64,000 nt of DNA from Clostridiales bacterium. Lineage in GTDB: Bacteria > Bacillota > Clostridia > Lachnospirales > JAQSXR01. A program made the translations under genes and the position numbers. Of this stretch, positions 1 through 64,000 are shown piece after piece. The notes beneath the pieces were generated by a model. The model was not told the origin of the DNA. It ran no database searches and saw nothing but the letters and a program-made list of their open reading frames with translations. Each line of letters opens with the position of its first letter. Within the stretch, counting starts at the first letter, position 1. The stretch covers positions 372,001 to 436,000 of the forward strand of contig JAQSXR010000003.1 of the NCBI GenBank assembly GCA_029256575.1, in the 5' to 3' direction.

Positions 1-523
1 CTTGAATCATATCTTTTGGGGCAATCATAGGTTCAAAACGCCCTATAATATTTCCCTCTCTATCAATTAAGAATTTAGTAAAATTCCACTTAATTGAGTT
101 ATCATCATATCCTTCTCCATATTTTTTCTTTAGCATTAGTTCAAAGGCCATGTTTTTTAGCCCTTTTCCGACTCCATCAAAAAATGTCTTTTCCGTTAAA
201 TATTTGAAAATAGGATCTGCATTTGCTTCTCTTACATCTACCTTTTCAGATAAAGGGAATGAAACTCCATATCTAACCTTACAGAAGTTTTCTACATCAG
301 TATTCGATCCTGGTTCTTGTTCTCCAAATTGGTTACATGGAAAACCTAAAACTACGAGTCCTTTATCCCCATAAGTTTTATAAAGTTCTTCAAGCCCTTC
401 GTATTGAGGCGTAAATCCACACTTACTAGCAGTGTTTACTATTATTAATACGTTACCTTTGTAATTGGAAAGTGGTGTTTCTTTTCCCTCTATTGTTTTA
501 AATGAATAATCATAGATTGACAT
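1..523 (-). CDS. Glutathione peroxidase family protein, 3' end cut by window
   Basis: The minus strand is open from an ATG at 523 to the window edge, about 174 codons, so only the last few residues should be missing. Thioredoxin-fold peroxidase that reduces hydrogen or organic hydroperoxides. Visible family motifs are NTASKCGFTPQYEGLEELY, with the peroxidatic position a normal cysteine (TGT) and not selenocysteine, then GFPCNQFGEQEP with the catalytic Gln, and KWNFTKFLID with the catalytic Trp. The start is supported by a GGAGAG ribosome site just upstream. Bacterial members of this type (BsaA-like) usually use thioredoxin rather than glutathione, so the substrate name is a family label. It is followed upstream by no cotranscribed gene; the neighbouring MFS gene ends in its own terminator. 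Confidence 0.9.
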   Translation of the reverse strand, partial: MSIYDYSFKTIEGKETPLSNYKGNVLIIVNTASKCGFTPQYEGLEELYKTYGDKGLVVLGFPCNQFGEQEPGSNTDVENFCKVRYGVSFPLSEKVDVREANADPIFKYLTEKTFFDGVGKGLKNMAFELMLKKKYGEGYDDNSIKWNFTKFLIDREGNIIGRFEPMIAPKDMIQ

Positions 524-608
524 ATCATAATCTCTCCTTCCTTATATTGGTTATAATTTAATAGTATTGTAATTAATTTAACTTGTCAAGGATACAATTT
601 CAATCAAA

Positions 609-631
609 AAACCCGCTCATTGAGCGGGTTC
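609..631 (-). terminator. Intrinsic terminator of the MFS gene
   Basis: Perfect inverted repeat AACCCGCTCAATGAGCGGGTT read on the minus strand in two arms, followed by a T run. The stop codon of the MFS gene lies inside the hairpin, so the end of the protein is encoded by terminator sequence. Confidence 0.85.
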
Positions 632-1867
632 AATTAGACTATATTCTCTTACAGATTCATAAATTGGCTGATTTTCTTTTTTCGGAATGCAAATTAATAA
701 TATCATACAGCAAAGAGTGAATAACCCAATTATAAGTGCAACTGTTCTAAATGACATTATTTGTCCTAGTGCTCCTGCAATAAGTTGAAATACTATCCCA
801 CCCACTGCAAAAATTGTATTAAACAAAGCATGAACTCTTGCCCGCATAACAGGCGGTAAATAAGATTGTACTGCTGTTTCGCGAATAGTGGCACTGGTAA
901 TTCCAAATGCTCCACACAAGAAGCGATTCATTAACATAAAGGGGTAAGGCATAAATAGTAAAAATGCATCCATCGTATCATAAAAAGCATACACAAATTT
1001 CGTCAACATAAATCTTTTCTGAACTGGTACTTCTTTCTTATATTGAATTAACCCACCAACTACACGCCCTATTGTTTCACTACTTCTTAGAAAACCAAGC
1101 ATAGCTACCGATAACCACGGCTGTGTTTGGTAATATGCTTGTGTCATAGTCGCTACTCCACTGGAAGCCCCACTTGTAATACTCATATAAGAATAAATGT
1201 TACGAATTCCTTTCTCCTTCTTTATAAAGATAAATCCTTCCTTAATATCTTTGAAATACTGTAGAATTCCATAGGCTTCTTCACTTGGCTTATATATTTC
1301 TTTAATAAAACATTCAAGTATAACATCGATTACCGTTATTCCTGCCACTATAAAAAAGATATAGCCTATATCAAGTACTTGATATAAAAATGCTGCAACT
1401 GGTGCCATAACTATTGTAACCGTTGGATAAATAGTTCCGCTCACAGCGAATCCTTTTTGCTCTTCTCCGGTTGGAATTAGGTCAGGATACCAAGCTTGAA
1501 ATGCAAGTCGATAAAATACTGAAATAGTTCCAATAACCAATGTAAAAACAATATAAAGCAAATAGTTAAATCCAATCCTCAAAACAATAATTCCAACTAG
1601 TAAATACAGTACTGCCATAACTGCATCCAAACCTACGATCCATTTTTTCTTACCACCTTTATCAATGAATGGAGCAATAAAAATTGGAAGAATAACATCG
1701 GGTAACATTCCACATACAAGAATTATCGCTGCTAGTAACGTTGATTTTGTTTCATCAAATACGAGAAGGCTTATGGGCAAGTTCATTGCTTCTCCCCCAA
1801 TAGCAGAAAAAATAGTTGAAATCGTGATAAGGCTAAAATCTTTCGTCCATAATTTATTTTTTCTCAT
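617..1867 (-). CDS. MFS transporter, probable drug or macrolide efflux
   Basis: 416-aa membrane protein with about twelve hydrophobic segments in the layout of the major facilitator superfamily. It starts MRKNKLWTKDFSLITISTIF, has a cytoplasmic loop with DKGGKKKW after the second pair of segments, and closely resembles Gram-positive MFS exporters of the Mef/multidrug type; the substrate cannot be told from sequence. The SD GGAAGGAG lies 7 nt before the ATG and is buried in a 12-bp hairpin that ends in seven Ts, so expression is probably controlled by attenuation or translation occlusion. The gene upstream on the same strand is an XRE/TPR regulator, 113 nt away, a likely local controller. The last codons overlap the terminator. 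Confidence 0.85.
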   Translation of the reverse strand: MRKNKLWTKDFSLITISTIFSAIGGEAMNLPISLLVFDETKSTLLAAIILVCGMLPDVILPIFIAPFIDKGGKKKWIVGLDAVMAVLYLLVGIIVLRIGFNYLLYIVFTLVIGTISVFYRLAFQAWYPDLIPTGEEQKGFAVSGTIYPTVTIVMAPVAAFLYQVLDIGYIFFIVAGITVIDVILECFIKEIYKPSEEAYGILQYFKDIKEGFIFIKKEKGIRNIYSYMSITSGASSGVATMTQAYYQTQPWLSVAMLGFLRSSETIGRVVGGLIQYKKEVPVQKRFMLTKFVYAFYDTMDAFLLFMPYPFMLMNRFLCGAFGITSATIRETAVQSYLPPVMRARVHALFNTIFAVGGIVFQLIAGALGQIMSFRTVALIIGLFTLCCMILLICIPKKENQPIYESVREYSLIEPAQ

Positions 1868-1906
1868 AAAAAAACTCCTTCCATGTGTAATTATATGGAA
1901 GGAGTT
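1868..1906 (-). promoter_or_regulatory. Attenuator-like hairpin that also sequesters the MFS ribosome site
   Basis: On the minus strand a perfect 12-bp stem (AACTCCTTCCAT pairing with ATGGAAGGAGTT, arms at 1895-1906 and 1873-1884, 10-nt loop) runs straight into seven Ts and then the ATG. The downstream arm contains the Shine-Dalgarno GGAAGGAG. It therefore looks both like an intrinsic terminator and like an SD-blocking hairpin. No convincing upstream leader peptide with its own ribosome site was seen; a weak TTG hexapeptide frame exists in the leader. Confidence 0.7.
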
Positions 1907-1980
1907 AAGTAATGTAAATCTTTATATTTTGAGAAATTATCTATGTAATTCGAGCAATAAGTTAAGGTAATTGTTTAAAA

Positions 1981-3156
1981 TCAAGAAAGTTCTTCTTCTA
2001 GTTCCAATGCCTTTTTATATTTACGTTGCCTACAATATGCTTCTTTTAATAACTTTTTGTAAAAAATCAAGTAGCCTTTATGTCTTGTTACCTTAAGTAA
2101 TTTCATAAGCTTTTCCATAACTTCTACAAAGATCGGATTATCGATAAAGTCTTTCTGGCACTCAATCAACGTTTCTTCATACATTAATTTTTCCACTTCA
2201 TTATCACGATTTGCTAAGATCCAATGATTCATTTTTTCAAGGAAAATATCTGTTTCATCTATTCTCCCTAATCGAATTAACGTTAGCGCTTTCTTGTGAT
2301 TCAATAAAAATCCATCTTCATCCCCTTCTACCATATTCAGGTATTTATATGCTTTATCATATTTCTCAGCACATAAAAAGGTAGCTCCCATATTGTAATA
2401 TATTCCTGAAAGGTCCTGTTTCCATATCGTACCAGTTAACAAATTAATGGCTCGTTGATAGTATGGCATCATAAGTTGATCTAGATTCTGACTTGCATAT
2501 GCCGATCCTTGTAATAGATAGCAGTTAGCTAGATTTCTAGTATTCCCTTCATCCAAAGCTGCCGTTATCCCTTTGCTCGCATAATTATTTACCAAATCAT
2601 AATTACCAAGTAACATATGACCGTAAACAACATTTATAATACTTGCACTATTATTTAGAATTCGATTTGCTTCTTCATACGCCAAAATAACTTCAGCTGA
2701 ATTATGAAATTCAATCGGTAACAACATATAAAATCTTGCCAGTTGCTCTTTATTTAAGTACTCTTGACACTCGCGTAGATGTTCAAATGATATCTCGTCC
2801 CGCTCATTGGCTTTAATCAATAACCAATCTAGAAATAAAGGACTATATTTTAGTTTGTCATCATGTTTTAAGAGTTCTTGATATGCACATCGCTCAAAAT
2901 CATATAATCTCTGCTGATAGTATTCATCTATCAGCAAATAATTATCATCAACAAATTTTCTGTCCGCGGTATAATTAATTCCAAGTCTTTTAAAAAGGCT
3001 TTTCATAATTTCTGGATCTGGATTTACCTGATTATGTTCAATTTTACTAAGATATGAAACAACGCAGATCCCTTGGCAGATTTCTTTCTGCCCCTTATTT
3101 ACTTTTAAACGTTCTAATTTGAGTAGAGCTCCACTAAAATTATTTTTATGATTCAT
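1981..3156 (-). CDS. XRE-family HTH regulator with TPR-like C-terminal region
   Basis: 391-aa protein. The first 65 residues form a Cro/C1-type helix-turn-helix (GQKEICQGICVVSYLSKIEH, then PDPEIMKSLFKRLGI), and the remainder is a run of about 34-residue alpha-helical hairpins (for example ANCYLLQGSAYASQ, GIYYNMGATFLCAEKYDKAY) as in TPR-containing peptide-responsive regulators of the PlcR/Rgg/RNPP type. Ligand unknown; no small signal-peptide gene was found beside it. GGAGG lies 7-8 nt before the ATG. Because the MFS gene follows on the same strand, it may control that gene, but this is inference. Confidence 0.85.
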   Translation of the reverse strand: MNHKNNFSGALLKLERLKVNKGQKEICQGICVVSYLSKIEHNQVNPDPEIMKSLFKRLGINYTADRKFVDDNYLLIDEYYQQRLYDFERCAYQELLKHDDKLKYSPLFLDWLLIKANERDEISFEHLRECQEYLNKEQLARFYMLLPIEFHNSAEVILAYEEANRILNNSASIINVVYGHMLLGNYDLVNNYASKGITAALDEGNTRNLANCYLLQGSAYASQNLDQLMMPYYQRAINLLTGTIWKQDLSGIYYNMGATFLCAEKYDKAYKYLNMVEGDEDGFLLNHKKALTLIRLGRIDETDIFLEKMNHWILANRDNEVEKLMYEETLIECQKDFIDNPIFVEVMEKLMKLLKVTRHKGYLIFYKKLLKEAYCRQRKYKKALELEEELS

Positions 3157-3205
3157 CCTAGTACCTCCAAATAAGAAATAGTTCTTTGCCTATCTCATTA
3201 TCATT

Positions 3206-4372
3206 TTATTCGAATTGTATTGTAATAACAACTATTTCTGAAGGACTACCTATTCGTACAGGAGGCCCCCATGTTCTAGCACCACTCGTTACGATAACTT
3301 GCAATCCTTCCTTACTTAAGTACCCATAGTCAACCTCAAAGATTTTATCTGTGATAAGATTTATCGGGAACATCTGCCCACTATGTGTATGACCCGATAA
3401 TTGTAAATCTGCACCTACCTTGTTTGCTTCTTCCAGACTAATTGGTTGATGGTCTAGAATAATCACAGGAAGCTCCATATCCATATTTTGAACAATACTA
3501 GATAATTCCTTACGTTTTTGCCCACTAACTCTTTCATAAGTCTTATCCTCACGCCCTAAAATGTAAAAACTATTATCAATTTTTATACTGCTATCTCTTA
3601 ATATATTAACGCCTGCTTGTTTAAATCGGTCTATCCGTTCAGCTGAATCCCCTGTAAAATCATAATCATGATTTCCTAATGATGCATATATTCCATATTT
3701 ACTTTTAATTTGTGCAAAGTATTCTTCCATTTTTCTTTGCTCATAGGAATCCGTATCTCGGTTTGCATCAATTATATCTCCTGATATCAAAACAATATCT
3801 GGGTTAATTTTATTAATTGCTTCTACTAATTTTGCTAAGTTTTTATCGTCTAACCCGCTAAGGTGCGTGTCTGATAAGAAAGCAACACGAAGTTGCTTAA
3901 GGGAACCTGCTTGTTTTGGGATACTTATATCATAAGATGTGATTTTCAAATTACTTGCATTGATTGTTCCATATATAAGCAAACCACATACAGTAGCTAA
4001 GACCAATAGGCCTGCAAAATAAGGCGCTATCCTAGTATTCTTTAAGTTTTCCGGTATAAACCCTAACCATCGGTCTAATCTACTAATTAATTGAATGATT
4101 ACGATTGACAAGGTAAAATAAAATACGGAAGTTAGCCAATAGTATGCAATTAAATAAACTCCATTTCTTAGAAAATGTGGTAAATAATGATTCAACCCCA
4201 CTCCCACTAAACTTACTATTCCAAGTAACGAAAAAACAGTCCAGTAGACTTTTACATTAAGAAACGGTAATTTATTTCCAAGGTGTTTCCAAATCCAAAG
4301 ACCAATATAGTAATTTATCCCTCCATATACAGCTAATATAATGCTTACAATTAAATACAATACCATTTTCAT
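3206..4372 (-). CDS. Membrane-anchored metallophosphoesterase (YkuE/YaeI-like)
   Basis: 388 aa with about four N-terminal hydrophobic segments (residues 1-135) and a calcineurin-type phosphoesterase domain after residue 160. All metal-binding motifs are intact: SDTHLSG (DxH), SGDIIDA (GDxxD), LGNHDYDF (GNHD), LDHQPI and SGHTHSGQMFP (GHxH). Family members act on phosphate esters at the membrane, sometimes lipid-linked ones; the substrate here is unknown. The start codon has only a weak upstream GGATGA-like site. It stands alone on its transcript as far as spacing shows, with 220 bp to the carboxypeptidase upstream. Confidence 0.88.
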   Translation of the reverse strand: MKMVLYLIVSIILAVYGGINYYIGLWIWKHLGNKLPFLNVKVYWTVFSLLGIVSLVGVGLNHYLPHFLRNGVYLIAYYWLTSVFYFTLSIVIIQLISRLDRWLGFIPENLKNTRIAPYFAGLLVLATVCGLLIYGTINASNLKITSYDISIPKQAGSLKQLRVAFLSDTHLSGLDDKNLAKLVEAINKINPDIVLISGDIIDANRDTDSYEQRKMEEYFAQIKSKYGIYASLGNHDYDFTGDSAERIDRFKQAGVNILRDSSIKIDNSFYILGREDKTYERVSGQKRKELSSIVQNMDMELPVIILDHQPISLEEANKVGADLQLSGHTHSGQMFPINLITDKIFEVDYGYLSKEGLQVIVTSGARTWGPPVRIGSPSEIVVITIQFE

Positions 4373-4593
4373 AATTCATCCTTTTCATCTGTGCAAATCT
4401 AGGGGGAACCCGACCCCCACTAACTAGATATTCTATAATTCTTTATACGATTTCTTCATAGCTTAGATCCTTATTTGTATTATACCTACAATTATATTCA
4501 CTATTCAACTACAATTACCTTTTTCTATTAATCTACTATAAATTTGAACTTCTTACACAACAAACAAAATTCGAGCAACCATATTATATTTGT

Positions 4594-5760
4594 TTATTCT
4601 AATTCTGTTATTATCTTTTGAAAGCTTCCTAACCACTTATTCAATACCTTATCAAAACAAAATTTATAATCAATGGCTGCTACAGCAGTTGCCGTTACAA
4701 TATCATAACTCGTATATAATTTGCTATCAATATAGATATCTACACTACCGACTACAGTTCCTATCTCAACTGGAGCCGTAAGTTCTTCTGGAATATTTAT
4801 TCGTATCTCAACTTCTTCTTCATCCTTGAGTAATAGTCCCAGTGAGCCTGTCATATATACTTGTGTACTATTTATTTGCCCATTTACTACAGATATATTT
4901 TCAAACACGATATTATTATCAAATATCTTCTCATAGTCAAAATTCTTATCTCCGAACATCATAATTTTCAATGTATCTTTCCACTTATAACTTCTTTGAG
5001 GTGGCCACCCAGATCCTAATACGACCGAGATAAAATATTTATTATCTTTTTTTACAGCTCCAACAAAACAGTACCCTGCTTCCCCAGTGTACCCTGTCTT
5101 TACGCCTATTGCTCCATCCATCATATCCAAAAAATTATTCCTATTGTTTACCGAAAACTGTCTTTTATTTTTTACATCTTTAAATGAATATGATTTGGTG
5201 TTAATAATTTCTACTAATTGCTCATTTTTTAAAGCTTCTCTTGTAATAAGTGCCAGATCAAACGCAGTGGAATAATGACCTTTCGCATCTAGTCCATTCG
5301 GTGTTTTATAGCTTGTATTTATCGCGCCTATTTGCAATGCTCTTTCTGTCATTTTGTTGCAAAATATATCAACATTTCCATAGACATGCTCCGCTATTGC
5401 AATTGCTACATCATTTGAAGATTCAAGCATTAATGCATATAATAAATCCCTTAATATGTACTGCTCACCTTTGTTTATATTTAACTGAACATCCGGTGCT
5501 TGAGATGCCTTTTTACTCACAGTTACTATTTCATCCAAATCACAAGTCTCTATTGTAATAAGGCAAGTCATTATCTTAGTTGTACTTGCCATAGCTCTTG
5601 TTTCATAGCCATTTTCCTCCCATAAAACTCTTCCACTATCTCCATCCATCAATAATGCCGCTCTCGCGTGTAGTTTCAAATCATCATCAGCTGTATCAGC
5701 TTCGATACAAGGAATGATAGCGAAACATATTGACAGAACAATACAAATCAATTTTTTCAT
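4594..5760 (-). CDS. D-alanyl-D-alanine carboxypeptidase, DacF-like (penicillin-binding protein, S11)
   Basis: 388 aa from the ATG at 5760, chosen over one 24 nt upstream because CTGGAG lies 7-8 nt before it and a clean signal peptide (MKKLICIVLSICFAIIPC) then begins the protein. Exported enzyme that removes the terminal D-Ala from peptidoglycan stems. Serine peptidase S11 motifs are complete: STTK (SxxK) near residue 60, SSN (SxN) near residue 117, and KTGYTG (KTG) near residue 215. A C-terminal beta domain follows, typical of PBP5/DacF proteins, and there is an amphipathic tail. A second paralogue lies at 30660-31853. In Bacillus-type spore formers DacF-like proteins act in spore cortex; no sporulation promoter was verified here. 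Confidence 0.92.
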   Translation of the reverse strand: MKKLICIVLSICFAIIPCIEADTADDDLKLHARAALLMDGDSGRVLWEENGYETRAMASTTKIMTCLITIETCDLDEIVTVSKKASQAPDVQLNINKGEQYILRDLLYALMLESSNDVAIAIAEHVYGNVDIFCNKMTERALQIGAINTSYKTPNGLDAKGHYSTAFDLALITREALKNEQLVEIINTKSYSFKDVKNKRQFSVNNRNNFLDMMDGAIGVKTGYTGEAGYCFVGAVKKDNKYFISVVLGSGWPPQRSYKWKDTLKIMMFGDKNFDYEKIFDNNIVFENISVVNGQINSTQVYMTGSLGLLLKDEEEVEIRINIPEELTAPVEIGTVVGSVDIYIDSKLYTSYDIVTATAVAAIDYKFCFDKVLNKWLGSFQKIITELE

Positions 5761-5832
5761 ATAAACTCCAGATGTATTAATCATTATAGTTTATAAAAGG
5801 ACAAGATAATATATACATAAAACATAAAAAAT

Positions 5833-5858
5833 GCCCTATCAAAAAATAATAGGGCAAA
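5833..5858 (-). terminator. Terminator after the DUF4003 gene
   Basis: Arms GCCCTAT (5833-5839) and ATAGGGC (5849-5855). Read on the minus strand the stem is followed by ATTTTTTA, placing it about 25 nt after the DUF4003 stop codon. Confidence 0.75.
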
Positions 5859-5880
5859 AATAAATTAATTTGCGAATTAT

Positions 5881-6867
5881 CTAACTACCTGAACTAGCCG
5901 CAGCAGCACTTGCTCCAACTGCTGCCGCTATCGCAACCTGTTGTGCAATCAGAATACTAGTTAAGCTATTAATTACTGTTGTATTCATTGTTTGAATTAT
6001 AAATTTATTTGAGTATTCATTTGCAACTAAAATACCTGCATACATAATTCTCAGACTCTTCCCTGTCCCCAATGCACCAAACCCTTTGTTCGATTGCAAA
6101 TATTCATTTACCTCAACAATGTCGTTTACAACTTGCTCAACATTATCAGTTGCTAATGCAATTACCCCTAGAGTGGCTAATTCCATACCAGTTCCATATT
6201 TACAATTCTTTTCTTTTAGTAGATTGTATATATCCATGGTTTTGTTACATTTTACTTCTGCGCTATCTTCTGCTAAGGCTAGGGTATGGCTCAGCGCCTG
6301 AACTGCGTTTGACGAAAAGAACTTTCCTGACAATAAACTATAACATTTTTCAATCTCATTAATTGCCCTATGCACGGATAAATCACTAACAGCAAACATA
6401 ACTGCAAATCCACAATCCTCACTTGAAGTTAAGATTGGGTGTTCCTTTTTCATCTTTATGTATATATCTTTTGCCTTTGTGATTACTCTATCGTACTCAC
6501 AAGGTTCGACCATTTTTACAACAACAAAAGCAGCTACTGTTAAGAAAGTGGTAGTGTGAAATTTCTTCTTTAATTGATTATATACATCAAATATTTTTTC
6601 AAATTTATCTTCAGGATTTTCTTCTAAAGAAAGCATAGTTGCTAATGCAAGAAATGTAGTCCCTCTAAAATATGAGAACATACCTGTTTTTTTCTTTATA
6701 ATTTCTTTGCATTTCTTAATTTTTATAGCATCTACTTCTAACCCATTTGCTGCATAAAGACTGGCACACAAAGGATATAACATAGAATTATCCCATTTAA
6801 AATTGTTTTTCATTATTTCTCTATTTACAACAAATAACTCACATCTTTGCTTCAATGATTCTATCAT
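5881..6867 (-). CDS. DUF4003 family protein
   Basis: 328 aa from the ATG at 6867, which has AAAGGAAA about 11 nt upstream; longer frames begin at an ATG at 6897 or a TTG at 6906. The protein is largely alpha-helical with repeated helical hairpins (residues 60-290) and matches my memory of the DUF4003 family of Firmicutes, whose role is unknown. The C-terminus is an unusual small-residue tract rich in Ala (AIAAAVGASAAAASSGS). No signal peptide or clear membrane segment. It is transcribed alone with its own terminator. Confidence 0.75.
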   Translation of the reverse strand: MIESLKQRCELFVVNREIMKNNFKWDNSMLYPLCASLYAANGLEVDAIKIKKCKEIIKKKTGMFSYFRGTTFLALATMLSLEENPEDKFEKIFDVYNQLKKKFHTTTFLTVAAFVVVKMVEPCEYDRVITKAKDIYIKMKKEHPILTSSEDCGFAVMFAVSDLSVHRAINEIEKCYSLLSGKFFSSNAVQALSHTLALAEDSAEVKCNKTMDIYNLLKEKNCKYGTGMELATLGVIALATDNVEQVVNDIVEVNEYLQSNKGFGALGTGKSLRIMYAGILVANEYSNKFIIQTMNTTVINSLTSILIAQQVAIAAAVGASAAAASSGS

Positions 6868-7006
6868 ATTTATTATATTTCCTTTCAAATCAATCATTCG
6901 CCACAAATTTATTTTATCCTATATTTGTAAAATTGCAAGAATTTTAATAATAAATATATAAATATTATTTAGTCAAAGTATATTTTAACTCTAGTAAATT
7001 CAAATA

Positions 7007-8173
7007 TTAAATCTCTGGTATTACAATCGCAATTTCCATACCAGCCTCAGCTGATTTTGCAATACCATCAATAATCGCTTGATTATAGAGAATTTGGCTT
7101 GTTGGTACAGGAGCTGTTCCTCCATTTTTAATTGCATCAAGGAAAGAACGTATTTTTCTATCAAATAAATCTGGTCCATCATCATTAATAATTGGTATCT
7201 CTGTTTCCACTTGACTTCCTGCAACGTCATGATAAATCTTCAATGCTCCACCAACGCTACCGTTCCAACATTCAGTAGATGGAATTCTAAGTCCACCTTT
7301 TGTTCCGAGTATTAGAGTGTCTCCTGGTGTATCTAAATTCATTGCCCATGCTATTCGAAAGTCTAATACAATTCCACCTTCTAAACGAATAAATGCTGCT
7401 GCAAAATCGTCAACTCCAAATTTAGCTGCATATTCTGGGTGCGTTGGATAATAATCTGGTCTTGTTCCAAAGAAATTAGATTTATATCCGGATACGGTAA
7501 GTGGCTTTGGATAACCAATTGCATTCAATACCATATCGAGAGAGTAACAACCAATATCTCCAAGTGCACCTAATCCTGCTGTATCTTTTTCAATAAATGA
7601 GGTTCCACAAGGAGTTGGAATACCTCTACGTCTTCCACCACCTGTTTGAATATAATATACTTGCCCTAGTTCGCCAGTTTCAACTATCTTTTTAATCATT
7701 TTCATATTTGGATCAAAACGTGGTTGAAAACCGATTGATATAATCTTTCCACTTTTTTTCTCAGCTCTCATAATCTCAGCTGCTTCATCAAGAGTTACAC
7801 TCATTGGTTTTTCAAGCATTACATGTATGCCTTTGTTTAAAGCAGCTATTGCACACTCTGCATGTGTTGCATTGTAAGTACATACACTTACTGCATCAAG
7901 TTCCACTGAATCTAACAAATCAGTGTGGCTTTCAAATGTTTGAACATTTTCAACACCTAACCTCTTAAAGAATTCTTCTGCTTTGCCAGGAACTAAATCA
8001 GCTCCAGCGATTATCTCAACATCCGGCATACTCATATAACTTTTTACATGCGCTTCTGCAATCCAGCCTGTTCCGATAATTCCTACTTGAATCTTTTTAC
8101 TTGCATCTACTACAGTTTGTTCTTCTTGAACGTCTTTAAATCTGTTTAAAATATCTTCGTTTGTTTTTGCCAT
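7007..8173 (-). CDS. Gfo/Idh/MocA-family NAD(P)-dependent sugar oxidoreductase
   Basis: 388 aa. The Rossmann motif GIIGTGWIAEAH starts near residue 32 after a 30-residue leader, the catalytic motif EKPMSV is near residue 125, and the family's second motif appears as GDIGCYSLDM, without the histidine many relatives have after DxG. Family members oxidise or reduce a ring carbon of a sugar, inositol or glycoside. It is the last gene of a four-gene operon with two TIM-barrel isomerases and a second Gfo/Idh/MocA enzyme. The size and the GGRRRGIPTP segment recall the dehydrogenases that make 3-keto-glycosides, but that is inference. GAGGGTTAC is placed as the ribosome site. Confidence 0.85.
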   Translation of the reverse strand: MAKTNEDILNRFKDVQEEQTVVDASKKIQVGIIGTGWIAEAHVKSYMSMPDVEIIAGADLVPGKAEEFFKRLGVENVQTFESHTDLLDSVELDAVSVCTYNATHAECAIAALNKGIHVMLEKPMSVTLDEAAEIMRAEKKSGKIISIGFQPRFDPNMKMIKKIVETGELGQVYYIQTGGGRRRGIPTPCGTSFIEKDTAGLGALGDIGCYSLDMVLNAIGYPKPLTVSGYKSNFFGTRPDYYPTHPEYAAKFGVDDFAAAFIRLEGGIVLDFRIAWAMNLDTPGDTLILGTKGGLRIPSTECWNGSVGGALKIYHDVAGSQVETEIPIINDDGPDLFDRKIRSFLDAIKNGGTAPVPTSQILYNQAIIDGIAKSAEAGMEIAIVIPEI

Positions 8174-8226
8174 TATTGTAACCCTCTTTCAATTTTTTGT
8201 GTTGTCATTATCATAGTTTTTTTCAC

Positions 8227-9060
8227 TTATATTCCAAGGCTTTTTAAATATTCTCTGCCTTCTTTTGCCGCTTGTAAAGGTGAACAAGTTGGTGATTGGT
8301 CTTGTTCCACTATTATATATTTAGCACCCGCTTCTTTCACTGCTTCTATAATAGCTGGAAAATCCTGCATCCCCTGACCTAGAGGTCTAAATTCAAATCC
8401 ATTATCTTCTTGTGTTACCGGTTTCGTTTCTTGACCTGATTCATCAATTAGAGCATATACTGCTTTGCCACCAAGATTCTTACATACGAAATCTTTAAGA
8501 TGTACAACTGGAGAACGGCCTGCATATTTTCTAATATATTCTGTTGGTTCTTGCCCTGCATACTTTACCCAACAAGTGTCTATCTCTGTTTGTAATATTT
8601 CACTTGGAATACTTTCATAAAGCCAATCTAGTAAAAACTTATCTTCAAATGTTTGAAATTCAAAATCGTGATTATGGTATAGCAATTGAATATCCGCATA
8701 TTTCAGTGCTTGCCCTACTTGAATGAACTCTTTTTTTGTTTGTTCAAATAGATTTGTTCCAGCATGATGCTCTAGTCCCATCCAAGGAACAGCACAGTAC
8801 TTTGCACCGATCGTTTTTATAAAATCAATGCTTTCTTTTTCATTGTTAATAAATACATCATGTGTTTGGTGAACAGATACACATTCAAGACCGTTTTTCT
8901 TTAATAATGCAAGTACTTCCTCGGCTGTTTTGCCAAAATATCCTGCAAACTCAACATAATCATAGCCCATATCTTTTACTTGTTTTAGCGTTGCATCCAC
9001 ATCATTTTGCATATCATCACGAATGGAATATAGTTGTAAACCTACTTTTAATTCGTTCAT
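8227..9060 (-). CDS. Sugar phosphate isomerase/epimerase (AP endonuclease family 2 TIM barrel)
   Basis: 277 aa. Single-domain TIM barrel with the family features: N-terminal LQLYSIRDDM, YVEFAGYFG on strand 2, a metal-site LYHNHDFEF near residue 130, QTEIDTCWVKYAG near 160, VHLKDF near 187 and the late acid in YIIVEQDQSP. These give the Glu, His, Asp and Glu ligands for a divalent metal. Enzymes of this family isomerise or epimerise ketosugars or cleave keto-glycosides. It sits 53 bp upstream of one oxidoreductase and downstream of the other in the same operon. Confidence 0.85.
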   Translation of the reverse strand: MNELKVGLQLYSIRDDMQNDVDATLKQVKDMGYDYVEFAGYFGKTAEEVLALLKKNGLECVSVHQTHDVFINNEKESIDFIKTIGAKYCAVPWMGLEHHAGTNLFEQTKKEFIQVGQALKYADIQLLYHNHDFEFQTFEDKFLLDWLYESIPSEILQTEIDTCWVKYAGQEPTEYIRKYAGRSPVVHLKDFVCKNLGGKAVYALIDESGQETKPVTQEDNGFEFRPLGQGMQDFPAIIEAVKEAGAKYIIVEQDQSPTCSPLQAAKEGREYLKSLGI

Positions 9061-9102
9061 TCTATTCCTCCATAGTAATAAATTTTGTTTTATATTAGTA
9101 AG

Positions 9103-10167
9103 TTAAATATCAGTTTCAATAGCTAAATTTGTTTCTGCCGATAAAAAAGATGCTTCCATTACTTTCATTACACGTAACGCTTGTTCTGGTGTAATTGTCA
9201 GTTCTGCTTTGCCTTCTATTGCATCTACAAATTGGTCGTATACAACGGATATGTGATCTACTACATCCATAGGTTCCGTCAAATCGATTGACTCTGTGGT
9301 ATTTTCGTTTCTAGGTGCCATCGTCTTAGTAGGCCCTGCTTTTGTATAAACGATTTCTTCTTCCCATTTATTTTCCTTATCTATGCAGCGAACAATCTTT
9401 CCATTACAATCCCAATCGTAAACTACAAGTGTTCCCATAGTCCCTAATACGTACCATCTAGGATGTGTAATGTAATTATTCGTGGATACTTCAATATGAG
9501 CAGTAAGTCCACTTTCAAAGGTCATAGTAAGTCGGAAATTATCATCTACCTCACTATATTCAATGTTATACATTTTACAATAAACACTGGTCACCTTTTC
9601 ATCAACCATATGCATAAGTTGATCAATTAAATGTACACCCCAGTCAAGCATCATTCCGCCGCCAAGTTCTTTTATAGTACGCCATCCTGTAGGCATTCCC
9701 CTTGACCCTTCCACTCTCGACTCTATCACATAAGGCTTACCAATCGCACCACCTTCAACATTACGGCGCATTAATATAAAATCTTTGTTTGTACGTCTGT
9801 TTTGATCAATGGTAAATATTTTTCCATACTTCTGTGATGCTTCCATAATTTCAATTAATTCATTCGAATCTAAGGTAACTGGTTTTTCACAAATAACATG
9901 TTTACCCGCTGCCATAGCTTCAATTGAAAGTTCTTTATGTACTTCATTTGTTGTTGCAATTAACACAATATCAATTTCTTCATCCGCTAGAAGTTCCTCT
10001 TTTGAAGAATATGCAACTAATCCAAGTTCTTCGGCATATTTTAACCGATCAATGTTTACATCAAAGACCCCTTTTACCTTTACCCTTTCATAATCAATTA
10101 AAGACTGATTATGATGCGATGCCATACCACCAAATCCAATGATCCCTAATGTATGTTGTTTATTCAT
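9103..10167 (-). CDS. Gfo/Idh/MocA-family oxidoreductase
   Basis: 354 aa from the ATG at 10167, which overlaps the preceding stop codon as TAATG, so translation is probably coupled to the isomerase before it. N-terminal dinucleotide fold with GIIGFGGMASHHNQ, catalytic ICEKPVTL near residue 95, and the standard DWGVHLIDQ motif near residue 175, which the other oxidoreductase of the operon lacks. The two enzymes are therefore not recent duplicates and probably act at different steps. Substrate unknown. Confidence 0.85.
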   Translation of the reverse strand: MNKQHTLGIIGFGGMASHHNQSLIDYERVKVKGVFDVNIDRLKYAEELGLVAYSSKEELLADEEIDIVLIATTNEVHKELSIEAMAAGKHVICEKPVTLDSNELIEIMEASQKYGKIFTIDQNRRTNKDFILMRRNVEGGAIGKPYVIESRVEGSRGMPTGWRTIKELGGGMMLDWGVHLIDQLMHMVDEKVTSVYCKMYNIEYSEVDDNFRLTMTFESGLTAHIEVSTNNYITHPRWYVLGTMGTLVVYDWDCNGKIVRCIDKENKWEEEIVYTKAGPTKTMAPRNENTTESIDLTEPMDVVDHISVVYDQFVDAIEGKAELTITPEQALRVMKVMEASFLSAETNLAIETDI

Positions 10168-11132
10168 TATGCCCACCACATTTCTCCTGCATTATCAAAT
10201 ATTAATACTTCCTTTAAAAATTGTACTGCTTTTTCCAAACCTTCTGCCGGTGACATAAGTCCATCTTCATGCTCAATACTAATCGCTCCGTCATAGCCCA
10301 CTACCTTAAGCATACTTATCATATCATTCCATACTTCTTTACCATGACCATACCCAACTGTTCGAAATACCCATGAACGATTCAGAATATCACCATAAGA
10401 TTTACAATCGAGGACTCCGTTCACTTGACAATTTCTCTCATCAATCAAAGTATCTTTTGCATGGAAATGATAGATTGCTCCTTTTAATGCTTTAATTGCA
10501 GATGTTGGATTAATTCCTTGCCAGAATAAATGACTTGGATCAAAATTTGCACCAATTATATCTCCAACTGCAGCCCGTAATCTAAGCAATGACTCTGGAT
10601 TATATACTGCAAACCCTGGATGCATTTCTAAAGCAATTCTTGTAATACTATGGCTTTTTGCGAACTCCGACATTTCCTTCCAATAAGGAATAATCTTTTC
10701 TTCCCATTGCCATTTTAATATCGTACTAAAATCATCTGGCCAAGGACAAGTTACCCAATTTGGATACGTTGATGTTTCACTGTCACCTGGACAACCAGAG
10801 AATCCGATTATTGTGTCAATCCCTAATGCTTCTGCTACTAAAATAGCATTCTTGAAATCATTATGAAATTTATCACTTATCTCTTTCTGTGGATGCAGCG
10901 GGTTTCCGTGACAGCTAATTGCTGATATTTCTAAATTATACTTTTCTAGTAAAGCCTTATATTCAGATATCTTGTTTGGATTACCAATTAACTCCAAAGG
11001 TTTGAGGTGAACATCACCTGGATATCCTCCTGCACCTATTTCAATACAATCTACACCAAGACTATTTAAATATTTTAACGCTTCTTCAAAAGAAAGAGAT
11101 CCAATTACTGGGTTCATTACTCCTAATTTCAT
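10167..11132 (-). CDS. Sugar phosphate isomerase/epimerase (TIM barrel), first gene of the sugar operon
   Basis: 321 aa. TIM-barrel enzyme with GVDCIEIGAGGYPGD on strand 2, AISCHGNPLHP on strand 3, IALEMHPGF near residue 167, GANFDPSHLFWQG near 192, YHFHAKDT near 222 and AISIEHEDG near 285; these supply Glu, Asp, His and Glu metal ligands. The loops around PTSAIKAL and GYGHGKEVWNDM match the iolE-like/hexulose isomerase group. It leads the operon and diverges from the AraC-type regulator, with about 190 bp between the two starts. Confidence 0.85.
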   Translation of the reverse strand: MKLGVMNPVIGSLSFEEALKYLNSLGVDCIEIGAGGYPGDVHLKPLELIGNPNKISEYKALLEKYNLEISAISCHGNPLHPQKEISDKFHNDFKNAILVAEALGIDTIIGFSGCPGDSETSTYPNWVTCPWPDDFSTILKWQWEEKIIPYWKEMSEFAKSHSITRIALEMHPGFAVYNPESLLRLRAAVGDIIGANFDPSHLFWQGINPTSAIKALKGAIYHFHAKDTLIDERNCQVNGVLDCKSYGDILNRSWVFRTVGYGHGKEVWNDMISMLKVVGYDGAISIEHEDGLMSPAEGLEKAVQFLKEVLIFDNAGEMWWA

Positions 11133-11322
11133 ATATTATCCTCCGATTTATTATATTTATTTGTCTTCTCTATTAATGTCTACAAGAAAGGGCTACTCTG
11201 CATTTTTTTTTGCGAGCAAGACTACTTTCCTATTTCATAAGAAAATTGTAGCATAGTATAACCTGTTATGATATAATTCTTCTATATTAAAATAGCAATA
11301 ATTTGTCATGGAGGGTTTATTC

Positions 11323-12207
11323 ATGAATTACTTTGAAGAGCAAAAAGCAACCATTAATGGTGTACCCTATAACTTTTTCTGCCATGTTGAAGAGTGTAAC
11401 GGCCCTGGTCTATTAGTCAATGCTCATTTACATGACTATATAGAGATTTTATATGGAATAACTGGTGTTTTTGATGTTTACTTGAATGGAAATAGACATA
11501 CTTTTCAAGTTGGGGATATGGTATTAATCAACTCGCAAGAGGTACATCAGATAGTTTCTTTATCAGAGGGGTCTGGTCAATATATTGTAATTCGATTTGA
11601 ACCAGAGATAATCTACACAATGTCACAAAGTGTATTTGAGTCGAAATACGTTCTACCCTTTACGTTAAATAATTCTACTCATCAAAAAGTTTTCAAGAAT
11701 TTTGAAATAGTATCTACTTTTATACCTGGTATGCTACAAGAGATTCTATTCGAGTTTATAAATAAAGATTATGGTTTTGAGCTTGCAATAAAAGCACATA
11801 TTTGCAAAATATTCTTATGGATTTTACGCTATTGGCATAAAGCTGGAGTGGAATTAAATATATATTCAGATACGAGTGAAGAATTATATAAGAAGCTTCA
11901 AATTGTATTTTATTTTGTTTCAGAAAATTATGAGAAAGATATTAAGGCGCTCGATATGGCGAAGTTGTGTAATATGAGTTATAGCTATTTTTCTAGATCT
12001 TTTAATAATGTTATGAAAACAAGTTTTAACGAATACTTGAATTATGTTCGAATTACAGAAGCGGAGAAATTATTAATCTCGACGGATTTAAACATTACAG
12101 AAATAGCAATGGCAGTGGGTTTCTCCACCGCCAGCTATTTTATTAAACAATTTAAGTTATATAAGAATTTCTCACCGAAGCAATTCAAGAAGAATTTTGT
12201 TTTTTAA
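11323..12207 (+). CDS. AraC-family transcriptional regulator with cupin sensor domain
   Basis: 294 aa from the ATG at 11323, chosen over one at 11308 because GGAGGG then sits 7 nt upstream. Residues 10-130 form an AraC-type cupin (HLHDYIEILYGITG, FQVGDMVLINSQEVHQI). Residues 190-294 carry the two helix-turn-helix motifs (IKALDMAKLCNMSYSYFSRS and LNITEIAMAVGFSTASYFIK) followed by the family signature end FSPKQFKKN. It is divergent from the two-oxidoreductase, two-isomerase operon and most likely senses that pathway's sugar and activates it; the ligand is unknown. Confidence 0.9.
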   Translation: MNYFEEQKATINGVPYNFFCHVEECNGPGLLVNAHLHDYIEILYGITGVFDVYLNGNRHTFQVGDMVLINSQEVHQIVSLSEGSGQYIVIRFEPEIIYTMSQSVFESKYVLPFTLNNSTHQKVFKNFEIVSTFIPGMLQEILFEFINKDYGFELAIKAHICKIFLWILRYWHKAGVELNIYSDTSEELYKKLQIVFYFVSENYEKDIKALDMAKLCNMSYSYFSRSFNNVMKTSFNEYLNYVRITEAEKLLISTDLNITEIAMAVGFSTASYFIKQFKLYKNFSPKQFKKNFVF

Positions 12208-12219
12208 ACAAAATTGCAT

Positions 12220-14562
12220 TTATAAGTATTTTTCTTTAAATTTATTAACTGGCAGTGGCTTATCAAAATAGTATCCTTGGATTTCATCGCACCCAAGCTC
12301 TACTAAGATATCATATTGTTCTTTTGTCTCAACGCCTTCCGCAATTGTCTTAATTCCAATTGATTTTGCAAGCATTATGATTGCTTTTACAATCTCAAGG
12401 TCATAATTTACAGTAGCGATTACATCGATTAATGGTTTTGCAATCTTAATTCTCTCAAATGGAAAGAATTTTAAATAACTTAGTGAAGAATATCCCGTAC
12501 CAAAATCATCAATCGATATCGATACATCTAATCCTTCAAATATAGAATCTATCTGCTTAATTCTATATTCTCCCTCAATTGCAATACTTTCTGTAATCTC
12601 AATATCAATCGTTTTAGCTAAAACAGCTTCTTTTTCCAATGTTTCTTTTAATATTTTTATTAAATTTTTGTTATCCAGTTGTTTTGGTGAAACATTAATC
12701 CCCATCTTAAAATCAACTGAGTATTCACGGTTCCATTCACCAATTTGGCAGATTGCATGCCTTAATACCCATTCACCAATCGGATTAATATAATTTATCT
12801 CTTCTGCAATTGGAATAAATTCTGCAGGTGAAATATATCCTATATCAGGGACATTCCAACGAAGTAGTGCCTCAACTCCAATTAGATTATTATCTGGAAT
12901 ACTAAATTGAGGCTGATAAAACAATTCAAATTCTTCATCAAAATTAGCTTTTCTAAGTAATATTTCTATTTCATTTTTTCTATGAAGCACAGTTGTAAAT
13001 ACGCTATCATAAGATACACATTTCCCACGTCCCAATGCTTTTGCCTGATACATTGCGATATCTGCATTTTTCATAAGGGTCTGACTATCTTTAGAATCAA
13101 TCGGATAAATTGCTATTCCTACACTTATTCCAACTTTGAAAATATATTGATCTATTTCTATTTCTTCACTACATTTATCAATTATTTTGTTTGCAATATC
13201 TTCTAATTGTTCGTATTCATAGTTACCTTTAAATCCAATTACAAATTCATCTCCACCTAGTCTTGCTAAGATTTCGTACCCATTAATCATAGCTTGCAAC
13301 CGTTTTGATAAGATAAATATTAATTGATCTCCTATATCATGTCCATATGTGTCATTAATGGTTTTAAACCGGTCAACATCGATAAATAAAAGACCTATCG
13401 TTTCTGTTGGATCTAAATATTTAATATCCTCATCTAATTTATTAAGGAAAAATCGCCTATTATGTAAATTCGTTAATGTATCTTGATTCGATAAAAAAGC
13501 TAATTCCTTATTTTTAGATTCTAATTCTATGTTTTTCTGAATAATTTCAACTGTTCTTCTATCAATTTTACTCTCTAATTTTTTATTTAGTTCTTTTTGC
13601 TTTTCCAAAAGGATTTCATTTTGAACAGAACCCTGTATATAAACACTTAATGTTTGATGGACTACTACTGGAATTAAGAAAATTAATAAATCAATTAAGA
13701 CAAACCCTTCGTCAATAAATATTAAAATTGGTGCGATAAAAAATAATAGTCCTTTGTATCTGATTTTAATATTCTTATAGCCCACCTGATTTACATTCAT
13801 TGATACTACTTGTTTCGACTCTCTTGCAAACATACTACCAACTGCAATACATAGAATGGCCCCCATATATACGGAATCTATTAAAGAATTTGGAACATAT
13901 ACGTTATAGAAATAGATATAATAATATATAAGATCTACCAAAGCATAAATTAATATTCCAGTTGCGGATATTCGAACTGATTTCGGTAAGCCTCCTTGTC
14001 GTACGGAAATAAACCAAATAAATATTCCGACCAGTATTAAGATATCAAATAGTATGCTAATACCAGAAATCCATCCATCTTTTATAATCTTATCTATCAT
14101 ATCAGAACTCTTATTTAAATATAAAATCCAAATTAATAGAATGGATGTAGCTGATGTTACCGCAGAATCAACTAATAATTGTATCATATTCCACTTTTTA
14201 AACGTATAGATTCCATATATAATTACACCTCCTATAATAAAAACATTAGTTAGTGTATACATATATGTAATTAAGAGACTTGCTTCTGGATCTAGCTTAG
14301 GTGATAGTTCATAAATAATCCAGGTAACATCTGCAATTGCCCAGGAAAGACAAGCCAAGGAATAGCATAACCATACAGATTTTTCAATGTAAGAATTATT
14401 TTTATTCGAGTACCTTGCGAAAATAATTCCAGAGGCCATTAAAGCTAGTATAGGAGATAATAAATTCCCCCAAAAATCAGACTCGAATATAGTAGCAATA
14501 AAATATATACAATATAGAATTGAAATAATTATCATTAAGTAATTAAACTTTTTATTATTCAT
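12220..14562 (-). CDS. Membrane GGDEF-EAL protein (c-di-GMP synthesis and/or hydrolysis)
   Basis: 780 aa from the ATG at 14562 with AGGGGG upstream; a TTG 6 nt earlier is in frame. Residues 1-310 hold about nine hydrophobic segments, followed by a coiled coil (LEKQKELNKKLESKID). The GGDEF domain (about 350-515) has an intact ARLGGDEFVIGF; no RxxD inhibitory site is apparent just before it. The EAL domain (about 530-778) has GVEALLRW, SIDDFGTGYSSLSYL and TIAEGVETKEQ intact, so both activities look possible. It starts about 60 nt after the ABC ATPase stop on the same strand and may belong to the B12-sensor/ABC operon. Confidence 0.9.
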   Translation of the reverse strand: MNNKKFNYLMIIISILYCIYFIATIFESDFWGNLLSPILALMASGIIFARYSNKNNSYIEKSVWLCYSLACLSWAIADVTWIIYELSPKLDPEASLLITYMYTLTNVFIIGGVIIYGIYTFKKWNMIQLLVDSAVTSATSILLIWILYLNKSSDMIDKIIKDGWISGISILFDILILVGIFIWFISVRQGGLPKSVRISATGILIYALVDLIYYYIYFYNVYVPNSLIDSVYMGAILCIAVGSMFARESKQVVSMNVNQVGYKNIKIRYKGLLFFIAPILIFIDEGFVLIDLLIFLIPVVVHQTLSVYIQGSVQNEILLEKQKELNKKLESKIDRRTVEIIQKNIELESKNKELAFLSNQDTLTNLHNRRFFLNKLDEDIKYLDPTETIGLLFIDVDRFKTINDTYGHDIGDQLIFILSKRLQAMINGYEILARLGGDEFVIGFKGNYEYEQLEDIANKIIDKCSEEIEIDQYIFKVGISVGIAIYPIDSKDSQTLMKNADIAMYQAKALGRGKCVSYDSVFTTVLHRKNEIEILLRKANFDEEFELFYQPQFSIPDNNLIGVEALLRWNVPDIGYISPAEFIPIAEEINYINPIGEWVLRHAICQIGEWNREYSVDFKMGINVSPKQLDNKNLIKILKETLEKEAVLAKTIDIEITESIAIEGEYRIKQIDSIFEGLDVSISIDDFGTGYSSLSYLKFFPFERIKIAKPLIDVIATVNYDLEIVKAIIMLAKSIGIKTIAEGVETKEQYDILVELGCDEIQGYYFDKPLPVNKFKEKYL

Positions 14563-14621
14563 ATACAAATTCCCCCTATTTCAATCCTTCATCGTCTTTA
14601 TTTTATATTTATCCGCTAATT

Positions 14622-15308
14622 TTACTTTCTAATATCCAAATTAATTCTACCATCTTTAATTTCAATGATTCGATCTGTCTTTTCAGCTATCTTCCTATCA
14701 TGTGTAATAATTATAAATGTTGTACCAATTTCTTGATTAATTTTACGAAGAAGCTCATATATATTTTCTGTTGAATCAGAATCTAGGTTTCCTGTTGGTT
14801 CATCTGCCAATATTATCTTCGGTTCATTAATCAAAGCTCTCGCTATTGCAGTCCGTTGTTGTTGACCACCTGACATCTTTGTTGCTAAGTTATTCTTTAC
14901 ATTATCCAATCCAACAAGGCTTAAGTATTCTTCTGCTTTCTTTACAATTTCCTTTGTTATTTTTCCACCTTTGATTTCATAAGGCATTAATACATTCTCC
15001 AAAGCTGTGAACTCTGGGAGAAGATAGTGAAATTGAAAAACAAATCCTATCATTCTATTTCTTATCGCTGCAAGCTTATTATTTGACATATTCCCTACAT
15101 TGTTATTATCAATGAGCACTTCACCCGATGTTGGCTTATCTAAAGTTCCAATAATATTGAGGAGTGTACTTTTTCCACTACCAGATTGTCCAATTATTGA
15201 ATTAAATGAACCTTGTTCAAAGGATAAATTTATGTCATACAATACCTGTGTTTTTATATCTGTTCCATATATTTTATCAATATTCTTTAGTTCAAGTATA
15301 TTGTTCAT
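14622..15308 (-). CDS. ABC transporter ATP-binding protein, MacB/LolD type
   Basis: 228 aa from the ATG at 15308, with GGAGGGG upstream; a longer frame to 15344 lacks a ribosome site and overlaps the permease. Walker A GQSGSGKST, Q-loop FQFHYLLP, signature MSGGQQQR, Walker B IILADEPTGNLD and the H-loop ITHD are all intact. The GTLDKPTSG and ADEPTGNLDS wording is typical of the MacB/LolD/FtsE group that partners FtsX-fold permeases. It follows its permease by 13 nt. Confidence 0.92.
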   Translation of the reverse strand: MNNILELKNIDKIYGTDIKTQVLYDINLSFEQGSFNSIIGQSGSGKSTLLNIIGTLDKPTSGEVLIDNNNVGNMSNNKLAAIRNRMIGFVFQFHYLLPEFTALENVLMPYEIKGGKITKEIVKKAEEYLSLVGLDNVKNNLATKMSGGQQQRTAIARALINEPKIILADEPTGNLDSDSTENIYELLRKINQEIGTTFIIITHDRKIAEKTDRIIEIKDGRINLDIRK

Positions 15309-15321
15309 AAATTCCCCTCCT

Positions 15322-16488
15322 CTAGTTATTTCTAATGATATCAATTGGGTTTAATTTCGAAGATTTCACTGCAGGAATAAGTGCTGCCAATACAGATGAG
15401 ACAACTGCAATAAGTCCAGAAACTAAGATAAATGGATAACTAATATAGAGTGCGATGACAGGCGTGCCATCTGGATTCAATGCAAATTTAGTAAATGCAA
15501 GTGATAACCCTAACCCTAGAATAATTCCAAGAATTGCTCCAAACATTCCTAATATTAATCCTTCAAATAAAAAAACATAACTTGTTGAAGAATTCTTAAT
15601 TCCCATTGCTTTTAAAATACCAATCTGTCTTGATTTTTGTATAACTGTAATTGCTAAAACGCTCGCTATTCCAAGTACAACAGATATTAGTACAAAAACT
15701 TGAATCATAATACTAGAAATACTTTGCCCTTGTAATCCACTAAGTAGCTGTTCATTCTGAACTTTCCAATTTTCCACTTTTAAATTATTATTATCAATTT
15801 TTTCAATAATCTTGTCTGCTACTTCATCTGCTGTAAATACCGCAGCTTCCTTTACTTGAATCTCAATTGACGTGATTGTATTTCCGATATCAAATATATT
15901 TTGTGCTGTTGATAGTGTTGTGATTCCCCAATTCTTATTTAAACTTGAAACTTTAAGATCAAAGAATCCTACAACTTTACACATAACGGTATCTTGATTT
16001 GTTGTAATTAATTTTATTTCATCATTTAATTGAATTCCATATTCCTTTTTTAAATCTACTCCAAGTATTATTTCATTATCATTTCTTGGATAGGTTCCAT
16101 CTTCTATGCTTTCAATAAAATTATAGATTCCATCCGCCTTATCAATTTCAAAGCCTCTAATCAGTATAGACTGTGAGTTCTCACTATACTCTAAGAACGC
16201 TGGATAGTCTGCCGCAACAGAAATCTCTTTAATATTATCATCTGCCGTTTCTATATCAGTTAATAGTTTATCATAATCAGAAATTATTTTATCATCCATA
16301 TTTGATGAAATGGTAATTTGCGAAGAATTTCCAATTGTCTTCTCTACTAAACTCTTTTGAAGTCCTTGTATAAGTGAACCTATAAATATCTGTACAGAAA
16401 CTCCAATGGCTATACCTAAGATGATAAGGAGTGTTTGTCCTTTATTTGATTTCAGAAATCGAACTGCGATTTTATATCCTAACCTCAT
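15322..16488 (-). CDS. ABC transporter permease, FtsX/MacB-type
   Basis: 388 aa with one N-terminal membrane segment (about 18-40), a large extracytoplasmic MacB-PCD-like domain (about 45-255) and three C-terminal membrane segments in an FtsX domain ending SKLNPIDIIRNN. This is the MacB/LolC architecture: mechanotransmission transporters that move peptides, antibiotics or lipoproteins rather than importing small solutes. The start codon overlaps the stop of the B12-binding gene as ATGA, indicating coupled translation. Cargo unknown. Confidence 0.9.
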   Translation of the reverse strand: MRLGYKIAVRFLKSNKGQTLLIILGIAIGVSVQIFIGSLIQGLQKSLVEKTIGNSSQITISSNMDDKIISDYDKLLTDIETADDNIKEISVAADYPAFLEYSENSQSILIRGFEIDKADGIYNFIESIEDGTYPRNDNEIILGVDLKKEYGIQLNDEIKLITTNQDTVMCKVVGFFDLKVSSLNKNWGITTLSTAQNIFDIGNTITSIEIQVKEAAVFTADEVADKIIEKIDNNNLKVENWKVQNEQLLSGLQGQSISSIMIQVFVLISVVLGIASVLAITVIQKSRQIGILKAMGIKNSSTSYVFLFEGLILGMFGAILGIILGLGLSLAFTKFALNPDGTPVIALYISYPFILVSGLIAVVSSVLAALIPAVKSSKLNPIDIIRNN

Positions 16489-17138
16489 AATGCCACCTCA
16501 TCGCCTGCGATATTTTTAATATCTTCATATGTTTTTGCATAATAATCTGCACCCACTATTTTATATTTTTCTGTATCATTATTAAAAGCATTGCCTCCAA
16601 CAACAATCTTTATTGGATATCCAACTACTTCTTTAATTTCTTTAATTACCTTTTTTGTAACTACCATATTATAATAATTGCTAACACTAATTGCAACTAT
16701 ATTAGGTTTAATTATATCGATTGCATTGCGAAAGTCGCTATAAGGAGTATTACTTCCCACATAAATTGCATGATAACCACTTATTGTGAAAAAATCCGTA
16801 ACCATCCTAGCCCCTAAATCATGATATTCCTCTGGTGGACATAAAACAATGGCAGTCCCTTTCTTACTATAATTCAATTCGTCTCGTTTTTTAAGTACAT
16901 ATGGGAAACAGCACTCAACTATAGTTCTTATAATTGCCGTTCTTACATGCTCCTTCCAAATACATAAACGCTTATCCTCCATACACTGCATGAGATTTAG
17001 TGAAGGTGTCAAAATGTCCATGTACAACTCTAAAATATCAATTTCTTTATTTTGAAGTAATTCTAATATAAATTTAGTTGCCTCTTCTTTGTTCTCTTCT
17101 ACTAATAAAAGGTTGAATTTTTCATAAATATTATTCAT
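16485..17138 (-). CDS. Stand-alone cobalamin (B12)-binding domain protein
   Basis: 217 aa from the ATG at 17138 with AAAGGAGTGAG upstream. Residues 1-95 form a helical cap domain of the MetH/CarH kind; residues 100-217 form the Rossmann-like B12 domain with the lower-ligand motif EEYHDLGARMV (ExHxxG), AISVSNYYN and IKIVVGGNAF. The MerR DNA-binding domain of CarH/LitR is absent. The cap has the EH of the Wx9EH motif but a Met where light sensors have Trp. Heading an ABC-transporter operon, it probably senses or carries a corrinoid; whether it acts as a regulator by protein contact is unknown. Confidence 0.82.
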   Translation of the reverse strand: MNNIYEKFNLLLVEENKEEATKFILELLQNKEIDILELYMDILTPSLNLMQCMEDKRLCIWKEHVRTAIIRTIVECCFPYVLKKRDELNYSKKGTAIVLCPPEEYHDLGARMVTDFFTISGYHAIYVGSNTPYSDFRNAIDIIKPNIVAISVSNYYNMVVTKKVIKEIKEVVGYPIKIVVGGNAFNNDTEKYKIVGADYYAKTYEDIKNIAGDEVAL

Positions 17139-17293
17139 ATTACTCTCACTCCTTTCGTTTAATCCATTAAATGCTATGTACAATCGAATCAAGTTTATAG
17201 TATTGGATATTATATGTATTACTACATTTTATCATATTTCTCTAACTTATAATAGTCTTCCATATTTTAATCACTAAAATATTATTTGTTCAA

Positions 17294-17322
17294 TTTACAA
17301 AGAACATATGTTCTGTTATAAT
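17294..17322 (+). promoter_or_regulatory. LexA-controlled promoter of the dinB operon
   Basis: TTTACA (17294-17299), 17-bp spacer, TATAAT (17317-17322). The spacer contains AGAACATATGTTCT (17301-17314), a perfect palindrome matching the Gram-positive LexA box core GAACATATGTTC. A repressor here would block RNA polymerase directly. It lies 41 nt before the TTG start of the first gene of the operon. Confidence 0.88.
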
Positions 17323-17362
17323 TAAATTATAAATGTTCGATTATACTTGGAGGTGAAACAAT

Positions 17363-17632
17363 TTGCAAACAAATAATATACCCGTAGAAGCTATTTCCGT
17401 ATGTAATACGATCGGAGATATTCGCCCAATGCGTATCCGTCTCGAAGACGACAATCATCAACTTATGATACTAAATGTTAATGAGATAATATATAGCAAA
17501 GAGTGTAACCTATCCGGTATTATATCTTATCGCTATGGATGTAAAGTTCATATTCATGGTGTTGAGCGTTTAATCGAGCTTATGTATAATGTCCAATCAC
17601 ACAAATGGACAATTCTAAAAATATTGTCATAG
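17363..17632 (+). CDS. Small protein cotranscribed with DNA polymerase IV under LexA control
   Basis: 89 aa, starting at TTG with GGAGGTGA 7 nt upstream; no ATG alternative fits. I do not recognise the family. The sequence is beta-rich (MRIRLEDDNHQLMILNVNEI, SGIISYRYGCKVHIHG) and ends in a helix; the layout recalls the YolD-like small proteins that accompany Y-family polymerases in Firmicutes, but there is no clear match. The stop codon overlaps the ribosome site of dinB 8 nt before its ATG, so the two are surely cotranscribed in the SOS response. Confidence 0.7.
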   Translation: MQTNNIPVEAISVCNTIGDIRPMRIRLEDDNHQLMILNVNEIIYSKECNLSGIISYRYGCKVHIHGVERLIELMYNVQSHKWTILKILS

Positions 17633-17640
17633 GAGGTACA

Positions 17641-18900
17641 ATGAGTAAACCAATTATTTTTCATATAGATGTTAATTCAGCCTTCCTTAGTTGGGAGGCT
17701 TGTTATAGAGTAAATATACTAGGTGAATCTGCTGATTTACGTGACATACCTTCTGTGGTAGGTGGTGACCAAGAAAAGCGTCACGGTATCGTACTCGCAA
17801 AATCAAATTCAGCTAAGAAATACAAAATACAGACTGGTGAACCCCTCGTTAGTGCCTTAAACAAATGCCCGAATTTAACTATCGTACCACCAAATTACGA
17901 ATTATATGTAACTTCATCAAGAGCGCTTCTTAAGATTCTAAAGGAATTTTCTCCCCTTGTAGAACAATATAGCATTGATGAAGCCTACTGTGATATGACT
18001 GGAACTGAAAATATCTATGGGACACCGATCGCCGCTGCTACCTATATTAAAGATAAGATATATGAAGAACTTGGCTTTACTGTAAATATAGGGTGCTCAT
18101 CGAATAAATTGTTAGCAAAGATGGCAGGTGACTTCCAAAAACCAAATATGGTTCACAGCTTATTCCCCGAAGAAATCCCTGACAAGATGTGGCCCTTAGA
18201 TGTTGGAGATTTATTCTTTGTTGGTAGAGCTACTCAGAAGAAGTTACGTTCCCTTGGCATTCAAACCATTGGAGAATTAGCCCATACTGATATTAACATA
18301 TTACGTTACCATTTTAAAAAACATGGAGAAGTAATTTATAACTATGCAAATGGATATGATTTTACACCTCTCATTGATATCACTCCACAAAACAAAGGGT
18401 ATGGTAATAGTATTACAATCCCAATTGATGCATCTACTGCAAGTTCAGCTAAGATGGTTTTGCTATCCCTTTGCGAAACGGTTAGCACAAGACTTCGTGC
18501 AGATAATATAAAAGCTTCTTGTATATCCGTTTCCATAACTGATTGCGAGTTTTCTCATGCTTCTCATCAACGCAACATAACAGCGTCGACTAATATAACA
18601 AACGAGATTTATACTATTGCTTGTCTTCTATTTGATGAATTATGGGACAAAAAAACTCCAATAAGACAACTAGGAGTTCATACAAGCAAACTATCAAACG
18701 ACGATTACAGGCAGTATAATTTATTTGATATGTATAAATATGATAAACTCAAAAAATTAGATTCTGCAATAGATGAAATTCGCGGGCGCTACGGTGAAGA
18801 CTCTGTAAAGAGAGCCTGCTTTCTTGATGGTTCCACAAACCATATGTCAGGTGGGATTGATAAGGCTAAGAGAACTGGGATTACAAAAGGAGTTGAATAA
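17641..18900 (+). CDS. dinB: DNA polymerase IV (Y-family translesion polymerase)
   Basis: 419 aa from the ATG at 17641 with AGGAGGT upstream. Palm-domain catalytic acids are visible in FHIDVNSAFLSWE (first Asp) and QYSIDEAYCDM (Asp-Glu). The little-finger domain follows, and QYNLF near residue 365 fits the sliding-clamp binding consensus. Carries out error-prone bypass synthesis past damaged bases. Preceded by a small SOS gene and a LexA box at 17301-17314, so damage-inducible. Length is near 420 aa as in Clostridia, longer than the E. coli enzyme. Confidence 0.93.
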   Translation: MSKPIIFHIDVNSAFLSWEACYRVNILGESADLRDIPSVVGGDQEKRHGIVLAKSNSAKKYKIQTGEPLVSALNKCPNLTIVPPNYELYVTSSRALLKILKEFSPLVEQYSIDEAYCDMTGTENIYGTPIAAATYIKDKIYEELGFTVNIGCSSNKLLAKMAGDFQKPNMVHSLFPEEIPDKMWPLDVGDLFFVGRATQKKLRSLGIQTIGELAHTDINILRYHFKKHGEVIYNYANGYDFTPLIDITPQNKGYGNSITIPIDASTASSAKMVLLSLCETVSTRLRADNIKASCISVSITDCEFSHASHQRNITASTNITNEIYTIACLLFDELWDKKTPIRQLGVHTSKLSNDDYRQYNLFDMYKYDKLKKLDSAIDEIRGRYGEDSVKRACFLDGSTNHMSGGIDKAKRTGITKGVE

Positions 18901-18937
18901 AGGGTCGATTGATGTACACCAATCATCTTGTGGGTTA

Positions 18938-19052
18938 TTAAATACCTCCTTCTGCAATAAGCCCCTCACTGAGAAAGATAACACGATCTGCCACTTCTTT
19001 TGCAAAGCCCATTTCATGTGTAACTACGACCATGGTTCTTCCTTCTTTTAAA
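18938..19052 (-). pseudogene. Remnant of an amino-acid ABC transporter ATPase (GlnQ-like C-terminus)
   Basis: Reading the minus strand gives [20 protein letters not shown], then [16 protein letters not shown] and a stop codon, which is the H-loop and last strand region of a polar amino-acid ABC ATPase. Everything before it, including Walker A, Walker B and the signature, is missing; upstream sequence turns into AT-rich intergenic DNA. A decayed leftover between dinB and ablB. Confidence 0.75.
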
Positions 19053-19169
19053 TATATAAAATAAAGTTGTAATAATAGTGGTGTCCCTCGGATAACGCTA
19101 TTATACATATTCATAATAAAAAACGTTCTATCCTAGTTCATAAAGAAAGATTATTTTATAACATTATTC

Positions 19170-20006
19170 TTATCTAAGAATCTTATACCAGACATTCATG
19201 CTTTCGATGTTGCCTGAAATGTTGGTATTATTTATTAAGCGACCTGCATATTGGTAACCTTTTTTTGAAAAAGTTATGTTCATACCGTATGATTTTGCTC
19301 GAGCAATTGTATAAGCAGTATGAAATCCTAATTCCTTCATAGTCTTTTCCATCTCCGCTAATAGGTAGCTAGCATATCCTTGACCTCTATATGCCTTGAG
19401 CGTTGCAAAGTCAGTCAGTTCCGCATTAGAATACCCCTTCGCGGCTTCAATTGAAGATACTGCCACTAGTTCCCCCTTGATCCAAATACCAAAGTATATT
19501 ACATTTTCATTCATAGTTTTTAACAAATAACTCTTATCATGTATTGGAAACGGATATGTCTTAAAAGTCTCTTGATATACTAAGACCATATCATCTAAAT
19601 CTTTATCCGTAACAACTCGACAAGAAAAACTTTCGCCAAACGGTTTCATATCCTGGCCCATATCTTTGCTCTTTGCCCATTCATATACTTGATTGCAATA
19701 ATTTTCAAATGTATCTGTTATTCTATTTTCATCCAAATATTTTGAAAGAAAATAAGCATCTTCTTTTCCATTATAAAATTCAGGAATAATTGCCTCATTT
19801 ACATAACCACTGCCCTCAAACAATTCACTCGCATACTTTGGAACCTTAGCAATTATTTTCGTATATCTATTTTCATTCGCTAAATCATCTAGTTTTTTTA
19901 TAATATTAGGTAAGTCTGAATCATCTAGTGACATAAGATATATTCGATTATTACTTTTCCCATGATGAACAATTGACTTACCAATTTCAGTTATTGAATC
20001 TAACAT
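19170..20006 (-). CDS. ablB: Beta-lysine N6-acetyltransferase
   Basis: 278 aa with a C-terminal GNAT domain: acetyl-CoA loop AYRGQGYASYLL near residue 208, preceded by ELTDFATLKAYRG. The N-terminal half (IYLMSLDDSDLP, AKVPKYASELFEGSGYVNEA) matches the AblB family. It acetylates beta-lysine on its epsilon nitrogen, making N-epsilon-acetyl-beta-lysine, an osmolyte first known from methanogens. It follows ablA by 23 nt on the same strand with AAAGGAGAC as ribosome site, the usual pair order. Neighbourhood and domain together make the call strong. Confidence 0.9.
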   Translation of the reverse strand: MLDSITEIGKSIVHHGKSNNRIYLMSLDDSDLPNIIKKLDDLANENRYTKIIAKVPKYASELFEGSGYVNEAIIPEFYNGKEDAYFLSKYLDENRITDTFENYCNQVYEWAKSKDMGQDMKPFGESFSCRVVTDKDLDDMVLVYQETFKTYPFPIHDKSYLLKTMNENVIYFGIWIKGELVAVSSIEAAKGYSNAELTDFATLKAYRGQGYASYLLAEMEKTMKELGFHTAYTIARAKSYGMNITFSKKGYQYAGRLINNTNISGNIESMNVWYKILR

Positions 20007-20029
20007 AATAAAGTCTCCTTTTAGAATAA

Positions 20030-21316
20030 TTACTCGCCTGGTGTTAATGTAATGACTTCTTCATAGTCCGCGATGAGTTTAGCGATCCCTATGATTTTAC
20101 TTTCTTCACCCTCGTGTAATTTAAGTTGTAAATTGCACAAATCACACTTTAAATCGCAATCATTATGTCGATAGTCACTTGGCTCTTGATAGGTTGTAAT
20201 AACCCCTTCATAATTTCTAAGTATTATTTTATTAGTTGACCAAGAAATAAGGTAATTTGGCATAACCGGTATTTTACCACCACCCCCAGGTGCATCAATA
20301 ACATAAATTGGTACTGCAAAACCGCTCGTATGGCCCCTCAGATTTTCCATTATTTCAATTCCCTTACCCACAGAGGTTCTGAAGTGTTCAAGACCTTCCG
20401 ATAAATCGCATTGATAAATGTAATATGGTCTAACTCTATTCTCTACCAACTTATGAACTAAACGTTTCATTATTCGTGGGCAGTCATTCACGTCAGCCAA
20501 TAAAACAGATTGATTGCCTAGTGGAATACCTGCCAATGCTAATTTTTTAAGCGCTTCCTTCGATGCTATTGTAATTTCTTTGGGATGATTAAAGTGCGTG
20601 TTAATCCAAATAACACCATGCTTTTTTAATATCTCTACCAAACTATCAGTTATTCTATAAGGTAAAACAACTGGTGTTCTAGTTCCGATACGAATAACCT
20701 CAACATGTTCTATTTTATTTAATTCACCTAGAATCCAATCCAACAACTCATCCGATAACATAAATGGATCTCCACCAGATAATAGTACGTCCCGAACAAC
20801 AGGATTATTTCTGATGTATTCCAAACCCATTTCCATCTCTTCTTTTGAAGGGATACATTCCCTATCCCCAACTTTTCTTTTTCTTGTACAATGCCTACAG
20901 TACATAGCACATACATTACTTATGTGAAAAAGAACTCTATCGGGATACCGGTGTGTTATTCCAGGTGCCGGACTATTCTTGTCTTCTGCCAAAGGATCTA
21001 CCATGTCATACTTTGCGATATGTAACTCCCTCTTATCAGGAAACGCTTGTTTAAATATTGGATCATTCTTATAATCTTCTGTATTAATAAGTGAAAGATA
21101 ATATGGTGTTATAGACATAGGAAATATCTTTATTATCTCCTCAAGATGCTCTCTTTCCTCTTTAGAAAAATTTATACCCAATATTTTTTCCACCGTATCT
21201 ACATCTTTAATTGTATTTTTAGCTTGCCACCTCCAGTCCTTCCACATCTTCAGCGTATCCGCAGTAACGACTTCATTTTCCATTCTGTTTTTTGTAACTT
21301 CAATCATCGGCTCCAT
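20030..21316 (-). CDS. ablA: L-lysine 2,3-aminomutase (radical SAM, PLP)
   Basis: 428 aa. Radical SAM cluster motif [12 protein letters not shown] (CxxxCxxC) near residue 136, [10 protein letters not shown], and a PLP-lysine region near [18 protein letters not shown] Cys-rich C-terminal motif ([13 protein letters not shown]) matches the zinc site of lysine 2,3-aminomutases. Converts L-lysine to L-beta-lysine. In clostridia this enzyme may serve lysine fermentation (kamA), but pairing with ablB points to osmolyte synthesis. GGGGGAATC precedes the ATG. A terminator-like hairpin in the leader suggests attenuation. Confidence 0.93.
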
Positions 21317-21339
21317 ATTATTGATTCCCCCATTATATA

Positions 21340-21522
21340 TTTTTAAAAATAAAAAACACTCTAGCTCTATAAAAATAGAGTTAGAGTGTCTAAGCTTTCC
21401 TGAATAATCAGTTCACTTTATACCACATGAAACATAGCATAGATTATGACCATTTGATCCTAATCAAACCCCAGTTCTAAAAATTATTTTTCAATAAAAT
21501 TTTCGCTTTAATAGTCTGTCAA
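21340..21522 (-). promoter_or_regulatory. Promoter, leader and terminator-like hairpin upstream of ablA
   Basis: On the minus strand TTGACA (21522-21517) is followed by a T-rich -10 (TTTTAT or TTTATT, about 21499-21493). The leader of about 170 nt contains a TTTGAT/ATCAAA hairpin, a possible long-range CATAATC/GATTATT pairing, and then a hairpin ACACTCTAACTCTAT/ATAGAGCTAGAGTGT (about 21356-21390) ending in a T run, only about 40 nt before the ablA start. An intrinsic terminator inside a leader indicates attenuation. I could not match it to the lysine, SAM, T-box or c-di-AMP riboswitch consensus. Confidence 0.6.
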
Positions 21523-21771
21523 GCCAATCGATTATTAGTTTAGCAGATTCATATAGCTATTTTGGAAAATTTACTCATCCCCACATTCATTGAATACGTG
21601 AACAAGCTCATAACCCAGCTACTCATTTTATATACTTCATATTTTGAACGGTAGTATTAATTTTGAACTTAGCTGAATTATTTCGCCAAATTCTTTCTGT
21701 TTTTATATTACCATATGTACCCAGTACTGTCAAGGCTCAATTTTCCTGATGTTCTATATTTGAACTATGAG
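21523..21771. other. AT-rich intergenic stretch, nothing further recognised
   Basis: Between the ablA promoter and the REP locus there is no open frame with a ribosome site and no RNA fold that I can name. Confidence 0.5.
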
Positions 21772-21825
21772 TGATACAATGGGGACGGTTCTTTTTGTAT
21801 CACTTTGATACAAAGGGGACGGTGC
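21772..21825 (+). repeat. REP-like element, locus 1 (two GGGGACGG units)
   Basis: Two direct GGGGACGG motifs 34 bp apart separated by TTCTTTTTGTATCACTTTGA, with the dyad TGTATCA/TGATACA between them. Located between the ablA leader and the ferritin-like gene. Confidence 0.85.
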
Positions 21826-21921
21826 TATAAAAATATTTTCTTCCACACTTATCTTATTTATGTTAAACTTAATATATAAAATTAATATCTAAATACGAAC
21901 TATGAAAAGGAGCAAATTAGA

Positions 21922-22407
21922 ATGAATGTTTTAGATTTAGCACTATCATTAGAAATTGATTTAGAAAAAAGCTATAAAGAGCAAGCAGAACTGAACAAAG
22001 ATAATAGTTTAAATGCTGTATTTTTACTACTTGCAAAAGAAGAGGAAATACATGCAGATATTTTAAGAAATCATAAAGATAAAATCACTTACGAATTACC
22101 GAGTAGTGAACTTCTGAATGAATCCATGAACTTATTCAAGAACCTTGGTAAATTCAAGATTGACATTAAAGATATCCCAAGTCAATTAGATTCATATCGA
22201 ACAGCACTAGCTTTAGAAAAAGAAAGTCTTACTTTTTATGATACACTTTTGAAAGATGCTTCCGATGAAGAATCGAAAAAAGTATTTGGCTATCTGTTGA
22301 AGCAGGAAGAAACACATTGCAGCATCCTTGAACAACTTATACAAATGTTAATCAAACCTGAAGACTGGGTTGAGTCAGCAGAATTCGGAGTTCGTGAAGA
22401 CTATTAA
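21922..22407 (+). CDS. Ferritin-like/rubrerythrin-type diiron protein
   Basis: 161 aa, entirely alpha-helical. Two repeats of a metal-binding helix pattern are visible: EIDLEKSYKEQ with AKEEEIHADIL, then ALEKESLTFYDT with KQEETHCSIL. Together these give the Glu, ExxH, Glu, ExxH ligand set of a four-helix diiron site, as in the COG1633 rubrerythrin-like group. There is no rubredoxin domain. Such proteins serve in peroxide or oxygen defence or iron handling; the exact role is unknown. AAAAGGAGC precedes the ATG. The gene is flanked by REP-like loci of opposite main orientation. Confidence 0.8.
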   Translation: MNVLDLALSLEIDLEKSYKEQAELNKDNSLNAVFLLLAKEEEIHADILRNHKDKITYELPSSELLNESMNLFKNLGKFKIDIKDIPSQLDSYRTALALEKESLTFYDTLLKDASDEESKKVFGYLLKQEETHCSILEQLIQMLIKPEDWVESAEFGVREDY

Positions 22408-22424
22408 ATATTAAAATTAGTATA

Positions 22425-22522
22425 AAATGGACGGTTTTCAATGTATCACTTTACTCTGATACATTGAGGACCGTCCCCTTTGTATCAAAGTGATACAAAA
22501 AGAACCGTCCCCAATGTATCAC
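22425..22522 (-). repeat. REP-like element, locus 2 (inverted arrangement)
   Basis: A degenerate forward unit (TGGACGGTTTTCAATGTATC) faces two reverse units (GGACCGTCCCC and GAACCGTCCCC, 34-bp phase), with TGTATCA/TGATACA dyads. It lies in the short gap between the convergent ferritin-like gene and scpB, so it can fold from either transcript. Confidence 0.85.
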
Positions 22523-22532
22523 CCAATGAACT

Positions 22533-23120
22533 TTATATGTCTCTTAGTGTCAACTGATTGTCGTCATCTACTTCTTTTTCTGCTTCTTCTTTAAATTTTT
22601 CTATTGCTTCATCCGCTATTTCTGGTAAATCCTTAAGGGATTGCATACCGAAATTTCTCAAAAAATCTTCTGATGTACCAAATAATATTGGTCGACCCGG
22701 AGCATCCATTCTCCCAACTTCTGAGATTAAATTATATTCAATCAGCTTATTTACGCAATGATCGGAACGAACCCCTCTTATATGTTCGATTTCTAGCTTT
22801 GTAATTGGCTGTTTATAAGCAATTATTGATAACGTTTCAAGCAATATATCTGTAAGTGTTTGTTTTTTGGGTTGTTGTGCAACCTTTCTTATGTATTCAT
22901 ATTGTTCTGCTTTTGTACACATTTGGTATGATCCATCTATTTCGATTATATTAATACCTCGATCAACTTCATCGTATCGGTCCATCATATTTGCAATGAT
23001 TTTACGTGTTGTTTCTAAATCGTGTTCGATTGCTTCTGCTATTTTGTTAAGTGAAACCGCATCCCCCATTGTAAATAGTATCGCTTCAATGGTTGCTTCT
23101 AATTTCTTAATTTCATCCAT
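22533..23120 (-). CDS. scpB: Segregation and condensation protein B
   Basis: 195 aa from the ATG at 23120, which has AGGAGAGA 8-9 nt upstream; a GTG two codons earlier is too close to that site. Two winged-helix domains are recognisable: KLEATIEAILFTMGDAVSLN at the start, and the second wing with IEHIRGVRSDHCVNKLIEYN and APGRPILFGTSEDFLRNFG. Binds ScpA as part of the SMC condensin complex in chromosome compaction. It overlaps scpA by 8 nt and is translationally coupled to it. Confidence 0.95.
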   Translation of the reverse strand: MDEIKKLEATIEAILFTMGDAVSLNKIAEAIEHDLETTRKIIANMMDRYDEVDRGINIIEIDGSYQMCTKAEQYEYIRKVAQQPKKQTLTDILLETLSIIAYKQPITKLEIEHIRGVRSDHCVNKLIEYNLISEVGRMDAPGRPILFGTSEDFLRNFGMQSLKDLPEIADEAIEKFKEEAEKEVDDDNQLTLRDI

Positions 23121-23871
23121 TTGCACTCTCTCCTATAGGCCTTATAGTGATATCATCAAATATGTTTTCTTGAACTACTATTATTTTACCTATTTTCATT
23201 AATTCAAGCACCGCTAAAAATGTTACTATTATTTCAAGCTTTGAAGATTGTTCTTCTAATAGATGTGAAAATCTAATTTCATTTAATTCTAAAAGCATTG
23301 AATATATGTAGTTAACTTTTTCTTCTAAGCTAATTTCTTCTCTTTTTATCTTTCCAAATTTACTTCTAATAGGGTCAATCTTGTCATTTTGCTTTCTAAC
23401 TATAGATGTAAATATATCATAAAGTTTTGCTAAGTTTACATCTGCCAGAATTTCTTCAACGTTAACTTCTTCTACGTAATTCTTAACTTCATCTGGTATT
23501 GTAGAGGGTTTAAAAATTAATCGTTCCGCATCAAGTTGACCTTTTGCCAATTCAAACGATGCATATTTATATTTCTTATATTCTAATAGTCGTTCCACAA
23601 GTTCAGCTCTTGGATCCTCTTCTTCTTCATCCGGTTTACCAATCCTTGGTAGTAGCATTTTTGCTTTTATACTCACAAGAGTTGATGCCATTACCAAGAA
23701 TTCACTCATTATGTCCATATCCTGCTCGTGCATATTTTTTACATACACCAAATATTGCTCGGTTATCTCAACAATAGGAATGTCATAAATATTAATTTTG
23801 TTAGTATCTATTAAATTAAGTAACAGGTCCAAAGGCCCATTAAACGCATCTAGTTTATATTCTAACTCCAT
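23113..23871 (-). CDS. scpA: Segregation and condensation protein A (kleisin)
   Basis: 252 aa. N-terminal kleisin signature YKLDAFNGPLDLLLNLID then INIYDIPIVEITEQYL, and the C-terminal winged helix FLAVLELMKIGKIIVVQEN. Bridges SMC heads and binds ScpB. GGAAG lies upstream of the ATG. The gene before it on the same strand, 15 nt away, encodes a membrane protein related to site-2 proteases, the common order in clostridia. Confidence 0.95.
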   Translation of the reverse strand: MELEYKLDAFNGPLDLLLNLIDTNKINIYDIPIVEITEQYLVYVKNMHEQDMDIMSEFLVMASTLVSIKAKMLLPRIGKPDEEEEDPRAELVERLLEYKKYKYASFELAKGQLDAERLIFKPSTIPDEVKNYVEEVNVEEILADVNLAKLYDIFTSIVRKQNDKIDPIRSKFGKIKREEISLEEKVNYIYSMLLELNEIRFSHLLEEQSSKLEIIVTFLAVLELMKIGKIIVVQENIFDDITIRPIGESANG

Positions 23872-23886
23872 AGTATTCCACTTCCT

Positions 23887-24492
23887 TTATAATTTTAGCA
23901 AGTTCAATATATAGCTTATTATTGATGATACTAATCCACTTAACGCCAAAAATGTAAATAAAATTTTCAAAATAACATCTGCTTTTAAAATACTTACATA
24001 TGCAACTTGAGATCTCCCCGCAATAATATAGGATAAGTCGAAGGTTGCCAGTGGAAATAGATTAGTAATTATCATAGATAAACTAAATAAAGCTACAAAA
24101 GTATTAATGTTCAAAAGTAACATCACTACAACATACATTGCAGTACCTTTCTCAGGTATATATTGATTCATTAATACAAACTTAGATAAAACTATGGATA
24201 ATGAAAAAAGCATAAACATTGAAATAAATCCTGATATTCCGATTAACGTAAGAGTCTTTAATTTTGAAATTTTATACTTTGAGGTTTTTGAAAATCCCAT
24301 CCAAGTTGTGATAAAAAATATCAAACCTATAACATCTATAAATTTATGAACTTTTAAGATATTCTTAAAGTCAGTTGCTTTTCTTTTTGGCTCAGCTATT
24401 AAATATACCAAATACTTAATTAGTTCATGAAAAATCATAACGATAATTGCAGCAATTATAATTGCAACAACTTCTATAACATTATCAAGCAT
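23887..24492 (-). CDS. Degenerate site-2 protease (M50-like) membrane protein
   Basis: 201 aa with about five hydrophobic segments. Position upstream of scpA-scpB and the overall fold pattern match the small M50/site-2 protease family usually found there. The zinc motif HExxH appears as FHELIKYL (second His is Lys), and the NxxPxxxxDG motif as NLFPLATFDLSYI (Asp kept, following Gly lost). It is therefore probably not a working metalloprotease. GAGGAGG lies 5-6 nt before the ATG. Alternative: an unrelated membrane protein with chance similarity. Confidence 0.6.
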   Translation of the reverse strand: MLDNVIEVVAIIIAAIIVMIFHELIKYLVYLIAEPKRKATDFKNILKVHKFIDVIGLIFFITTWMGFSKTSKYKISKLKTLTLIGISGFISMFMLFSLSIVLSKFVLMNQYIPEKGTAMYVVVMLLLNINTFVALFSLSMIITNLFPLATFDLSYIIAGRSQVAYVSILKADVILKILFTFLALSGLVSSIISYILNLLKL

Positions 24493-24528
24493 AAAAACCT
24501 CCTCGTCGTTATTTGCTAATATATGCTA

Positions 24529-25518
24529 TTATATCACATATATTTTACTCGTTGCAATAAAGTCAACGTGTGGTTCAAGGATAATAAAGTTTCCCTTTAC
24601 CTTATCTTTTGCATTAAATACATTTACCGTAGAAGTCTGTGGCTCTAAGCTAACAAAATTTCCATTTTTTTCACAATTCCATAAAACCCAGAATTGAAAC
24701 ATATCACCTGGTTCATATACTATTTTTATATTTTGTACTGTATCTTCAAGGATTGCAACATTCTTTTGTTCACCATTAAAATTTATTTTACCAACTTTAT
24801 ACAAATGATCTAGATTTTTATAAAGTGGGTTAATACCATTCGTTATAAAAAGTTCCTCATCAGAATCCAATTTTGCCACTTCACCGGTTGGGATACCATT
24901 TTCTTTTTCAATCCATCTTTCTTTTACTGCTAATCTTAATTTAACATCTTCTACATTACCGGATTCACCAATCGGTAATGCAAAAGTTGTATGATACCCA
25001 AGAGATAAAGGCATATTCGTTTTCCCTAAATTTGTAATCGTTGCTGTATGCTGTAATCCCTCTTTGGTCAATAAATATTTCGTTTCATATTTGAAGCTAA
25101 AAGGGTAATAAGAATATTCTTGCCTGGATTCATTATGCGTATAGGATACAGTAACAAGTGCACTCTCATCGTCTTCTTCAACATTATCTAGCGTCCATTC
25201 TTTTCTTGTAACTAACCCATGTATCCAGCAATTATTTTGCTTATCATTAATTGGTGCTACATAATCAATACCTTCAAAGCTATACTTCCCATCTTCCACT
25301 CTGCTTGGTGGCATTAATGCTGGAATTCCAAAACACATTATATACTCTTTAAATATATCCATATTGGGAGCAGAATTTAAGATATCTATATTAAGTTTCG
25401 TATTTCTAAATGAAAATATATTACCACCAATTGAGGGAACAATTACTGCCTCATAAGCGCCAATTGACATAACGATAGTGTCTACATTATTAATTATTTT
25501 ATGATTTATATTTTTCAT
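24529..25518 (-). CDS. Aldose 1-epimerase/galactose mutarotase family protein
   Basis: 329 aa, beta-rich supersandwich. Recognisable segments are GGNIFSFRN near the start, NNCWIHGLVTRKEW (His), YETKYLLTKEGLQHTATITN, LGYHTTFALPIG (His) and the C-terminal NFVSLEPQTS with the family's catalytic-type Glu. Interconverts anomers of a sugar; the specific sugar is unknown. AAGGAGC precedes the ATG. It is followed closely by the site-2-protease-like gene but the 36-nt gap leaves operon membership uncertain. Confidence 0.82.
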   Translation of the reverse strand: MKNINHKIINNVDTIVMSIGAYEAVIVPSIGGNIFSFRNTKLNIDILNSAPNMDIFKEYIMCFGIPALMPPSRVEDGKYSFEGIDYVAPINDKQNNCWIHGLVTRKEWTLDNVEEDDESALVTVSYTHNESRQEYSYYPFSFKYETKYLLTKEGLQHTATITNLGKTNMPLSLGYHTTFALPIGESGNVEDVKLRLAVKERWIEKENGIPTGEVAKLDSDEELFITNGINPLYKNLDHLYKVGKINFNGEQKNVAILEDTVQNIKIVYEPGDMFQFWVLWNCEKNGNFVSLEPQTSTVNVFNAKDKVKGNFIILEPHVDFIATSKIYVI

Positions 25519-25600
25519 TTTCTTGCTCCTTTATTTTATGTACATAAACATTATTCTAACATTTTTTATCAAAATAGTACATATTAAATTATCGAGTGAT

Positions 25601-25654
25601 GATACAATGGGGACGGTTCTTTTTGTATCACTTTGATACAATGGGGACGGTGCT
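25601..25654 (+). repeat. REP-like element, locus 3
   Basis: Two GGGGACGG units 34 bp apart around TGTATCACTTTGATACA, between the 5'-nucleotidase terminator and the mutarotase promoter region. Confidence 0.85.
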
Positions 25655-25696
25655 CAACTACATTACATCCAAAAGAAGTCGTTGCTATATATAATA

Positions 25697-25728
25697 ATGA
25701 GGACAAGGTTTCTATCCCTTGTCCTCAT
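25697..25728 (-). terminator. Probable terminator of the 5'-nucleotidase gene
   Basis: Arms ATGAGGACAAGG and CCTTGTCCTCAT, perfectly complementary, lying 9 nt after the stop codon. The following T tract on the minus strand is interrupted (ATTATTAT), so termination may be imperfect. Confidence 0.6.
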
Positions 25729-25736
25729 GCCTTTAA

Positions 25737-27668
25737 CTAATTTTTTGGAATCAATAATACTTGGTTAGGGAATATCAAATTAGGATTAACTAACTTGTTA
25801 TACTCCGCTATCTTCTTCCATGATATTTTATATTTCCAACCAATTTTATATAATGCATCTCCTGATTTAACAACATATTTTTCTACCAATAACTCATCTG
25901 GTATTAATCCAGCCTTAATCATTTCATCTGCATTAATAGCTTTTGCATTATAACTTCTTCCATCTTCTGATTTTGGAAGTTCAAGTCTACCTGCTTTAAT
26001 CTCTCCAATTAAATAATTTCTTAACGGATGATTAAAATCTGCTCCTATTACTTCCCAGTTATTATCAACAACTGGTGTAATTGGGGAATTTTCTTTAATA
26101 TAGTCTGCAATAAAACTTCTCAATGATTTTGGATCTGATTCGAAATATGGCTCACCACTTATGATTCCCATACTCTTCAATCCACCATAACGATAATTAT
26201 TAATACTTATCTTAAAAGTATCGGTATCTTTAACAGCTTTGCCTTTAAATTTCAAGCCCACTATTCTATTTCCTTCTGGTTTTGATACATCAATCTTATA
26301 ATCTACACCTTGGAACATATCATAGTTATAACCCCGAATACTTGGATTAAAACTTAAATTAATATCTCCCGGAACATAAGTATTATAATATTTAGCTGAC
26401 CATTCCATATATGCCTTAAGTTCGGCACCAGTTACTTCAACACCAACCAATGTATTTGGATATTTGTATATTTCAAAAATATTTGCATATGTAATATTAC
26501 CAGCTCTTAAGTTTGAAGTTTGGCTAAATAACGCAGCTGCTGCAATATCAGCACCAGTATATTTCAACTGTACATCATTAATTAAATCAATTACTCCAGT
26601 ATCTCTAATTTGAGCTTCTGGTATACCAGGGATTTCTGATTGAGGAGCAAAGTCCTTGGACGCTGTTCCAAGTACTTCAACTAGAAATTCCAATGTTTTT
26701 TCATGATACTCAGTAGCATAATCTTTTAATTCTTGAGATGCAGTATATTCATTAACATCTATTACACTTACTTTACTATCTACTATTTTCCACATTCCAT
26801 TTTCTTTCGCTAATTCAAAATCAAATCGAACTACTTGTCTTCCGGCATCTTTAGCTGCTCCAACAAGTGTATTACCAACTTTTTGATTTTCAGTGGTATG
26901 TGCATGCCCTGTTAATACCGCTGCTACTTCTGGAAACTTAGCAATTATTTCATCTGCTCCATCTCCACCATATTCAGATTCATAACCCATATGAGTTGAA
27001 AGTACAATTACATCTACACCTTCGCTCTTCATTTGTTTTATATGTTTTTCAGCTGATGCTACTGGTGAATCAAATACTAACCCAGTAACCTTTGGCCCAT
27101 CCCATTTAGGAATATTAGGGTTTGTTATCCCTAGAATACCAACTTTAACTCCAGCTACTTCAATAATTACATAAGGTTTTACAAGATATGAACCATCGTC
27201 TTTATTAGTTGCATTCGCTGCTAAGATTGGAAATTCTGCTTCTTTCGCCATTTTGTCTATTAAATCAATTCCAAAATTAAATTCATGATTACCTAATGTC
27301 ATTGAATCATAGCCCATAAAATTCATTACATCAATAACTGGATGTTTTAAATCTAATTTTGTGTTATATAAATCATCTGCTAAAATTGTTCCTTGAATTG
27401 TATCTCCATTATCAATTAACAAAGTGTTAGGATTTTCTTTTCTTATTGCCTCAATAACAGAATAAACTTTTGCCATTCCAATATCAGCTTTTTCTATCCC
27501 ATCTTCATAAGACCAATTATATATATTTGCATGAATATCTGTTGTTCCAATAATAGTAATGTTTAAATTTTTTTCTTCAGCATTAGAATAAACCGGTGTA
27601 AATGCAATACCAAATATCAACAAAAATGCAACTGCTAAACTTAATAACCGTTTGTTCCTTAACAACAT
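25737..27668 (-). CDS. Secreted 5'-nucleotidase/2',3'-cyclic phosphodiesterase with LysM anchor
   Basis: 643 aa from the ATG at 27668 (AAGGAGG upstream), giving a clear signal peptide LLSLAVAFLLIFGIAFTPVY. Calcineurin-type catalytic domain with GTTDIHANIY, DNGDTIQG, LGNHEFNFG, STHMGYE and LTGHAHTTEN; a 5_nucleotid_C substrate domain at about 340-560 (GNITYANIFEIYKYPNTLVG); and a C-terminal LysM (YVVKSGDALYKIGWKYKISW) that should hold it to peptidoglycan. Hydrolyses extracellular nucleotides so that nucleosides can be salvaged, which fits punA a few genes away. Expressed alone. Confidence 0.93.
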   Translation of the reverse strand: MLLRNKRLLSLAVAFLLIFGIAFTPVYSNAEEKNLNITIIGTTDIHANIYNWSYEDGIEKADIGMAKVYSVIEAIRKENPNTLLIDNGDTIQGTILADDLYNTKLDLKHPVIDVMNFMGYDSMTLGNHEFNFGIDLIDKMAKEAEFPILAANATNKDDGSYLVKPYVIIEVAGVKVGILGITNPNIPKWDGPKVTGLVFDSPVASAEKHIKQMKSEGVDVIVLSTHMGYESEYGGDGADEIIAKFPEVAAVLTGHAHTTENQKVGNTLVGAAKDAGRQVVRFDFELAKENGMWKIVDSKVSVIDVNEYTASQELKDYATEYHEKTLEFLVEVLGTASKDFAPQSEIPGIPEAQIRDTGVIDLINDVQLKYTGADIAAAALFSQTSNLRAGNITYANIFEIYKYPNTLVGVEVTGAELKAYMEWSAKYYNTYVPGDINLSFNPSIRGYNYDMFQGVDYKIDVSKPEGNRIVGLKFKGKAVKDTDTFKISINNYRYGGLKSMGIISGEPYFESDPKSLRSFIADYIKENSPITPVVDNNWEVIGADFNHPLRNYLIGEIKAGRLELPKSEDGRSYNAKAINADEMIKAGLIPDELLVEKYVVKSGDALYKIGWKYKISWKKIAEYNKLVNPNLIFPNQVLLIPKN

Positions 27669-27699
27669 TATTGCCTCCTTACTGATAATTACCATATAA

Positions 27700-28026
27700 A
27701 AATATGATGATAGATATCAGGTTTTTGATAGTTTTTTACTGCCATTTAATTCGTTCTGATAAAAGTTAAATATACTCTGTTTTCTGCGTCCCCCCCATCA
27801 TTCTAGCTTTCTTACATTACCTACTTATGTATTTTGTGTGTCTCTTATGTATAGAAATGCTAAGCTGTCTAGTAATTAAATCGTACCTCTATAAACATGG
27901 TTTGTCAACCCATATTTTGGTAAAATAATGCATATATTGGAATTTAAACCTGTCCTAAATAATAGTCTGCAAACTAGTTTGATAACTGAATTTTATGTTT
28001 TTACTAGTGGATTAATAAACAATCAT
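27700..28026. other. Intergenic region, nothing recognised before the REP locus
   Basis: About 330 bp between the 5'-nucleotidase start and REP locus 4. AT-rich, with a CCCCCC tract at about 27790; no coding frame with a ribosome site and no named RNA motif seen. It should contain the nucleotidase promoter, not resolved. Confidence 0.5.
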
Positions 28027-28027
28027 G

Positions 28028-28110
28028 CACCGTCCCCATTGTATCAAAGTGATACAAAAAGAACCGTCCCCATTGTATCAAAGTGATACAAAAAGAACCG
28101 TCCCCATTGT
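28028..28110 (-). repeat. REP-like element, locus 4 (three units)
   Basis: Three ACCGTCCCC motifs at exact 34-bp spacing with two TGTATCA/TGATACA dyads. It touches the stop codon of the VanY-like gene and so forms its 3' untranslated region. Confidence 0.85.
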
Positions 28111-28111
28111 A

Positions 28112-29098
28112 TTAATACTTGTTATATTTTAATGTAACAATAAATCCATCTACGTTATTTCCTGATATTTCATATGATTCACAAGATTTCGGAATCGTGA
28201 TCGCCGTATTATCTTCGGAAGCTTCTTGGTAGTATATCTCATATACTGTTTCTCCAACGACTACTTGAAGGTGTATTCCTTCAAATGTAAAGCTCCTTAG
28301 TAAATCAATATATTCCTCAAGGCATAATCCATTCTGTGTAATATAATATGCATGAGGTAATCCTACATATCGAAAGTGCCAAGGTTCATACATGAATCCT
28401 GTAATATCTGTTTTTTCTTCTGTATATCGTAAGATTAATCCATATTTATATGAGTTCTCATTTATCCAAGCATAGTCTCCTGTCCCATCATATACAATAT
28501 TCTCTCCATTATCTGTATATATACTAATATCAAGAGCTAATCCCGTATGATGCTCACTGCCTCCTGGTTCCGCTGCCCATACTCTCGCTTTTGCTTCGCC
28601 AACTAAAGCTGCTTTACTCCGAAATACTTCTGCTTGGTACTCATATGTTCTATATCCACTAACAACCGTTACGTCATCATTTTTAAACTTTGTATTAAAA
28701 TCATAAAACATAACATTAATTGCATTTGTTACATTTTGCTTTAATAAAACTTCTTTATCTCTAACTTTATAACCTGTACTCTTATTAAAAAATACACTTG
28801 CAACACTTTCATTAATTGGAAAATGGTATAAAATGCTGTTATTTACAAGAATCAAATCACCTTTATGAACATCCTCTTTTTCTTTTACTACTATTAAATT
28901 ATCACCATAATCTACTGTTAAATCTGTTTTACCTGTATTTGCCGTGCCACTTACTGGCGTTACAATTTTATCGGTTTGAAAAGCCGTATTGTTTTTAGTC
29001 TCTATTACATAATATATAAAAGTTGATATAAAAGCAAATAACCCCAAAATTAAAACAGCTCTATATATCTTCTTTCCGTCTAAATGAATTCTTCGCAT
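28112..29098 (-). CDS. Membrane-anchored D-alanyl-D-alanine carboxypeptidase (VanY-like, M15B)
   Basis: 328 aa with an N-terminal membrane segment (AVLILGLFAFISTFIYYVI) and an M15B zinc peptidase domain: VVSGYRTYEYQ, SEHHTGLALDIS (His and Asp ligands) and EPWHFRYVG (catalytic Glu and ligand His). Trims D-Ala-D-Ala stems in the wall. Gram-positive chromosomes often carry such genes without vancomycin resistance; no vanHAX genes are nearby. A 60-residue beta extension follows the peptidase domain. GAGGAG lies upstream of the ATG. Confidence 0.9.
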   Translation of the reverse strand: MRRIHLDGKKIYRAVLILGLFAFISTFIYYVIETKNNTAFQTDKIVTPVSGTANTGKTDLTVDYGDNLIVVKEKEDVHKGDLILVNNSILYHFPINESVASVFFNKSTGYKVRDKEVLLKQNVTNAINVMFYDFNTKFKNDDVTVVSGYRTYEYQAEVFRSKAALVGEAKARVWAAEPGGSEHHTGLALDISIYTDNGENIVYDGTGDYAWINENSYKYGLILRYTEEKTDITGFMYEPWHFRYVGLPHAYYITQNGLCLEEYIDLLRSFTFEGIHLQVVVGETVYEIYYQEASEDNTAITIPKSCESYEISGNNVDGFIVTLKYNKY

Positions 29099-29209
29099 AA
29101 TCGATAGCTCCTCGCAACATTTTTCATGACAGACATTTATTTACCTGACATGTTTATTATTGCTATTGAAAAGAAAAATATACACATACCATTAACTACC
29201 AACCTTAAA

Positions 29210-29251
29210 AAAGAGCAACGAATGAAGAAAACTTCATTTTAGTTGCTCTTT
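29210..29251 (-). terminator. Strong intrinsic terminator of the WG-repeat gene
   Basis: Arms AAAGAGCAAC and GTTGCTCTTT with an inner ATGAAG/CTTCAT stem, followed on the minus strand by TTTTTTAAGG. Begins 12 nt after the stop codon. Confidence 0.85.
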
Positions 29252-29262
29252 AAGTGTAACTT

Positions 29263-30558
29263 TTATTCGAATTTCCATCCATTCTCATCAATATAAATAT
29301 TTTTATACTCACAAGGATATACAAATTCACCTTGTCTATTTACGGCTCCATAAAGACCATTTCTGCCAACAACTACAGCATCTAACTCATACAATTCTAA
29401 GAAAGTCTCTAAATATTCGCCTTCTTCATTCTTTGTTCTCTTAATATATCCTATACTATCAAATTCAGGAGGAATTATTTCCTCGCCTGTAATAGACATG
29501 ATTCCATATTTCCCATAAAACTTAACTGAGATACAATCGCCAAGTATAAATATTGACTCTTCCATTCCTGTATCCAAACCAGTCAAACTAGTTGTTCCAA
29601 TCTCCGTATAAATAATTGGTAATACAAACTTTCCATTTTGATTAGCTAATCCTACTTTGGTCTCTTCTTTCACAAGAACTAATTTGTTATATGGATCTAG
29701 AAGTGAAATATTATCATACATGCATTCAAGAATGATATCGCCCTTATAAGAATATAGACCATAATCATTTCCATTCTTGACCAAATATATATCTTGAAAT
29801 AACTCCGTTATTTCATCAAAATTTGCCGGAACAATAACATCTCCATCTACAGATATTATCCCTTTTTTATTATTTTGAACAAATACAGTCCTAGCATAAA
29901 CTAATAAATGACTAGGTTCAATTAAATTAATTCCTAATTTATTAAGCTTTTCTGCACTTTCAGCATAAAGATAATCGATCGTTTCAAAATAAACACGATA
30001 TAAGTCATCTATTTCTATTGATACACCAAAACATGTTGAAATTGATGATAAAGGAATATACAATTTATCACCTACGCCATACGTGTAGTTCATTAGATTA
30101 AAGTAAAACGGGGAACCACCATAAATAGAACTTCGTATCACCTCATCTGAATTTTCTCTAAACACTAGCTCATATTCTTCATTATGAATAACATATATAT
30201 TTTCTTCAACTTCTAAATTAAATGAATATCCAAGGACTTCATTTAATAATTCTAGTGACAAATAATATCTACCATCGTAAGTAAATATATCATTTATTGA
30301 AGCAGTTTTAATTAGATTGTAATCTTTATAAATAGTAAATTCAACTTCTTCAGGAAGTACTAATGCCATTTCGCCTTGTTTGCTAGGGCTTTGAACACTA
30401 GAGGTTACTACTGTCGTATAATCAATTGTATCATTTATATTTGTATTATTAAGTTCTTTTCCCATAGTTAAAAGATAATAAACACCCGTAAATATAGCTA
30501 CAGCAACAATCGATGTGCTTATTAATGCTAATGCTACTCTTACAAAAGGTTTTTTCAT
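29263..30558 (-). CDS. Membrane-anchored WG-repeat protein with copper-amine-oxidase-N-like domain
   Basis: 431 aa from the ATG at 30558 (AAAGGGG upstream); the longer frame to 30618 has no ribosome site. One N-terminal membrane segment, a Thr/Ser linker, then a domain resembling copper amine oxidase N-terminal folds (DIFTYDGRYYLSLELLNEVL, YIPLSSISTCFGVSIEIDD), then WG-type beta repeats (NKKGIISVDGDVIVPANFDE, YGLYSYKGDIILECMYDNIS, YGIMSITGEEIIPPEFDSIG). An extracellular binding protein of unknown target; both domain types are common in clostridial surface proteins. Confidence 0.75.
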   Translation of the reverse strand: MKKPFVRVALALISTSIVAVAIFTGVYYLLTMGKELNNTNINDTIDYTTVVTSSVQSPSKQGEMALVLPEEVEFTIYKDYNLIKTASINDIFTYDGRYYLSLELLNEVLGYSFNLEVEENIYVIHNEEYELVFRENSDEVIRSSIYGGSPFYFNLMNYTYGVGDKLYIPLSSISTCFGVSIEIDDLYRVYFETIDYLYAESAEKLNKLGINLIEPSHLLVYARTVFVQNNKKGIISVDGDVIVPANFDEITELFQDIYLVKNGNDYGLYSYKGDIILECMYDNISLLDPYNKLVLVKEETKVGLANQNGKFVLPIIYTEIGTTSLTGLDTGMEESIFILGDCISVKFYGKYGIMSITGEEIIPPEFDSIGYIKRTKNEEGEYLETFLELYELDAVVVGRNGLYGAVNRQGEFVYPCEYKNIYIDENGWKFE

Positions 30559-30659
30559 AAATATACCCCTTTCAACTTCTTCATTTTGGAGTATACCACT
30601 ATGGCAAAAAACTTGCAACTACTCAATCTTCATATATTTGTAACACTTCTGTAACCTAA

Positions 30660-31853
30660 TTATTTGCTAAATAACTTCATAACTTTATTAAAATAAAACT
30701 TATAAGTTGCCTTAATAATATCTTCTTTTGCATAAATTTCCAATACCCCTATTGTTTTTCCATTTAATGAATAAACAATTTTACCTATAATTGTTCCCTT
30801 CGCAATCGGAGCAACTAAATTGTTTTGCATTTCGATAACTTTCTTAATATCATCAGGGTTTTCACTTACAACACATGCATAACTAAAATCCTTTATAACT
30901 TCACCATTTACAACTGATTTGGTACCGCTTTTTACTTTAACTGCATCTAAAGGCAATTGTGTCGCTAAATCTTTATATAAAGTACAATTAGCAAAACCAT
31001 AGTCTAATAACCTTGCTGCTTCTTGGAATCTTATTGCTCCAACTGGAACTGCCAGAACAACTGCTATCATTTGCATATCATTTCTCTTAGCTGTTGCAGA
31101 AAGACAATGTTTCGCTTTACTTGTAGTGCCTGTTTTTAATCCTGTAATTCCGTGATAGGAATTAATTAATTTATTCGTATTGGTTAATCCAAACTCAGAT
31201 TCACCCTTCTTCGTTACATGCGTGATTGAATCCATCCATGTAGTAGAATATTTAAATACTTCTGGATGCTTTATAATTAATTCCCTTGACATTACTGCGA
31301 TATCATAAGCAGATGTAACATGGCCTTCTACATTATCATCTAAACCACAGGCATTTTTAAAAGTAGTATCAAGCATACCAAGTTCTTTGGCTCTTTGATT
31401 CATCTTCTGAACAAAGCCTTCCTCAGAACCTCCTATAAATTCTGCCATTGCTACTGCACAATCATTTGCAGAAGCAATACTGATACATTTTATCAAAGTT
31501 TCAACTGTTTGTGTTTCACCAGCTTCTAACCAAACTTGGGATCCACCCATACTAGCTGCATATTCACTTGTCGTAACAACATCCTCAGGCTTAATTTTAC
31601 CTGCATCTAGTGCTTCGAATATTAAAAGAAGAGTCATTATTTTAGTGACACTTGCTGGATACAATTGCTTGTGTGAATTTTTTTCAAAAATAATTTTACC
31701 GCTCTCAGGTTCCATTACAATAGCTGCTTCCGCTGTTAGTGTCATAGCAGGTTCAGCCGTAGTTGTAACCACTGGTTGCTCTTCGGCATGTATACTTATT
31801 GTATTTATACTAACCATAACTAAAGCCATAAATAATACTAGAATCTTTTTCAT
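30660..31853 (-). CDS. D-alanyl-D-alanine carboxypeptidase, DacF/PBP5 type (S11)
   Basis: 397 aa with signal peptide LVLFMALVMVSINTISIHA. S11 motifs: ASVTKIMT (SxxK) near residue 67, SANDC (SxN) near 127, TGLKTGTTSKAKH (KTG) near 237. C-terminal beta domain and a terminal amphipathic helix (YKFYFNKVMKLFSK) fit membrane attachment. Trims peptidoglycan pentapeptides. AAGGAGTG precedes the ATG. It follows punA on the same strand with about 80 nt between. Confidence 0.92.
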   Translation of the reverse strand: MKKILVLFMALVMVSINTISIHAEEQPVVTTTAEPAMTLTAEAAIVMEPESGKIIFEKNSHKQLYPASVTKIMTLLLIFEALDAGKIKPEDVVTTSEYAASMGGSQVWLEAGETQTVETLIKCISIASANDCAVAMAEFIGGSEEGFVQKMNQRAKELGMLDTTFKNACGLDDNVEGHVTSAYDIAVMSRELIIKHPEVFKYSTTWMDSITHVTKKGESEFGLTNTNKLINSYHGITGLKTGTTSKAKHCLSATAKRNDMQMIAVVLAVPVGAIRFQEAARLLDYGFANCTLYKDLATQLPLDAVKVKSGTKSVVNGEVIKDFSYACVVSENPDDIKKVIEMQNNLVAPIAKGTIIGKIVYSLNGKTIGVLEIYAKEDIIKATYKFYFNKVMKLFSK

Positions 31854-31934
31854 ACGTTCACTCCTTAATTTTATCTTGTGAACATATTTTTTGTAAAAAT
31901 GTTATTAATATGCATGGATAAGTACGGTAATAAA

Positions 31935-32744
31935 TTATAGTGCAGCTACAATTGCAGAAACTAATTTTTCAAAATTTGTTGAAGCCATATTAGAAGCTTC
32001 CATAACCTCTTCATGGCAAAGCGGTTGGTCCAAAATACCAGCTGCCATATTCGTTAAACAAGAAATTCCAATCACTTTAATTCCTGCATGATTTGCAACA
32101 ATTACTTCAGGAACAGTAGACATTCCTACTGCATCTGCTCCAATAATTCTTGCCATTCGTACCTCAGCAGGAGTTTCATAACAAGGACCTGTCATAGCAC
32201 AATAAACACCTTCTTTTAAATCTACACCGAGCCCCTTAGCAATTTCTTTTACCATTAGTCTATCCTTTTTATTATATGAATCCGACATATCCGGGAAACG
32301 AGGTCCAAATTCATCATAGTTTTTTCCTATTAAAGGATTCGTTCCAAGCATATTAATGTGATCTGTAATTAACATTAAGTTCCCTGCACGAAAACTTGTA
32401 TTTACAGCACCCGCAGCATTCGTAACGATTAAATTCTTAATGCCTAATACTTTCATAACTCTAACAGGAAGAACGACATCCTCCATCGTGTTTCCTTCAT
32501 AATAATGAAAACGACCTTGCATCGCCATTACTTTTTTACCAGCTAGTTCTCCTACGATAAATCTGCCTTTGTGTCCAGCAACGGTTGATACTGGGAAACC
32601 AGGAATATCTTTATAGTCAATAATTGTTTTGTTTTCAAAAAGTTCAGCTAAATTATTTAGTCCTGACCCTAGAATAATAGCTATTTCTGGTACTTCACCT
32701 AACTTAGATTTGATAAAATTTGCTGCATTTTTAATTCTTTCCAT
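31935..32744 (-). CDS. punA: Purine nucleoside phosphorylase
   Basis: 269 aa from the ATG at 32744, with GGAGG 8 nt upstream; a TTG two codons earlier is too close. Trimeric PNP family motifs: IILGSGLNNL, TVAGHKGRF, MQGRFHYYEG, VTNAAGAVN, the base-binding TGPCYETPAE and DAVGMSTVPEV. Cleaves inosine and guanosine to the base and ribose 1-phosphate. Its likely supply is the secreted 5'-nucleotidase. No purine riboswitch was seen in the short leader. Confidence 0.95.
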   Translation of the reverse strand: MERIKNAANFIKSKLGEVPEIAIILGSGLNNLAELFENKTIIDYKDIPGFPVSTVAGHKGRFIVGELAGKKVMAMQGRFHYYEGNTMEDVVLPVRVMKVLGIKNLIVTNAAGAVNTSFRAGNLMLITDHINMLGTNPLIGKNYDEFGPRFPDMSDSYNKKDRLMVKEIAKGLGVDLKEGVYCAMTGPCYETPAEVRMARIIGADAVGMSTVPEVIVANHAGIKVIGISCLTNMAAGILDQPLCHEEVMEASNMASTNFEKLVSAIVAAL

Positions 32745-32811
32745 TTGCAATCCTCCGTTTTATATAAATATATTTCTATTATAGATTATTGCCTGAAGTT
32801 GTGCAAGGAGA

Positions 32812-32866
32812 GTGATACAATGGGGACGGTTCTTTTTGTATCACTTTGATACAATGGGGACGGTGC
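32812..32866 (+). repeat. REP-like element, locus 5, abutting the synthetase stop codon
   Basis: Two GGGGACGG units 34 bp apart; the end of the element (GGTGCTA) contains the complement of the TAG stop of the alanyl-tRNA synthetase gene, so the protein ends exactly at the repeat junction. The same junction recurs at 38033-38123. Confidence 0.85.
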
Positions 32867-34632
32867 TAAATAATCGCCTTAATTCTTCGCACTCCTGAAG
32901 ATGAACTTTCTTCTTTTAAGATTGTAAAACTCCCTAGCTCACTTGTATTATTAGCGTGTGGACCTCCACAAATTTCTTTGGAGTAGCCTTCAATCGAATA
33001 TACCTTAACAATTTCAGAATACTTTTTATCAAAAACACCAATTGCCCCTTGTGCCTTTGCCTCTTCCACTGACATCTCTTCACATTTTACAGCAATTCCT
33101 TGTTGGATCGCTTTATTTACAATCTTACTTACTTCACTCAATTCTTCTGATGTTACTTTTCGTTCAAATGAAAAATCAAACCGTAACCTTTCTGCGTTTA
33201 TATTACTTCCTCTTTGATACACGCTATCTCCCAACACTTGTCTCAATGCAGCATTTAGCAAATGAGTCGCTGTATGGAGTTTTGTTGTCTGTTCACTATT
33301 ATCAGATAATCCACCTTTGAATTTACTCTCCCCACCAATTCTGGATTTCTCCTGGTGTTCCACAAACTTTTCTTCAAATCTTACTATATCAACCTCAAAT
33401 CCTTTTTCTTTTGCAACTTCTTGAGTTAATTCTATCGGAAAACCAAAAGTATCATACAATTTAAAAGCTAGTTCGCCACTTAGGCGATTTCCATCTGTCA
33501 GACAACTTAGATATTTTTCTGCTTGTTTAAGACCGCTATCTAACGTTTTCGTAAATAATTTATATTCCTTATCCAATTGATCCAGAATGAAATTTCTGTT
33601 CTTTAATAGTTCAGGATAAATTTCTCTATTTATTTCAATTACAGTATCTGCTATGTTACTCAGTATATTTCCTACTACATTCAGTTGCTTTAAAAGTCTG
33701 ACTGTACGCCTAATTAATCTTCTTAGTATATATCCTTGTTCTGAATTAGATGGGACTAAAGCCCTAGAGTCTCCTAAAATGAATGTAATTGCCCTTACAT
33801 GATCACTTATTATGCGAAATTCAAGTGCTGTTTCGTAGGTATATTTTACACCTGTAATTACTTCAATTGTTTCAATAATAGGCTTTATTAAATCCGTCTC
33901 AAATACAGTGTTAACTCCATTCATAATGGCTAATATTCGATCCAGTCCCATGCCAGTATCAACATTCTTTTGTTTTAATATTGTATACGTGCCATCCTCA
34001 CATTTATTGTATTCCATAAATACATTATTCCAAATTTCAACATATTTCCCACAATTACAAGCAGGGCCACAGGTTTCACAACATTTTTCGATACCATTGT
34101 CATAGAATATCTCTGTATCAGGTCCACATGGCCCGGTAAGGCCGGCAGGTCCCCACCAATTTTCTTTACGACCATAAAAATAAACTTGCTCTTCTTGTAC
34201 TCCTAAGCCTCTCCATATTTGATAAGATTCTTCATCCCTAGGTACATTCACATCTCCCTCAAAAACAGTGATTGCTAGTTTTTTAATCGGTATATTTAAA
34301 ACTGAAGTTAGAAATTCAAAACTCATCGTTATTGATTCTTTCTTAAAATAATCACCGAATGACCAATTTCCAAGCATTTCAAAATAAGTTAAATGAGAAG
34401 CATCTCCTACCTCTTCGATATCGTCTGTTCTTATACATTTTTGGCAATTTACAAGCCTTTTCCCCAACGGATGCTTTTCTCCTAGCAAATATGGAACGAG
34501 TGGATGCATTCCTGCCGTTGTAAATAGTACACTTGGATCATTTTCAGGCAAAAGTGAGGCAGAGGCAATCTCCATATGCCCCCTTTCTGTAAAAAATTCA
34601 ATATACTTTCTTCTTAATTCGCTTGCTAACAT
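32866..34632 (-). CDS. Short alanyl-tRNA synthetase lacking the C-Ala domain
   Basis: 588 aa against about 870-880 for full AlaRS. Class II catalytic core ([47 protein letters not shown]), tRNA recognition region, then the editing domain with zinc ligands [10 protein letters not shown] (HxxxH) and CGGPHANN. It stops right after [12 protein letters not shown], so the DHHA1/C-Ala region is absent. The T-box leader supports a true alanylation or alanine-linked role. Whether the genome also has a full alaS cannot be seen here. Truncation coincides with a REP element, so it may be secondary or the ancestral form of this paralogue. Confidence 0.85.
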
Positions 34633-34667
34633 GTTAATTACTCCTTTCTTATTTTGTTTTTAAATGC

Positions 34668-34965
34668 AAAAAAGCCCTAAGTTGAAATTATATTCAACTT
34701 AGGGCGAACTATCATGTCCGTGTTACCACCTAATTTCAGAGAAAACTCTGCACTTTGCCAGTACGAAGTGATGCCACTTGATACTGCTTTCCCAATAACG
34801 GTGGAACATCCGATGAAGTCTACTAAGATTTCTCTGTTCGGTCCATAGCTCCAAGACTGCTTCAATATTACTTTCATGAAGACTTACACCAAGCATCTTC
34901 TCTCTGTGATTCCAGTAAATATCTACTATTTCTCATCATAGCTGTTTTGATTTAAATTTCATTTA
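34668..34965 (-). promoter_or_regulatory. T-box leader (probably tRNA-Ala responsive)
   Basis: On the minus strand the leader has the T-box core GGTGGTAACACGG (about 34717-34731), followed by a terminator hairpin GCCCTAAGTTGAA/TTCAACTTAGGGC (34674-34705) and a T run, 36 nt before the synthetase start. Stem I begins with the GATGAGAAATAGTAG signature. A GCU alanine codon in GGAGCTATGGACC is the best specifier candidate. Uncharged tRNA would stabilise the antiterminator and switch on the synthetase. The short frame across it is not a gene. Confidence 0.88.
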
Positions 34966-35003
34966 GAATAGCATAGAGTTTAAGGAAAGTCAAGGAATTC
35001 CAA

Positions 35004-36233
35004 TTATCTTCCAATCACTTGACAAATTCCTGTATCTTTTTCTATTATGCATCTTATATTATGAGCCTCATCCATTTGGCCTGTGACCGCGTTATATCCA
35101 TTAGAAGATAATATAAACTCAAATTCATTTATCGTATCTGATAATTCATAATAATATTCAGATGAAAGCATAAAATTTTTTGTTGGATTTTTTTTGTTTA
35201 TATAATAATAATCAATATTATGAACATGTCCATCATCTTCACAATCCAAAGAATTAACTATTACAAAGTCATTACTAATACCTTTTATATACACTAATTT
35301 ACTTCTACTTAATTCAAACATTTTCTTATATTCTTCATCTAAAGATATAATTTCCTTCAAGCTTTCACTTGGACTGACACCTCTTGCAATGTTGTATACG
35401 ATATAAAAACCTGAAGTCTTGAACTTTCCTCTACCAAAAGCGGAATGATTCTCTAGTTCATCAAATAGTTCGTTTGTCTTTCGGAAATATATTGAGAAAA
35501 TGTTTCTTTCTCCTTTGAATGTTGGAAAATTATCATAATATTCTTCATCAACATCTATCTTTCCAGTATTTATTCCTTCCATTTCATTATACTGAATACT
35601 ATAGTATCCTTCGCTTTCTATTTCTCCTGCAAAATAAATTTCGATACCTGTACCATCTGATATAATAGATTGCACTATTAGTCCACAAACTCTGTCCTTT
35701 ACTTTTACATTATAATCCAAATCATTGGTTTCATAGGTCTTACCTTCATACAGTATGGTACCTATTTTATCTGTTTGTTCTATTTTTCTTATTAAAAAAT
35801 TATGATCCATTTCAACTTTTACTTTGTATATACCTAAACTTTCTGGGATGTTATTTACTTTGGATATATCATCATATAATAAATAATAGTTTTCTGGTGG
35901 TTCTTTCCCATTATTAACTTGATCAATTATTTCTTTGCTTTCTTTATCTGGTACAAAATATATTAGTCCATGCTCATAATTGAATGAATAGTCACCATCA
36001 GCGATGATTTCACCCGTTACTATTAAATATTGATCCGTAGCTGTTTCTACATCTACAACTTTTCCTACTTCTGTAGTCGTAACTTCTGTAGCAGCTTCCA
36101 CTTTTTCTGGTAATTTGTCTTCATTACTTTCTAAATATGTAACTGAATCTTCATATGTAACGGCTTTGTTTTTGTCAGAGCATGATGTTAAAAGTATAGC
36201 AGTTAATACTAACATAAATACTTTCTTAATCAT
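35004..36233 (-). CDS. Lipoprotein of unknown function
   Basis: 409 aa with a lipoprotein signal: VFMLVLTAILLTSC, cleavage before Cys about residue 18, then an acidic linker rich in Glu and Thr. The remainder is mixed alpha/beta with repeated extended segments (YLIVTGEIIADGDYSFNYEH, GIEIYFAGEIESEGYYSIQY), suggesting two or more related domains. I do not recognise the family. GAGAGGG precedes the ATG. It stands alone upstream of the T-box leader. Confidence 0.75.
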   Translation of the reverse strand: MIKKVFMLVLTAILLTSCSDKNKAVTYEDSVTYLESNEDKLPEKVEAATEVTTTEVGKVVDVETATDQYLIVTGEIIADGDYSFNYEHGLIYFVPDKESKEIIDQVNNGKEPPENYYLLYDDISKVNNIPESLGIYKVKVEMDHNFLIRKIEQTDKIGTILYEGKTYETNDLDYNVKVKDRVCGLIVQSIISDGTGIEIYFAGEIESEGYYSIQYNEMEGINTGKIDVDEEYYDNFPTFKGERNIFSIYFRKTNELFDELENHSAFGRGKFKTSGFYIVYNIARGVSPSESLKEIISLDEEYKKMFELSRSKLVYIKGISNDFVIVNSLDCEDDGHVHNIDYYYINKKNPTKNFMLSSEYYYELSDTINEFEFILSSNGYNAVTGQMDEAHNIRCIIEKDTGICQVIGR

Positions 36234-36399
36234 TCAATACCCTCTCATTCTTATCACAATCATTATTCCTAATTGTACCATAATTAATTCTATATTCATA
36301 TCAAATACAACTTACATAATATTATCAAATTTGAGTTAATATTTTCTTTACAAGTAATGTCTATTATACATTGAGATTACCTTTTCGAATATTTACTTA

Positions 36400-36516
36400 A
36401 TGAAAAAAAGGAATACACCGGGGAGGTTTGCATTCCTTTTTATCCTTAGTATCTATTTTTAGAAATTAATCTATGTTAATGCTAAGAGTGAAGGGGGGAA
36501 ACTCTTAGCTTATTAA
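36400..36516 (+). repeat. 117-bp direct repeat, copy 1 (3' end of the kinase gene)
   Basis: Matches 38124-38240 at all but about four positions. It contains a terminator-like hairpin (AAAGGAAT/ATTCCTTT arms) and a GCTAAGAGT/ACTCTTAGC hairpin and covers the last codons and stop of the phosphotransferase gene. The other copy does the same for rubrerythrin. Confidence 0.9.
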
Positions 36517-37410
36517 TTTTTCACATTGCTCCTGCCATCTGTAAAGCCAATCAAGCTGTTTGTCAAGAAATGCTGCATCAACGCAGTTAATACCATGAAT
36601 TTCTATTATTGTCGCCTGTAAAGCGAAGTGGTACAAAGCAATCAGATTGTAAAATGCGTTAATTTCCTCCTGATTTAATGCACAATATTTTTGGTATTTC
36701 GGTAATAAACGTGCAAAAATCTTTCCTGACTTTTCATAGCCCGCATTGTCGTAATCAAAATAATTCGTCCTATTACAGATTAATACGAGGTCGTATAACG
36801 GAAAACCTTCACAAGAAGTATCAAAATCCAGTACATATAATTTACCATCCGGAGATTTGTGTATATTGCCGCTATACATATCGCCGTGACAGTATCCGCG
36901 CGGCAAATCTTTAATTTTATCCCAAAGTGCGTTGCCGTATTCCTCAAATTCACCTATTTTCTCGTATTGTTTTTTACGAAGAATATCAATATATCGGCCA
37001 ATAAAAAAGTGCTTGTCCCTTTTGATTAGTTCGTTTGTATAACCTTTCATCGTGGAATGTAGTTGTCCTAGCAACTCACCGATAGCTTCTGCATCCAGTT
37101 CCAGCTCGGACTCTACACCTTCTATATATTCATATAGAACATATAAATAATTTTCACCGTCTTGATTTTCCTGAATATATGGCTTACTGTCCTTCGTAAA
37201 AACGACATGTGGAACGGGAAACCCCTTCTCCTGTAAAAACACCTGAATCTCGACGGCGTTAATCGCAGTATCATAAAATGCTGGCTTTATAACACGCAGA
37301 AAATATTTTTTATTACCAGAACTGGCGATATAAGCCATGCTTCCGCCTTCACGCATCAGTTCAAAGCTGTCAAAACGCATAGGATAATTTCTATTTATCA
37401 GCTCATTCAT
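36505..37410 (-). CDS. APH-family phosphotransferase (homoserine kinase type II/aminoglycoside kinase fold)
   Basis: 301 aa kinase-like protein. Brenner motif YCHGDMYSGNIH (HGDxxxxN) near residue 197 and VLDFDTSCEG (metal-binding Asp) near 215 are intact, with the N-lobe lysine in KYFLRVIKPAF. The family phosphorylates small alcohols such as aminoglycosides, choline or homoserine; substrate unknown. Its codons are visibly richer in G and C (for example around 37200-37390) than the neighbours, and it lies between two 117-bp direct repeats, so it looks acquired. GGAGG precedes the ATG. Confidence 0.85.
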   Translation of the reverse strand: MNELINRNYPMRFDSFELMREGGSMAYIASSGNKKYFLRVIKPAFYDTAINAVEIQVFLQEKGFPVPHVVFTKDSKPYIQENQDGENYLYVLYEYIEGVESELELDAEAIGELLGQLHSTMKGYTNELIKRDKHFFIGRYIDILRKKQYEKIGEFEEYGNALWDKIKDLPRGYCHGDMYSGNIHKSPDGKLYVLDFDTSCEGFPLYDLVLICNRTNYFDYDNAGYEKSGKIFARLLPKYQKYCALNQEEINAFYNLIALYHFALQATIIEIHGINCVDAAFLDKQLDWLYRWQEQCEKLIS

Positions 37411-38031
37411 ATTAAGTCCTCCATTTCAATCTTAAATCCCATTCTATTTGGTGGTCAGGTAATTCAACAACACCTCGTTTTAATCCAATCATTGGTTAAC
37501 CTCATTTCTGTTTTCATCACCTATGGACATATAAAATTTTCTTCCTCAATAAAAAATTCAACATTAGTACAACTGATTTAAGGCCGTATGCCATTTTATT
37601 ACAAATATAACATACTGAATATGATATATCAACACTTCTGATAATGGCTTATATGAATTTTCATAAACAAAAAAAATCCCGCTGATAAAACTTTACCAGT
37701 CTGTAAAACACGTGGGATGTTTCCCTTGATACACTTTTTTACCCCTCATTTTTAGCAAGTCTCCCACGAGTTTTCCCTTGAGTTTGATAAAAAACCGCAA
37801 AAACATTAACCTCTATGGCGGTTACCTTCGTTCCTCAATCCATGTACCATCAATCATGCATTGAAACTGGGAATAATTTCGTGGGCAATACCCACGAGAA
37901 TTCCCTTGAGTTTTAGATACTATAATAAAGCATTTTGAGTTTGAGTTACAACACCGCCAGCCACCTTTTGGTGGTTGGCGGTGTTGCTTTATTAATCTTT
38001 GTAGTTGTTTTGAATATTCTTCATAATTTCC
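37411..38031. other. Gene-free region with repeated motifs and a hairpin, probable mobile-element debris
   Basis: Contains two copies of a motif reading CCCACGAG, two variable bases, TTCCCTTGAGTTT (about 37766-37789 and 37890-37913), a third partial copy (CGTGGGATGTTTCCCTTGATA, about 37711), and a 16-bp hairpin AACACCGCCAGCCACC/GGTGGTTGGCGGTGTT (37950-37985). Minus-strand frames give the fragment YCPRNYSQFQCMIDGTWIEE, followed by a stop. No intact gene. Composition resembles integrated-element ends rather than host intergenic DNA. Confidence 0.5.
37950..37985. terminator. Strong GC-rich hairpin, possible terminator of a lost element
   Basis: 16-bp stem with one wobble and a TTTT loop. Neither flank has a clean T run (GCTTTATTAATC on the plus side), so direction and function are uncertain; no nearby gene obviously uses it. 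Confidence 0.45.
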
Positions 38032-38032
38032 A

Positions 38033-38085
38033 TACAATGGGGACGGTTCTTTTTGTATCACTTTGATACAATGGGGACGGTGCTA
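38033..38085 (+). repeat. REP-like element, locus 6
   Basis: Two GGGGACGG units 34 bp apart, identical in core to locus 5 and, like it, joined at GGTGCTAAAT to an alanyl-tRNA synthetase 3' end. Confidence 0.85.
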
Positions 38086-38123
38086 AATACTTGCCTTAAT
38101 TTTTTGTACTCCTGAAGATGAAC
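38083..38123 (-). pseudogene. Fragment of an alanyl-tRNA synthetase 3' end
   Basis: Minus-strand translation gives SSGVQKIKASI and a TAG stop, against [11 protein letters not shown] and TAG at the end of the gene at 32866. The join to the REP element is the same in both. Several substitutions separate the copies, so this is an old duplicate or the stub of a second synthetase gene. It breaks off at the boundary of the 117-bp repeat. Confidence 0.75.
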
Positions 38124-38240
38124 ATGAAAAAAAGGAATACACCGGGGAGGTTTGTATTCCTTTTTATCCTTAGTATCTATTTTTAGAAATTAATCTATGT
38201 TAATGCTAAGAGTGAGGGGGGGAGACTCTTAGCTTACTAA
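38124..38240 (+). repeat. 117-bp direct repeat, copy 2 (3' end of rubrerythrin)
   Basis: Near-identical to 36400-36516. Holds the terminator-like hairpin of the rubrerythrin transcript and its stop codon. The two copies bracket about 1.6 kb carrying the phosphotransferase, element debris, REP locus 6 and the synthetase fragment. Confidence 0.9.
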
Positions 38241-38785
38241 GCGTTAAAATATCTCTTTAATAATCCAGCAAATCCACAACCGTGTCTTGCTTCGTCTTTT
38301 GCCATTTCATGAACGGTATCATGTATTGCATCTAAGTTCAATTGTTTTGCTCTTGTAGCGATTTCCTTCTTACCAGCACAAGCACCATTCTCTGCAGCTA
38401 CTCGTAATTCAAGGTTTTTCTTAGTAGAGTTTGTTACAACTTCACCTAGTAATTCAGCAAATTTTGCAGCATGTTCAGCTTCTTCAAATGCATATTTGGT
38501 AAATGCAGCAGATATTTCTGGATAACCTTCTCTATCAGCAACTCTTGCCATTGCAAGATACATTCCAACTTCCATACATTCACCAGAAAAGTTTTGTCTC
38601 AAGCCTTCTAATATCTCTGGATCACAATCCTTAGCCACACCTACAACGTGTTGATCTGCCCAAGATAGACCTACCGTAGATTGTTCACTAAATTTTGAAG
38701 CTGGAGCTTTACATAATGGACAAGCTTCTGGAGCACTGTCTCCTTCGTGAACATAACCACATACTGAACAAATATATTTTTTCAT
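38237..38785 (-). CDS. Rubrerythrin with N-terminal rubredoxin domain (reverse rubrerythrin)
   Basis: 182 aa from the ATG at 38785 with ATAGGAGG upstream; the longer frame to 38830 runs into REP sequence. Residues 1-36 are a rubredoxin-type FeS4 site ([10 protein letters not shown] and CPLCKAPAS). Residues 45-182 form a diiron ferritin-like domain with [18 protein letters not shown] and MAKDEARHG. Rubredoxin-first order is the reverse-rubrerythrin type known as a peroxide and oxygen reductase in clostridia. Its leader carries four tandem REP-like units and its tail a 117-bp repeat. Confidence 0.92.
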
Positions 38786-38801
38786 TTTTTGTTTCCTCCT
38801 A

Positions 38802-38926
38802 TACAATAAGAACCGTCCCCTCTGTATCACTTTAATACAATAAGAACCGTCCCCATTGTATCACTTTGATACAAAAAGAACCGTCCCCATTGTATCACTT
38901 TGATACAAAAAGAACCGTCCCCATTG
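38802..38926 (-). repeat. REP-like element, locus 7 (four tandem units)
   Basis: Four ACCGTCCCC motifs at exact 34-bp spacing (38813, 38847, 38881, 38915) with three TGTATCA/TGATACA-type dyads. It fills the gap between xerD and rubrerythrin and ends about 15 nt before the rubrerythrin ATG, overlapping its 5' leader. Confidence 0.88.
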
Positions 38927-38937
38927 TTCGTTTTTAG

Positions 38938-39822
38938 TTAAGCCCTTGGATGCGCTTTGTCATATACTTCTTTTATTTTATTATTGTTCATCTTTGCATA
39001 TACTTGAGTGGTTGAGATATCCGAATGCCCTAGCATTTCTTGCAACGATCTTAGATCGGCTCCATTTTCTATCATATGTATTGCGAAGGAGTGTCTAAAT
39101 ATATGTGGTGTTATCTTTTTACCAATCTTTGCTTTGTTTGCGTAATATTTTATTATCTTCCAGAAACCTTGTCTACTTAGATGCTCTCCGGTTATATTCA
39201 CAAACAGTAATGTTTCATCTGGGTTTGCTAGCATCTGCGGTCGTGCATCTTTTAGGTAGGTTGTTAGTGCTCTTTTAGCTGCGTTTCCAATCGGAATTGC
39301 TCTATCGTGAGTTCCATCATCACATTTTATGTATCCTACTTCTAGATTTACATCTTTGCAGCTTAATTTAATCAGCTCTGATACTCTTACACCGGTAGCA
39401 TATAGGAGTTCTAGCATTGCCAAATCTCTTATCCCCTTTAAGGAGATTACATCTGGTTGTTTGAGCAAAACGTCTATTTCTTGCAAGGATAAATATTCTG
39501 GTTGTTTACGCTCTAATTTTGGGGACTTTAGTGCTGCTGCTGGATTCATGTCTATTTGCCTCTTCTCGGATAAAAAAGCAAACAACGCTCGTATTGAAGC
39601 TACTGTTCTTGATATTGTCGAGGAAGCCTTCCCCTCATTTTCAAGCATAAGTATATACGAATTTAATGACGTTTCATTGACCTTCTTTACTTGCGTAATT
39701 CCTCTACCTTCTAAGTATTCCATAAATCTTTCTAGATCTCTTCTATAAGATAAAACAGAATTTGTTGATGCACCTTTTACATTACTAAAATAATCTAGGA
39801 ATTGATTTAAAGCTTCTTGCAT
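38938..39822 (-). CDS. xerD: XerD-type tyrosine recombinase
   Basis: 294 aa from the ATG at 39822 with AGAGGGGG upstream; the longer frame to 39846 lacks a ribosome site. N-terminal SAM-like core-binding domain (residues 1-90) and catalytic domain with Arg in YATGVRVSEL, HIFRHSFAIH (HxxR), LGHSDISTTQVYAKM (His, nucleophile Tyr). The beta-hairpin lysine of XerC/D (GKGNKER in E. coli) aligns to DDGTHDR, so the usual lysine is missing. Resolves chromosome dimers at dif; the adjacency to spoIIM and NUDIX genes is the normal clostridial chromosomal context, not that of a mobile integrase. Confidence 0.88.
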   Translation of the reverse strand: MQEALNQFLDYFSNVKGASTNSVLSYRRDLERFMEYLEGRGITQVKKVNETSLNSYILMLENEGKASSTISRTVASIRALFAFLSEKRQIDMNPAAALKSPKLERKQPEYLSLQEIDVLLKQPDVISLKGIRDLAMLELLYATGVRVSELIKLSCKDVNLEVGYIKCDDGTHDRAIPIGNAAKRALTTYLKDARPQMLANPDETLLFVNITGEHLSRQGFWKIIKYYANKAKIGKKITPHIFRHSFAIHMIENGADLRSLQEMLGHSDISTTQVYAKMNNNKIKEVYDKAHPRA

Positions 39823-39956
39823 TATAATTCCCCCTCTTAATCGCATGTATGTTGCATATTAAATTAACCCAATGTTAATATTATAATAAATTTCGTCAAT
39901 AAAATCAAATATTTTTTATAAAGTGACATTTCGCACGTAATTTAGCATCTTTTAAA

Positions 39957-40592
39957 CTATATTAACTTTTTAATAGAGAACATTACCCATTTTGGATTAA
40001 CAAACGTTTCTAATAAGCAACCTAGTACAACTATAAATAATACTATAAAAAAGATAAGAACGTATTCTATTAACATTTGCTTTTTCGTAACTTTATCTAC
40101 ACTTCTTCCTCCAAGTTTATTAAAGTACAGTTTCTTAGAAACACCAAGCGAAGTATTCATCAAATAAACGATTGCTGGTGTATATAATATATATTGTGGT
40201 AACAAGAAGATCATTCCTATTACAATACCAAGCATTCCATAACTCATTGTGCTAATTGACAATATAAAGCCTAATGAAAAACCATAGTATGCTGCAAATC
40301 CAAACACAACTGGAATTGATAAAAATGTTAAACCAAGCACCCAAACAATTGTTACTATTTTTATTCTGTTAAACAGAACTGAACTTAGTAATGCAACATA
40401 ATCAATGTTTATTACTTCGTACTTTTCATAAAAATAATTATTAATATTTTGAATCTCCTTCAGCTTAGCATTGTCCATTAAATTGGCGTACAGCGTCCCC
40501 GTTATTAAGCCAATAACAAATACAATTAAGATCAACTTATATGTACTGATTTGAATATTTATTTTGGGAAACCTATTTTTTATTCGATTCAT
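39957..40592 (-). CDS. spoIIM: Stage II sporulation protein M
   Basis: 211 aa from the ATG at 40592 with AAGGAGAC upstream. Five hydrophobic segments; GLITGTLYANLM after the first, FGFAAYYGFSLGFIL in the middle, and LPQYILYTPAIVYL are characteristic. SpoIIM is a membrane part of the DMP peptidoglycan-remodelling complex (with SpoIID and SpoIIP) that drives engulfment. It follows the NUDIX gene on the same strand, the usual order in clostridia, and marks the organism as a spore former. Confidence 0.93.
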   Translation of the reverse strand: MNRIKNRFPKINIQISTYKLILIVFVIGLITGTLYANLMDNAKLKEIQNINNYFYEKYEVINIDYVALLSSVLFNRIKIVTIVWVLGLTFLSIPVVFGFAAYYGFSLGFILSISTMSYGMLGIVIGMIFLLPQYILYTPAIVYLMNTSLGVSKKLYFNKLGGRSVDKVTKKQMLIEYVLIFFIVLFIVVLGCLLETFVNPKWVMFSIKKLI

Positions 40593-40653
40593 ACTTGTCT
40601 CCTTCGCATACCGTGATACAAGATTATATTCAAGAATAAAAAAAATATGCCGC

Positions 40654-41109
40654 CTAATCATAGGGGCATACTATATTTTTACAGATTGTATTTATTTTTA
40701 TAGGCAAATATCGCTGTGATTCTTTCAGATTCGTAGCAACATAAACATAGATTTTTTCATTGCTATAACCTATTGCTGGATAAAAGTCTATTAAGAATTC
40801 TACGTCATCACTTGCATAGCCAGTTTCTTCTTCTAACTCTCTTCTAGCACATTCGTAAGGATCTTCACCCTCTTCAAGCTTACCCGCAGGAATTTCTAGC
40901 ATTTCTAAATCAGCCGCATTTCTATATTGTCTTACCATTATTATCTTGCCATCCGCATCAACAGGAATAATTGCAGATGCTCCATTGTGAATAATTAAAT
41001 CCCAATTTACTACTTTACCATCTGGGGTTTCTAAAAGATCTTGAACTAGGTTTACTACTCTGCCTTTATATATTTCTCTTCTACCTACACGCTTAAACTG
41101 AACCATCAT
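40654..41109 (-). CDS. NUDIX hydrolase (ADP-ribose pyrophosphatase type), C-terminus altered by deletion and frameshift
   Basis: 151 aa against about 175-185 for the family. The NUDIX box GKLEEGEDPYECARRELEEE followed by TGY is complete. The frame runs normally to YVATNLKES and then ends in QRYLPIKINTICKNIVCPYD. In the next frame the same DNA reads TAIFAYKNKYNL and a stop, the expected family C-terminus, so about 35-40 codons appear lost with a frame change. The start overlaps the ribosome site region after proC (stop TAG, then ATGATG). May be a pseudogene or a still active short enzyme. Confidence 0.82.
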   Translation of the reverse strand: MMVQFKRVGRREIYKGRVVNLVQDLLETPDGKVVNWDLIIHNGASAIIPVDADGKIIMVRQYRNAADLEMLEIPAGKLEEGEDPYECARRELEEETGYASDDVEFLIDFYPAIGYSNEKIYVYVATNLKESQRYLPIKINTICKNIVCPYD

Positions 41110-41916
41110 CTACTTCCTTTCACCGACTGATACGCACTTGTCATAACAGCTATCTACTGCCTTAATAATCGAACTTCTAAAACCTGTTTCCTCTAAAGTT
41201 GCAACTGCTGCAATCGTAGTCCCACCAGGTGAACACACTTGATCTTTTAATTTACCAGGGTGTTCTTTGGTTTCTAATACCATCTTTGCTGACCCGAGTA
41301 CAGACTGTGCTGCTAAAGTATACGCTAAATCCCTTGGTATACCATATTTTACTGCTGCATCTGCTAATGCTTCTATAAAAATATAGACATATGCTGGTGA
41401 ACTACCTGATATTCCAACAACAGCATTCATTAATTTCTCATCAAGAATTACACTTTTGCCAAAAGAATTAAATATTCTTTCAATCGTATCTTTGTCTACG
41501 TTTGAATATTCATCATTTGAAAAACATAGTGCTGACATTCCCTCAGCAACCATTGCTGGAGTATTAGGCATTGCTCTAACGACTCTGATACTAGTTCCTA
41601 AAATGTTCTTAACATCGTTAATGCTGATTCCAGGCGCTATTGATATTATTATATGCTTTTGATCTACAAATTGCTTTAATTCTTCTAGTACAGCTTGATA
41701 CACCTGTGGTTTAACTGCTAATATGATATATTTTGATTCCTTTGCTAAATCAGCAACATTTTCCTTATACATGATACCTGTTTCTCTCGAAAATTGTTCC
41801 ATCATCTCAAGGCTAGCTTCCTTAAATAATACATTATCCTTACCAAATTCATTGATAATTCCTTTGGACATAGCACGTCCCATATTACCCATTCCAATAA
41901 AACCTATTTTGTTCAA
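41110..41916 (-). CDS. proC: Pyrroline-5-carboxylate reductase
   Basis: 268 aa from a TTG at 41916, which has GAGGTG 7 nt upstream; a GTG three codons earlier lies inside that site. NAD(P) motif IGFIGMGNMGRAMSKG, then AVKPQVYQAVL, VRAMPNTPAMV and the ProC signature PAYVYIFIEALADAAVKYG with CSPGGTTIAA. Last step of proline synthesis. It is followed immediately by the NUDIX gene. Confidence 0.93.
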   Translation of the reverse strand: MNKIGFIGMGNMGRAMSKGIINEFGKDNVLFKEASLEMMEQFSRETGIMYKENVADLAKESKYIILAVKPQVYQAVLEELKQFVDQKHIIISIAPGISINDVKNILGTSIRVVRAMPNTPAMVAEGMSALCFSNDEYSNVDKDTIERIFNSFGKSVILDEKLMNAVVGISGSSPAYVYIFIEALADAAVKYGIPRDLAYTLAAQSVLGSAKMVLETKEHPGKLKDQVCSPGGTTIAAVATLEETGFRSSIIKAVDSCYDKCVSVGERK

Positions 41917-42029
41917 ATTAGACACCTCACAATTTAATCAACGTTATACCGAGCATTATAACATAAAAAAAGACAAATAACTAATTAAATTTACGTAAAT
42001 TTTACTAAACTTAAAAGCACCTTTTAAGC

Positions 42030-43007
42030 TTATTTTTGTCGACTTTTATAAATCATATAGGTTGTTAACCCATCTTTAAATACTTCTGAATTTTCTGGTA
42101 AACCTATTTTTTCTAAGGAGGAACTGTTATCAACGAATTCCAAGTCTTCATAATTCATCTTCTCGATATATTTCATCAATGTAATTAAGGTCTCAGGTGA
42201 GTCAATATGATCATCACCTAAATCCTTCAGTCTTCTATAATCTTTTCCTTTAATTAAATCCTGAGTTTCCACATCTTTTGCAATAGCTTCGTTACTTCTT
42301 AAATAGTGTGAAAAATCGATGGATCCTAATACTAGCATAGTATTGTCCTTACTTATTTCAGTTAAAAAATCAGAAAGTATATCGATTTCTTCCAAAGTAA
42401 CATTTCCACCTAATAGTATCGGTATCACTTTTACTTGTGGCATGTACTTATTTATATAAGGAATTAAACTTGATATGGCATGATCTGCTTCCATTATTTC
42501 AGAGTTATTGTTTGCATTTATATTGGATAGCGATAGTAGATTATTTATGTTGTCCTTGTCCACTTCCATTGTCCCAAATGCTGTAGACCAATTTACGTCA
42601 CTGGTTACTATTTTAGAATTATATTTTACATGTTTGGGTCCAATAATGACTACCGTTTCTATGGTATCATTGGCAATCCCACTAATGAAACCAGCAATCA
42701 TATCAGATGCCACTAAGTGGTGAGGAATAATCCCCACCACCGTGTCATCTAATCCCTCATAATTTTGTTTTAAACGAATCGACTTAATAAAATCTTTCTC
42801 GTTATAAAAGAGGCAAGCTATCGTTCTATTATCATAGCTTTGTTGATTTTCTGTTTGACTGTCCTCCGTTGTTTGAGTAATATCCAAGTTCCCATCTACC
42901 ATCTGATCCGTATGATTCAACCCAAGTTTAAGATACAGACTAACCCCTGTAGCAATCATACAAACTAGTAATATGATAAACATTAATACACTTTTTTTTC
43001 TATTCAC
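42030..43007 (-). CDS. AmmeMemoRadiSam system protein B (Memo) family, membrane-anchored
   Basis: 325 aa with a GTG start inside the end of the preceding gene (8-nt overlap) and one N-terminal membrane segment, so the domain is probably outside the cell. Memo-family motifs: GIIPHHLVASDMIAGF, IIGPKHVKYNSKIVTSDVNW, DHAISSLIPYI, LGSIDFSHYLRSNEA, which keep the His and Asp residues thought to bind metal or copper in Memo proteins. The usual partners AmmeMemoRadiSam A and the radical SAM enzyme are not next to it; it is coupled instead to an alpha-2-macroglobulin-like protein. Role unknown. Confidence 0.82.
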   Translation of the reverse strand: MNRKKSVLMFIILLVCMIATGVSLYLKLGLNHTDQMVDGNLDITQTTEDSQTENQQSYDNRTIACLFYNEKDFIKSIRLKQNYEGLDDTVVGIIPHHLVASDMIAGFISGIANDTIETVVIIGPKHVKYNSKIVTSDVNWSTAFGTMEVDKDNINNLLSLSNINANNNSEIMEADHAISSLIPYINKYMPQVKVIPILLGGNVTLEEIDILSDFLTEISKDNTMLVLGSIDFSHYLRSNEAIAKDVETQDLIKGKDYRRLKDLGDDHIDSPETLITLMKYIEKMNYEDLEFVDNSSSLEKIGLPENSEVFKDGLTTYMIYKSRQK

Positions 43008-46000
43008 TAAACTTCACCGTGCCTTTATATGATGTCCCCCATGTTACTGAATTATTAATTGTTGCTACTGCACCTTCCATTACATAATCACCTGGTATTA
43101 TGGTTCGTATTCTATACTTTATCGTAAAGGAACTACTACCGTAATGATAGATAAATCGAATACGTTGTTTTTCTTGATTTGCAAGGTACGCTCCATTGCC
43201 GCTAGGCTCATAGATAAATCCTGTATAACGTCCTCCAGAAGGAATATAATCATCTACTATGACAGTTTGATCTGGATTTGCAGTTGGTAACGTTACCTTG
43301 ATTGTAACTAGTTTTTCTGTTTTTGAATACTCCGTAATTGTCTTTTCTACTTTTATCTGATTCTTTGTTATATCCGCTTCCGTGATAGCTCCAACATATT
43401 TTGCACTCACATCAACATTACCTGTTAACAATTTTAGATCTAAATCTTTGTATTGTTCTTTTGAAACAGATATTGAAACATAGCCTAAATTGTCTATGGT
43501 CTTGCGAATCTTTTTACCGTCAAGGGTATATTCAAAAGTAGAATTTGCTTGGGTCAACGGCACAAAGTATTTGATATATACCATTTTTTCACAAAGAAGT
43601 AAATACTCTATTCCACTATTTGTAATTAGTGTCTGGATTACCATTTCAGATTCCTCCGTATTTAGAATCGAAGTGGTAATGGATGCAATTGCAGTGAGAT
43701 AAATAGGATTGTAGTCAATTTCGCTGCTGTATGTTGCTTCCTCCGTTATTTTATCAATTGTTAAATTAGGCTTTATATCCTTCTTATAATATTGAAGAGC
43801 TCCATCGGAATCTCCTATTAATGCTAGCCCAGCAATTAGATAAAGTCTGCTTAATTCGTCTAATTCGACCTCTACTAATAAGTACTTAATGTCATATAAA
43901 ACGGGTTGTTTAAGAGCGGCAAGGCCCATATAGGCTGCAGTCACTTGATTTTCGGTAGCCTCTTTATCTGCTATTATTCTTGATAGGTATTGAATCGTTT
44001 TATCATGATTAAAAAATTCTGGATAAGCAGCACATAACCGAGCAGTAAACTCAACATTTGACGATGAACCATCTAGTTCACCTACTCCGCCATCTCCTCT
44101 GATTATATCAGAGTATGGATAGTTAGCTGTAATCCAGCTAAAGTCGTTTCCTGATTGAGCAAACATTTCTTTCATAAATATTAACGCTACCTTTTCATCC
44201 TTTCGGATTAATCGAGTGCAGGATAAACTATTTAGGATCGCTTGATATTGTTTGTATTCACTATTATAAAAGGTTAGATTCACAGGGTACTGCTTTGCAT
44301 TCAAACTAATTTTATCTCTAAGGTTGTATTCTTTGTATAAAATAGTATTAATTCCTGAATCAATCACCTCAAAGTCTAATAACATAGCATCGGAATAACC
44401 CTGACTCTTTGCTGATAGTTGTATGGTGTATTTGCCAATTGGTAGCTTTCCAAAGTTAGCAACTTCCACTTTACCAACTAAACTATTAATCTTTTGAGTT
44501 ATATCGTTTTCTTTCTTTCCATTTGATACAACAACTTCATATTCTACACCCTCGCCCGTTGTGGCTTGATCTCCTGCGCTCTTAAGGGTCACAGCGACAT
44601 CGTCTCCATAAATATATTGAGAGTTTACAATTGGGGTTATATAGATATCTCTTGTTACAATAATATTCTTTCTATTACTTCCAGCTTGCATATCATCCGT
44701 TAACGCTAAAGCTGTAATTCTCCAACTCGTAATATTATCTGGTAGCTTTAATTCAACAGTAGCATATCCATTTTTATCAGTTTCCACATTCGCAAATATA
44801 GCGGTATCCTCAAAATCACTTCTGACAGAAACCAAATTACCGTCTCCCCCACCCATCTCTGCTCCACCAGATAGAAGTAAATCGTTTGGTATATAGGAAA
44901 CATATTTCATATAGTTACTAGAGTAAGCATGCGCATAGAGTGCACGTAAAATATCATCATCATTATAATAAAGGGCAAAAAGGGCTTCATCTACCATAGA
45001 TACAAGAACATTGGTATTTGGTATTGGTTGGTTAGCCTGATCAACGACTCGAATCGTGACCTTTGCCTTGCTTGATGGAGCATATTTCTCTTTATCTGCC
45101 TCTATCTGGATATCTACTTTTCTTTCCATATAGTTATACCTTACGTAACTCTCACCAACATTAAAGACATGTGTTCCATCAAAAAAGGCACCCGTAATCA
45201 TGAAATTTGGCACTAACTTCTCATTAAAATCTATTTGTATCTGATCCGAAGTAGTAACCTGGAATTCATTTATTCTTTTACTAATTGTATAATAGAAAAA
45301 GGAACCATCTGCTATTTTATCCTTAGCATAATTGTTAGTCAACTTGAATGTAGCAGGAGTATTGCTGTCAAACTTATATTCTTTCGAATTAAGAGTATAT
45401 CTTTCATTGGTATATCCATAATAATCATAAAGTTGTGTGCTATTATAATACGTCTGATCCACCAACGTTAACCTTCCTTGGGAATCTGTATAATGATATG
45501 TGATTTGATAGTAACTACCATCCTCATTGAATAGTGGTAGCTGATCAAATATTGCTTTTCCATCCACTGTACGAATCTCAAAATCACCCATTGAATATCC
45601 TACTGTATCATATCGAAATCTCTCGACATTTTCATTATAAACGGGATCATACACAAAACCTAAGCTTGATTTTACATGTTCATATAACGTAACGGAGGCA
45701 TTTACTACTGTATCAAATGGAGCACCTATATATTTATTCCGGTTGTATATATCATCAGGTGAGGTAATCTGACTATAATCAGTTAGATTCGTATTTAATT
45801 CGATTACATATTTACCATCAACGTCTTTTCCCTCCGATGATTCTAACAATACGTCTCGATTTACCAAATAAAAGTTACCACTTGTACCTATATACTCAGA
45901 CCCTTCGTCATGATTTGATACAGAATACTGAATGGACCTAGGACTTGGCGAGCCATATCCATCCTCGCTAATACTCAAAAAATGTTTGGCGATTCCATCT

Positions 46001-47949
46001 TTATTGGTGACTGCAATTTCATTTTTCATATTTAGATTGATATTGGTGTTATAGCTACTATAATAATAATCAACTTTAAGATTCATATCAGCTGCTGCTG
46101 TTCCATCATAGAGGCTTAGGTCGGTTGTAATTACAATGTCATCCCCTTTATAATCATCATATAGAAGTTGGCTGCTGGACGATTTATTGATGTAAATTGG
46201 CTTTACATATTCCTCAATTCTCACATAATTGGAATTATGTGTTCCAAACTCAGATACCAGGTTTACATAATATGTGTCACTAGACAAATCTTCATAAGGA
46301 ATACTTGCAGTAAATACTCCATCCTTCGATAATTTGATTTTTGTTTTGTAAAAATCTTGATTATTCGCTCGATAGCTTTCCGTTAATGTAATTTCCAACT
46401 CATTTGGAATAGGCGTTCCTTCTCTACGAGGTCTAATAACTCCCCATACTCGAATAGTATCTGAAGGCATGTAACCTCCTCGGTCTGTATAGATATAAGA
46501 AAAGTAATCTTCAAATAAATCTTCACTACTTCCTGAATCGATATTATACACCTCGGTATTATTTGAAATAGTGTCTATAAACTTTTTATTATCCACTGTC
46601 GATATCGAAAGGATTGCATTCGATTGATAATCAATGGTAATACCATTAAAAGTAGCTAACCCACTGGCATTTGTACGCGTTTCATATTTATCACCGTTCA
46701 TCTCAATCTGAACAAAGGCTTGGTTGGCAGGCCCTCCTAGGTTGGCATCATTAACCCAAATTATCGCTTTATCCTCATCACTGGTTGCATATACTCCTAG
46801 GTCTGTAATCTGCATCGTTATAATATCTTCTACCAGATCATTCTCTTTTTGTTTCACAACCAAAGCATAATACCCGAAATCAAGCTTATTTGGTAAAACT
46901 ATTTTTTCTGTATAATTATCGGAAGCCAAGTTTATTGTTATATCAAAATTATGAATTAATGTCATCTCTAATTGATTAAGAGAAAGATTCATTTTATCCT
47001 CTTCAACAAAATTACTTAAATATTCCTTATAATCTTGCGCGGAATTGAATTGATAAATTTCACCTTTATATTTATCCTTAGAATTGTTGGAAGTGAGCAC
47101 TGTTATTACAGGAAGGTCATTTGTAGTATAGGAATGAGTCCCTTCAAAGGCAAAATTAAAGTAAGTATCGTCGTCTTCTGGTCGTGTCTCAAATTCAAAC
47201 GTATAATCTTCTCCTAATTGATCCCCTGCTGAATTCTTTAGGGTACTTTTTATGGTAACTTTATAGGCTTGCCCATTTTCCAATCCGGTATGGGTTAATA
47301 CATAAGTGGAATTATATCTTTTTACTTCAAACTCTACACTTGGTTCAAACACAACATTTTTCTTAATCTCATCAATTTCAACATCTGGGCTAGAAAAAGT
47401 AATCTCAATACCAGTCATGTTAGACATATAGGTAGAACCATTTGTTGGATATGACTCAAGAATTCGAAAGGTTCCTTCTGTCTGAAAAGCCCATGATTTG
47501 CTTATTCTACCATCCTGGCCCTGCTCCAAAATATTAAACACTTCATTATCCTTGAAAGGTTCAGCAGCAGTTAGAAGAAACTCGTTTTTCTTTATCTCTT
47601 CCACATCGTACTTCATCTCTGGAGATATCTTAATAATATTTTTTATTTCCTTTACAGTTGTATTTTGTTTCATAACAATATGAAATTGGGTATCTTTTGC
47701 TACCCCCTTAGCCATTAACTTAGTCGGTGTAATGGATACCGTTTTATATTCAAAAGTAGTATCTTCAAGTATTGTATCATCCAAGGTTTTTGGTTCAATA
47801 ATATTCTTATCCTTTGCAAAGCTAAGCCCTATCAACAGGCATATAGAAGCAACTGCAAGAATAGAAACCAATAGCGCTATCTTATACTTCTTACAGATAT
47901 TCTTCATTTTTGTAAATATAATATTTTCCCTATTATTCTTTTTAATCAT
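43000..47949 (-). CDS. Bacterial alpha-2-macroglobulin-like protein without thioester
   Basis: 1649 aa, the largest gene here. One N-terminal membrane segment (IALLVSILAVASICLLIGLS), a Big_5/Ig-like domain (about 155-255, ending YTFEFETRP), MG2-type domain (SYIYTDRGGYMPSDTIRVWG near 480), bait-region-like middle, and the A2M core (GYATVELKLPDNITSWRITA, near 1095). The C-terminal half has the alpha/alpha-toroid region, but no CxEQ thioester is present. Bacterial relatives trap attacking proteases at the envelope. GGGGAGG precedes the ATG. Translationally coupled to the Memo-family gene. Confidence 0.88.
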   Translation of the reverse strand: MIKKNNRENIIFTKMKNICKKYKIALLVSILAVASICLLIGLSFAKDKNIIEPKTLDDTILEDTTFEYKTVSITPTKLMAKGVAKDTQFHIVMKQNTTVKEIKNIIKISPEMKYDVEEIKKNEFLLTAAEPFKDNEVFNILEQGQDGRISKSWAFQTEGTFRILESYPTNGSTYMSNMTGIEITFSSPDVEIDEIKKNVVFEPSVEFEVKRYNSTYVLTHTGLENGQAYKVTIKSTLKNSAGDQLGEDYTFEFETRPEDDDTYFNFAFEGTHSYTTNDLPVITVLTSNNSKDKYKGEIYQFNSAQDYKEYLSNFVEEDKMNLSLNQLEMTLIHNFDITINLASDNYTEKIVLPNKLDFGYYALVVKQKENDLVEDIITMQITDLGVYATSDEDKAIIWVNDANLGGPANQAFVQIEMNGDKYETRTNASGLATFNGITIDYQSNAILSISTVDNKKFIDTISNNTEVYNIDSGSSEDLFEDYFSYIYTDRGGYMPSDTIRVWGVIRPRREGTPIPNELEITLTESYRANNQDFYKTKIKLSKDGVFTASIPYEDLSSDTYYVNLVSEFGTHNSNYVRIEEYVKPIYINKSSSSQLLYDDYKGDDIVITTDLSLYDGTAAADMNLKVDYYYSSYNTNINLNMKNEIAVTNKDGIAKHFLSISEDGYGSPSPRSIQYSVSNHDEGSEYIGTSGNFYLVNRDVLLESSEGKDVDGKYVIELNTNLTDYSQITSPDDIYNRNKYIGAPFDTVVNASVTLYEHVKSSLGFVYDPVYNENVERFRYDTVGYSMGDFEIRTVDGKAIFDQLPLFNEDGSYYQITYHYTDSQGRLTLVDQTYYNSTQLYDYYGYTNERYTLNSKEYKFDSNTPATFKLTNNYAKDKIADGSFFYYTISKRINEFQVTTSDQIQIDFNEKLVPNFMITGAFFDGTHVFNVGESYVRYNYMERKVDIQIEADKEKYAPSSKAKVTIRVVDQANQPIPNTNVLVSMVDEALFALYYNDDDILRALYAHAYSSNYMKYVSYIPNDLLLSGGAEMGGGDGNLVSVRSDFEDTAIFANVETDKNGYATVELKLPDNITSWRITALALTDDMQAGSNRKNIIVTRDIYITPIVNSQYIYGDDVAVTLKSAGDQATTGEGVEYEVVVSNGKKENDITQKINSLVGKVEVANFGKLPIGKYTIQLSAKSQGYSDAMLLDFEVIDSGINTILYKEYNLRDKISLNAKQYPVNLTFYNSEYKQYQAILNSLSCTRLIRKDEKVALIFMKEMFAQSGNDFSWITANYPYSDIIRGDGGVGELDGSSSNVEFTARLCAAYPEFFNHDKTIQYLSRIIADKEATENQVTAAYMGLAALKQPVLYDIKYLLVEVELDELSRLYLIAGLALIGDSDGALQYYKKDIKPNLTIDKITEEATYSSEIDYNPIYLTAIASITTSILNTEESEMVIQTLITNSGIEYLLLCEKMVYIKYFVPLTQANSTFEYTLDGKKIRKTIDNLGYVSISVSKEQYKDLDLKLLTGNVDVSAKYVGAITEADITKNQIKVEKTITEYSKTEKLVTIKVTLPTANPDQTVIVDDYIPSGGRYTGFIYEPSGNGAYLANQEKQRIRFIYHYGSSSFTIKYRIRTIIPGDYVMEGAVATINNSVTWGTSYKGTVKFSE

Positions 47950-48056
47950 TGTTACCTCCCCAATATTTATGAATAATATACCCTCGATTTATGTATGTTG
48001 TATGTATATGTGGTATGTGTACATTATACCACATGGAAATATTTTACACAAATAAA

Positions 48057-48093
48057 GCCAATATCCTCTGCTTTAAGCAAGAAGATAGTGGCT
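48057..48093 (-). terminator. Terminator after the helicase gene
   Basis: Outer arms AGCCACTATCTTC and GAGGATATTGGCT (with G-T pairs) and inner TGCTTAAAGCA, followed on the minus strand by TTTATTTG. Lies about 20 nt after the helicase stop. Confidence 0.6.
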
Positions 48094-48111
48094 CCTAATT
48101 TACCCGTTTGT

Positions 48112-50454
48112 TCATCCCCAAAATTCTTCAACTGTAGGTTCAAGCGTTAATTGATTCACTACTTTATATTCCTCCCACTCTTTGGGAAAAAGGTTTTTGT
48201 ATTGTTTTCCATTAAATCTCTCATCTAAAAGTAATATAATACCTTGATCAAAATCCGTTCGAATCACACGTCCTGCTGCTTGAAGCACTTTATTCATTCC
48301 AGGATATAGATAGGCAAAATCAAATCCATTTTCACCACGTTCCTCATAATATTGCTTCAAAAGCTCACGTTCATTACATACCATTGGAAGACCTGTACCT
48401 ACGATTATCGTTCCTATTAATCGATCTAATTTTAGATCAATTCCCTCCGAGAAAACACCACCTAATACACAGAAAGCCACCAAAGACGTGTCTCTATTCG
48501 GTTTGAAATTACCTAGGAAAAGTTCACGTTCTTCTTCTAGCATGGAAGACTTTTGTTTTAGTAGCTCCATCTCATGGTCCAACCCATTCTCGATTGCAAC
48601 CTCATATACATCTTGCATAAAGCTATAGGATGGAAAAAAAACAATATAATTTCCACTCTTAATCTGTACCACCTGTTTGATATATTCATATATTTTATTA
48701 TATTCTTCTCTATTTCTTCGCGTGAATTTACTACTTACATCACTTGCGATCATTAATAGTCGTTTCTTTATATCAAAAGGAGAATGCACATAAACCGCAT
48801 AATCTTCTACATTATTACTTAGCAGTTCCTTATAATACTTTATAGGTAGTAGCGTAGCTGAGAAAAATACAGTTGCATTGCCCTTATTTAAGCATGCTCT
48901 TAAATTGGTCGAAGTATCAACGCATAATAATTTAATCATAAATCCAGTATCACTATTATTCTCAACATATATTACATAACTCTTATCCACTAATTCATAT
49001 ATCTTCAAGAAATTCCTAACGTTTAAATAGAATTCGAGTACTTTCTTACGTTCATCGAAAATCTTTTCCTCTTCGAGAAATTTCTCCATTTGTGTCATCA
49101 ATCGAAGTAGTTCTATTATAAAATTATCAATATCATGCATCACGACATAATTATTACAAAGCTTCTTCATCGCTAGTAGATGCTTGTTACATTTCTCAAT
49201 AACTGAAGCTAATGATTTACTCTGGGAAGATACCACTCTCTTAATTTCCAGAAAATTATCCTTAAATAACTCAGCACTATACATTTGTCTGGCTCTCTCA
49301 ACCAAATTGTGAGCTTCATCAACCAAGAATATATAGTCTCCTTTAACTCCGTCACTAAAATATCTTCTTAGAAAAACATTTGGATCAAATACATAATTAT
49401 AATCGCATATTATTACGTCCACCCAGTAAGTTACATCCAAACACATCTCAAAAGGGCAAACCGTATATTCATTTGCATATTGAATTAAAATATCTCGAGT
49501 AATATTATCATTTTGAGAAACAACAGCAAACACTGCTTCATTAATCCGATCGTAATGCCCTTTTGCATATGGACATGCATCAGGGTTACATTCTTTTTCC
49601 TCACAAATACATAGCTTGTCCTTAGCAGTTATGGTTGCAGTCTTTATCTGAAGACCCTTACTTCGCAATATTTCAAAACCTTCCTCTGCAACTGTTCGAG
49701 TAATCGTCTTAGCAGTCAGATAGAATAATTTATCTCCAAGCTCCTCCCCCATAGCCTTCACAGTAGGAAAAATGGTAGACATCGTTTTACCAACTCCGGT
49801 TGGTGCCTGAATAAATAAGGTCTTTCTTCTCTTAATCGTCTTATACACTGATACTGCTAATTCTTTTTGACCACTTCTATATTCAAAAGGAAATTCAATT
49901 CCTTTAATTGATCGATTTCTAATTTTTTTAGATTGATAAGAAAATCTTGCCCACTTTGCATATTCACTAATTACACTTCGAAACCACATATCCAGTTGAT
50001 CAAACTCAAAACTCTCATGAAAACGCTTAATCACTTCCGTTTCAATATTACAGTATGTCATTTGTACTGAAATGTTTTGCAAGTCATTTTGCATACCATA
50101 TATGTACGCATAACACATAGCCTGTGCTTTATGAACAAACACCGGCTCTTCTATATACGACAAATCCGCATATACTCCTTTAATCTCATCAATCGTAACT
50201 TCATCTTCTTTTATAATAATACCATCTGCTCGACCTTCTAGAGAAATTACAAATTCATCAATTGGAATCTCAATCTTTAATGGAACTTCGGCAGTATAGG
50301 ATGATCCCATCTGTTTTTGAATCTTACGATGGATTCTGCTTCCTTCTTGCATCGCATCCTTATCCGAATATGCCCCTCTTCTATTGTCTATGTCTCCACC
50401 TCTTAAGATAAATTCAACGAGGTTACGAACAGATATCTTAATATGGTTAATCAT
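48112..50454 (-). CDS. PD-(D/E)XK nuclease fused to XPD/DinG-family iron-sulfur DNA helicase
   Basis: 780 aa. Residues 1-170 form a Cas4/RecB-like nuclease with EGSRIHRKIQ (His), LEGRADGII (Asp), VTIDEIKG (Glu-x-Lys) and HKAQAMCYAYIYG (Gln, Tyr), all intact. Residues 190-770 are a superfamily 2 helicase: QAPTGVGKTMST (Walker A), cysteines in CICEEKECNPDACPYAKG and CPFEMC for a 4Fe-4S site, DEAHNL, GGVFSEGIDL and QAAGRVIRTD (motif VI). Unwinds and probably trims DNA during repair. The start overlaps the VanZ stop by 8 nt. Confidence 0.9.
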   Translation of the reverse strand: MINHIKISVRNLVEFILRGGDIDNRRGAYSDKDAMQEGSRIHRKIQKQMGSSYTAEVPLKIEIPIDEFVISLEGRADGIIIKEDEVTIDEIKGVYADLSYIEEPVFVHKAQAMCYAYIYGMQNDLQNISVQMTYCNIETEVIKRFHESFEFDQLDMWFRSVISEYAKWARFSYQSKKIRNRSIKGIEFPFEYRSGQKELAVSVYKTIKRRKTLFIQAPTGVGKTMSTIFPTVKAMGEELGDKLFYLTAKTITRTVAEEGFEILRSKGLQIKTATITAKDKLCICEEKECNPDACPYAKGHYDRINEAVFAVVSQNDNITRDILIQYANEYTVCPFEMCLDVTYWVDVIICDYNYVFDPNVFLRRYFSDGVKGDYIFLVDEAHNLVERARQMYSAELFKDNFLEIKRVVSSQSKSLASVIEKCNKHLLAMKKLCNNYVVMHDIDNFIIELLRLMTQMEKFLEEEKIFDERKKVLEFYLNVRNFLKIYELVDKSYVIYVENNSDTGFMIKLLCVDTSTNLRACLNKGNATVFFSATLLPIKYYKELLSNNVEDYAVYVHSPFDIKKRLLMIASDVSSKFTRRNREEYNKIYEYIKQVVQIKSGNYIVFFPSYSFMQDVYEVAIENGLDHEMELLKQKSSMLEEERELFLGNFKPNRDTSLVAFCVLGGVFSEGIDLKLDRLIGTIIVGTGLPMVCNERELLKQYYEERGENGFDFAYLYPGMNKVLQAAGRVIRTDFDQGIILLLDERFNGKQYKNLFPKEWEEYKVVNQLTLEPTVEEFWG

Positions 50455-50923
50455 TTAAATTACGCTTACCTTTCTGGTGCAATCTATAGAGTCTACCTAC
50501 TCCATAATACAAGAATAATCCTGTACTTGCTCCTAAGCTGTCAAGAATAACATCCTTTACTTGTCCACTTCTACCTGAAACAAAAATCTGATGAATTTCA
50601 TCAGAAATTGCATAAATTACACAGATTGATAATGCTTGTATTATCAGCTTATATCCTTGAATCCCTTCACTCTTAATTACATTGAACGCAAGAATACCAA
50701 GTATAAAATAAACAATAAAATGAGCACTCTTACGAATTATAAAATTAAAATTTGTAAAATCAAAAGATGAATTTGGAAATAAGCGATTTATAAAATCAAT
50801 TACTTTATCCATTATCCCTGTACTGATTTGATTTGAATCATCTGCTACTTGTGAAGAAAAGTAAAAAATTAATATCATCCATATTATTAACATCGTATAA
50901 GAAAGTATTTTTCTGCGTTTCAT
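50447..50923 (-). CDS. VanZ-like family membrane protein
   Basis: 158 aa with four hydrophobic segments. Family signature residues: FYFSSQVADDS after the first segment, IRKSAHFIVYFILGILAF, and DEIHQIFVSGRSGQVKDVIL with LDSLGASTG. VanZ proteins are widespread in Firmicutes, with a link to teicoplanin resistance in one case; the normal role is unknown. AAGGGAC precedes the ATG. It overlaps the helicase start and follows the LCP gene by 73 nt. Confidence 0.9.
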   Translation of the reverse strand: MKRRKILSYTMLIIWMILIFYFSSQVADDSNQISTGIMDKVIDFINRLFPNSSFDFTNFNFIIRKSAHFIVYFILGILAFNVIKSEGIQGYKLIIQALSICVIYAISDEIHQIFVSGRSGQVKDVILDSLGASTGLFLYYGVGRLYRLHQKGKRNLND

Positions 50924-50996
50924 TTATGTAGTCCCTTCGATAATCTCTTTATGATATATTATACCAAAGTTTGTAGAAAAACCAAGAAAAATTATG

Positions 50997-52037
50997 TTAC
51001 TCCCCATAAATGATATCTTCTAAAGCAATCCGATTCGCTGATAAATCCGGTACTAACACTGCCATCCCTCTAACTTCACTTGCTGTATAGGTTCCCTTCA
51101 TCGGAAGAGAGTATGTTCCTACATCATCTACTCCCATTAATGCAACCGAAGTTGCCATGCTTATAATCTGCCCATTACTTAGATCAGTAGTGACGAGCGG
51201 GAATATAACATTGATCAAATCAAGTATTTCTGAAATACCTAACCCTTTTATTTTATCAAAAACAGCAGTTATAACATGTCTTTGTCTCTCTGTTCTTTCA
51301 TAGTCTGAATTCCCAATACAGCGAATTCTAGAATATGCCAACGCCAAAGAGCCATCCATATACACCATTCCTTCTGACAAACCTTTAAAGCCCATCCCAG
51401 TTAGGTGAGCTGCTTCTTCTGCATTAAGTTTAATATCGATACCACCAATCCGATTAATTACTTCTTGAAATCCTGTAAAATCGACTTCTATATTCCCATC
51501 AATATGTACTTGGAAATTCTTATCGATCGTTGCATCGAGCAGGTCCATTCCACCAAATACATACGCAGCATTGATACGATTATCACTATATCCAGGTATT
51601 TGTACATACATATCCCGAAGGAGTGATGTAATCTTAATTGTATCATTTCTTTTATTAATTGTTGCAATCATCATACAATCAGCCCTTGCTCTTGGCTGAC
51701 CTACTCTTCTATCTTGACCTATTAATAATATGTTAATAATCTTCTTATCCTTTAGTAAGCTACCATCGGCAGGCCATATTATATCTTTATAATTAACCTC
51801 TTCATTTGTGATTATGGCTTCTTCATTTTCAATGCCTGAAACATTTGTTGATTCATCGATCTCAAAGTATTCTTCTTCAGGTGGGATTACGACAAATGCT
51901 TTTGGACGGTTTATCAAATTTAATTTAGAATTTATATAAGCATAAGTTCCTATAACAATAACAGCTAATATAGCGCAAATGCCTATTAATATTTTTATCC
52001 AAGTAGGTAAATTCTTAATAAAATCTTTATTCATCAT
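50997..52037 (-). CDS. LytR-CpsA-Psr (LCP) family cell-wall glycopolymer ligase
   Basis: 346 aa with a membrane segment at about 15-33 and an extracytoplasmic LCP domain from residue 100: INILLIGQDRR, RADCMMIATINK, SLLRDMYVQIPG, NRINAAYVFGG and LAYSRIR. The conserved Asp and Arg residues of the pyrophosphate-lipid site are present. LCP enzymes transfer polymers from undecaprenyl pyrophosphate to peptidoglycan or protein. It lies just downstream of the response regulator and may belong to the same surface locus. The start may be either of two adjacent ATGs. Confidence 0.92.
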   Translation of the reverse strand: MMNKDFIKNLPTWIKILIGICAILAVIVIGTYAYINSKLNLINRPKAFVVIPPEEEYFEIDESTNVSGIENEEAIITNEEVNYKDIIWPADGSLLKDKKIINILLIGQDRRVGQPRARADCMMIATINKRNDTIKITSLLRDMYVQIPGYSDNRINAAYVFGGMDLLDATIDKNFQVHIDGNIEVDFTGFQEVINRIGGIDIKLNAEEAAHLTGMGFKGLSEGMVYMDGSLALAYSRIRCIGNSDYERTERQRHVITAVFDKIKGLGISEILDLINVIFPLVTTDLSNGQIISMATSVALMGVDDVGTYSLPMKGTYTASEVRGMAVLVPDLSANRIALEDIIYGE

Positions 52038-52076
52038 TCTATTATTTACCTCTCTTTCTAACTATTGTAAAGCAAA

Positions 52077-52703
52077 TTACCCAACCCTTGTAAATCCTTT
52101 CGAAAAAGCATACAAAGCAGCCTGTGTTCTATCTGTTAGTTCTAGTTTCGCAAGCACTTGGCTGACATGTTTTTTAACTGTATATTCCGTTATAAACAGT
52201 TTCTTTGCGATATCTTTATTGCATAGCCCTTTGCCTAATTCTATTAATACCTCTTGTTCTCTAGGCGATAATACATCCAATATCCCTTCCTGAGAAGATA
52301 CCTTCATCATTTCCTCCAAAATTCCAGGGTCGTAATATTTTCTTCCGTTATACACCAATCTAACTGCATATAACAATTCTTCTGGCAATGCTTCTTTCAG
52401 AACATAACCATGTGCCCCTACCTCCTCAGCTCTTCTAAAATCCTGTTCATCTGCTGAAGAAGTTAGCACTATAAATTTACTAATGATACTATTCTTTTTA
52501 CTTTTTTCAATAATATCTAACCCATATTCATTTCCTAATCTTAGGTCCACTAGTACAACGTCTGGCTGTTGTTTTTTAATTATCTCAATTGCTTCTTTGA
52601 TATTACTTGCTTCCCCAATGACCTCCATATCATCTTCTAAAGCTAGAACAAATGCTAACCCTTTGCGTACTAGTGGATGGTCATCAATTAATATTATCTT
52701 CAT
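52077..52703 (-). CDS. NarL/LuxR-family response regulator
   Basis: 208 aa. Receiver domain with DDHPLVRKGL, phospho-acceptor Asp in VVLVDLRLGN near residue 52, and VLKEA with the conserved Lys near 102. LuxR-type helix-turn-helix LSPREQEVLIELGKGLCNKD then YTVKKHVSQVLAKL. GGAGGG is upstream, and the ATG overlaps the kinase stop as ATGA. Partner of the histidine kinase at 52700-54424; probably controls the secreted-protein locus upstream of it. Confidence 0.93.
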   Translation of the reverse strand: MKIILIDDHPLVRKGLAFVLALEDDMEVIGEASNIKEAIEIIKKQQPDVVLVDLRLGNEYGLDIIEKSKKNSIISKFIVLTSSADEQDFRRAEEVGAHGYVLKEALPEELLYAVRLVYNGRKYYDPGILEEMMKVSSQEGILDVLSPREQEVLIELGKGLCNKDIAKKLFITEYTVKKHVSQVLAKLELTDRTQAALYAFSKGFTRVG

Positions 52704-54424
52704 ACAACAATTCCCTCCTGTTGAACATTTATCAAATCATTATTTAACGATATTTTAATTTGAATTACAGTACCAACCTCAATTTGACTTTTAATATCAA
52801 TTATTCCATTAAAAGAATCAACTATATTTTTGATATTAGAGATTCCAAGTCCTTTTTGATCCTCTATATCTTCTTTATTTAGTATAAAACCTATACCATC
52901 GTCAGTAATATTTATGCTGATTCTTTCTCTCTTTATATTTAAAACCAATTGTATACTTCCACATTTTCCATGTCGGATTGCATTCCCACATGCTTCTCGA
53001 ATAATACGAGTGATCCCCTGTTTTAAAGGCATTGGCAATAGTCCCTCATCCCCGTGAATCTTAAAATCGATTGCAACATGATGTAGTTTCGATATACTAT
53101 CTAGAAAATCCTTAAGGGTAACTTTTAACGTCTTTTCACCCTTCTTTTTAGAACTCAACTTATATATAGAGTTTCTAAGCTCCTGCATTGCAAGATTTGA
53201 AGTTTCACTCAATTCAACCATATATTCCTTAAGCTCTTCTTTTGTAATATCTCTCCATTTACCTAACACTCCATAAATTGCATATGAAATACTGAAAAGT
53301 CTTTGTGAGACACTGTCGTGTATTTCGTTGGCAATTCGATTCTGCTCTTCCATTACAATCAGGTTATTCTCTATTTCTTCAAGATTAAATCGTTCCAATG
53401 TAACAGCACTTAATCCTGATAAAAATTCTAAAAGTCTAATATTTTGTACCTTTTTATCATCATTCAATTGATCCATTTGTTCTATCGCGATTAACCCAGA
53501 AGGGTAACCAGGCGTTAGGATTGGAATTGTTAATAGTTCTATGTTAGCTATAACACGCGTTTGAACACTCACCCCTAAGCATTGTTGACTTAGTTTATGA
53601 AGTTCTATATTTATTTCTTGCTGCAAGGTTAATTTTAAGTTTTTATTCGATTTAATAATATATTCTTCTTCTTTCAAACCTGGTAACCAGAAAAAACACA
53701 AATTACTACTAGTTAACTTAGCTGTGTAATCAGCTAATGTCTCAAAAAGTTTACCTTTTGTACAATGATTATTTAATGCTTCAATAATTTGATATAAAGA
53801 CATAATGTAATTAATAGATTCTTGTTTCTGCATATTGGATACCTTTAAAGCATCGGTCTGAATATACAATTTTTTTGTTAAATTAGATAGAAGTTGTACT
53901 GCTAACGTAATAAGTAAAAAAACGAGCACTATATTGTAATTATTCATAACTATAGTTATAATATTTAAATTCTTTGAATTAAACAAAAAAAATGACATTG
54001 TAGAACCAGCTGTTAAGTAGAATATTAGATTCATCCAACAAAAATAAGTAGGTAAGTAACAGGCAGCAACTAGTATTGGATTCAAAGCATACCATATAAA
54101 TGGACTCAACAATCCTCCTGTTGGTAACAATAACAAAGCAATTCCAAAGGTTTCTATCAATAGTAACGTCTTTAATATTCCTTTGTTATCCATATGTTTA
54201 ATATATAAATCATTAATAATAGTTGTCAAAATAAAAAGAGAACCGATCACTCCTAGTTTGAAAAAAATGATTGAATAAGGCCTACCCGTCATATAAACAA
54301 AGGAAGTTAATATCCATGACAGGAATCGATAGGTATATATAATCTTTACTCCTTCTGAGACCGGCTTATTACTTATATGAATATTCGATATTTTATAAAA
54401 TATTGATTTCAACTTACATATCAA
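52700..54424 (-). CDS. Membrane sensor histidine kinase, HisKA_3 type
   Basis: Up to 574 aa. Six or so N-terminal hydrophobic segments (about 30-190), a GAF-like middle region (about 205-350), then NEIHDSVSQRLFSISYAI with the phospho-His of the NarX/LiaS/DesK group, and ATPase motifs ACGNAIRHGKC (N box), TDDGIGF (G1) and GLGISNIKNI (G2). The start is uncertain: a TTG at 54424 overlaps the DUF5305 stop, and a second TTG lies 12 nt downstream. Coupled on one side to DUF5305 and on the other to its response regulator. Confidence 0.9.
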   Translation of the reverse strand: MICKLKSIFYKISNIHISNKPVSEGVKIIYTYRFLSWILTSFVYMTGRPYSIIFFKLGVIGSLFILTTIINDLYIKHMDNKGILKTLLLIETFGIALLLLPTGGLLSPFIWYALNPILVAACYLPTYFCWMNLIFYLTAGSTMSFFLFNSKNLNIITIVMNNYNIVLVFLLITLAVQLLSNLTKKLYIQTDALKVSNMQKQESINYIMSLYQIIEALNNHCTKGKLFETLADYTAKLTSSNLCFFWLPGLKEEEYIIKSNKNLKLTLQQEINIELHKLSQQCLGVSVQTRVIANIELLTIPILTPGYPSGLIAIEQMDQLNDDKKVQNIRLLEFLSGLSAVTLERFNLEEIENNLIVMEEQNRIANEIHDSVSQRLFSISYAIYGVLGKWRDITKEELKEYMVELSETSNLAMQELRNSIYKLSSKKKGEKTLKVTLKDFLDSISKLHHVAIDFKIHGDEGLLPMPLKQGITRIIREACGNAIRHGKCGSIQLVLNIKRERISINITDDGIGFILNKEDIEDQKGLGISNIKNIVDSFNGIIDIKSQIEVGTVIQIKISLNNDLINVQQEGIVV

Positions 54425-55529
54425 GAGCTAATTCACTTCCCTTTAGCAACAGTTTCTCTGCAATACTATAATAATAAATATTAGAAGTGCCTAAAATATA
54501 GTAAAAAACACTTCCTGTCTTCGTATCTGCAAACTTAAATATAGGTTCTTCTTTTTCATCAGCTATTTGTAGCAAAGTATTAAAGTTTTTTAAGCCAAGT
54601 TTAGGTAAAATTTCAAAACTAATTTCATCTGCAACCTCTATAATTCTACCTTTATGTTTTTTATCGATCATATCTATTTCAGTAACTTCATTCTTTATAT
54701 GTTTATATTTCTTTGTAATTTTAATAAATAGTGGAATAAAAGTAAGAATTGAGATTAAACTAAAACTATATCGAGCTCCTATAATCGAGACATTATGATT
54801 CAGAAAATGAAAGCTCTGGTCAATTATATTAACTTCTTCTATTGGTATTATATCAACGAATTCTTTTTCTGAAGATTCTCCAGCATATTTAATATATTGA
54901 CTCGTTAATTCAAATGGTATCTCTAAATCGCTGTTAAATGTACGTATTTCTTCACCATTTTCCTGATATATTTTCCCGCTAATTTTTTGTCTAATTACTA
55001 ATAAATAATTAACAGGCCTTGCTAAAGTTTCTTCTTCAATTGTTTCAATTAAATCAACAATTTTTTTAACATCTATGCTGAATTCCTCTTGTAACAAAGA
55101 ATGATTAACTCCTTCTGACATAATCGTTTGATTTGCGATTAATTCATATTCTCTTTCCCACAAATCCTTAGCAACAATGCTATAGACTATACCTGCACTT
55201 CCTTCAACTTTAATTGATTTCTCAGAATGAATACCTGCATCTAACGTAATGATTAATTGCTCTGTCAAACTATTAAATATAACACCCTCTGGTACTATTA
55301 CTCCACCTTCCGGATACAATACACTTGGTTTTACCTTTGCAGCATAATGATATGCTTTCTTTTGCTCAAGTATATTTTGAGTTATCTTATTCTCTTTCCT
55401 TAAAGGTTGTCTGATTGCTTTACAGGCAAAAAATGTGGAGGTTACCCACACTATTGCTATCATAACTATTATAACTTTCTGGTAATTGCTCTTACCCCAT
55501 TGCAATATTCTAGTTAAAGTACCTTTCAT
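54414..55529 (-). CDS. DUF5305-type membrane protein
   Basis: 371 aa with a membrane segment near the N-terminus (VIIVMIAIVWVTSTFFA), a large external beta domain (about 45-230, with EGGVIVPEGVIFNSLTEQLI), a second membrane segment (about 245-270) and a cytoplasmic tail. Layout and setting match my memory of DUF5305, which in haloarchaea and clostridia sits beside SipW/ER-type signal peptidases and TasA-like secreted proteins. Function unknown. It lies 16 nt after the acidic-repeat gene and overlaps the kinase. Confidence 0.7.
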   Translation of the reverse strand: MKGTLTRILQWGKSNYQKVIIVMIAIVWVTSTFFACKAIRQPLRKENKITQNILEQKKAYHYAAKVKPSVLYPEGGVIVPEGVIFNSLTEQLIITLDAGIHSEKSIKVEGSAGIVYSIVAKDLWEREYELIANQTIMSEGVNHSLLQEEFSIDVKKIVDLIETIEEETLARPVNYLLVIRQKISGKIYQENGEEIRTFNSDLEIPFELTSQYIKYAGESSEKEFVDIIPIEEVNIIDQSFHFLNHNVSIIGARYSFSLISILTFIPLFIKITKKYKHIKNEVTEIDMIDKKHKGRIIEVADEISFEILPKLGLKNFNTLLQIADEKEEPIFKFADTKTGSVFYYILGTSNIYYYSIAEKLLLKGSELALDM

Positions 55530-55545
55530 TATTTAGTCCCCCTGT

Positions 55546-56376
55546 TTATTTACTTTTTATTACTTTTTCATCAATAAAAGTTTCTACAATAATATTTATA
55601 TTCTTATTGATTGTTGAAGACCCACCAATCCACGATGCAGTAATTGTAACTTCAAAAGTTTTATCTTCAATCTCTTCATCAAAATTACAAGGAACCTCCC
55701 AGATTTCTCCTGGTTTAATAAGTACATTTTTAAAATTAAATAAACTACTGTTTTGAGAACTGTGGAATCCATTATTCTCACTAATATCAATAAATATAAA
55801 ATTATCCATATTATTATTTATATAAAATCCATTGCTATCTATATGGACGGCTGTTTCTTTCGAATTTATCTCTTCGCTTACTAAATTATTAACTTGGTTT
55901 TCTTCCGTAATTTTGTCTTTGACTATATCTTTGTCTTTGTCTTTATCTTCGTCTTTGACTTTATCTTCGTCTTTGTCTTTGTCTTTGTCTTTATCTTCGT
56001 CTTCGTCTTTATCTTCGTCTTCGTCTTCGTCTTCGTCTTTATCTTCGTCTTTGTCTTTATTTTCGTCTTTGTCTTTATCTTCGTCTTTGTCTTTATCTTC
56101 GTCTTTGACTTTATCTTCGTCTTTGACCTTATCTTCGTCTTTGTCTTTATCTTCGTCTTTATCCTTATCTTTTACCGTCTTTGTAACAGATATTAATTTA
56201 GTCACTTTAATTTCAATATCTTCTGGTATTGCTATAAGTGCTTTTTCAGAGGAATCAATCACAATTTTTAATTTACTTTCTATCTTTGTTGTGGTATAAC
56301 TGGTTACTTTTGTACAAATTCCTATTGATAGCGCTAATACTGCCATCAGTATAACTTTACGATTAATTGTATTCAT
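55546..56376 (-). CDS. Secreted protein with long Asp/Lys/Glu repeat, probable SipW-type substrate
   Basis: 276 aa from the ATG at 56376 (GAGGGG upstream). An N-terminal hydrophobic segment (VILMAVLALSIGICT) is followed by LKIVIDSSEKALIAI, which parallels FIVSNTDDALLAI at the same place in the TasA-like protein. Residues about 68-153 are almost wholly K, D and E in DKDKDE-type units. The C-terminal 100 residues form a beta domain ending in a plausible Ig-like fold (FEVTITASWIGGSSTINKNI). The charged tract could be a wall-spanning or calcium-binding stalk. Family not recognised. Confidence 0.75.
   Translation of the reverse strand: MNTINRKVILMAVLALSIGICTKVTSYTTTKIESKLKIVIDSSEKALIAIPEDIEIKVTKLISVTKTVKDKDKDEDKDKDEDKVKDEDKVKDEDKDKDEDKDKDENKDKDEDKDEDEDEDEDKDEDEDKDKDKDKDEDKVKDEDKDKDKDIVKDKITEENQVNNLVSEEINSKETAVHIDSNGFYINNNMDNFIFIDISENNGFHSSQNSSLFNFKNVLIKPGEIWEVPCNFDEEIEDKTFEVTITASWIGGSSTINKNINIIVETFIDEKVIKSK
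55915..56175. repeat. Hexanucleotide repeat tract within the acidic-protein gene
   Basis: About 260 bp built of TCTTTG, TCTTTA and TCTTCG hexamers on the plus strand, encoding Lys-Asp and Glu-Asp pairs on the minus strand. All units keep the reading frame, so copy-number change would lengthen or shorten the protein without breaking it. Confidence 0.95.
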
Positions 56377-56545
56377 TCTTAATTCCCCTCTCATAACAAA
56401 CTTATATATGTATGTACAATGAATCATCTTCTAGAAATATATCCAAATTGCTATATATTTATACCAATAATTGGATTTATGATGAAATTTAATTAGTAAA
56501 AGAGATATACTAAAAAACAAATAACATATTCCAAACTTATGATGT

Positions 56546-57673
56546 CTAATTAAATAGAGGAATTTTTCTGCAGATTTTACGAAATAAACTCCGTATTGCT
56601 TTAATTGTTTTTCTACGCATACTACCGTCTATCAATGGATATAGCATTAAGGGAAGGCCAGGTATGATTGATACAATTACCAATGCTAACCAATAGCTTT
56701 TTAAAGCTAAATAATAAATCAGCTTACTAGGTAAGAATGGATAAAACATTCCAACATTAATGATTGTATTGTATTTACCAATAGCAGATGCCTTTAGTTG
56801 CATTTCTACTTCTAGAATGTTACCTTGTTTAAGTGTTGTTAGAGATTTGTTAAATGAGATTTGATCATCATTTGATGTAATAGTTGCAACAATCGGAAAT
56901 ATACCCTTATTACTAAGCATAGTTAATTGTTTTGTTCTCTCTTCACCTAATTTTATGATACCAACACTACTTCCCATTATTACTCCATTTCCTTCATTTG
57001 AAATCTCGTATGGAAGATTAATTCTCTGATACGTTGTCAACATCGTTGCCCCCATAATAATTGAAAGCGTTAATCCACCAAAAAAGTAAACTAATTGTAT
57101 CTCTAAACCATTCTTTTTTTTCTTCTTTTTCTTCTTTTTCTTCTTGCTATGCATAATTTCACTCACCCCAATAATAGTAGCGAGTAATATAGCAATCAAA
57201 GGCATGGTATATGGGTTTGATTGAAATTGTTCCATCCAAAGAGGAATATATCCTATTAGTGGTATTTTCATCGGCTTATTATGAATCGTTATTACTTTAC
57301 TAACAATCCAATCTCGTTGGATAGGTCCAGTATCTCCTGATGCCTGATCTGTATATTCATTTGCATCTCCTTGAGTAATATATCCATTTTTTTCATCGCC
57401 ACCAATGATTCGATGAACAATCCACCCTTTCGTAGATAATGCACCTTCCTTAACTTTAAATACAACAATATCTCCAATATTGACTCTAGTCTTATCAGGA
57501 AGATGTTTAATTATAAGCATATCACTTCGTTGAAACAGTGGATACATGCTGTTGGAGCGAACCGATGATAATAGCATAGGCTTATCCCATATGGCTGAGG
57601 TAACCGCCGCAGTCAGCACAATGCTAACAATAATATATAAAATAATATCAATAAATTTAGATAATTTTCGCAT
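56546..57673 (-). CDS. SipW/ER-type signal peptidase I with C-terminal extension
   Basis: 375 aa from the ATG at 57673 (GGGAGGG upstream). N-terminal membrane anchor, then the S26 catalytic motifs: SVRSNSMYPLF with the nucleophile Ser, and GWIVHRIIGG with His in place of the Lys of ordinary bacterial enzymes, the ER/archaeal/SipW type. ITQGDANEYTD follows. After residue 160 come three more membrane segments, a run of 11-12 lysines, and an external beta domain, roughly doubling the family length. It should process the TasA-like protein just upstream and perhaps the acidic-repeat protein downstream. Confidence 0.9.
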   Translation of the reverse strand: MRKLSKFIDIILYIIVSIVLTAAVTSAIWDKPMLLSSVRSNSMYPLFQRSDMLIIKHLPDKTRVNIGDIVVFKVKEGALSTKGWIVHRIIGGDEKNGYITQGDANEYTDQASGDTGPIQRDWIVSKVITIHNKPMKIPLIGYIPLWMEQFQSNPYTMPLIAILLATIIGVSEIMHSKKKKKKKKKKKNGLEIQLVYFFGGLTLSIIMGATMLTTYQRINLPYEISNEGNGVIMGSSVGIIKLGEERTKQLTMLSNKGIFPIVATITSNDDQISFNKSLTTLKQGNILEVEMQLKASAIGKYNTIINVGMFYPFLPSKLIYYLALKSYWLALVIVSIIPGLPLMLYPLIDGSMRRKTIKAIRSLFRKICRKIPLFN

Positions 57674-57783
57674 AAACAACCCTCCCATAATATATTGTAT
57701 TATGCTTATACAAAAAAGTAATTACTCCAAAGACTACACTATATGGTACATTAGTATACCCTTATTACAAACGTGCCAATTAA

Positions 57784-57821
57784 AAAAGGTGATCTCTAAA
57801 TATTTATAGAGACCACCTTTA
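57784..57821 (-). terminator. Strong terminator between the TasA-like gene and the signal peptidase
   Basis: Arms TAAAGGTG, TCTCTA and their complements around ATAAATATT, followed by TTTTTT on the minus strand, 20 nt after the TasA-like stop. It would let the secreted protein be made in excess over the peptidase. Confidence 0.85.
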
Positions 57822-57841
57822 TATTTATGAAACCTAATCTT

Positions 57842-58432
57842 TTATGGAGTTGGAGTTACAACAGGTGCTACTTCTTTTGCTTCTACAACTATATTGAATG
57901 ATTTTTCACCTTTTGCAATTGTTCTTTGCATAGTATCGATTTTTGAATCAATGTTAATTGATGCACCTGGTTCTAATGTGAATACTACCTTAGTACCGTA
58001 TGCGCCTGTATGACGAGAAGCTACACTAACCCAATTATCACTTGTTTCAGTTTTCAAATATACTTTAGAGCCAATATTTGGTTCTGGTTTTGCACTATCT
58101 ATTGGTACGTAAACACTTACTTCAACTGTTTTTTCTGAATTGTTTTTTACATTAAATAAATCTTCCCAAGTATATACACTACCTGATTGAACACCAAATT
58201 CTGCTCCGTCTTTACCTTTTGCCCAGTTAATAACTAATTCATTTGCAGTAGAACCAGTAGTGTAACCAGCAGCTGCATGATTACCAGCTTTGATTGCTAA
58301 GAGAGCATCATCCGTATTTGATACGATAAAGCTCGCACCATTTGTTACTATTGCACTTGTATAAGCCATTGCTGCCATCAAACTAGCCATGCATAATAAT
58401 GTTACAACTAATAAAATACTTTTTCTTTTCAT
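57842..58432 (-). CDS. TasA-like SipW-dependent secreted protein
   Basis: 196 aa from the ATG at 58432 with AAAAGGAGG upstream; a longer frame to 58477 lacks a site. A SipW-type signal (ILLVVTLLCMASLMAAMAYT) leads into FIVSNTDDALLAIKAGN, typical of TasA/camelysin and archaeal relatives. The rest is a beta-rich domain (TVEVSVYVPIDSA, YGTKVVFTLEPGASINIDSK) ending in a Pro-Thr tail (VAPVVTPTP). Such proteins form matrix fibres in Bacillus biofilms. First gene of the locus, with its own terminator, followed by its likely peptidase. Confidence 0.82.
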   Translation of the reverse strand: MKRKSILLVVTLLCMASLMAAMAYTSAIVTNGASFIVSNTDDALLAIKAGNHAAAGYTTGSTANELVINWAKGKDGAEFGVQSGSVYTWEDLFNVKNNSEKTVEVSVYVPIDSAKPEPNIGSKVYLKTETSDNWVSVASRHTGAYGTKVVFTLEPGASINIDSKIDTMQRTIAKGEKSFNIVVEAKEVAPVVTPTP

Positions 58433-58520
58433 TCTTTGTATCCTCCTTTTATTTATGGTGAATGTGTCATTCATCATTTAATCTCATTATAGACATTTCT
58501 TCCTTTGGTCACATCCCACA

Positions 58521-58627
58521 CTAGTATAGTTTGGTACTCTCCAATAATAGAATTCGTTAACTACTCCTTAGTCCCATACGTCCACCTCTTTTGAACTATA
58601 CTGGTATACTATGGTACCATATGTATA
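58521..58627. promoter_or_regulatory. Dyad-rich region upstream of the TasA-like gene
   Basis: AGTATAGTTTGGTAC (58523-58537) and GAACTATACTGGTATAC (58593-58609) form an inverted pair 60 bp apart, followed by the palindrome ATGGTACCAT (58611-58620). Candidate operator for the response regulator of the locus; no promoter hexamers are assigned. Confidence 0.4.
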
Positions 58628-58660
58628 AGCTACTTATTAATTATAATGAAAGTTATCAAA

Positions 58661-58701
58661 AAAATACGCAAAACAAATATAATACAATTTGTTTTGCGTA
58701 T
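58661..58701 (-). terminator. Terminator of the leucine-rich-repeat operon
   Basis: 15-bp perfect stem ATACGCAAAACAAAT/ATTTGTTTTGCGTAT with an 8-nt loop and a seven-T run on the minus strand. It closes the operon that begins at 63710. Confidence 0.88.
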
Positions 58702-58752
58702 ATCAAAAAACAAAGATTTTATACATTTATGTATGATAGTATTTACCTTCAC
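58702..58752 (-). pseudogene. Remnant start of a third leucine-rich-repeat gene copy
   Basis: A GTG frame on the minus strand at 58752 reads VKVNTIIHKCIKSLFF, matching the start VKVNIIIHKRIKPLFL of the gene at 60249. It sits in the same position, just after a B-type gene. The rest is replaced by the operon terminator. Confidence 0.7.
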
Positions 58753-58779
58753 TTCTTTACCTAAGAATTTATTTGGAAA

Positions 58780-59526
58780 TTACTCAATACCAACCACATA
58801 TTCAATCCCATTATCCACAGCATATTGTTCCGCAACGGATCCTTCACTAATAATTAATGTTAATTGATCGCAGTCATAGAAATTTCCTTTTCCTATTGTT
58901 TTTACACCTTGTGGAATAAACACTTCTTCCAAATCTTCACAATCAACAAATGCAAAATCATCAATTGTAACCAATCCTAATGGCAACTTTACGGATGTTA
59001 AACTTGAGCTTTTTGAAAAAGCATATTTACCGATCTGCTCAATGCTTTTTGGGAAATCAACTGATAAGAGGAAAGAACAAGCACTAAATGAGGAATCACC
59101 TATTTGGGTTACACTTTCTGGTATTTCAATATATTTTAATTTTTTGCAATATAGAAATGTATTATCTCTAATTTCAATCAACCCAAACGGCAATTCAACC
59201 TCTTCTAAATTCATACATATACTAAATGCTCCTACCCCTATATTAGTAACGTTATGTGGTATTTGTACTTTTTTTAATTTTCTATGGCCTTCAAATGCAT
59301 AATTATCAATAGAGACTACTGGCATAAACCAAATATTATTAGGTACTTTAACATCTGGTTCATTCCCTTGGTACTTTGTTATAGTTACTTTCCAATTATT
59401 TATTTCATAATCATACTTGCTATTTATGTTTATCGTATAGCATACTAATCCAACTAGTCCCAAACCAACAATTATTAGAGAGAGATACTTAATTTTTATA
59501 TTTTTTAGTGTATGAATAATTTTCAA
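58780..59526 (-). CDS. Membrane-anchored leucine-rich-repeat (LRR_5/BspA-type) protein, copy B2
   Basis: 248 aa from a TTG at 59526 with GAGGAG upstream, one nucleotide after the previous stop. One membrane segment (YLSLIIVGLGLVGLVCYTI) and then about seven 23-residue repeats of the treponemal/BspA type (for example LEEVELPFGLIEIRDNTFLY, VTQIGDSSFSACSFL), ending in the LRR_5 cap LIISEGSVAEQYAVDNGIEY. Such repeats usually mediate surface binding. Closely related to the gene at 60276; the last 45 residues are nearly identical. Confidence 0.85.
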   Translation of the reverse strand: MKIIHTLKNIKIKYLSLIIVGLGLVGLVCYTININSKYDYEINNWKVTITKYQGNEPDVKVPNNIWFMPVVSIDNYAFEGHRKLKKVQIPHNVTNIGVGAFSICMNLEEVELPFGLIEIRDNTFLYCKKLKYIEIPESVTQIGDSSFSACSFLLSVDFPKSIEQIGKYAFSKSSSLTSVKLPLGLVTIDDFAFVDCEDLEEVFIPQGVKTIGKGNFYDCDQLTLIISEGSVAEQYAVDNGIEYVVGIE

Positions 59527-59527
59527 G

Positions 59528-60249
59528 TTAATTTTGCTCCTCTCGTATCACTACTTTGATTCCATTTTTTATTGCATACTTTTCCGCTTCAGATCCTTGC
59601 TCAGCAATTATAGTTAAATTTCTACAGCTATTAAATGCCCCCTCATCTATTGTTACTACACTTGGAGGTATATATAATTCAGTCAAACTATAACATTGAA
59701 AAAAAGCACTCCCCTCAATCTTTGTTACTGAAACAGGAATATTAATTAATTCTAAATTATAACATTGTGCAAATGTACTCTTCTTAATAGCTTTCACTTG
59801 ATTCGGTATATTTATTTCACGCAACTTAATACAGCCAGCAAATGCACCATATCCTATATATGATACTGTATCGGGTAGTTTTAATTTTGAAAGAGAAAAA
59901 CAATTGGAGAATACATCGTCACCAATATATTCTAAAGAATTTGGTAAATTTATTTCTTCCAATGAAAAACATGTGCCAAATGCGTAATTACCGATATTTA
60001 TTATGGTTTCGGGTAATATTACTTTTTTTAATTGATAACAACCGAGAAATGAACTTGGACCAATCTCAGTAAGTTCATTTGGTAATCTTTCCCTTTATAA
60101 GCTAATATTGAGGCTTCTCCTTGTGTTATCTTATACTCGTATAACTTGCTTTTATGAAATAGAATAATACAAAATAGCATTAATAATAGTGCAACTAGAA
60201 TTAAAAATAAAGGTTTTATTCGTTTATGTATGATAATATTTACCTTCAC
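59528..60249 (-). pseudogene. Leucine-rich-repeat gene, copy A2, broken by deletion and frameshift
   Basis: The GTG start at 60249 (GGAGGT upstream) gives a membrane segment and YEYKITQGEASILAYKGK, then the frame runs to a stop after 73 codons. In the adjacent frame the DNA continues RLPNELTEIGPSSFLGCYQL and on through the rest of the protein to 59528. Compared with the intact copy at 61038, about 34 codons are missing at the break. The C-terminal 144 codons remain open but have no good start. Confidence 0.85.
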
Positions 60250-60275
60250 TCCACTACCTCCGAAATTTTATATAC

Positions 60276-61031
60276 TTATTCAATACCAACCACATATTCA
60301 ATCCCATTGTCCACAGCATATTGTTCCGCAATGGAACCCTCACTTATAATTAATGTTAATTTATCGCAGTCATAAAAGTTTCCTTTACCTATTGTTTTTA
60401 CACCTTGTGGGATGAACACTTCATCCAAATCTTCACTATCAACAAAAGCAAAATTATCAATTGTAATCAATCCAATAGGCAATTTTACGGATATTAAACT
60501 TGAACATTCTGAAAAGGCATATTCACCTATACTCTCTAAGCTTTTGGGGAAATTTACTGTCGTTAGGGAATCGCAAACACTAAATGATGAATTACCTATA
60601 TTAGCTACACCTTCAGGTATATCAATTTCTCTCAATTCAAGACAGAAAAAAAATGTATTATCTTTAATTTCCCTTAGTCCTAAAGGTAATTTAATCTCTT
60701 CTAAATGCATACATGCACTAAATGCACCTACTCCAATACTAGTAACATTAATTGATATTCGTATTTTATTTAATTTCTTAAGCCCTTCAAATGCATAGTC
60801 ATCAATAGAGACAACTGGCATAAACCAAATATTATTTGGCATTTTAACTTCCGATTCATTGCCGTGATATCTAGTAATATTGACTTTCCAATTATTAATT
60901 TCATAATCATACTTGCAATTCAAGTTAATCGTATAGAACCCGAATCCAACTAGTCCTAACGCAATAATTAGAGTGATACATATATTTTTTATTTTTATAT
61001 TCATACTTTTTAATTTGTTAATAAAGCTCAA
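60276..61031 (-). CDS. Membrane-anchored leucine-rich-repeat protein, copy B1
   Basis: 251 aa from a TTG at 61031, 6 nt after the previous stop, with GGGGAG about 10 nt upstream. Membrane segment ICITLIIALGLVGFGFYTI, then LRR_5 repeats (LEEIKLPLGLREIKDNTFFF, VANIGNSSFSVCDSL) and the cap LIISEGSIAEQYAVDNGIEY. Paralogue of the gene at 58780. Confidence 0.85.
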   Translation of the reverse strand: MSFINKLKSMNIKIKNICITLIIALGLVGFGFYTINLNCKYDYEINNWKVNITRYHGNESEVKMPNNIWFMPVVSIDDYAFEGLKKLNKIRISINVTSIGVGAFSACMHLEEIKLPLGLREIKDNTFFFCLELREIDIPEGVANIGNSSFSVCDSLTTVNFPKSLESIGEYAFSECSSLISVKLPIGLITIDNFAFVDSEDLDEVFIPQGVKTIGKGNFYDCDKLTLIISEGSIAEQYAVDNGIEYVVGIE

Positions 61032-61037
61032 GTCAAA

Positions 61038-61859
61038 TCACTCCCCTCGTTTAATTACTTTGATTCCATTTTCAATTGCATGCTTTTCAGCTTCAGATCC
61101 CTTTTCTGCAATTATCGTTAGATTCCAACAGTTATTAAATGCTTTTTCATCTATTGTAACTACACTTGGTGGTATATATAATTCTGTTAAACTATAACAC
61201 TGAAAAAATGCGTTAGCATCAATTTTTGTCACAGAATCAGGTATTTGAACTAACTCTAAATTATAGCATTGTGCGAATGTACTTCTATTTATGGTGGTTA
61301 TTTGGTTCGGAATATTTATTTCACGTAACCTTATACAGCCAATAAATGCAGCTAAACCTATATCTGTTACCGTTTCAGGTATTTTTATTTTTGATAAAGA
61401 AATGCAATTATAAAAAGCCCCATCATCAATGTATGTCAAAGATTTAGGAAGATCTATTTCTTCTAACGCTAGACACGATCCAAACGCATACTTGCCTATA
61501 GTTTTAATAGTGTCGTTAAATACTAACTTAATTAATTTAGGGCATCCGTGAAAAGAATATGCTCCAGTATAAGTAAGTCCAGACGGAAATATTACTTCAG
61601 TTACATTAATATTACTTTTGAAAGCTCGCTCTGCAATTGTTGTTACTGGTTTATTTCTAAAATAGGATGGGATGATAACTATACTTTCTTCCCCCTTATA
61701 TTTTATAACTGAAGATTCGCCTTGTATTATCTTGTATTCGTATAGGTTAGTTTTATGTATTATTAATACACAAAACACTACAATTATTAGTGTAACAAAA
61801 AATAAAGATAAAACTGTTAATTGTTTACATTTGATAATCTCTCTAAAATTTATTTTCAC
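61038..61859 (-). CDS. Membrane-anchored leucine-rich-repeat protein, copy A1
   Basis: 273 aa from a GTG at 61859 with GGAGGAAG upstream. One membrane segment (VLSLFFVTLIIVVFCVLII), then YKGEESIVIIPSYFRNKPVT and eight or so LRR_5 repeats (LTYIDDGAFYNCISLSKIKI, ITTINRSTFAQCYNLELVQI), capped by LTIIAEKGSEAEKHAIENGI. Intact partner of the broken copy at 59528. Begins 36 nt after the 604-aa protein gene. Confidence 0.87.
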   Translation of the reverse strand: MKINFREIIKCKQLTVLSLFFVTLIIVVFCVLIIHKTNLYEYKIIQGESSVIKYKGEESIVIIPSYFRNKPVTTIAERAFKSNINVTEVIFPSGLTYTGAYSFHGCPKLIKLVFNDTIKTIGKYAFGSCLALEEIDLPKSLTYIDDGAFYNCISLSKIKIPETVTDIGLAAFIGCIRLREINIPNQITTINRSTFAQCYNLELVQIPDSVTKIDANAFFQCYSLTELYIPPSVVTIDEKAFNNCWNLTIIAEKGSEAEKHAIENGIKVIKRGE

Positions 61860-61895
61860 TATACTTCCTCCAACTACATTATTTTATATAATTAA

Positions 61896-63710
61896 TTAAT
61901 CTGTTCTCTTCCTATTGTCAATCCAATAATAATATAAATCAAACTTTAATATGCTAGCTTCATCCGTTTTATAGAAACCATCTATCATATCCTCAATAGT
62001 AAAGAAGGCGTTGTTCAAATCTAAGAGTCTTATCTGTTCATCAGTATATGAAAATTCTTCTGCAATTTTTCTATATCCCTCTATTTCCAAATCCTCTATA
62101 TACTCATTAAACAAATCTACATCCTGCTGTAATTTTTCCCTATCAATGTGTGCGTAATTAATAATGTAATTATTCCCCACCTTAGACATTACTGCTTCAT
62201 AATATATTCTTTGGGCTCTATTTGCGAAATCAACATTCCGAATTACTTGATCCAATTCTCTATTCTCTTCTAGATACATTGCCATACCCATACCTGCCAT
62301 TATCATTGAATATATACTTCCCATAGGGCCTGGCAATGGAGCATTTATATCAACTCCCAAGAATGCTAAATCAACTATTACATCCTCTACTTTATATTTA
62401 TAGTCATTTATAGTATATTTTACACACTCATCCATTGCACTGTCCACCCCACTAGAATCCCGGAGGTCATATACCTTTATGGTTTGTCTGTTAAAACTAG
62501 CCTCTTCCAACATATACGAACGTGGTGCGTCTATCACATAATCATATACATCCAGTTTCCCTACTCGCTTTATTTTAAATGGCAATGAGTTATCAGTAGC
62601 AAATGATTTATTTCCAAAGAAAAACTTACCATTTACTAAAATATTCTCTAGTATTGCAGCCTTTGATGACTCACGGACAGCAAAGTCTTCCATTTCCTTA
62701 GCGTACCCCTCTGCATTATCTACATCAAAGCCCATAGTATTAAGTTCTTCTCTATTCGCATCCACATAATTGGTGATTGAATCTCTAAATGTTTCATTAT
62801 AGTAGGTATTTTCACATAATGGATATATTAGATGCTTACCATATGGAAATGCAAGTGCTTTAAACACAGGGCTTAACTGCCAAATAGTATAGTCATTACT
62901 CAGAACATTATAACTATCAACCGCTGATAAAGAATGATCGAATTCATTCATTAAATAGTCTTCTAGAAGATTTTGTACATCTTTTTGTTTCATATTGGAA
63001 TCAACAATATATGAATAGTTTATAAATCTTTCAATATCTTCGTCTTCAGTCATTGACCCATACATTATATATAAAGCCTCGAATTCTCCATAACTTACAC
63101 GCTGCAAATTTTGATTCATCAAGTCTTTAAAGAAATCCCAGTTATATGTAATGTCCCCGTCCGAATCTACTTGGATTAATTTTTTAAGTGCTTTATCTCT
63201 TTCTTTTTTAATACTTTCTTCGCTATTATTACCATCTTTATTAGAAAAGTTAAAAATATCTTTAAAATCCAAGATTTTTTCATTCATTTCTTGCACAACT
63301 GAACGACCCCATGACTCAGCAGTTTTCGTAAAGATATCTATTTGCTTTGCTATTTTTTGTTTTACTATTTGTTTTTCTACTTCTTCCCAATTAATATCTG
63401 TTTTTGGATTACGTTTACCAAATTCTATTTTGAGAACTTCTTCCGATAATCTTTTTTCCGTACTACTATACGAATTTGCCCCCATTTTCCCTATCTCTTC
63501 TAAAGCAGCAATCTCTCTACCGCATTTCTCCAAGATTGAAACTAACATCGTAAACCTATAATGAAGATTTCTTCGTGCTAATATATCATCACTTATACCA
63601 CTCTTTACTTCTTTGATTCTTGCTTTTGTTTCTGATACTTCTCTTTCAATTTTAACTAGTAATTTACTCACTGCTAATACCCCATCTGTATTAATCTTTA
63701 TAGTCCCCAT
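61896..63710 (-). CDS. 604-aa alpha-helical protein with WXG/LXG-like N-terminus
   Basis: No family recognised with certainty. GGAGGGG precedes the ATG. No signal peptide. Residues 1-110 are two long helices (VLAVSKLLVKIEREVSETKA, YRFTMLVSILEKCGREIAAL), reminiscent of the WXG100/LXG region of type VII secretion cargo. The centre has acidic and aromatic segments, and LPGPMGSIYSMIMAGMGMAM near residue 475 is a hydrophobic Gly/Met-rich stretch. It heads an operon with the leucine-rich-repeat genes. No ESX genes are visible in the window, so the secretion idea is inference. Confidence 0.65.
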   Translation of the reverse strand: MGTIKINTDGVLAVSKLLVKIEREVSETKARIKEVKSGISDDILARRNLHYRFTMLVSILEKCGREIAALEEIGKMGANSYSSTEKRLSEEVLKIEFGKRNPKTDINWEEVEKQIVKQKIAKQIDIFTKTAESWGRSVVQEMNEKILDFKDIFNFSNKDGNNSEESIKKERDKALKKLIQVDSDGDITYNWDFFKDLMNQNLQRVSYGEFEALYIMYGSMTEDEDIERFINYSYIVDSNMKQKDVQNLLEDYLMNEFDHSLSAVDSYNVLSNDYTIWQLSPVFKALAFPYGKHLIYPLCENTYYNETFRDSITNYVDANREELNTMGFDVDNAEGYAKEMEDFAVRESSKAAILENILVNGKFFFGNKSFATDNSLPFKIKRVGKLDVYDYVIDAPRSYMLEEASFNRQTIKVYDLRDSSGVDSAMDECVKYTINDYKYKVEDVIVDLAFLGVDINAPLPGPMGSIYSMIMAGMGMAMYLEENRELDQVIRNVDFANRAQRIYYEAVMSKVGNNYIINYAHIDREKLQQDVDLFNEYIEDLEIEGYRKIAEEFSYTDEQIRLLDLNNAFFTIEDMIDGFYKTDEASILKFDLYYYWIDNRKRTD

Positions 63711-63756
63711 ATTCCCCTCCCTAGGTTATATTTGATATATCTGGTACATATACAAA

Positions 63757-64000
63757 TTATAAAAAAAAGACACTTGACCTCAAAATAGTCAAATGTCTTA
63801 CGTATCTTTGTCTGATAGCTATTTTATTTATATGTTTCATACATATAATATTTGTAATATTATACCAACTATTTAAATCATTCTCCACCGCCGTATTCCA
63901 TATCCTTTTCAAATCTACACTCGCATAATCACCATAACTTTTATCATAGTACTTATTATAAACACTTTTCCTTAGTTCCACTTTATTCAGTACCGCACCC
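63757..64000 (-). CDS. C-terminal end of a probable BY-kinase (CpsD/CapB-like), cut by window
   Basis: The open frame entering at the window edge reads GAVLNKVELRKSVYNKYYDK. GxVLNxV followed by a Tyr-rich tail is the usual end of bacterial tyrosine kinases that control capsule or exopolysaccharide export. The frame then continues another 50 residues and stops inside a terminator hairpin, so the tail is unusual. Only this end is visible, so the assignment is tentative. Confidence 0.5.
   Translation of the reverse strand, partial: GAVLNKVELRKSVYNKYYDKSYGDYASVDLKRIWNTAVENDLNSWYNITNIICMKHINKIAIRQRYVRHLTILRSSVFFL
63767..63799 (-). terminator. Terminator at the end of the BY-kinase-like gene
   Basis: Arms AAGACATTTGAC and GTCAAGTGTCTT with one mismatch-type wobble, then seven or more Ts on the minus strand. 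The stop codon of the open frame lies just beyond, so the last residues are encoded by the terminator. Confidence 0.8.

What the first reader, a model, noticed from the sequence alone, without database searches (positions are those of the whole stretch)
50997..58432. Candidate self-regulated SipW/TasA-like secretion and surface system
In order of transcription: TasA-like protein, SipW/ER-type peptidase of double length, a second probable substrate with a charged stalk, DUF5305, a histidine kinase, its response regulator, and an LCP ligase. Spacing and overlaps tie DUF5305, kinase and regulator together. It resembles the Bacillus tapA-sipW-tasA matrix locus but with archaeal-type parts, its own two-component system and a possible wall-attachment enzyme. 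I know of no described system with this composition.
Basis: partly seen in the sequence, partly recalled or inferred. Interest (0 to 1): 0.7.

Follow-up and report, generated by a model that had tools for sequence, protein, structure and literature searches.

The report
Archaeal-type pilus cluster with own switch
A Clostridia-type bacterium carries a six-gene set, its core shared with salt-loving archaea, that most likely builds thin protein fibres on the cell surface using a signal-cutting enzyme with a built-in chaperone-like domain, and it brings its own sensor-regulator pair.

Summary
The genes are real and correctly placed. The first six (SUB1, long ER/SipW-type signal peptidase SPP, SUB2, DUF5305, histidine kinase, response regulator) form a conserved unit. 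The LCP gene does not belong: 0 of 57 bacterial DUF5305 loci have it, nor does the closest relative (Herbinix MAG). The same genome holds a four-gene paralogue (substrate, SPP, substrate, DUF5305) in exactly the order of haloarchaeal clusters. Most telling, a haloarchaeal pilin with a solved structure (PDB 9P0A) is encoded beside a homologous long SPP and DUF5305, and the SUB1 family profile matches it (E 1e-13). The extra half of SPP is predicted to be a membrane-tethered PapD/ASH-like domain, the fold of pilus chaperones. SUB1 and SUB2 share their mature N-terminus, as TasA and TapA share a donor strand. The kinase is a dedicated orthologue, and a 19-bp inverted repeat occurs only twice in the 3.1-Mb genome, upstream of SUB1 and of SPP. 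Best reading: a bacterial, self-regulated version of the haloarchaeal pilin/SPP/DUF5305 system. A SipW fibre operon with its own two-component system is already published (C. perfringens sipW-bsaABCRSD), so 'no described system' is only partly true. No fibre or regulation was shown by experiment.

The parts
57842..58432 (-). SUB1, probable pilus/fibre major subunit (196 aa after the start at 58432); SipW-like signal peptide followed by the motif AYTSAIVTNGASFIVSNTDDALLAI
   Evidence: DUF1102 24.9 bits, cut-off 22.2; family profile A4 matches haloarchaeal pilin PDB 9p0a_C, E 1.1e-13; 54% identical orthologue in Herbinix L162
57785..57820 (-). intrinsic terminator after SUB1 (14-bp stem, U tract), so SUB1 is probably its own transcription unit or is partly read through
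   Evidence: -20.6 kcal/mol; z -5.3; 0 of 200 shuffles as stable
58603..58621 (-). inverted-repeat site TATGGTACCATAGTATACC (GGTA-N8-TACC) upstream of SUB1: candidate response-regulator site
   Evidence: the pattern occurs only twice in the 3.1-Mb genome at up to 2 mismatches; 0 of 200 shuffles of the two upstream regions share so good a 19-mer
57742..57760 (+). second copy, TATGGTACATTAGTATACC, upstream of SPP (opposite orientation)
   Evidence: a copy with 3 mismatches lies in the Herbinix SPP/SUB1 intergenic region (1 of 500 shuffles)
56546..57688 (-). SPP, long ER/SipW-type signal peptidase (Ser47, His92, Asp108 invariant) with TM - poly-Lys - TM - PapD/ASH-like ectodomain (about 219-318) - TM; likely start at 57673
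   Evidence: TIGR02228 74.3 bits; human SEC11C E 1.5e-16; AlphaFold model with ectodomain pLDDT about 89; VIA Z 10.5 to SEC11C for the catalytic part, and Z 8.1 to a HYDIN-like domain and 6-7 to Caf1M, CupB2 and YadV chaperones for the ectodomain; same architecture in archaea
55546..56376 (-). SUB2, second substrate: mature N-terminus as in SUB1, an 88-residue D/K/E stalk, then a beta-rich end; candidate initiator or anchor subunit (TapA-like role)
   Evidence: shared N-terminal segment with SUB1, 0 of 200 shuffles; orthologue in L162
54414..55529 (-). DUF5305: TM - Ig/FnIII-like ectodomain - TM - small cytoplasmic alpha/beta domain; candidate assembly platform and/or status reporter to the kinase
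   Evidence: PF17231 36 bits; AlphaFold pLDDT 84.8; VIA best Z 8.2, a common fold
52700..54424 (-). histidine kinase (multi-TM N-terminus, HisKA_3, HATPase), start TTG
   Evidence: near full-length orthologues lie by DUF5305 in relatives; other kinases match only the catalytic part
52077..52703 (-). NarL-family response regulator
   Evidence: 72% identical in L162; 52-61% in L069, L070, L072, L074, L079
50997..52037 (-). LCP glycopolymer transferase: neighbour, not part of the conserved unit
   Evidence: PF03816 116 bits; absent from 57 other bacterial DUF5305 loci and from L162

Best explanation
The six genes from SUB1 to the response regulator encode a surface-fibre (pilus) system of the kind that haloarchaea encode with a pilin, a long signal peptidase and DUF5305, here under a dedicated two-component system. 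Proposed working: SUB1 (major subunit) and SUB2 (minor, stalked subunit) go out through Sec with the same kind of signal peptide. SPP cuts them, exposing a shared N-terminal strand. The PapD-like domain of SPP, held on the outer membrane face, catches the freshly cut subunits. SUB2 and the Ig-like ectodomain of DUF5305 start and anchor the fibre at the membrane, and SUB1 polymerises by strand exchange. DUF5305, encoded directly ahead of the kinase, reports assembly state or load; the regulator binds a GGTA-N8-TACC repeat and switches on SUB1 and SPP. Shown by sequence: family membership, conserved cluster, homology of SUB1 to a solved pilin, shared N-termini, the unique repeat pair. Predicted by model: the PapD-like and Ig-like folds. 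Inferred: fibre formation, strand exchange, the chaperone role, DUF5305 as reporter, and which protein binds the repeat.
For: SUB1 profile matches pilin 9p0a_C, E 1.1e-13; the 9P0A gene itself (100% identity over the 163 aa searched) sits in the order pilin, secreted 394-aa protein, type-A SPP, DUF5305. Same four-gene order in haloarchaeal plasmids and in the window genome's second copy on contig C56. SPP by DUF5305 in 54 of 57 bacterial and 8 of 8 archaeal loci. Kinase and regulator by type-A clusters in Lederbergia, Clostridiaceae and Bacillota MAGs and phylum relatives; the kinase is a dedicated orthologue. Closest relative L162: all six genes at 43-72% identity, LCP absent. SPP ectodomain PapD/ASH-like. 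Shared N-termini of SUB1 and SUB2 in 11 of 14 clusters (0 of 200 shuffles each). Repeat pair unique in the genome. Published parallels: BsaR binds the sipW promoter and a terminator follows bsaA in C. perfringens (PMC7395162); TapA and TasA share the donor strand (PMC9674648) and TapA is likened to usher-pathway chaperones (PMC10151520).
Against: No experiment. Identity between window and archaeal proteins is low (about 20-30%). The PapD-like fold is also that of MSP/ASH domains with no tie to pili, and Z 6-8 is middling by the tool's own note. The paralogue (C56) and its Herbinix counterpart lack the two-component system, and about two thirds of type-B loci lack the kinase, so the switch is optional. 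The repeat was found in only two bacterial lineages, and nothing ties it directly to this regulator. No structure of SUB1 itself was predicted.
Confidence: 0.66

Rival explanations
1. A dedicated export and anchoring module for non-polymeric surface proteins (adhesin or coat): SPP cuts SUB1 and SUB2, DUF5305 holds them, and no fibre forms.
For: Some type-B relatives sit beside giant surface-type proteins (L017, L057, L058, L061) and many make several different SipW-type substrates. No fibre has been seen for any bacterial member examined here.
Against: SUB1's family profile matches a protein solved as a pilin, whose own gene lies by SPP and DUF5305. The shared mature N-termini of SUB1 and SUB2 resemble a donor strand.
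Confidence: 0.17
2. The two-component system is a neighbour with other targets; SUB1/SPP expression is set by something else.
For: The kinase/regulator pair is missing in C56, L068 and in most type-B loci. The regulator family is large and common.
Against: Operon-like overlap DUF5305-kinase-regulator; DUF5305 directly followed by the kinase also in L070, L155, L156, L157, L159, L162; near full-length kinase orthology only at these loci; repeat pair at SUB1 and SPP only.
Confidence: 0.12
3. One reading: the LCP enzyme belongs to the system and attaches SUB1 or SUB2 to the wall.
For: LCP starts 39 bp after the regulator on the same strand. One related lineage has a sortase and a transglutaminase after its DUF5305 (L014).
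Against: LCP is absent from 57 bacterial loci and from the closest relative. LCP enzymes are known to transfer glycopolymers, not proteins (established knowledge).
Confidence: 0.05

Closest known systems
Haloarchaeal pilin of PDB 9P0A and its gene cluster (NCBIfam has TafA, TafC and TafE models for such fimbriae)
   Same: Pilin-type substrate, type-A long signal peptidase and DUF5305 side by side; SUB1 profile matches the pilin.
   Different: Bacterial host; Sec-type rather than Tat-like signal peptide; dedicated NarL-type two-component system; stalked SUB2; SUB1 is far below the Taf equivalog cut-offs. No paper on Taf, DUF5305 or DUF1102 was found in the held library.
Clostridium perfringens sipW-bsaABCRSD (PMC7395162)
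   Same: SipW-type peptidase, polymer-forming matrix protein, further secreted proteins and its own two-component system that drives the sipW promoter; terminator after the fibre gene.
   Different: No BsaA-family (TIGR04090) match for SUB1. The passages read mention no DUF5305 and no fused ectodomain.
Bacillus subtilis tapA-sipW-tasA
   Same: SipW-type peptidase with two substrates; TasA and TapA share an N-terminal donor strand (PMC9674648, PMC10151520).
   Different: No TasA/M73 match for SUB1 by sequence. SipW is half the length. The tasA operon is under SinR (PMC9674648) and holds no kinase pair.
Type-B clusters of the window's order and other Clostridia-type genomes (this work)
   Same: DUF5305, SipW-type peptidase, SipW-type substrates, often an orthologous kinase/regulator.
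   Different: Peptidase has about 240 residues of N-terminal multi-TM instead of the C-terminal PapD-like domain.

Membership tests
ER/archaeal (SipW) type signal peptidase I | TIGR02228 above cut-off; Ser/His catalytic pair rather than Ser/Lys | tested here: met
   74.3 bits against cut-off 51.85; S47 and H92 invariant; SEC11C E 1.5e-16
B. subtilis SipW (NF046067 equivalog) | score above the equivalog cut-off | tested here: not met
   43.9 bits against 190
DUF5305 (PF17231) | gathering score | tested here: met
   36 bits against 29
Haloarchaeal pilin/SPP/DUF5305 clusters | substrate homologous to pilin 9P0A, with type-A SPP and DUF5305 adjacent | tested here: met
TafA/TafE equivalogs | equivalog cut-offs (190 and 155 bits) | tested here: not met
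   SUB1 TafE 15.5 bits; no TafA match
TasA/camelysin (PF12389) | Pfam match of the fibre subunit, or sequence match to solved TasA | tested here: not met
   no PF12389 match at E up to 1; no TasA chain in the PDB profile search; fold not compared because no SUB1 model was made
TasA/TapA system | two substrates sharing the mature N-terminal strand | tested here: met
   0 of 200 shuffles
TasA/AbpA-type fibres | donor-strand-complemented filament | not testable with these tools
   needs cryo-EM or biochemistry
C. perfringens Bsa system | BsaA-family subunit (TIGR04090) | tested here: not met
   no match at E up to 1
C. perfringens Bsa system | two-component system encoded with the SipW operon | tested here: met
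PapD-like pilus chaperone (SPP ectodomain) | donor-strand groove with subunit bound | tested here: inconclusive
   fold match only, Z 6-7 to chaperones and up to 8.1 to a HYDIN-like domain

The most novel reading that the evidence does not exclude
A signal peptidase with a built-in pilus chaperone: the enzyme that cuts off the signal peptide also holds the freed subunit by strand complementation and hands it to a DUF5305 platform, whose cytoplasmic end tells a dedicated kinase how assembly is going. This one-protein cleave-and-chaperone scheme would be shared by haloarchaea, Archaeoglobi and Firmicutes.
Probability: 0.3. Interest if true: 0.82.

Novelty: new variant of a known kind. Interest (0 to 1): 0.6.

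Why it matters
Gram-positive bacteria and archaea lack an outer-membrane usher, so how strand-exchange fibres start and anchor at a single membrane is open. This cluster offers a testable answer: a signal peptidase carrying a chaperone-fold domain plus an anchored DUF5305 platform. It also gives DUF5305, on which no paper was found, a context and a first model; links a solved haloarchaeal pilin (no paper found in the held library) to a wide bacterial family; and shows a core that keeps its subunits, peptidase and DUF5305 while gaining or losing a dedicated regulatory pair.

Tried and rejected
LCP as a part: rejected (0 of 57 loci; absent in L162). A single seven-gene operon: unlikely (terminator 57820-57785; in L162 SPP is on the other strand). 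TasA kinship by sequence: no match. Recent transfer from archaea: left open; the SPP tree puts the window copy with L162, L159 and L157 and the C56 copy with Herbinix L068, but the backbone between bacterial and archaeal clades is unresolved. Sensor genes beside every archaeal cluster: seen in the first few loci, but not general in 20 further loci. The repeat in more distant type-A clusters: no convincing copy. Alignment A1 gave no stretch conserved enough for a collection scan; A2 did. DUF5305 fold search: an Ig/FnIII-like sandwich, too common to argue function. Literature on TafA/C/E, 9P0A, DUF5305 and DUF1102: nothing in the held library.

Full report
Observation. The seven genes lie on the minus strand at the stated coordinates and belong to the stated families. 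SUB2, DUF5305, kinase and regulator are packed (gap 16 bp, overlaps 11 and 4 bp). A strong intrinsic terminator separates SUB1 from SPP, so SUB1 is probably its own transcription unit, as expected for a major subunit. Likely starts, judged by ribosome-binding sites, are 58432, 57673 and 56376.

A second copy in the same genome. Contig C56 holds substrate (169 aa), long peptidase (359 aa), substrate (185 aa) and DUF5305 (633 aa) in the same order, with no kinase, regulator or LCP. Its DUF5305 carries a C-terminal MshEN domain (23.6 bits, cut-off 23.1).

The same set in archaea. Haloarchaeal plasmids hold the identical four-gene order (Halobaculum L063, Halarchaeum L066) or a close one (Natrialba L065). 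Their peptidases share the full architecture: catalytic domain, TM, basic stretch, TM, ectodomain, a motif like YPxLLPxxxxxxLHxxHPxLA, TM. I call this type A. Archaeoglobi have it too, with clear DUF1102 substrates. In a sample of the phylum of the haloarchaeon G395, 42 of 197 genomes have DUF5305 above cut-off.

The same set in other bacteria. DUF5305 is above cut-off in 20 of 392 genomes of the window's order and 32 of 398 of its phylum. Among 57 bacterial loci, 54 have the peptidase close by and the other 3 lie at contig ends; kinase + regulator accompany 8 of 12 type-A and 15 of 42 type-B loci; LCP accompanies none. These loci were found through DUF5305 or type-A SPP, so the figures are conditional on that; type-A SPP without an annotated DUF5305 nearby also occurs (L062, L064). 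Type B has about 240 residues of N-terminal multi-TM and no ectodomain. Type-A clusters with kinase and regulator occur in Lederbergia panacisoli, Clostridiaceae and unnamed Bacillota (kinase 41-43% identical, regulator 52-61%). The closest relative, a Herbinix MAG, has all six genes (SUB1 54%, SPP 64%, SUB2 51% over 71 aa, DUF5305 43%, kinase 60-63% in two pieces, regulator 72%) and no LCP; it also has a C56-type cluster.

The kinase is dedicated. Searching 22 genomes with it, the DUF5305-adjacent kinase is the top hit where it is on the same stretch, and matches nearly full length (89-419 bits) unless the gene is broken or the contig ends. Kinases elsewhere, and in genomes without DUF5305, match only the catalytic part at 69 bits or less.

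What the substrates are. The SUB1 family profile finds one natural secreted protein in the PDB: 9p0a_C, named 'Pilin' (E 1.1e-13); the weaker hits are designed or unrelated domains. The residues of that chain shown by the search match 100% a gene in one held haloarchaeal genome, which sits as pilin, 394-aa secreted protein, type-A SPP, DUF5305. Of three near relatives two show the same order in full; in the third (L207) the DUF5305 gene was not called, a weak point of my ORF caller in GC-rich DNA. This pilin matches NCBIfam TafE and TafA below their equivalog cut-offs. SUB1 and SUB2 share about 25 residues after the hydrophobic core in 11 of 14 clusters (0 of 200 shuffles each; one failure is a mis-set window, and the two C56-type clusters are weak). 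In B. subtilis the shared N-terminus of TapA and TasA is the donor strand (PMC9674648), and TapA is likened to usher-pathway chaperones (PMC10151520).

The long peptidase. Profile and model agree that the front half is a SEC11/SipW-type enzyme. The back half (pLDDT about 89) is a PapD/ASH/MSP-like sandwich: best Z 8.1 to a ciliary HYDIN-like domain, 6-7 to Caf1M, CupB2 and YadV pilus chaperones; Pfam gives HYDIN-type Ig at E 0.03, below its cut-off. Fold alone does not prove a chaperone.

Regulation. The pattern TATGGTACNNTAGTATACC occurs twice in the whole genome at up to 2 mismatches: about 170 bp before SUB1 and about 70 bp before SPP, in opposite orientation. Shuffled upstream regions never share as good a 19-mer (0 of 200), and the Herbinix SPP/SUB1 intergenic region holds a 3-mismatch copy (1 of 500). 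The regulator is the natural candidate but was not tested.

Comparison. C. perfringens sipW-bsaABCRSD is a published SipW fibre operon with its own two-component system (PMC7395162), so self-regulation is precedented. New here are the type-A peptidase, DUF5305, the archaeal-type subunits and the tie to a solved pilin. Verdict: a new variant of a known kind.

Noticed in passing
G000:C56, locus L013:7931-12017: Second, archaeal-order four-gene cluster in the same genome; its DUF5305 is fused to an MshEN (GspE N-terminal) domain.
   Followed up: partly
L013:12223-13089: CAP/YkwD-family protein with a SipW-like signal peptide just upstream of that cluster, possibly a further substrate.
   Followed up: no
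L014, L049-L051, L053 (same order, family f2): Type-B clusters run on into transglutaminase, sortase, T2SSF-like, pilin-like and T2SSE-like genes, as if two fibre systems were joined (domains checked in L014 only).
   Followed up: partly
L017, L057, L058, L061: Type-B clusters without a kinase sit beside giant (1300-2500 aa) surface-type proteins.
   Followed up: no
L162:3876-5602: The kinase gene of the Herbinix relative is broken in the assembly (319 + 251 aa).
   Followed up: no
58780-61859: Row of BspA-type leucine-rich-repeat genes just upstream of SUB1, most with an N-terminal hydrophobic segment.
   Followed up: no
43000-47949: 1649-aa secreted alpha-2-macroglobulin-like protein (my reading of the sequence; no family search run).
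   Followed up: no
55832-56299 (+ strand): Open frames opposite the D/K/E stalk are mirror images of the repeat, not genes.
   Followed up: partly
34697-34948 (-): T-box leader (121.5 bits).
   Followed up: no
L176, L178, L182, L187, L188, L190, L192, L205: Haloarchaeal SPP/DUF5305 clusters often have a small HTH-like gene (motif LFDxLSNxRRRYxxHxxK) close by.
   Followed up: no
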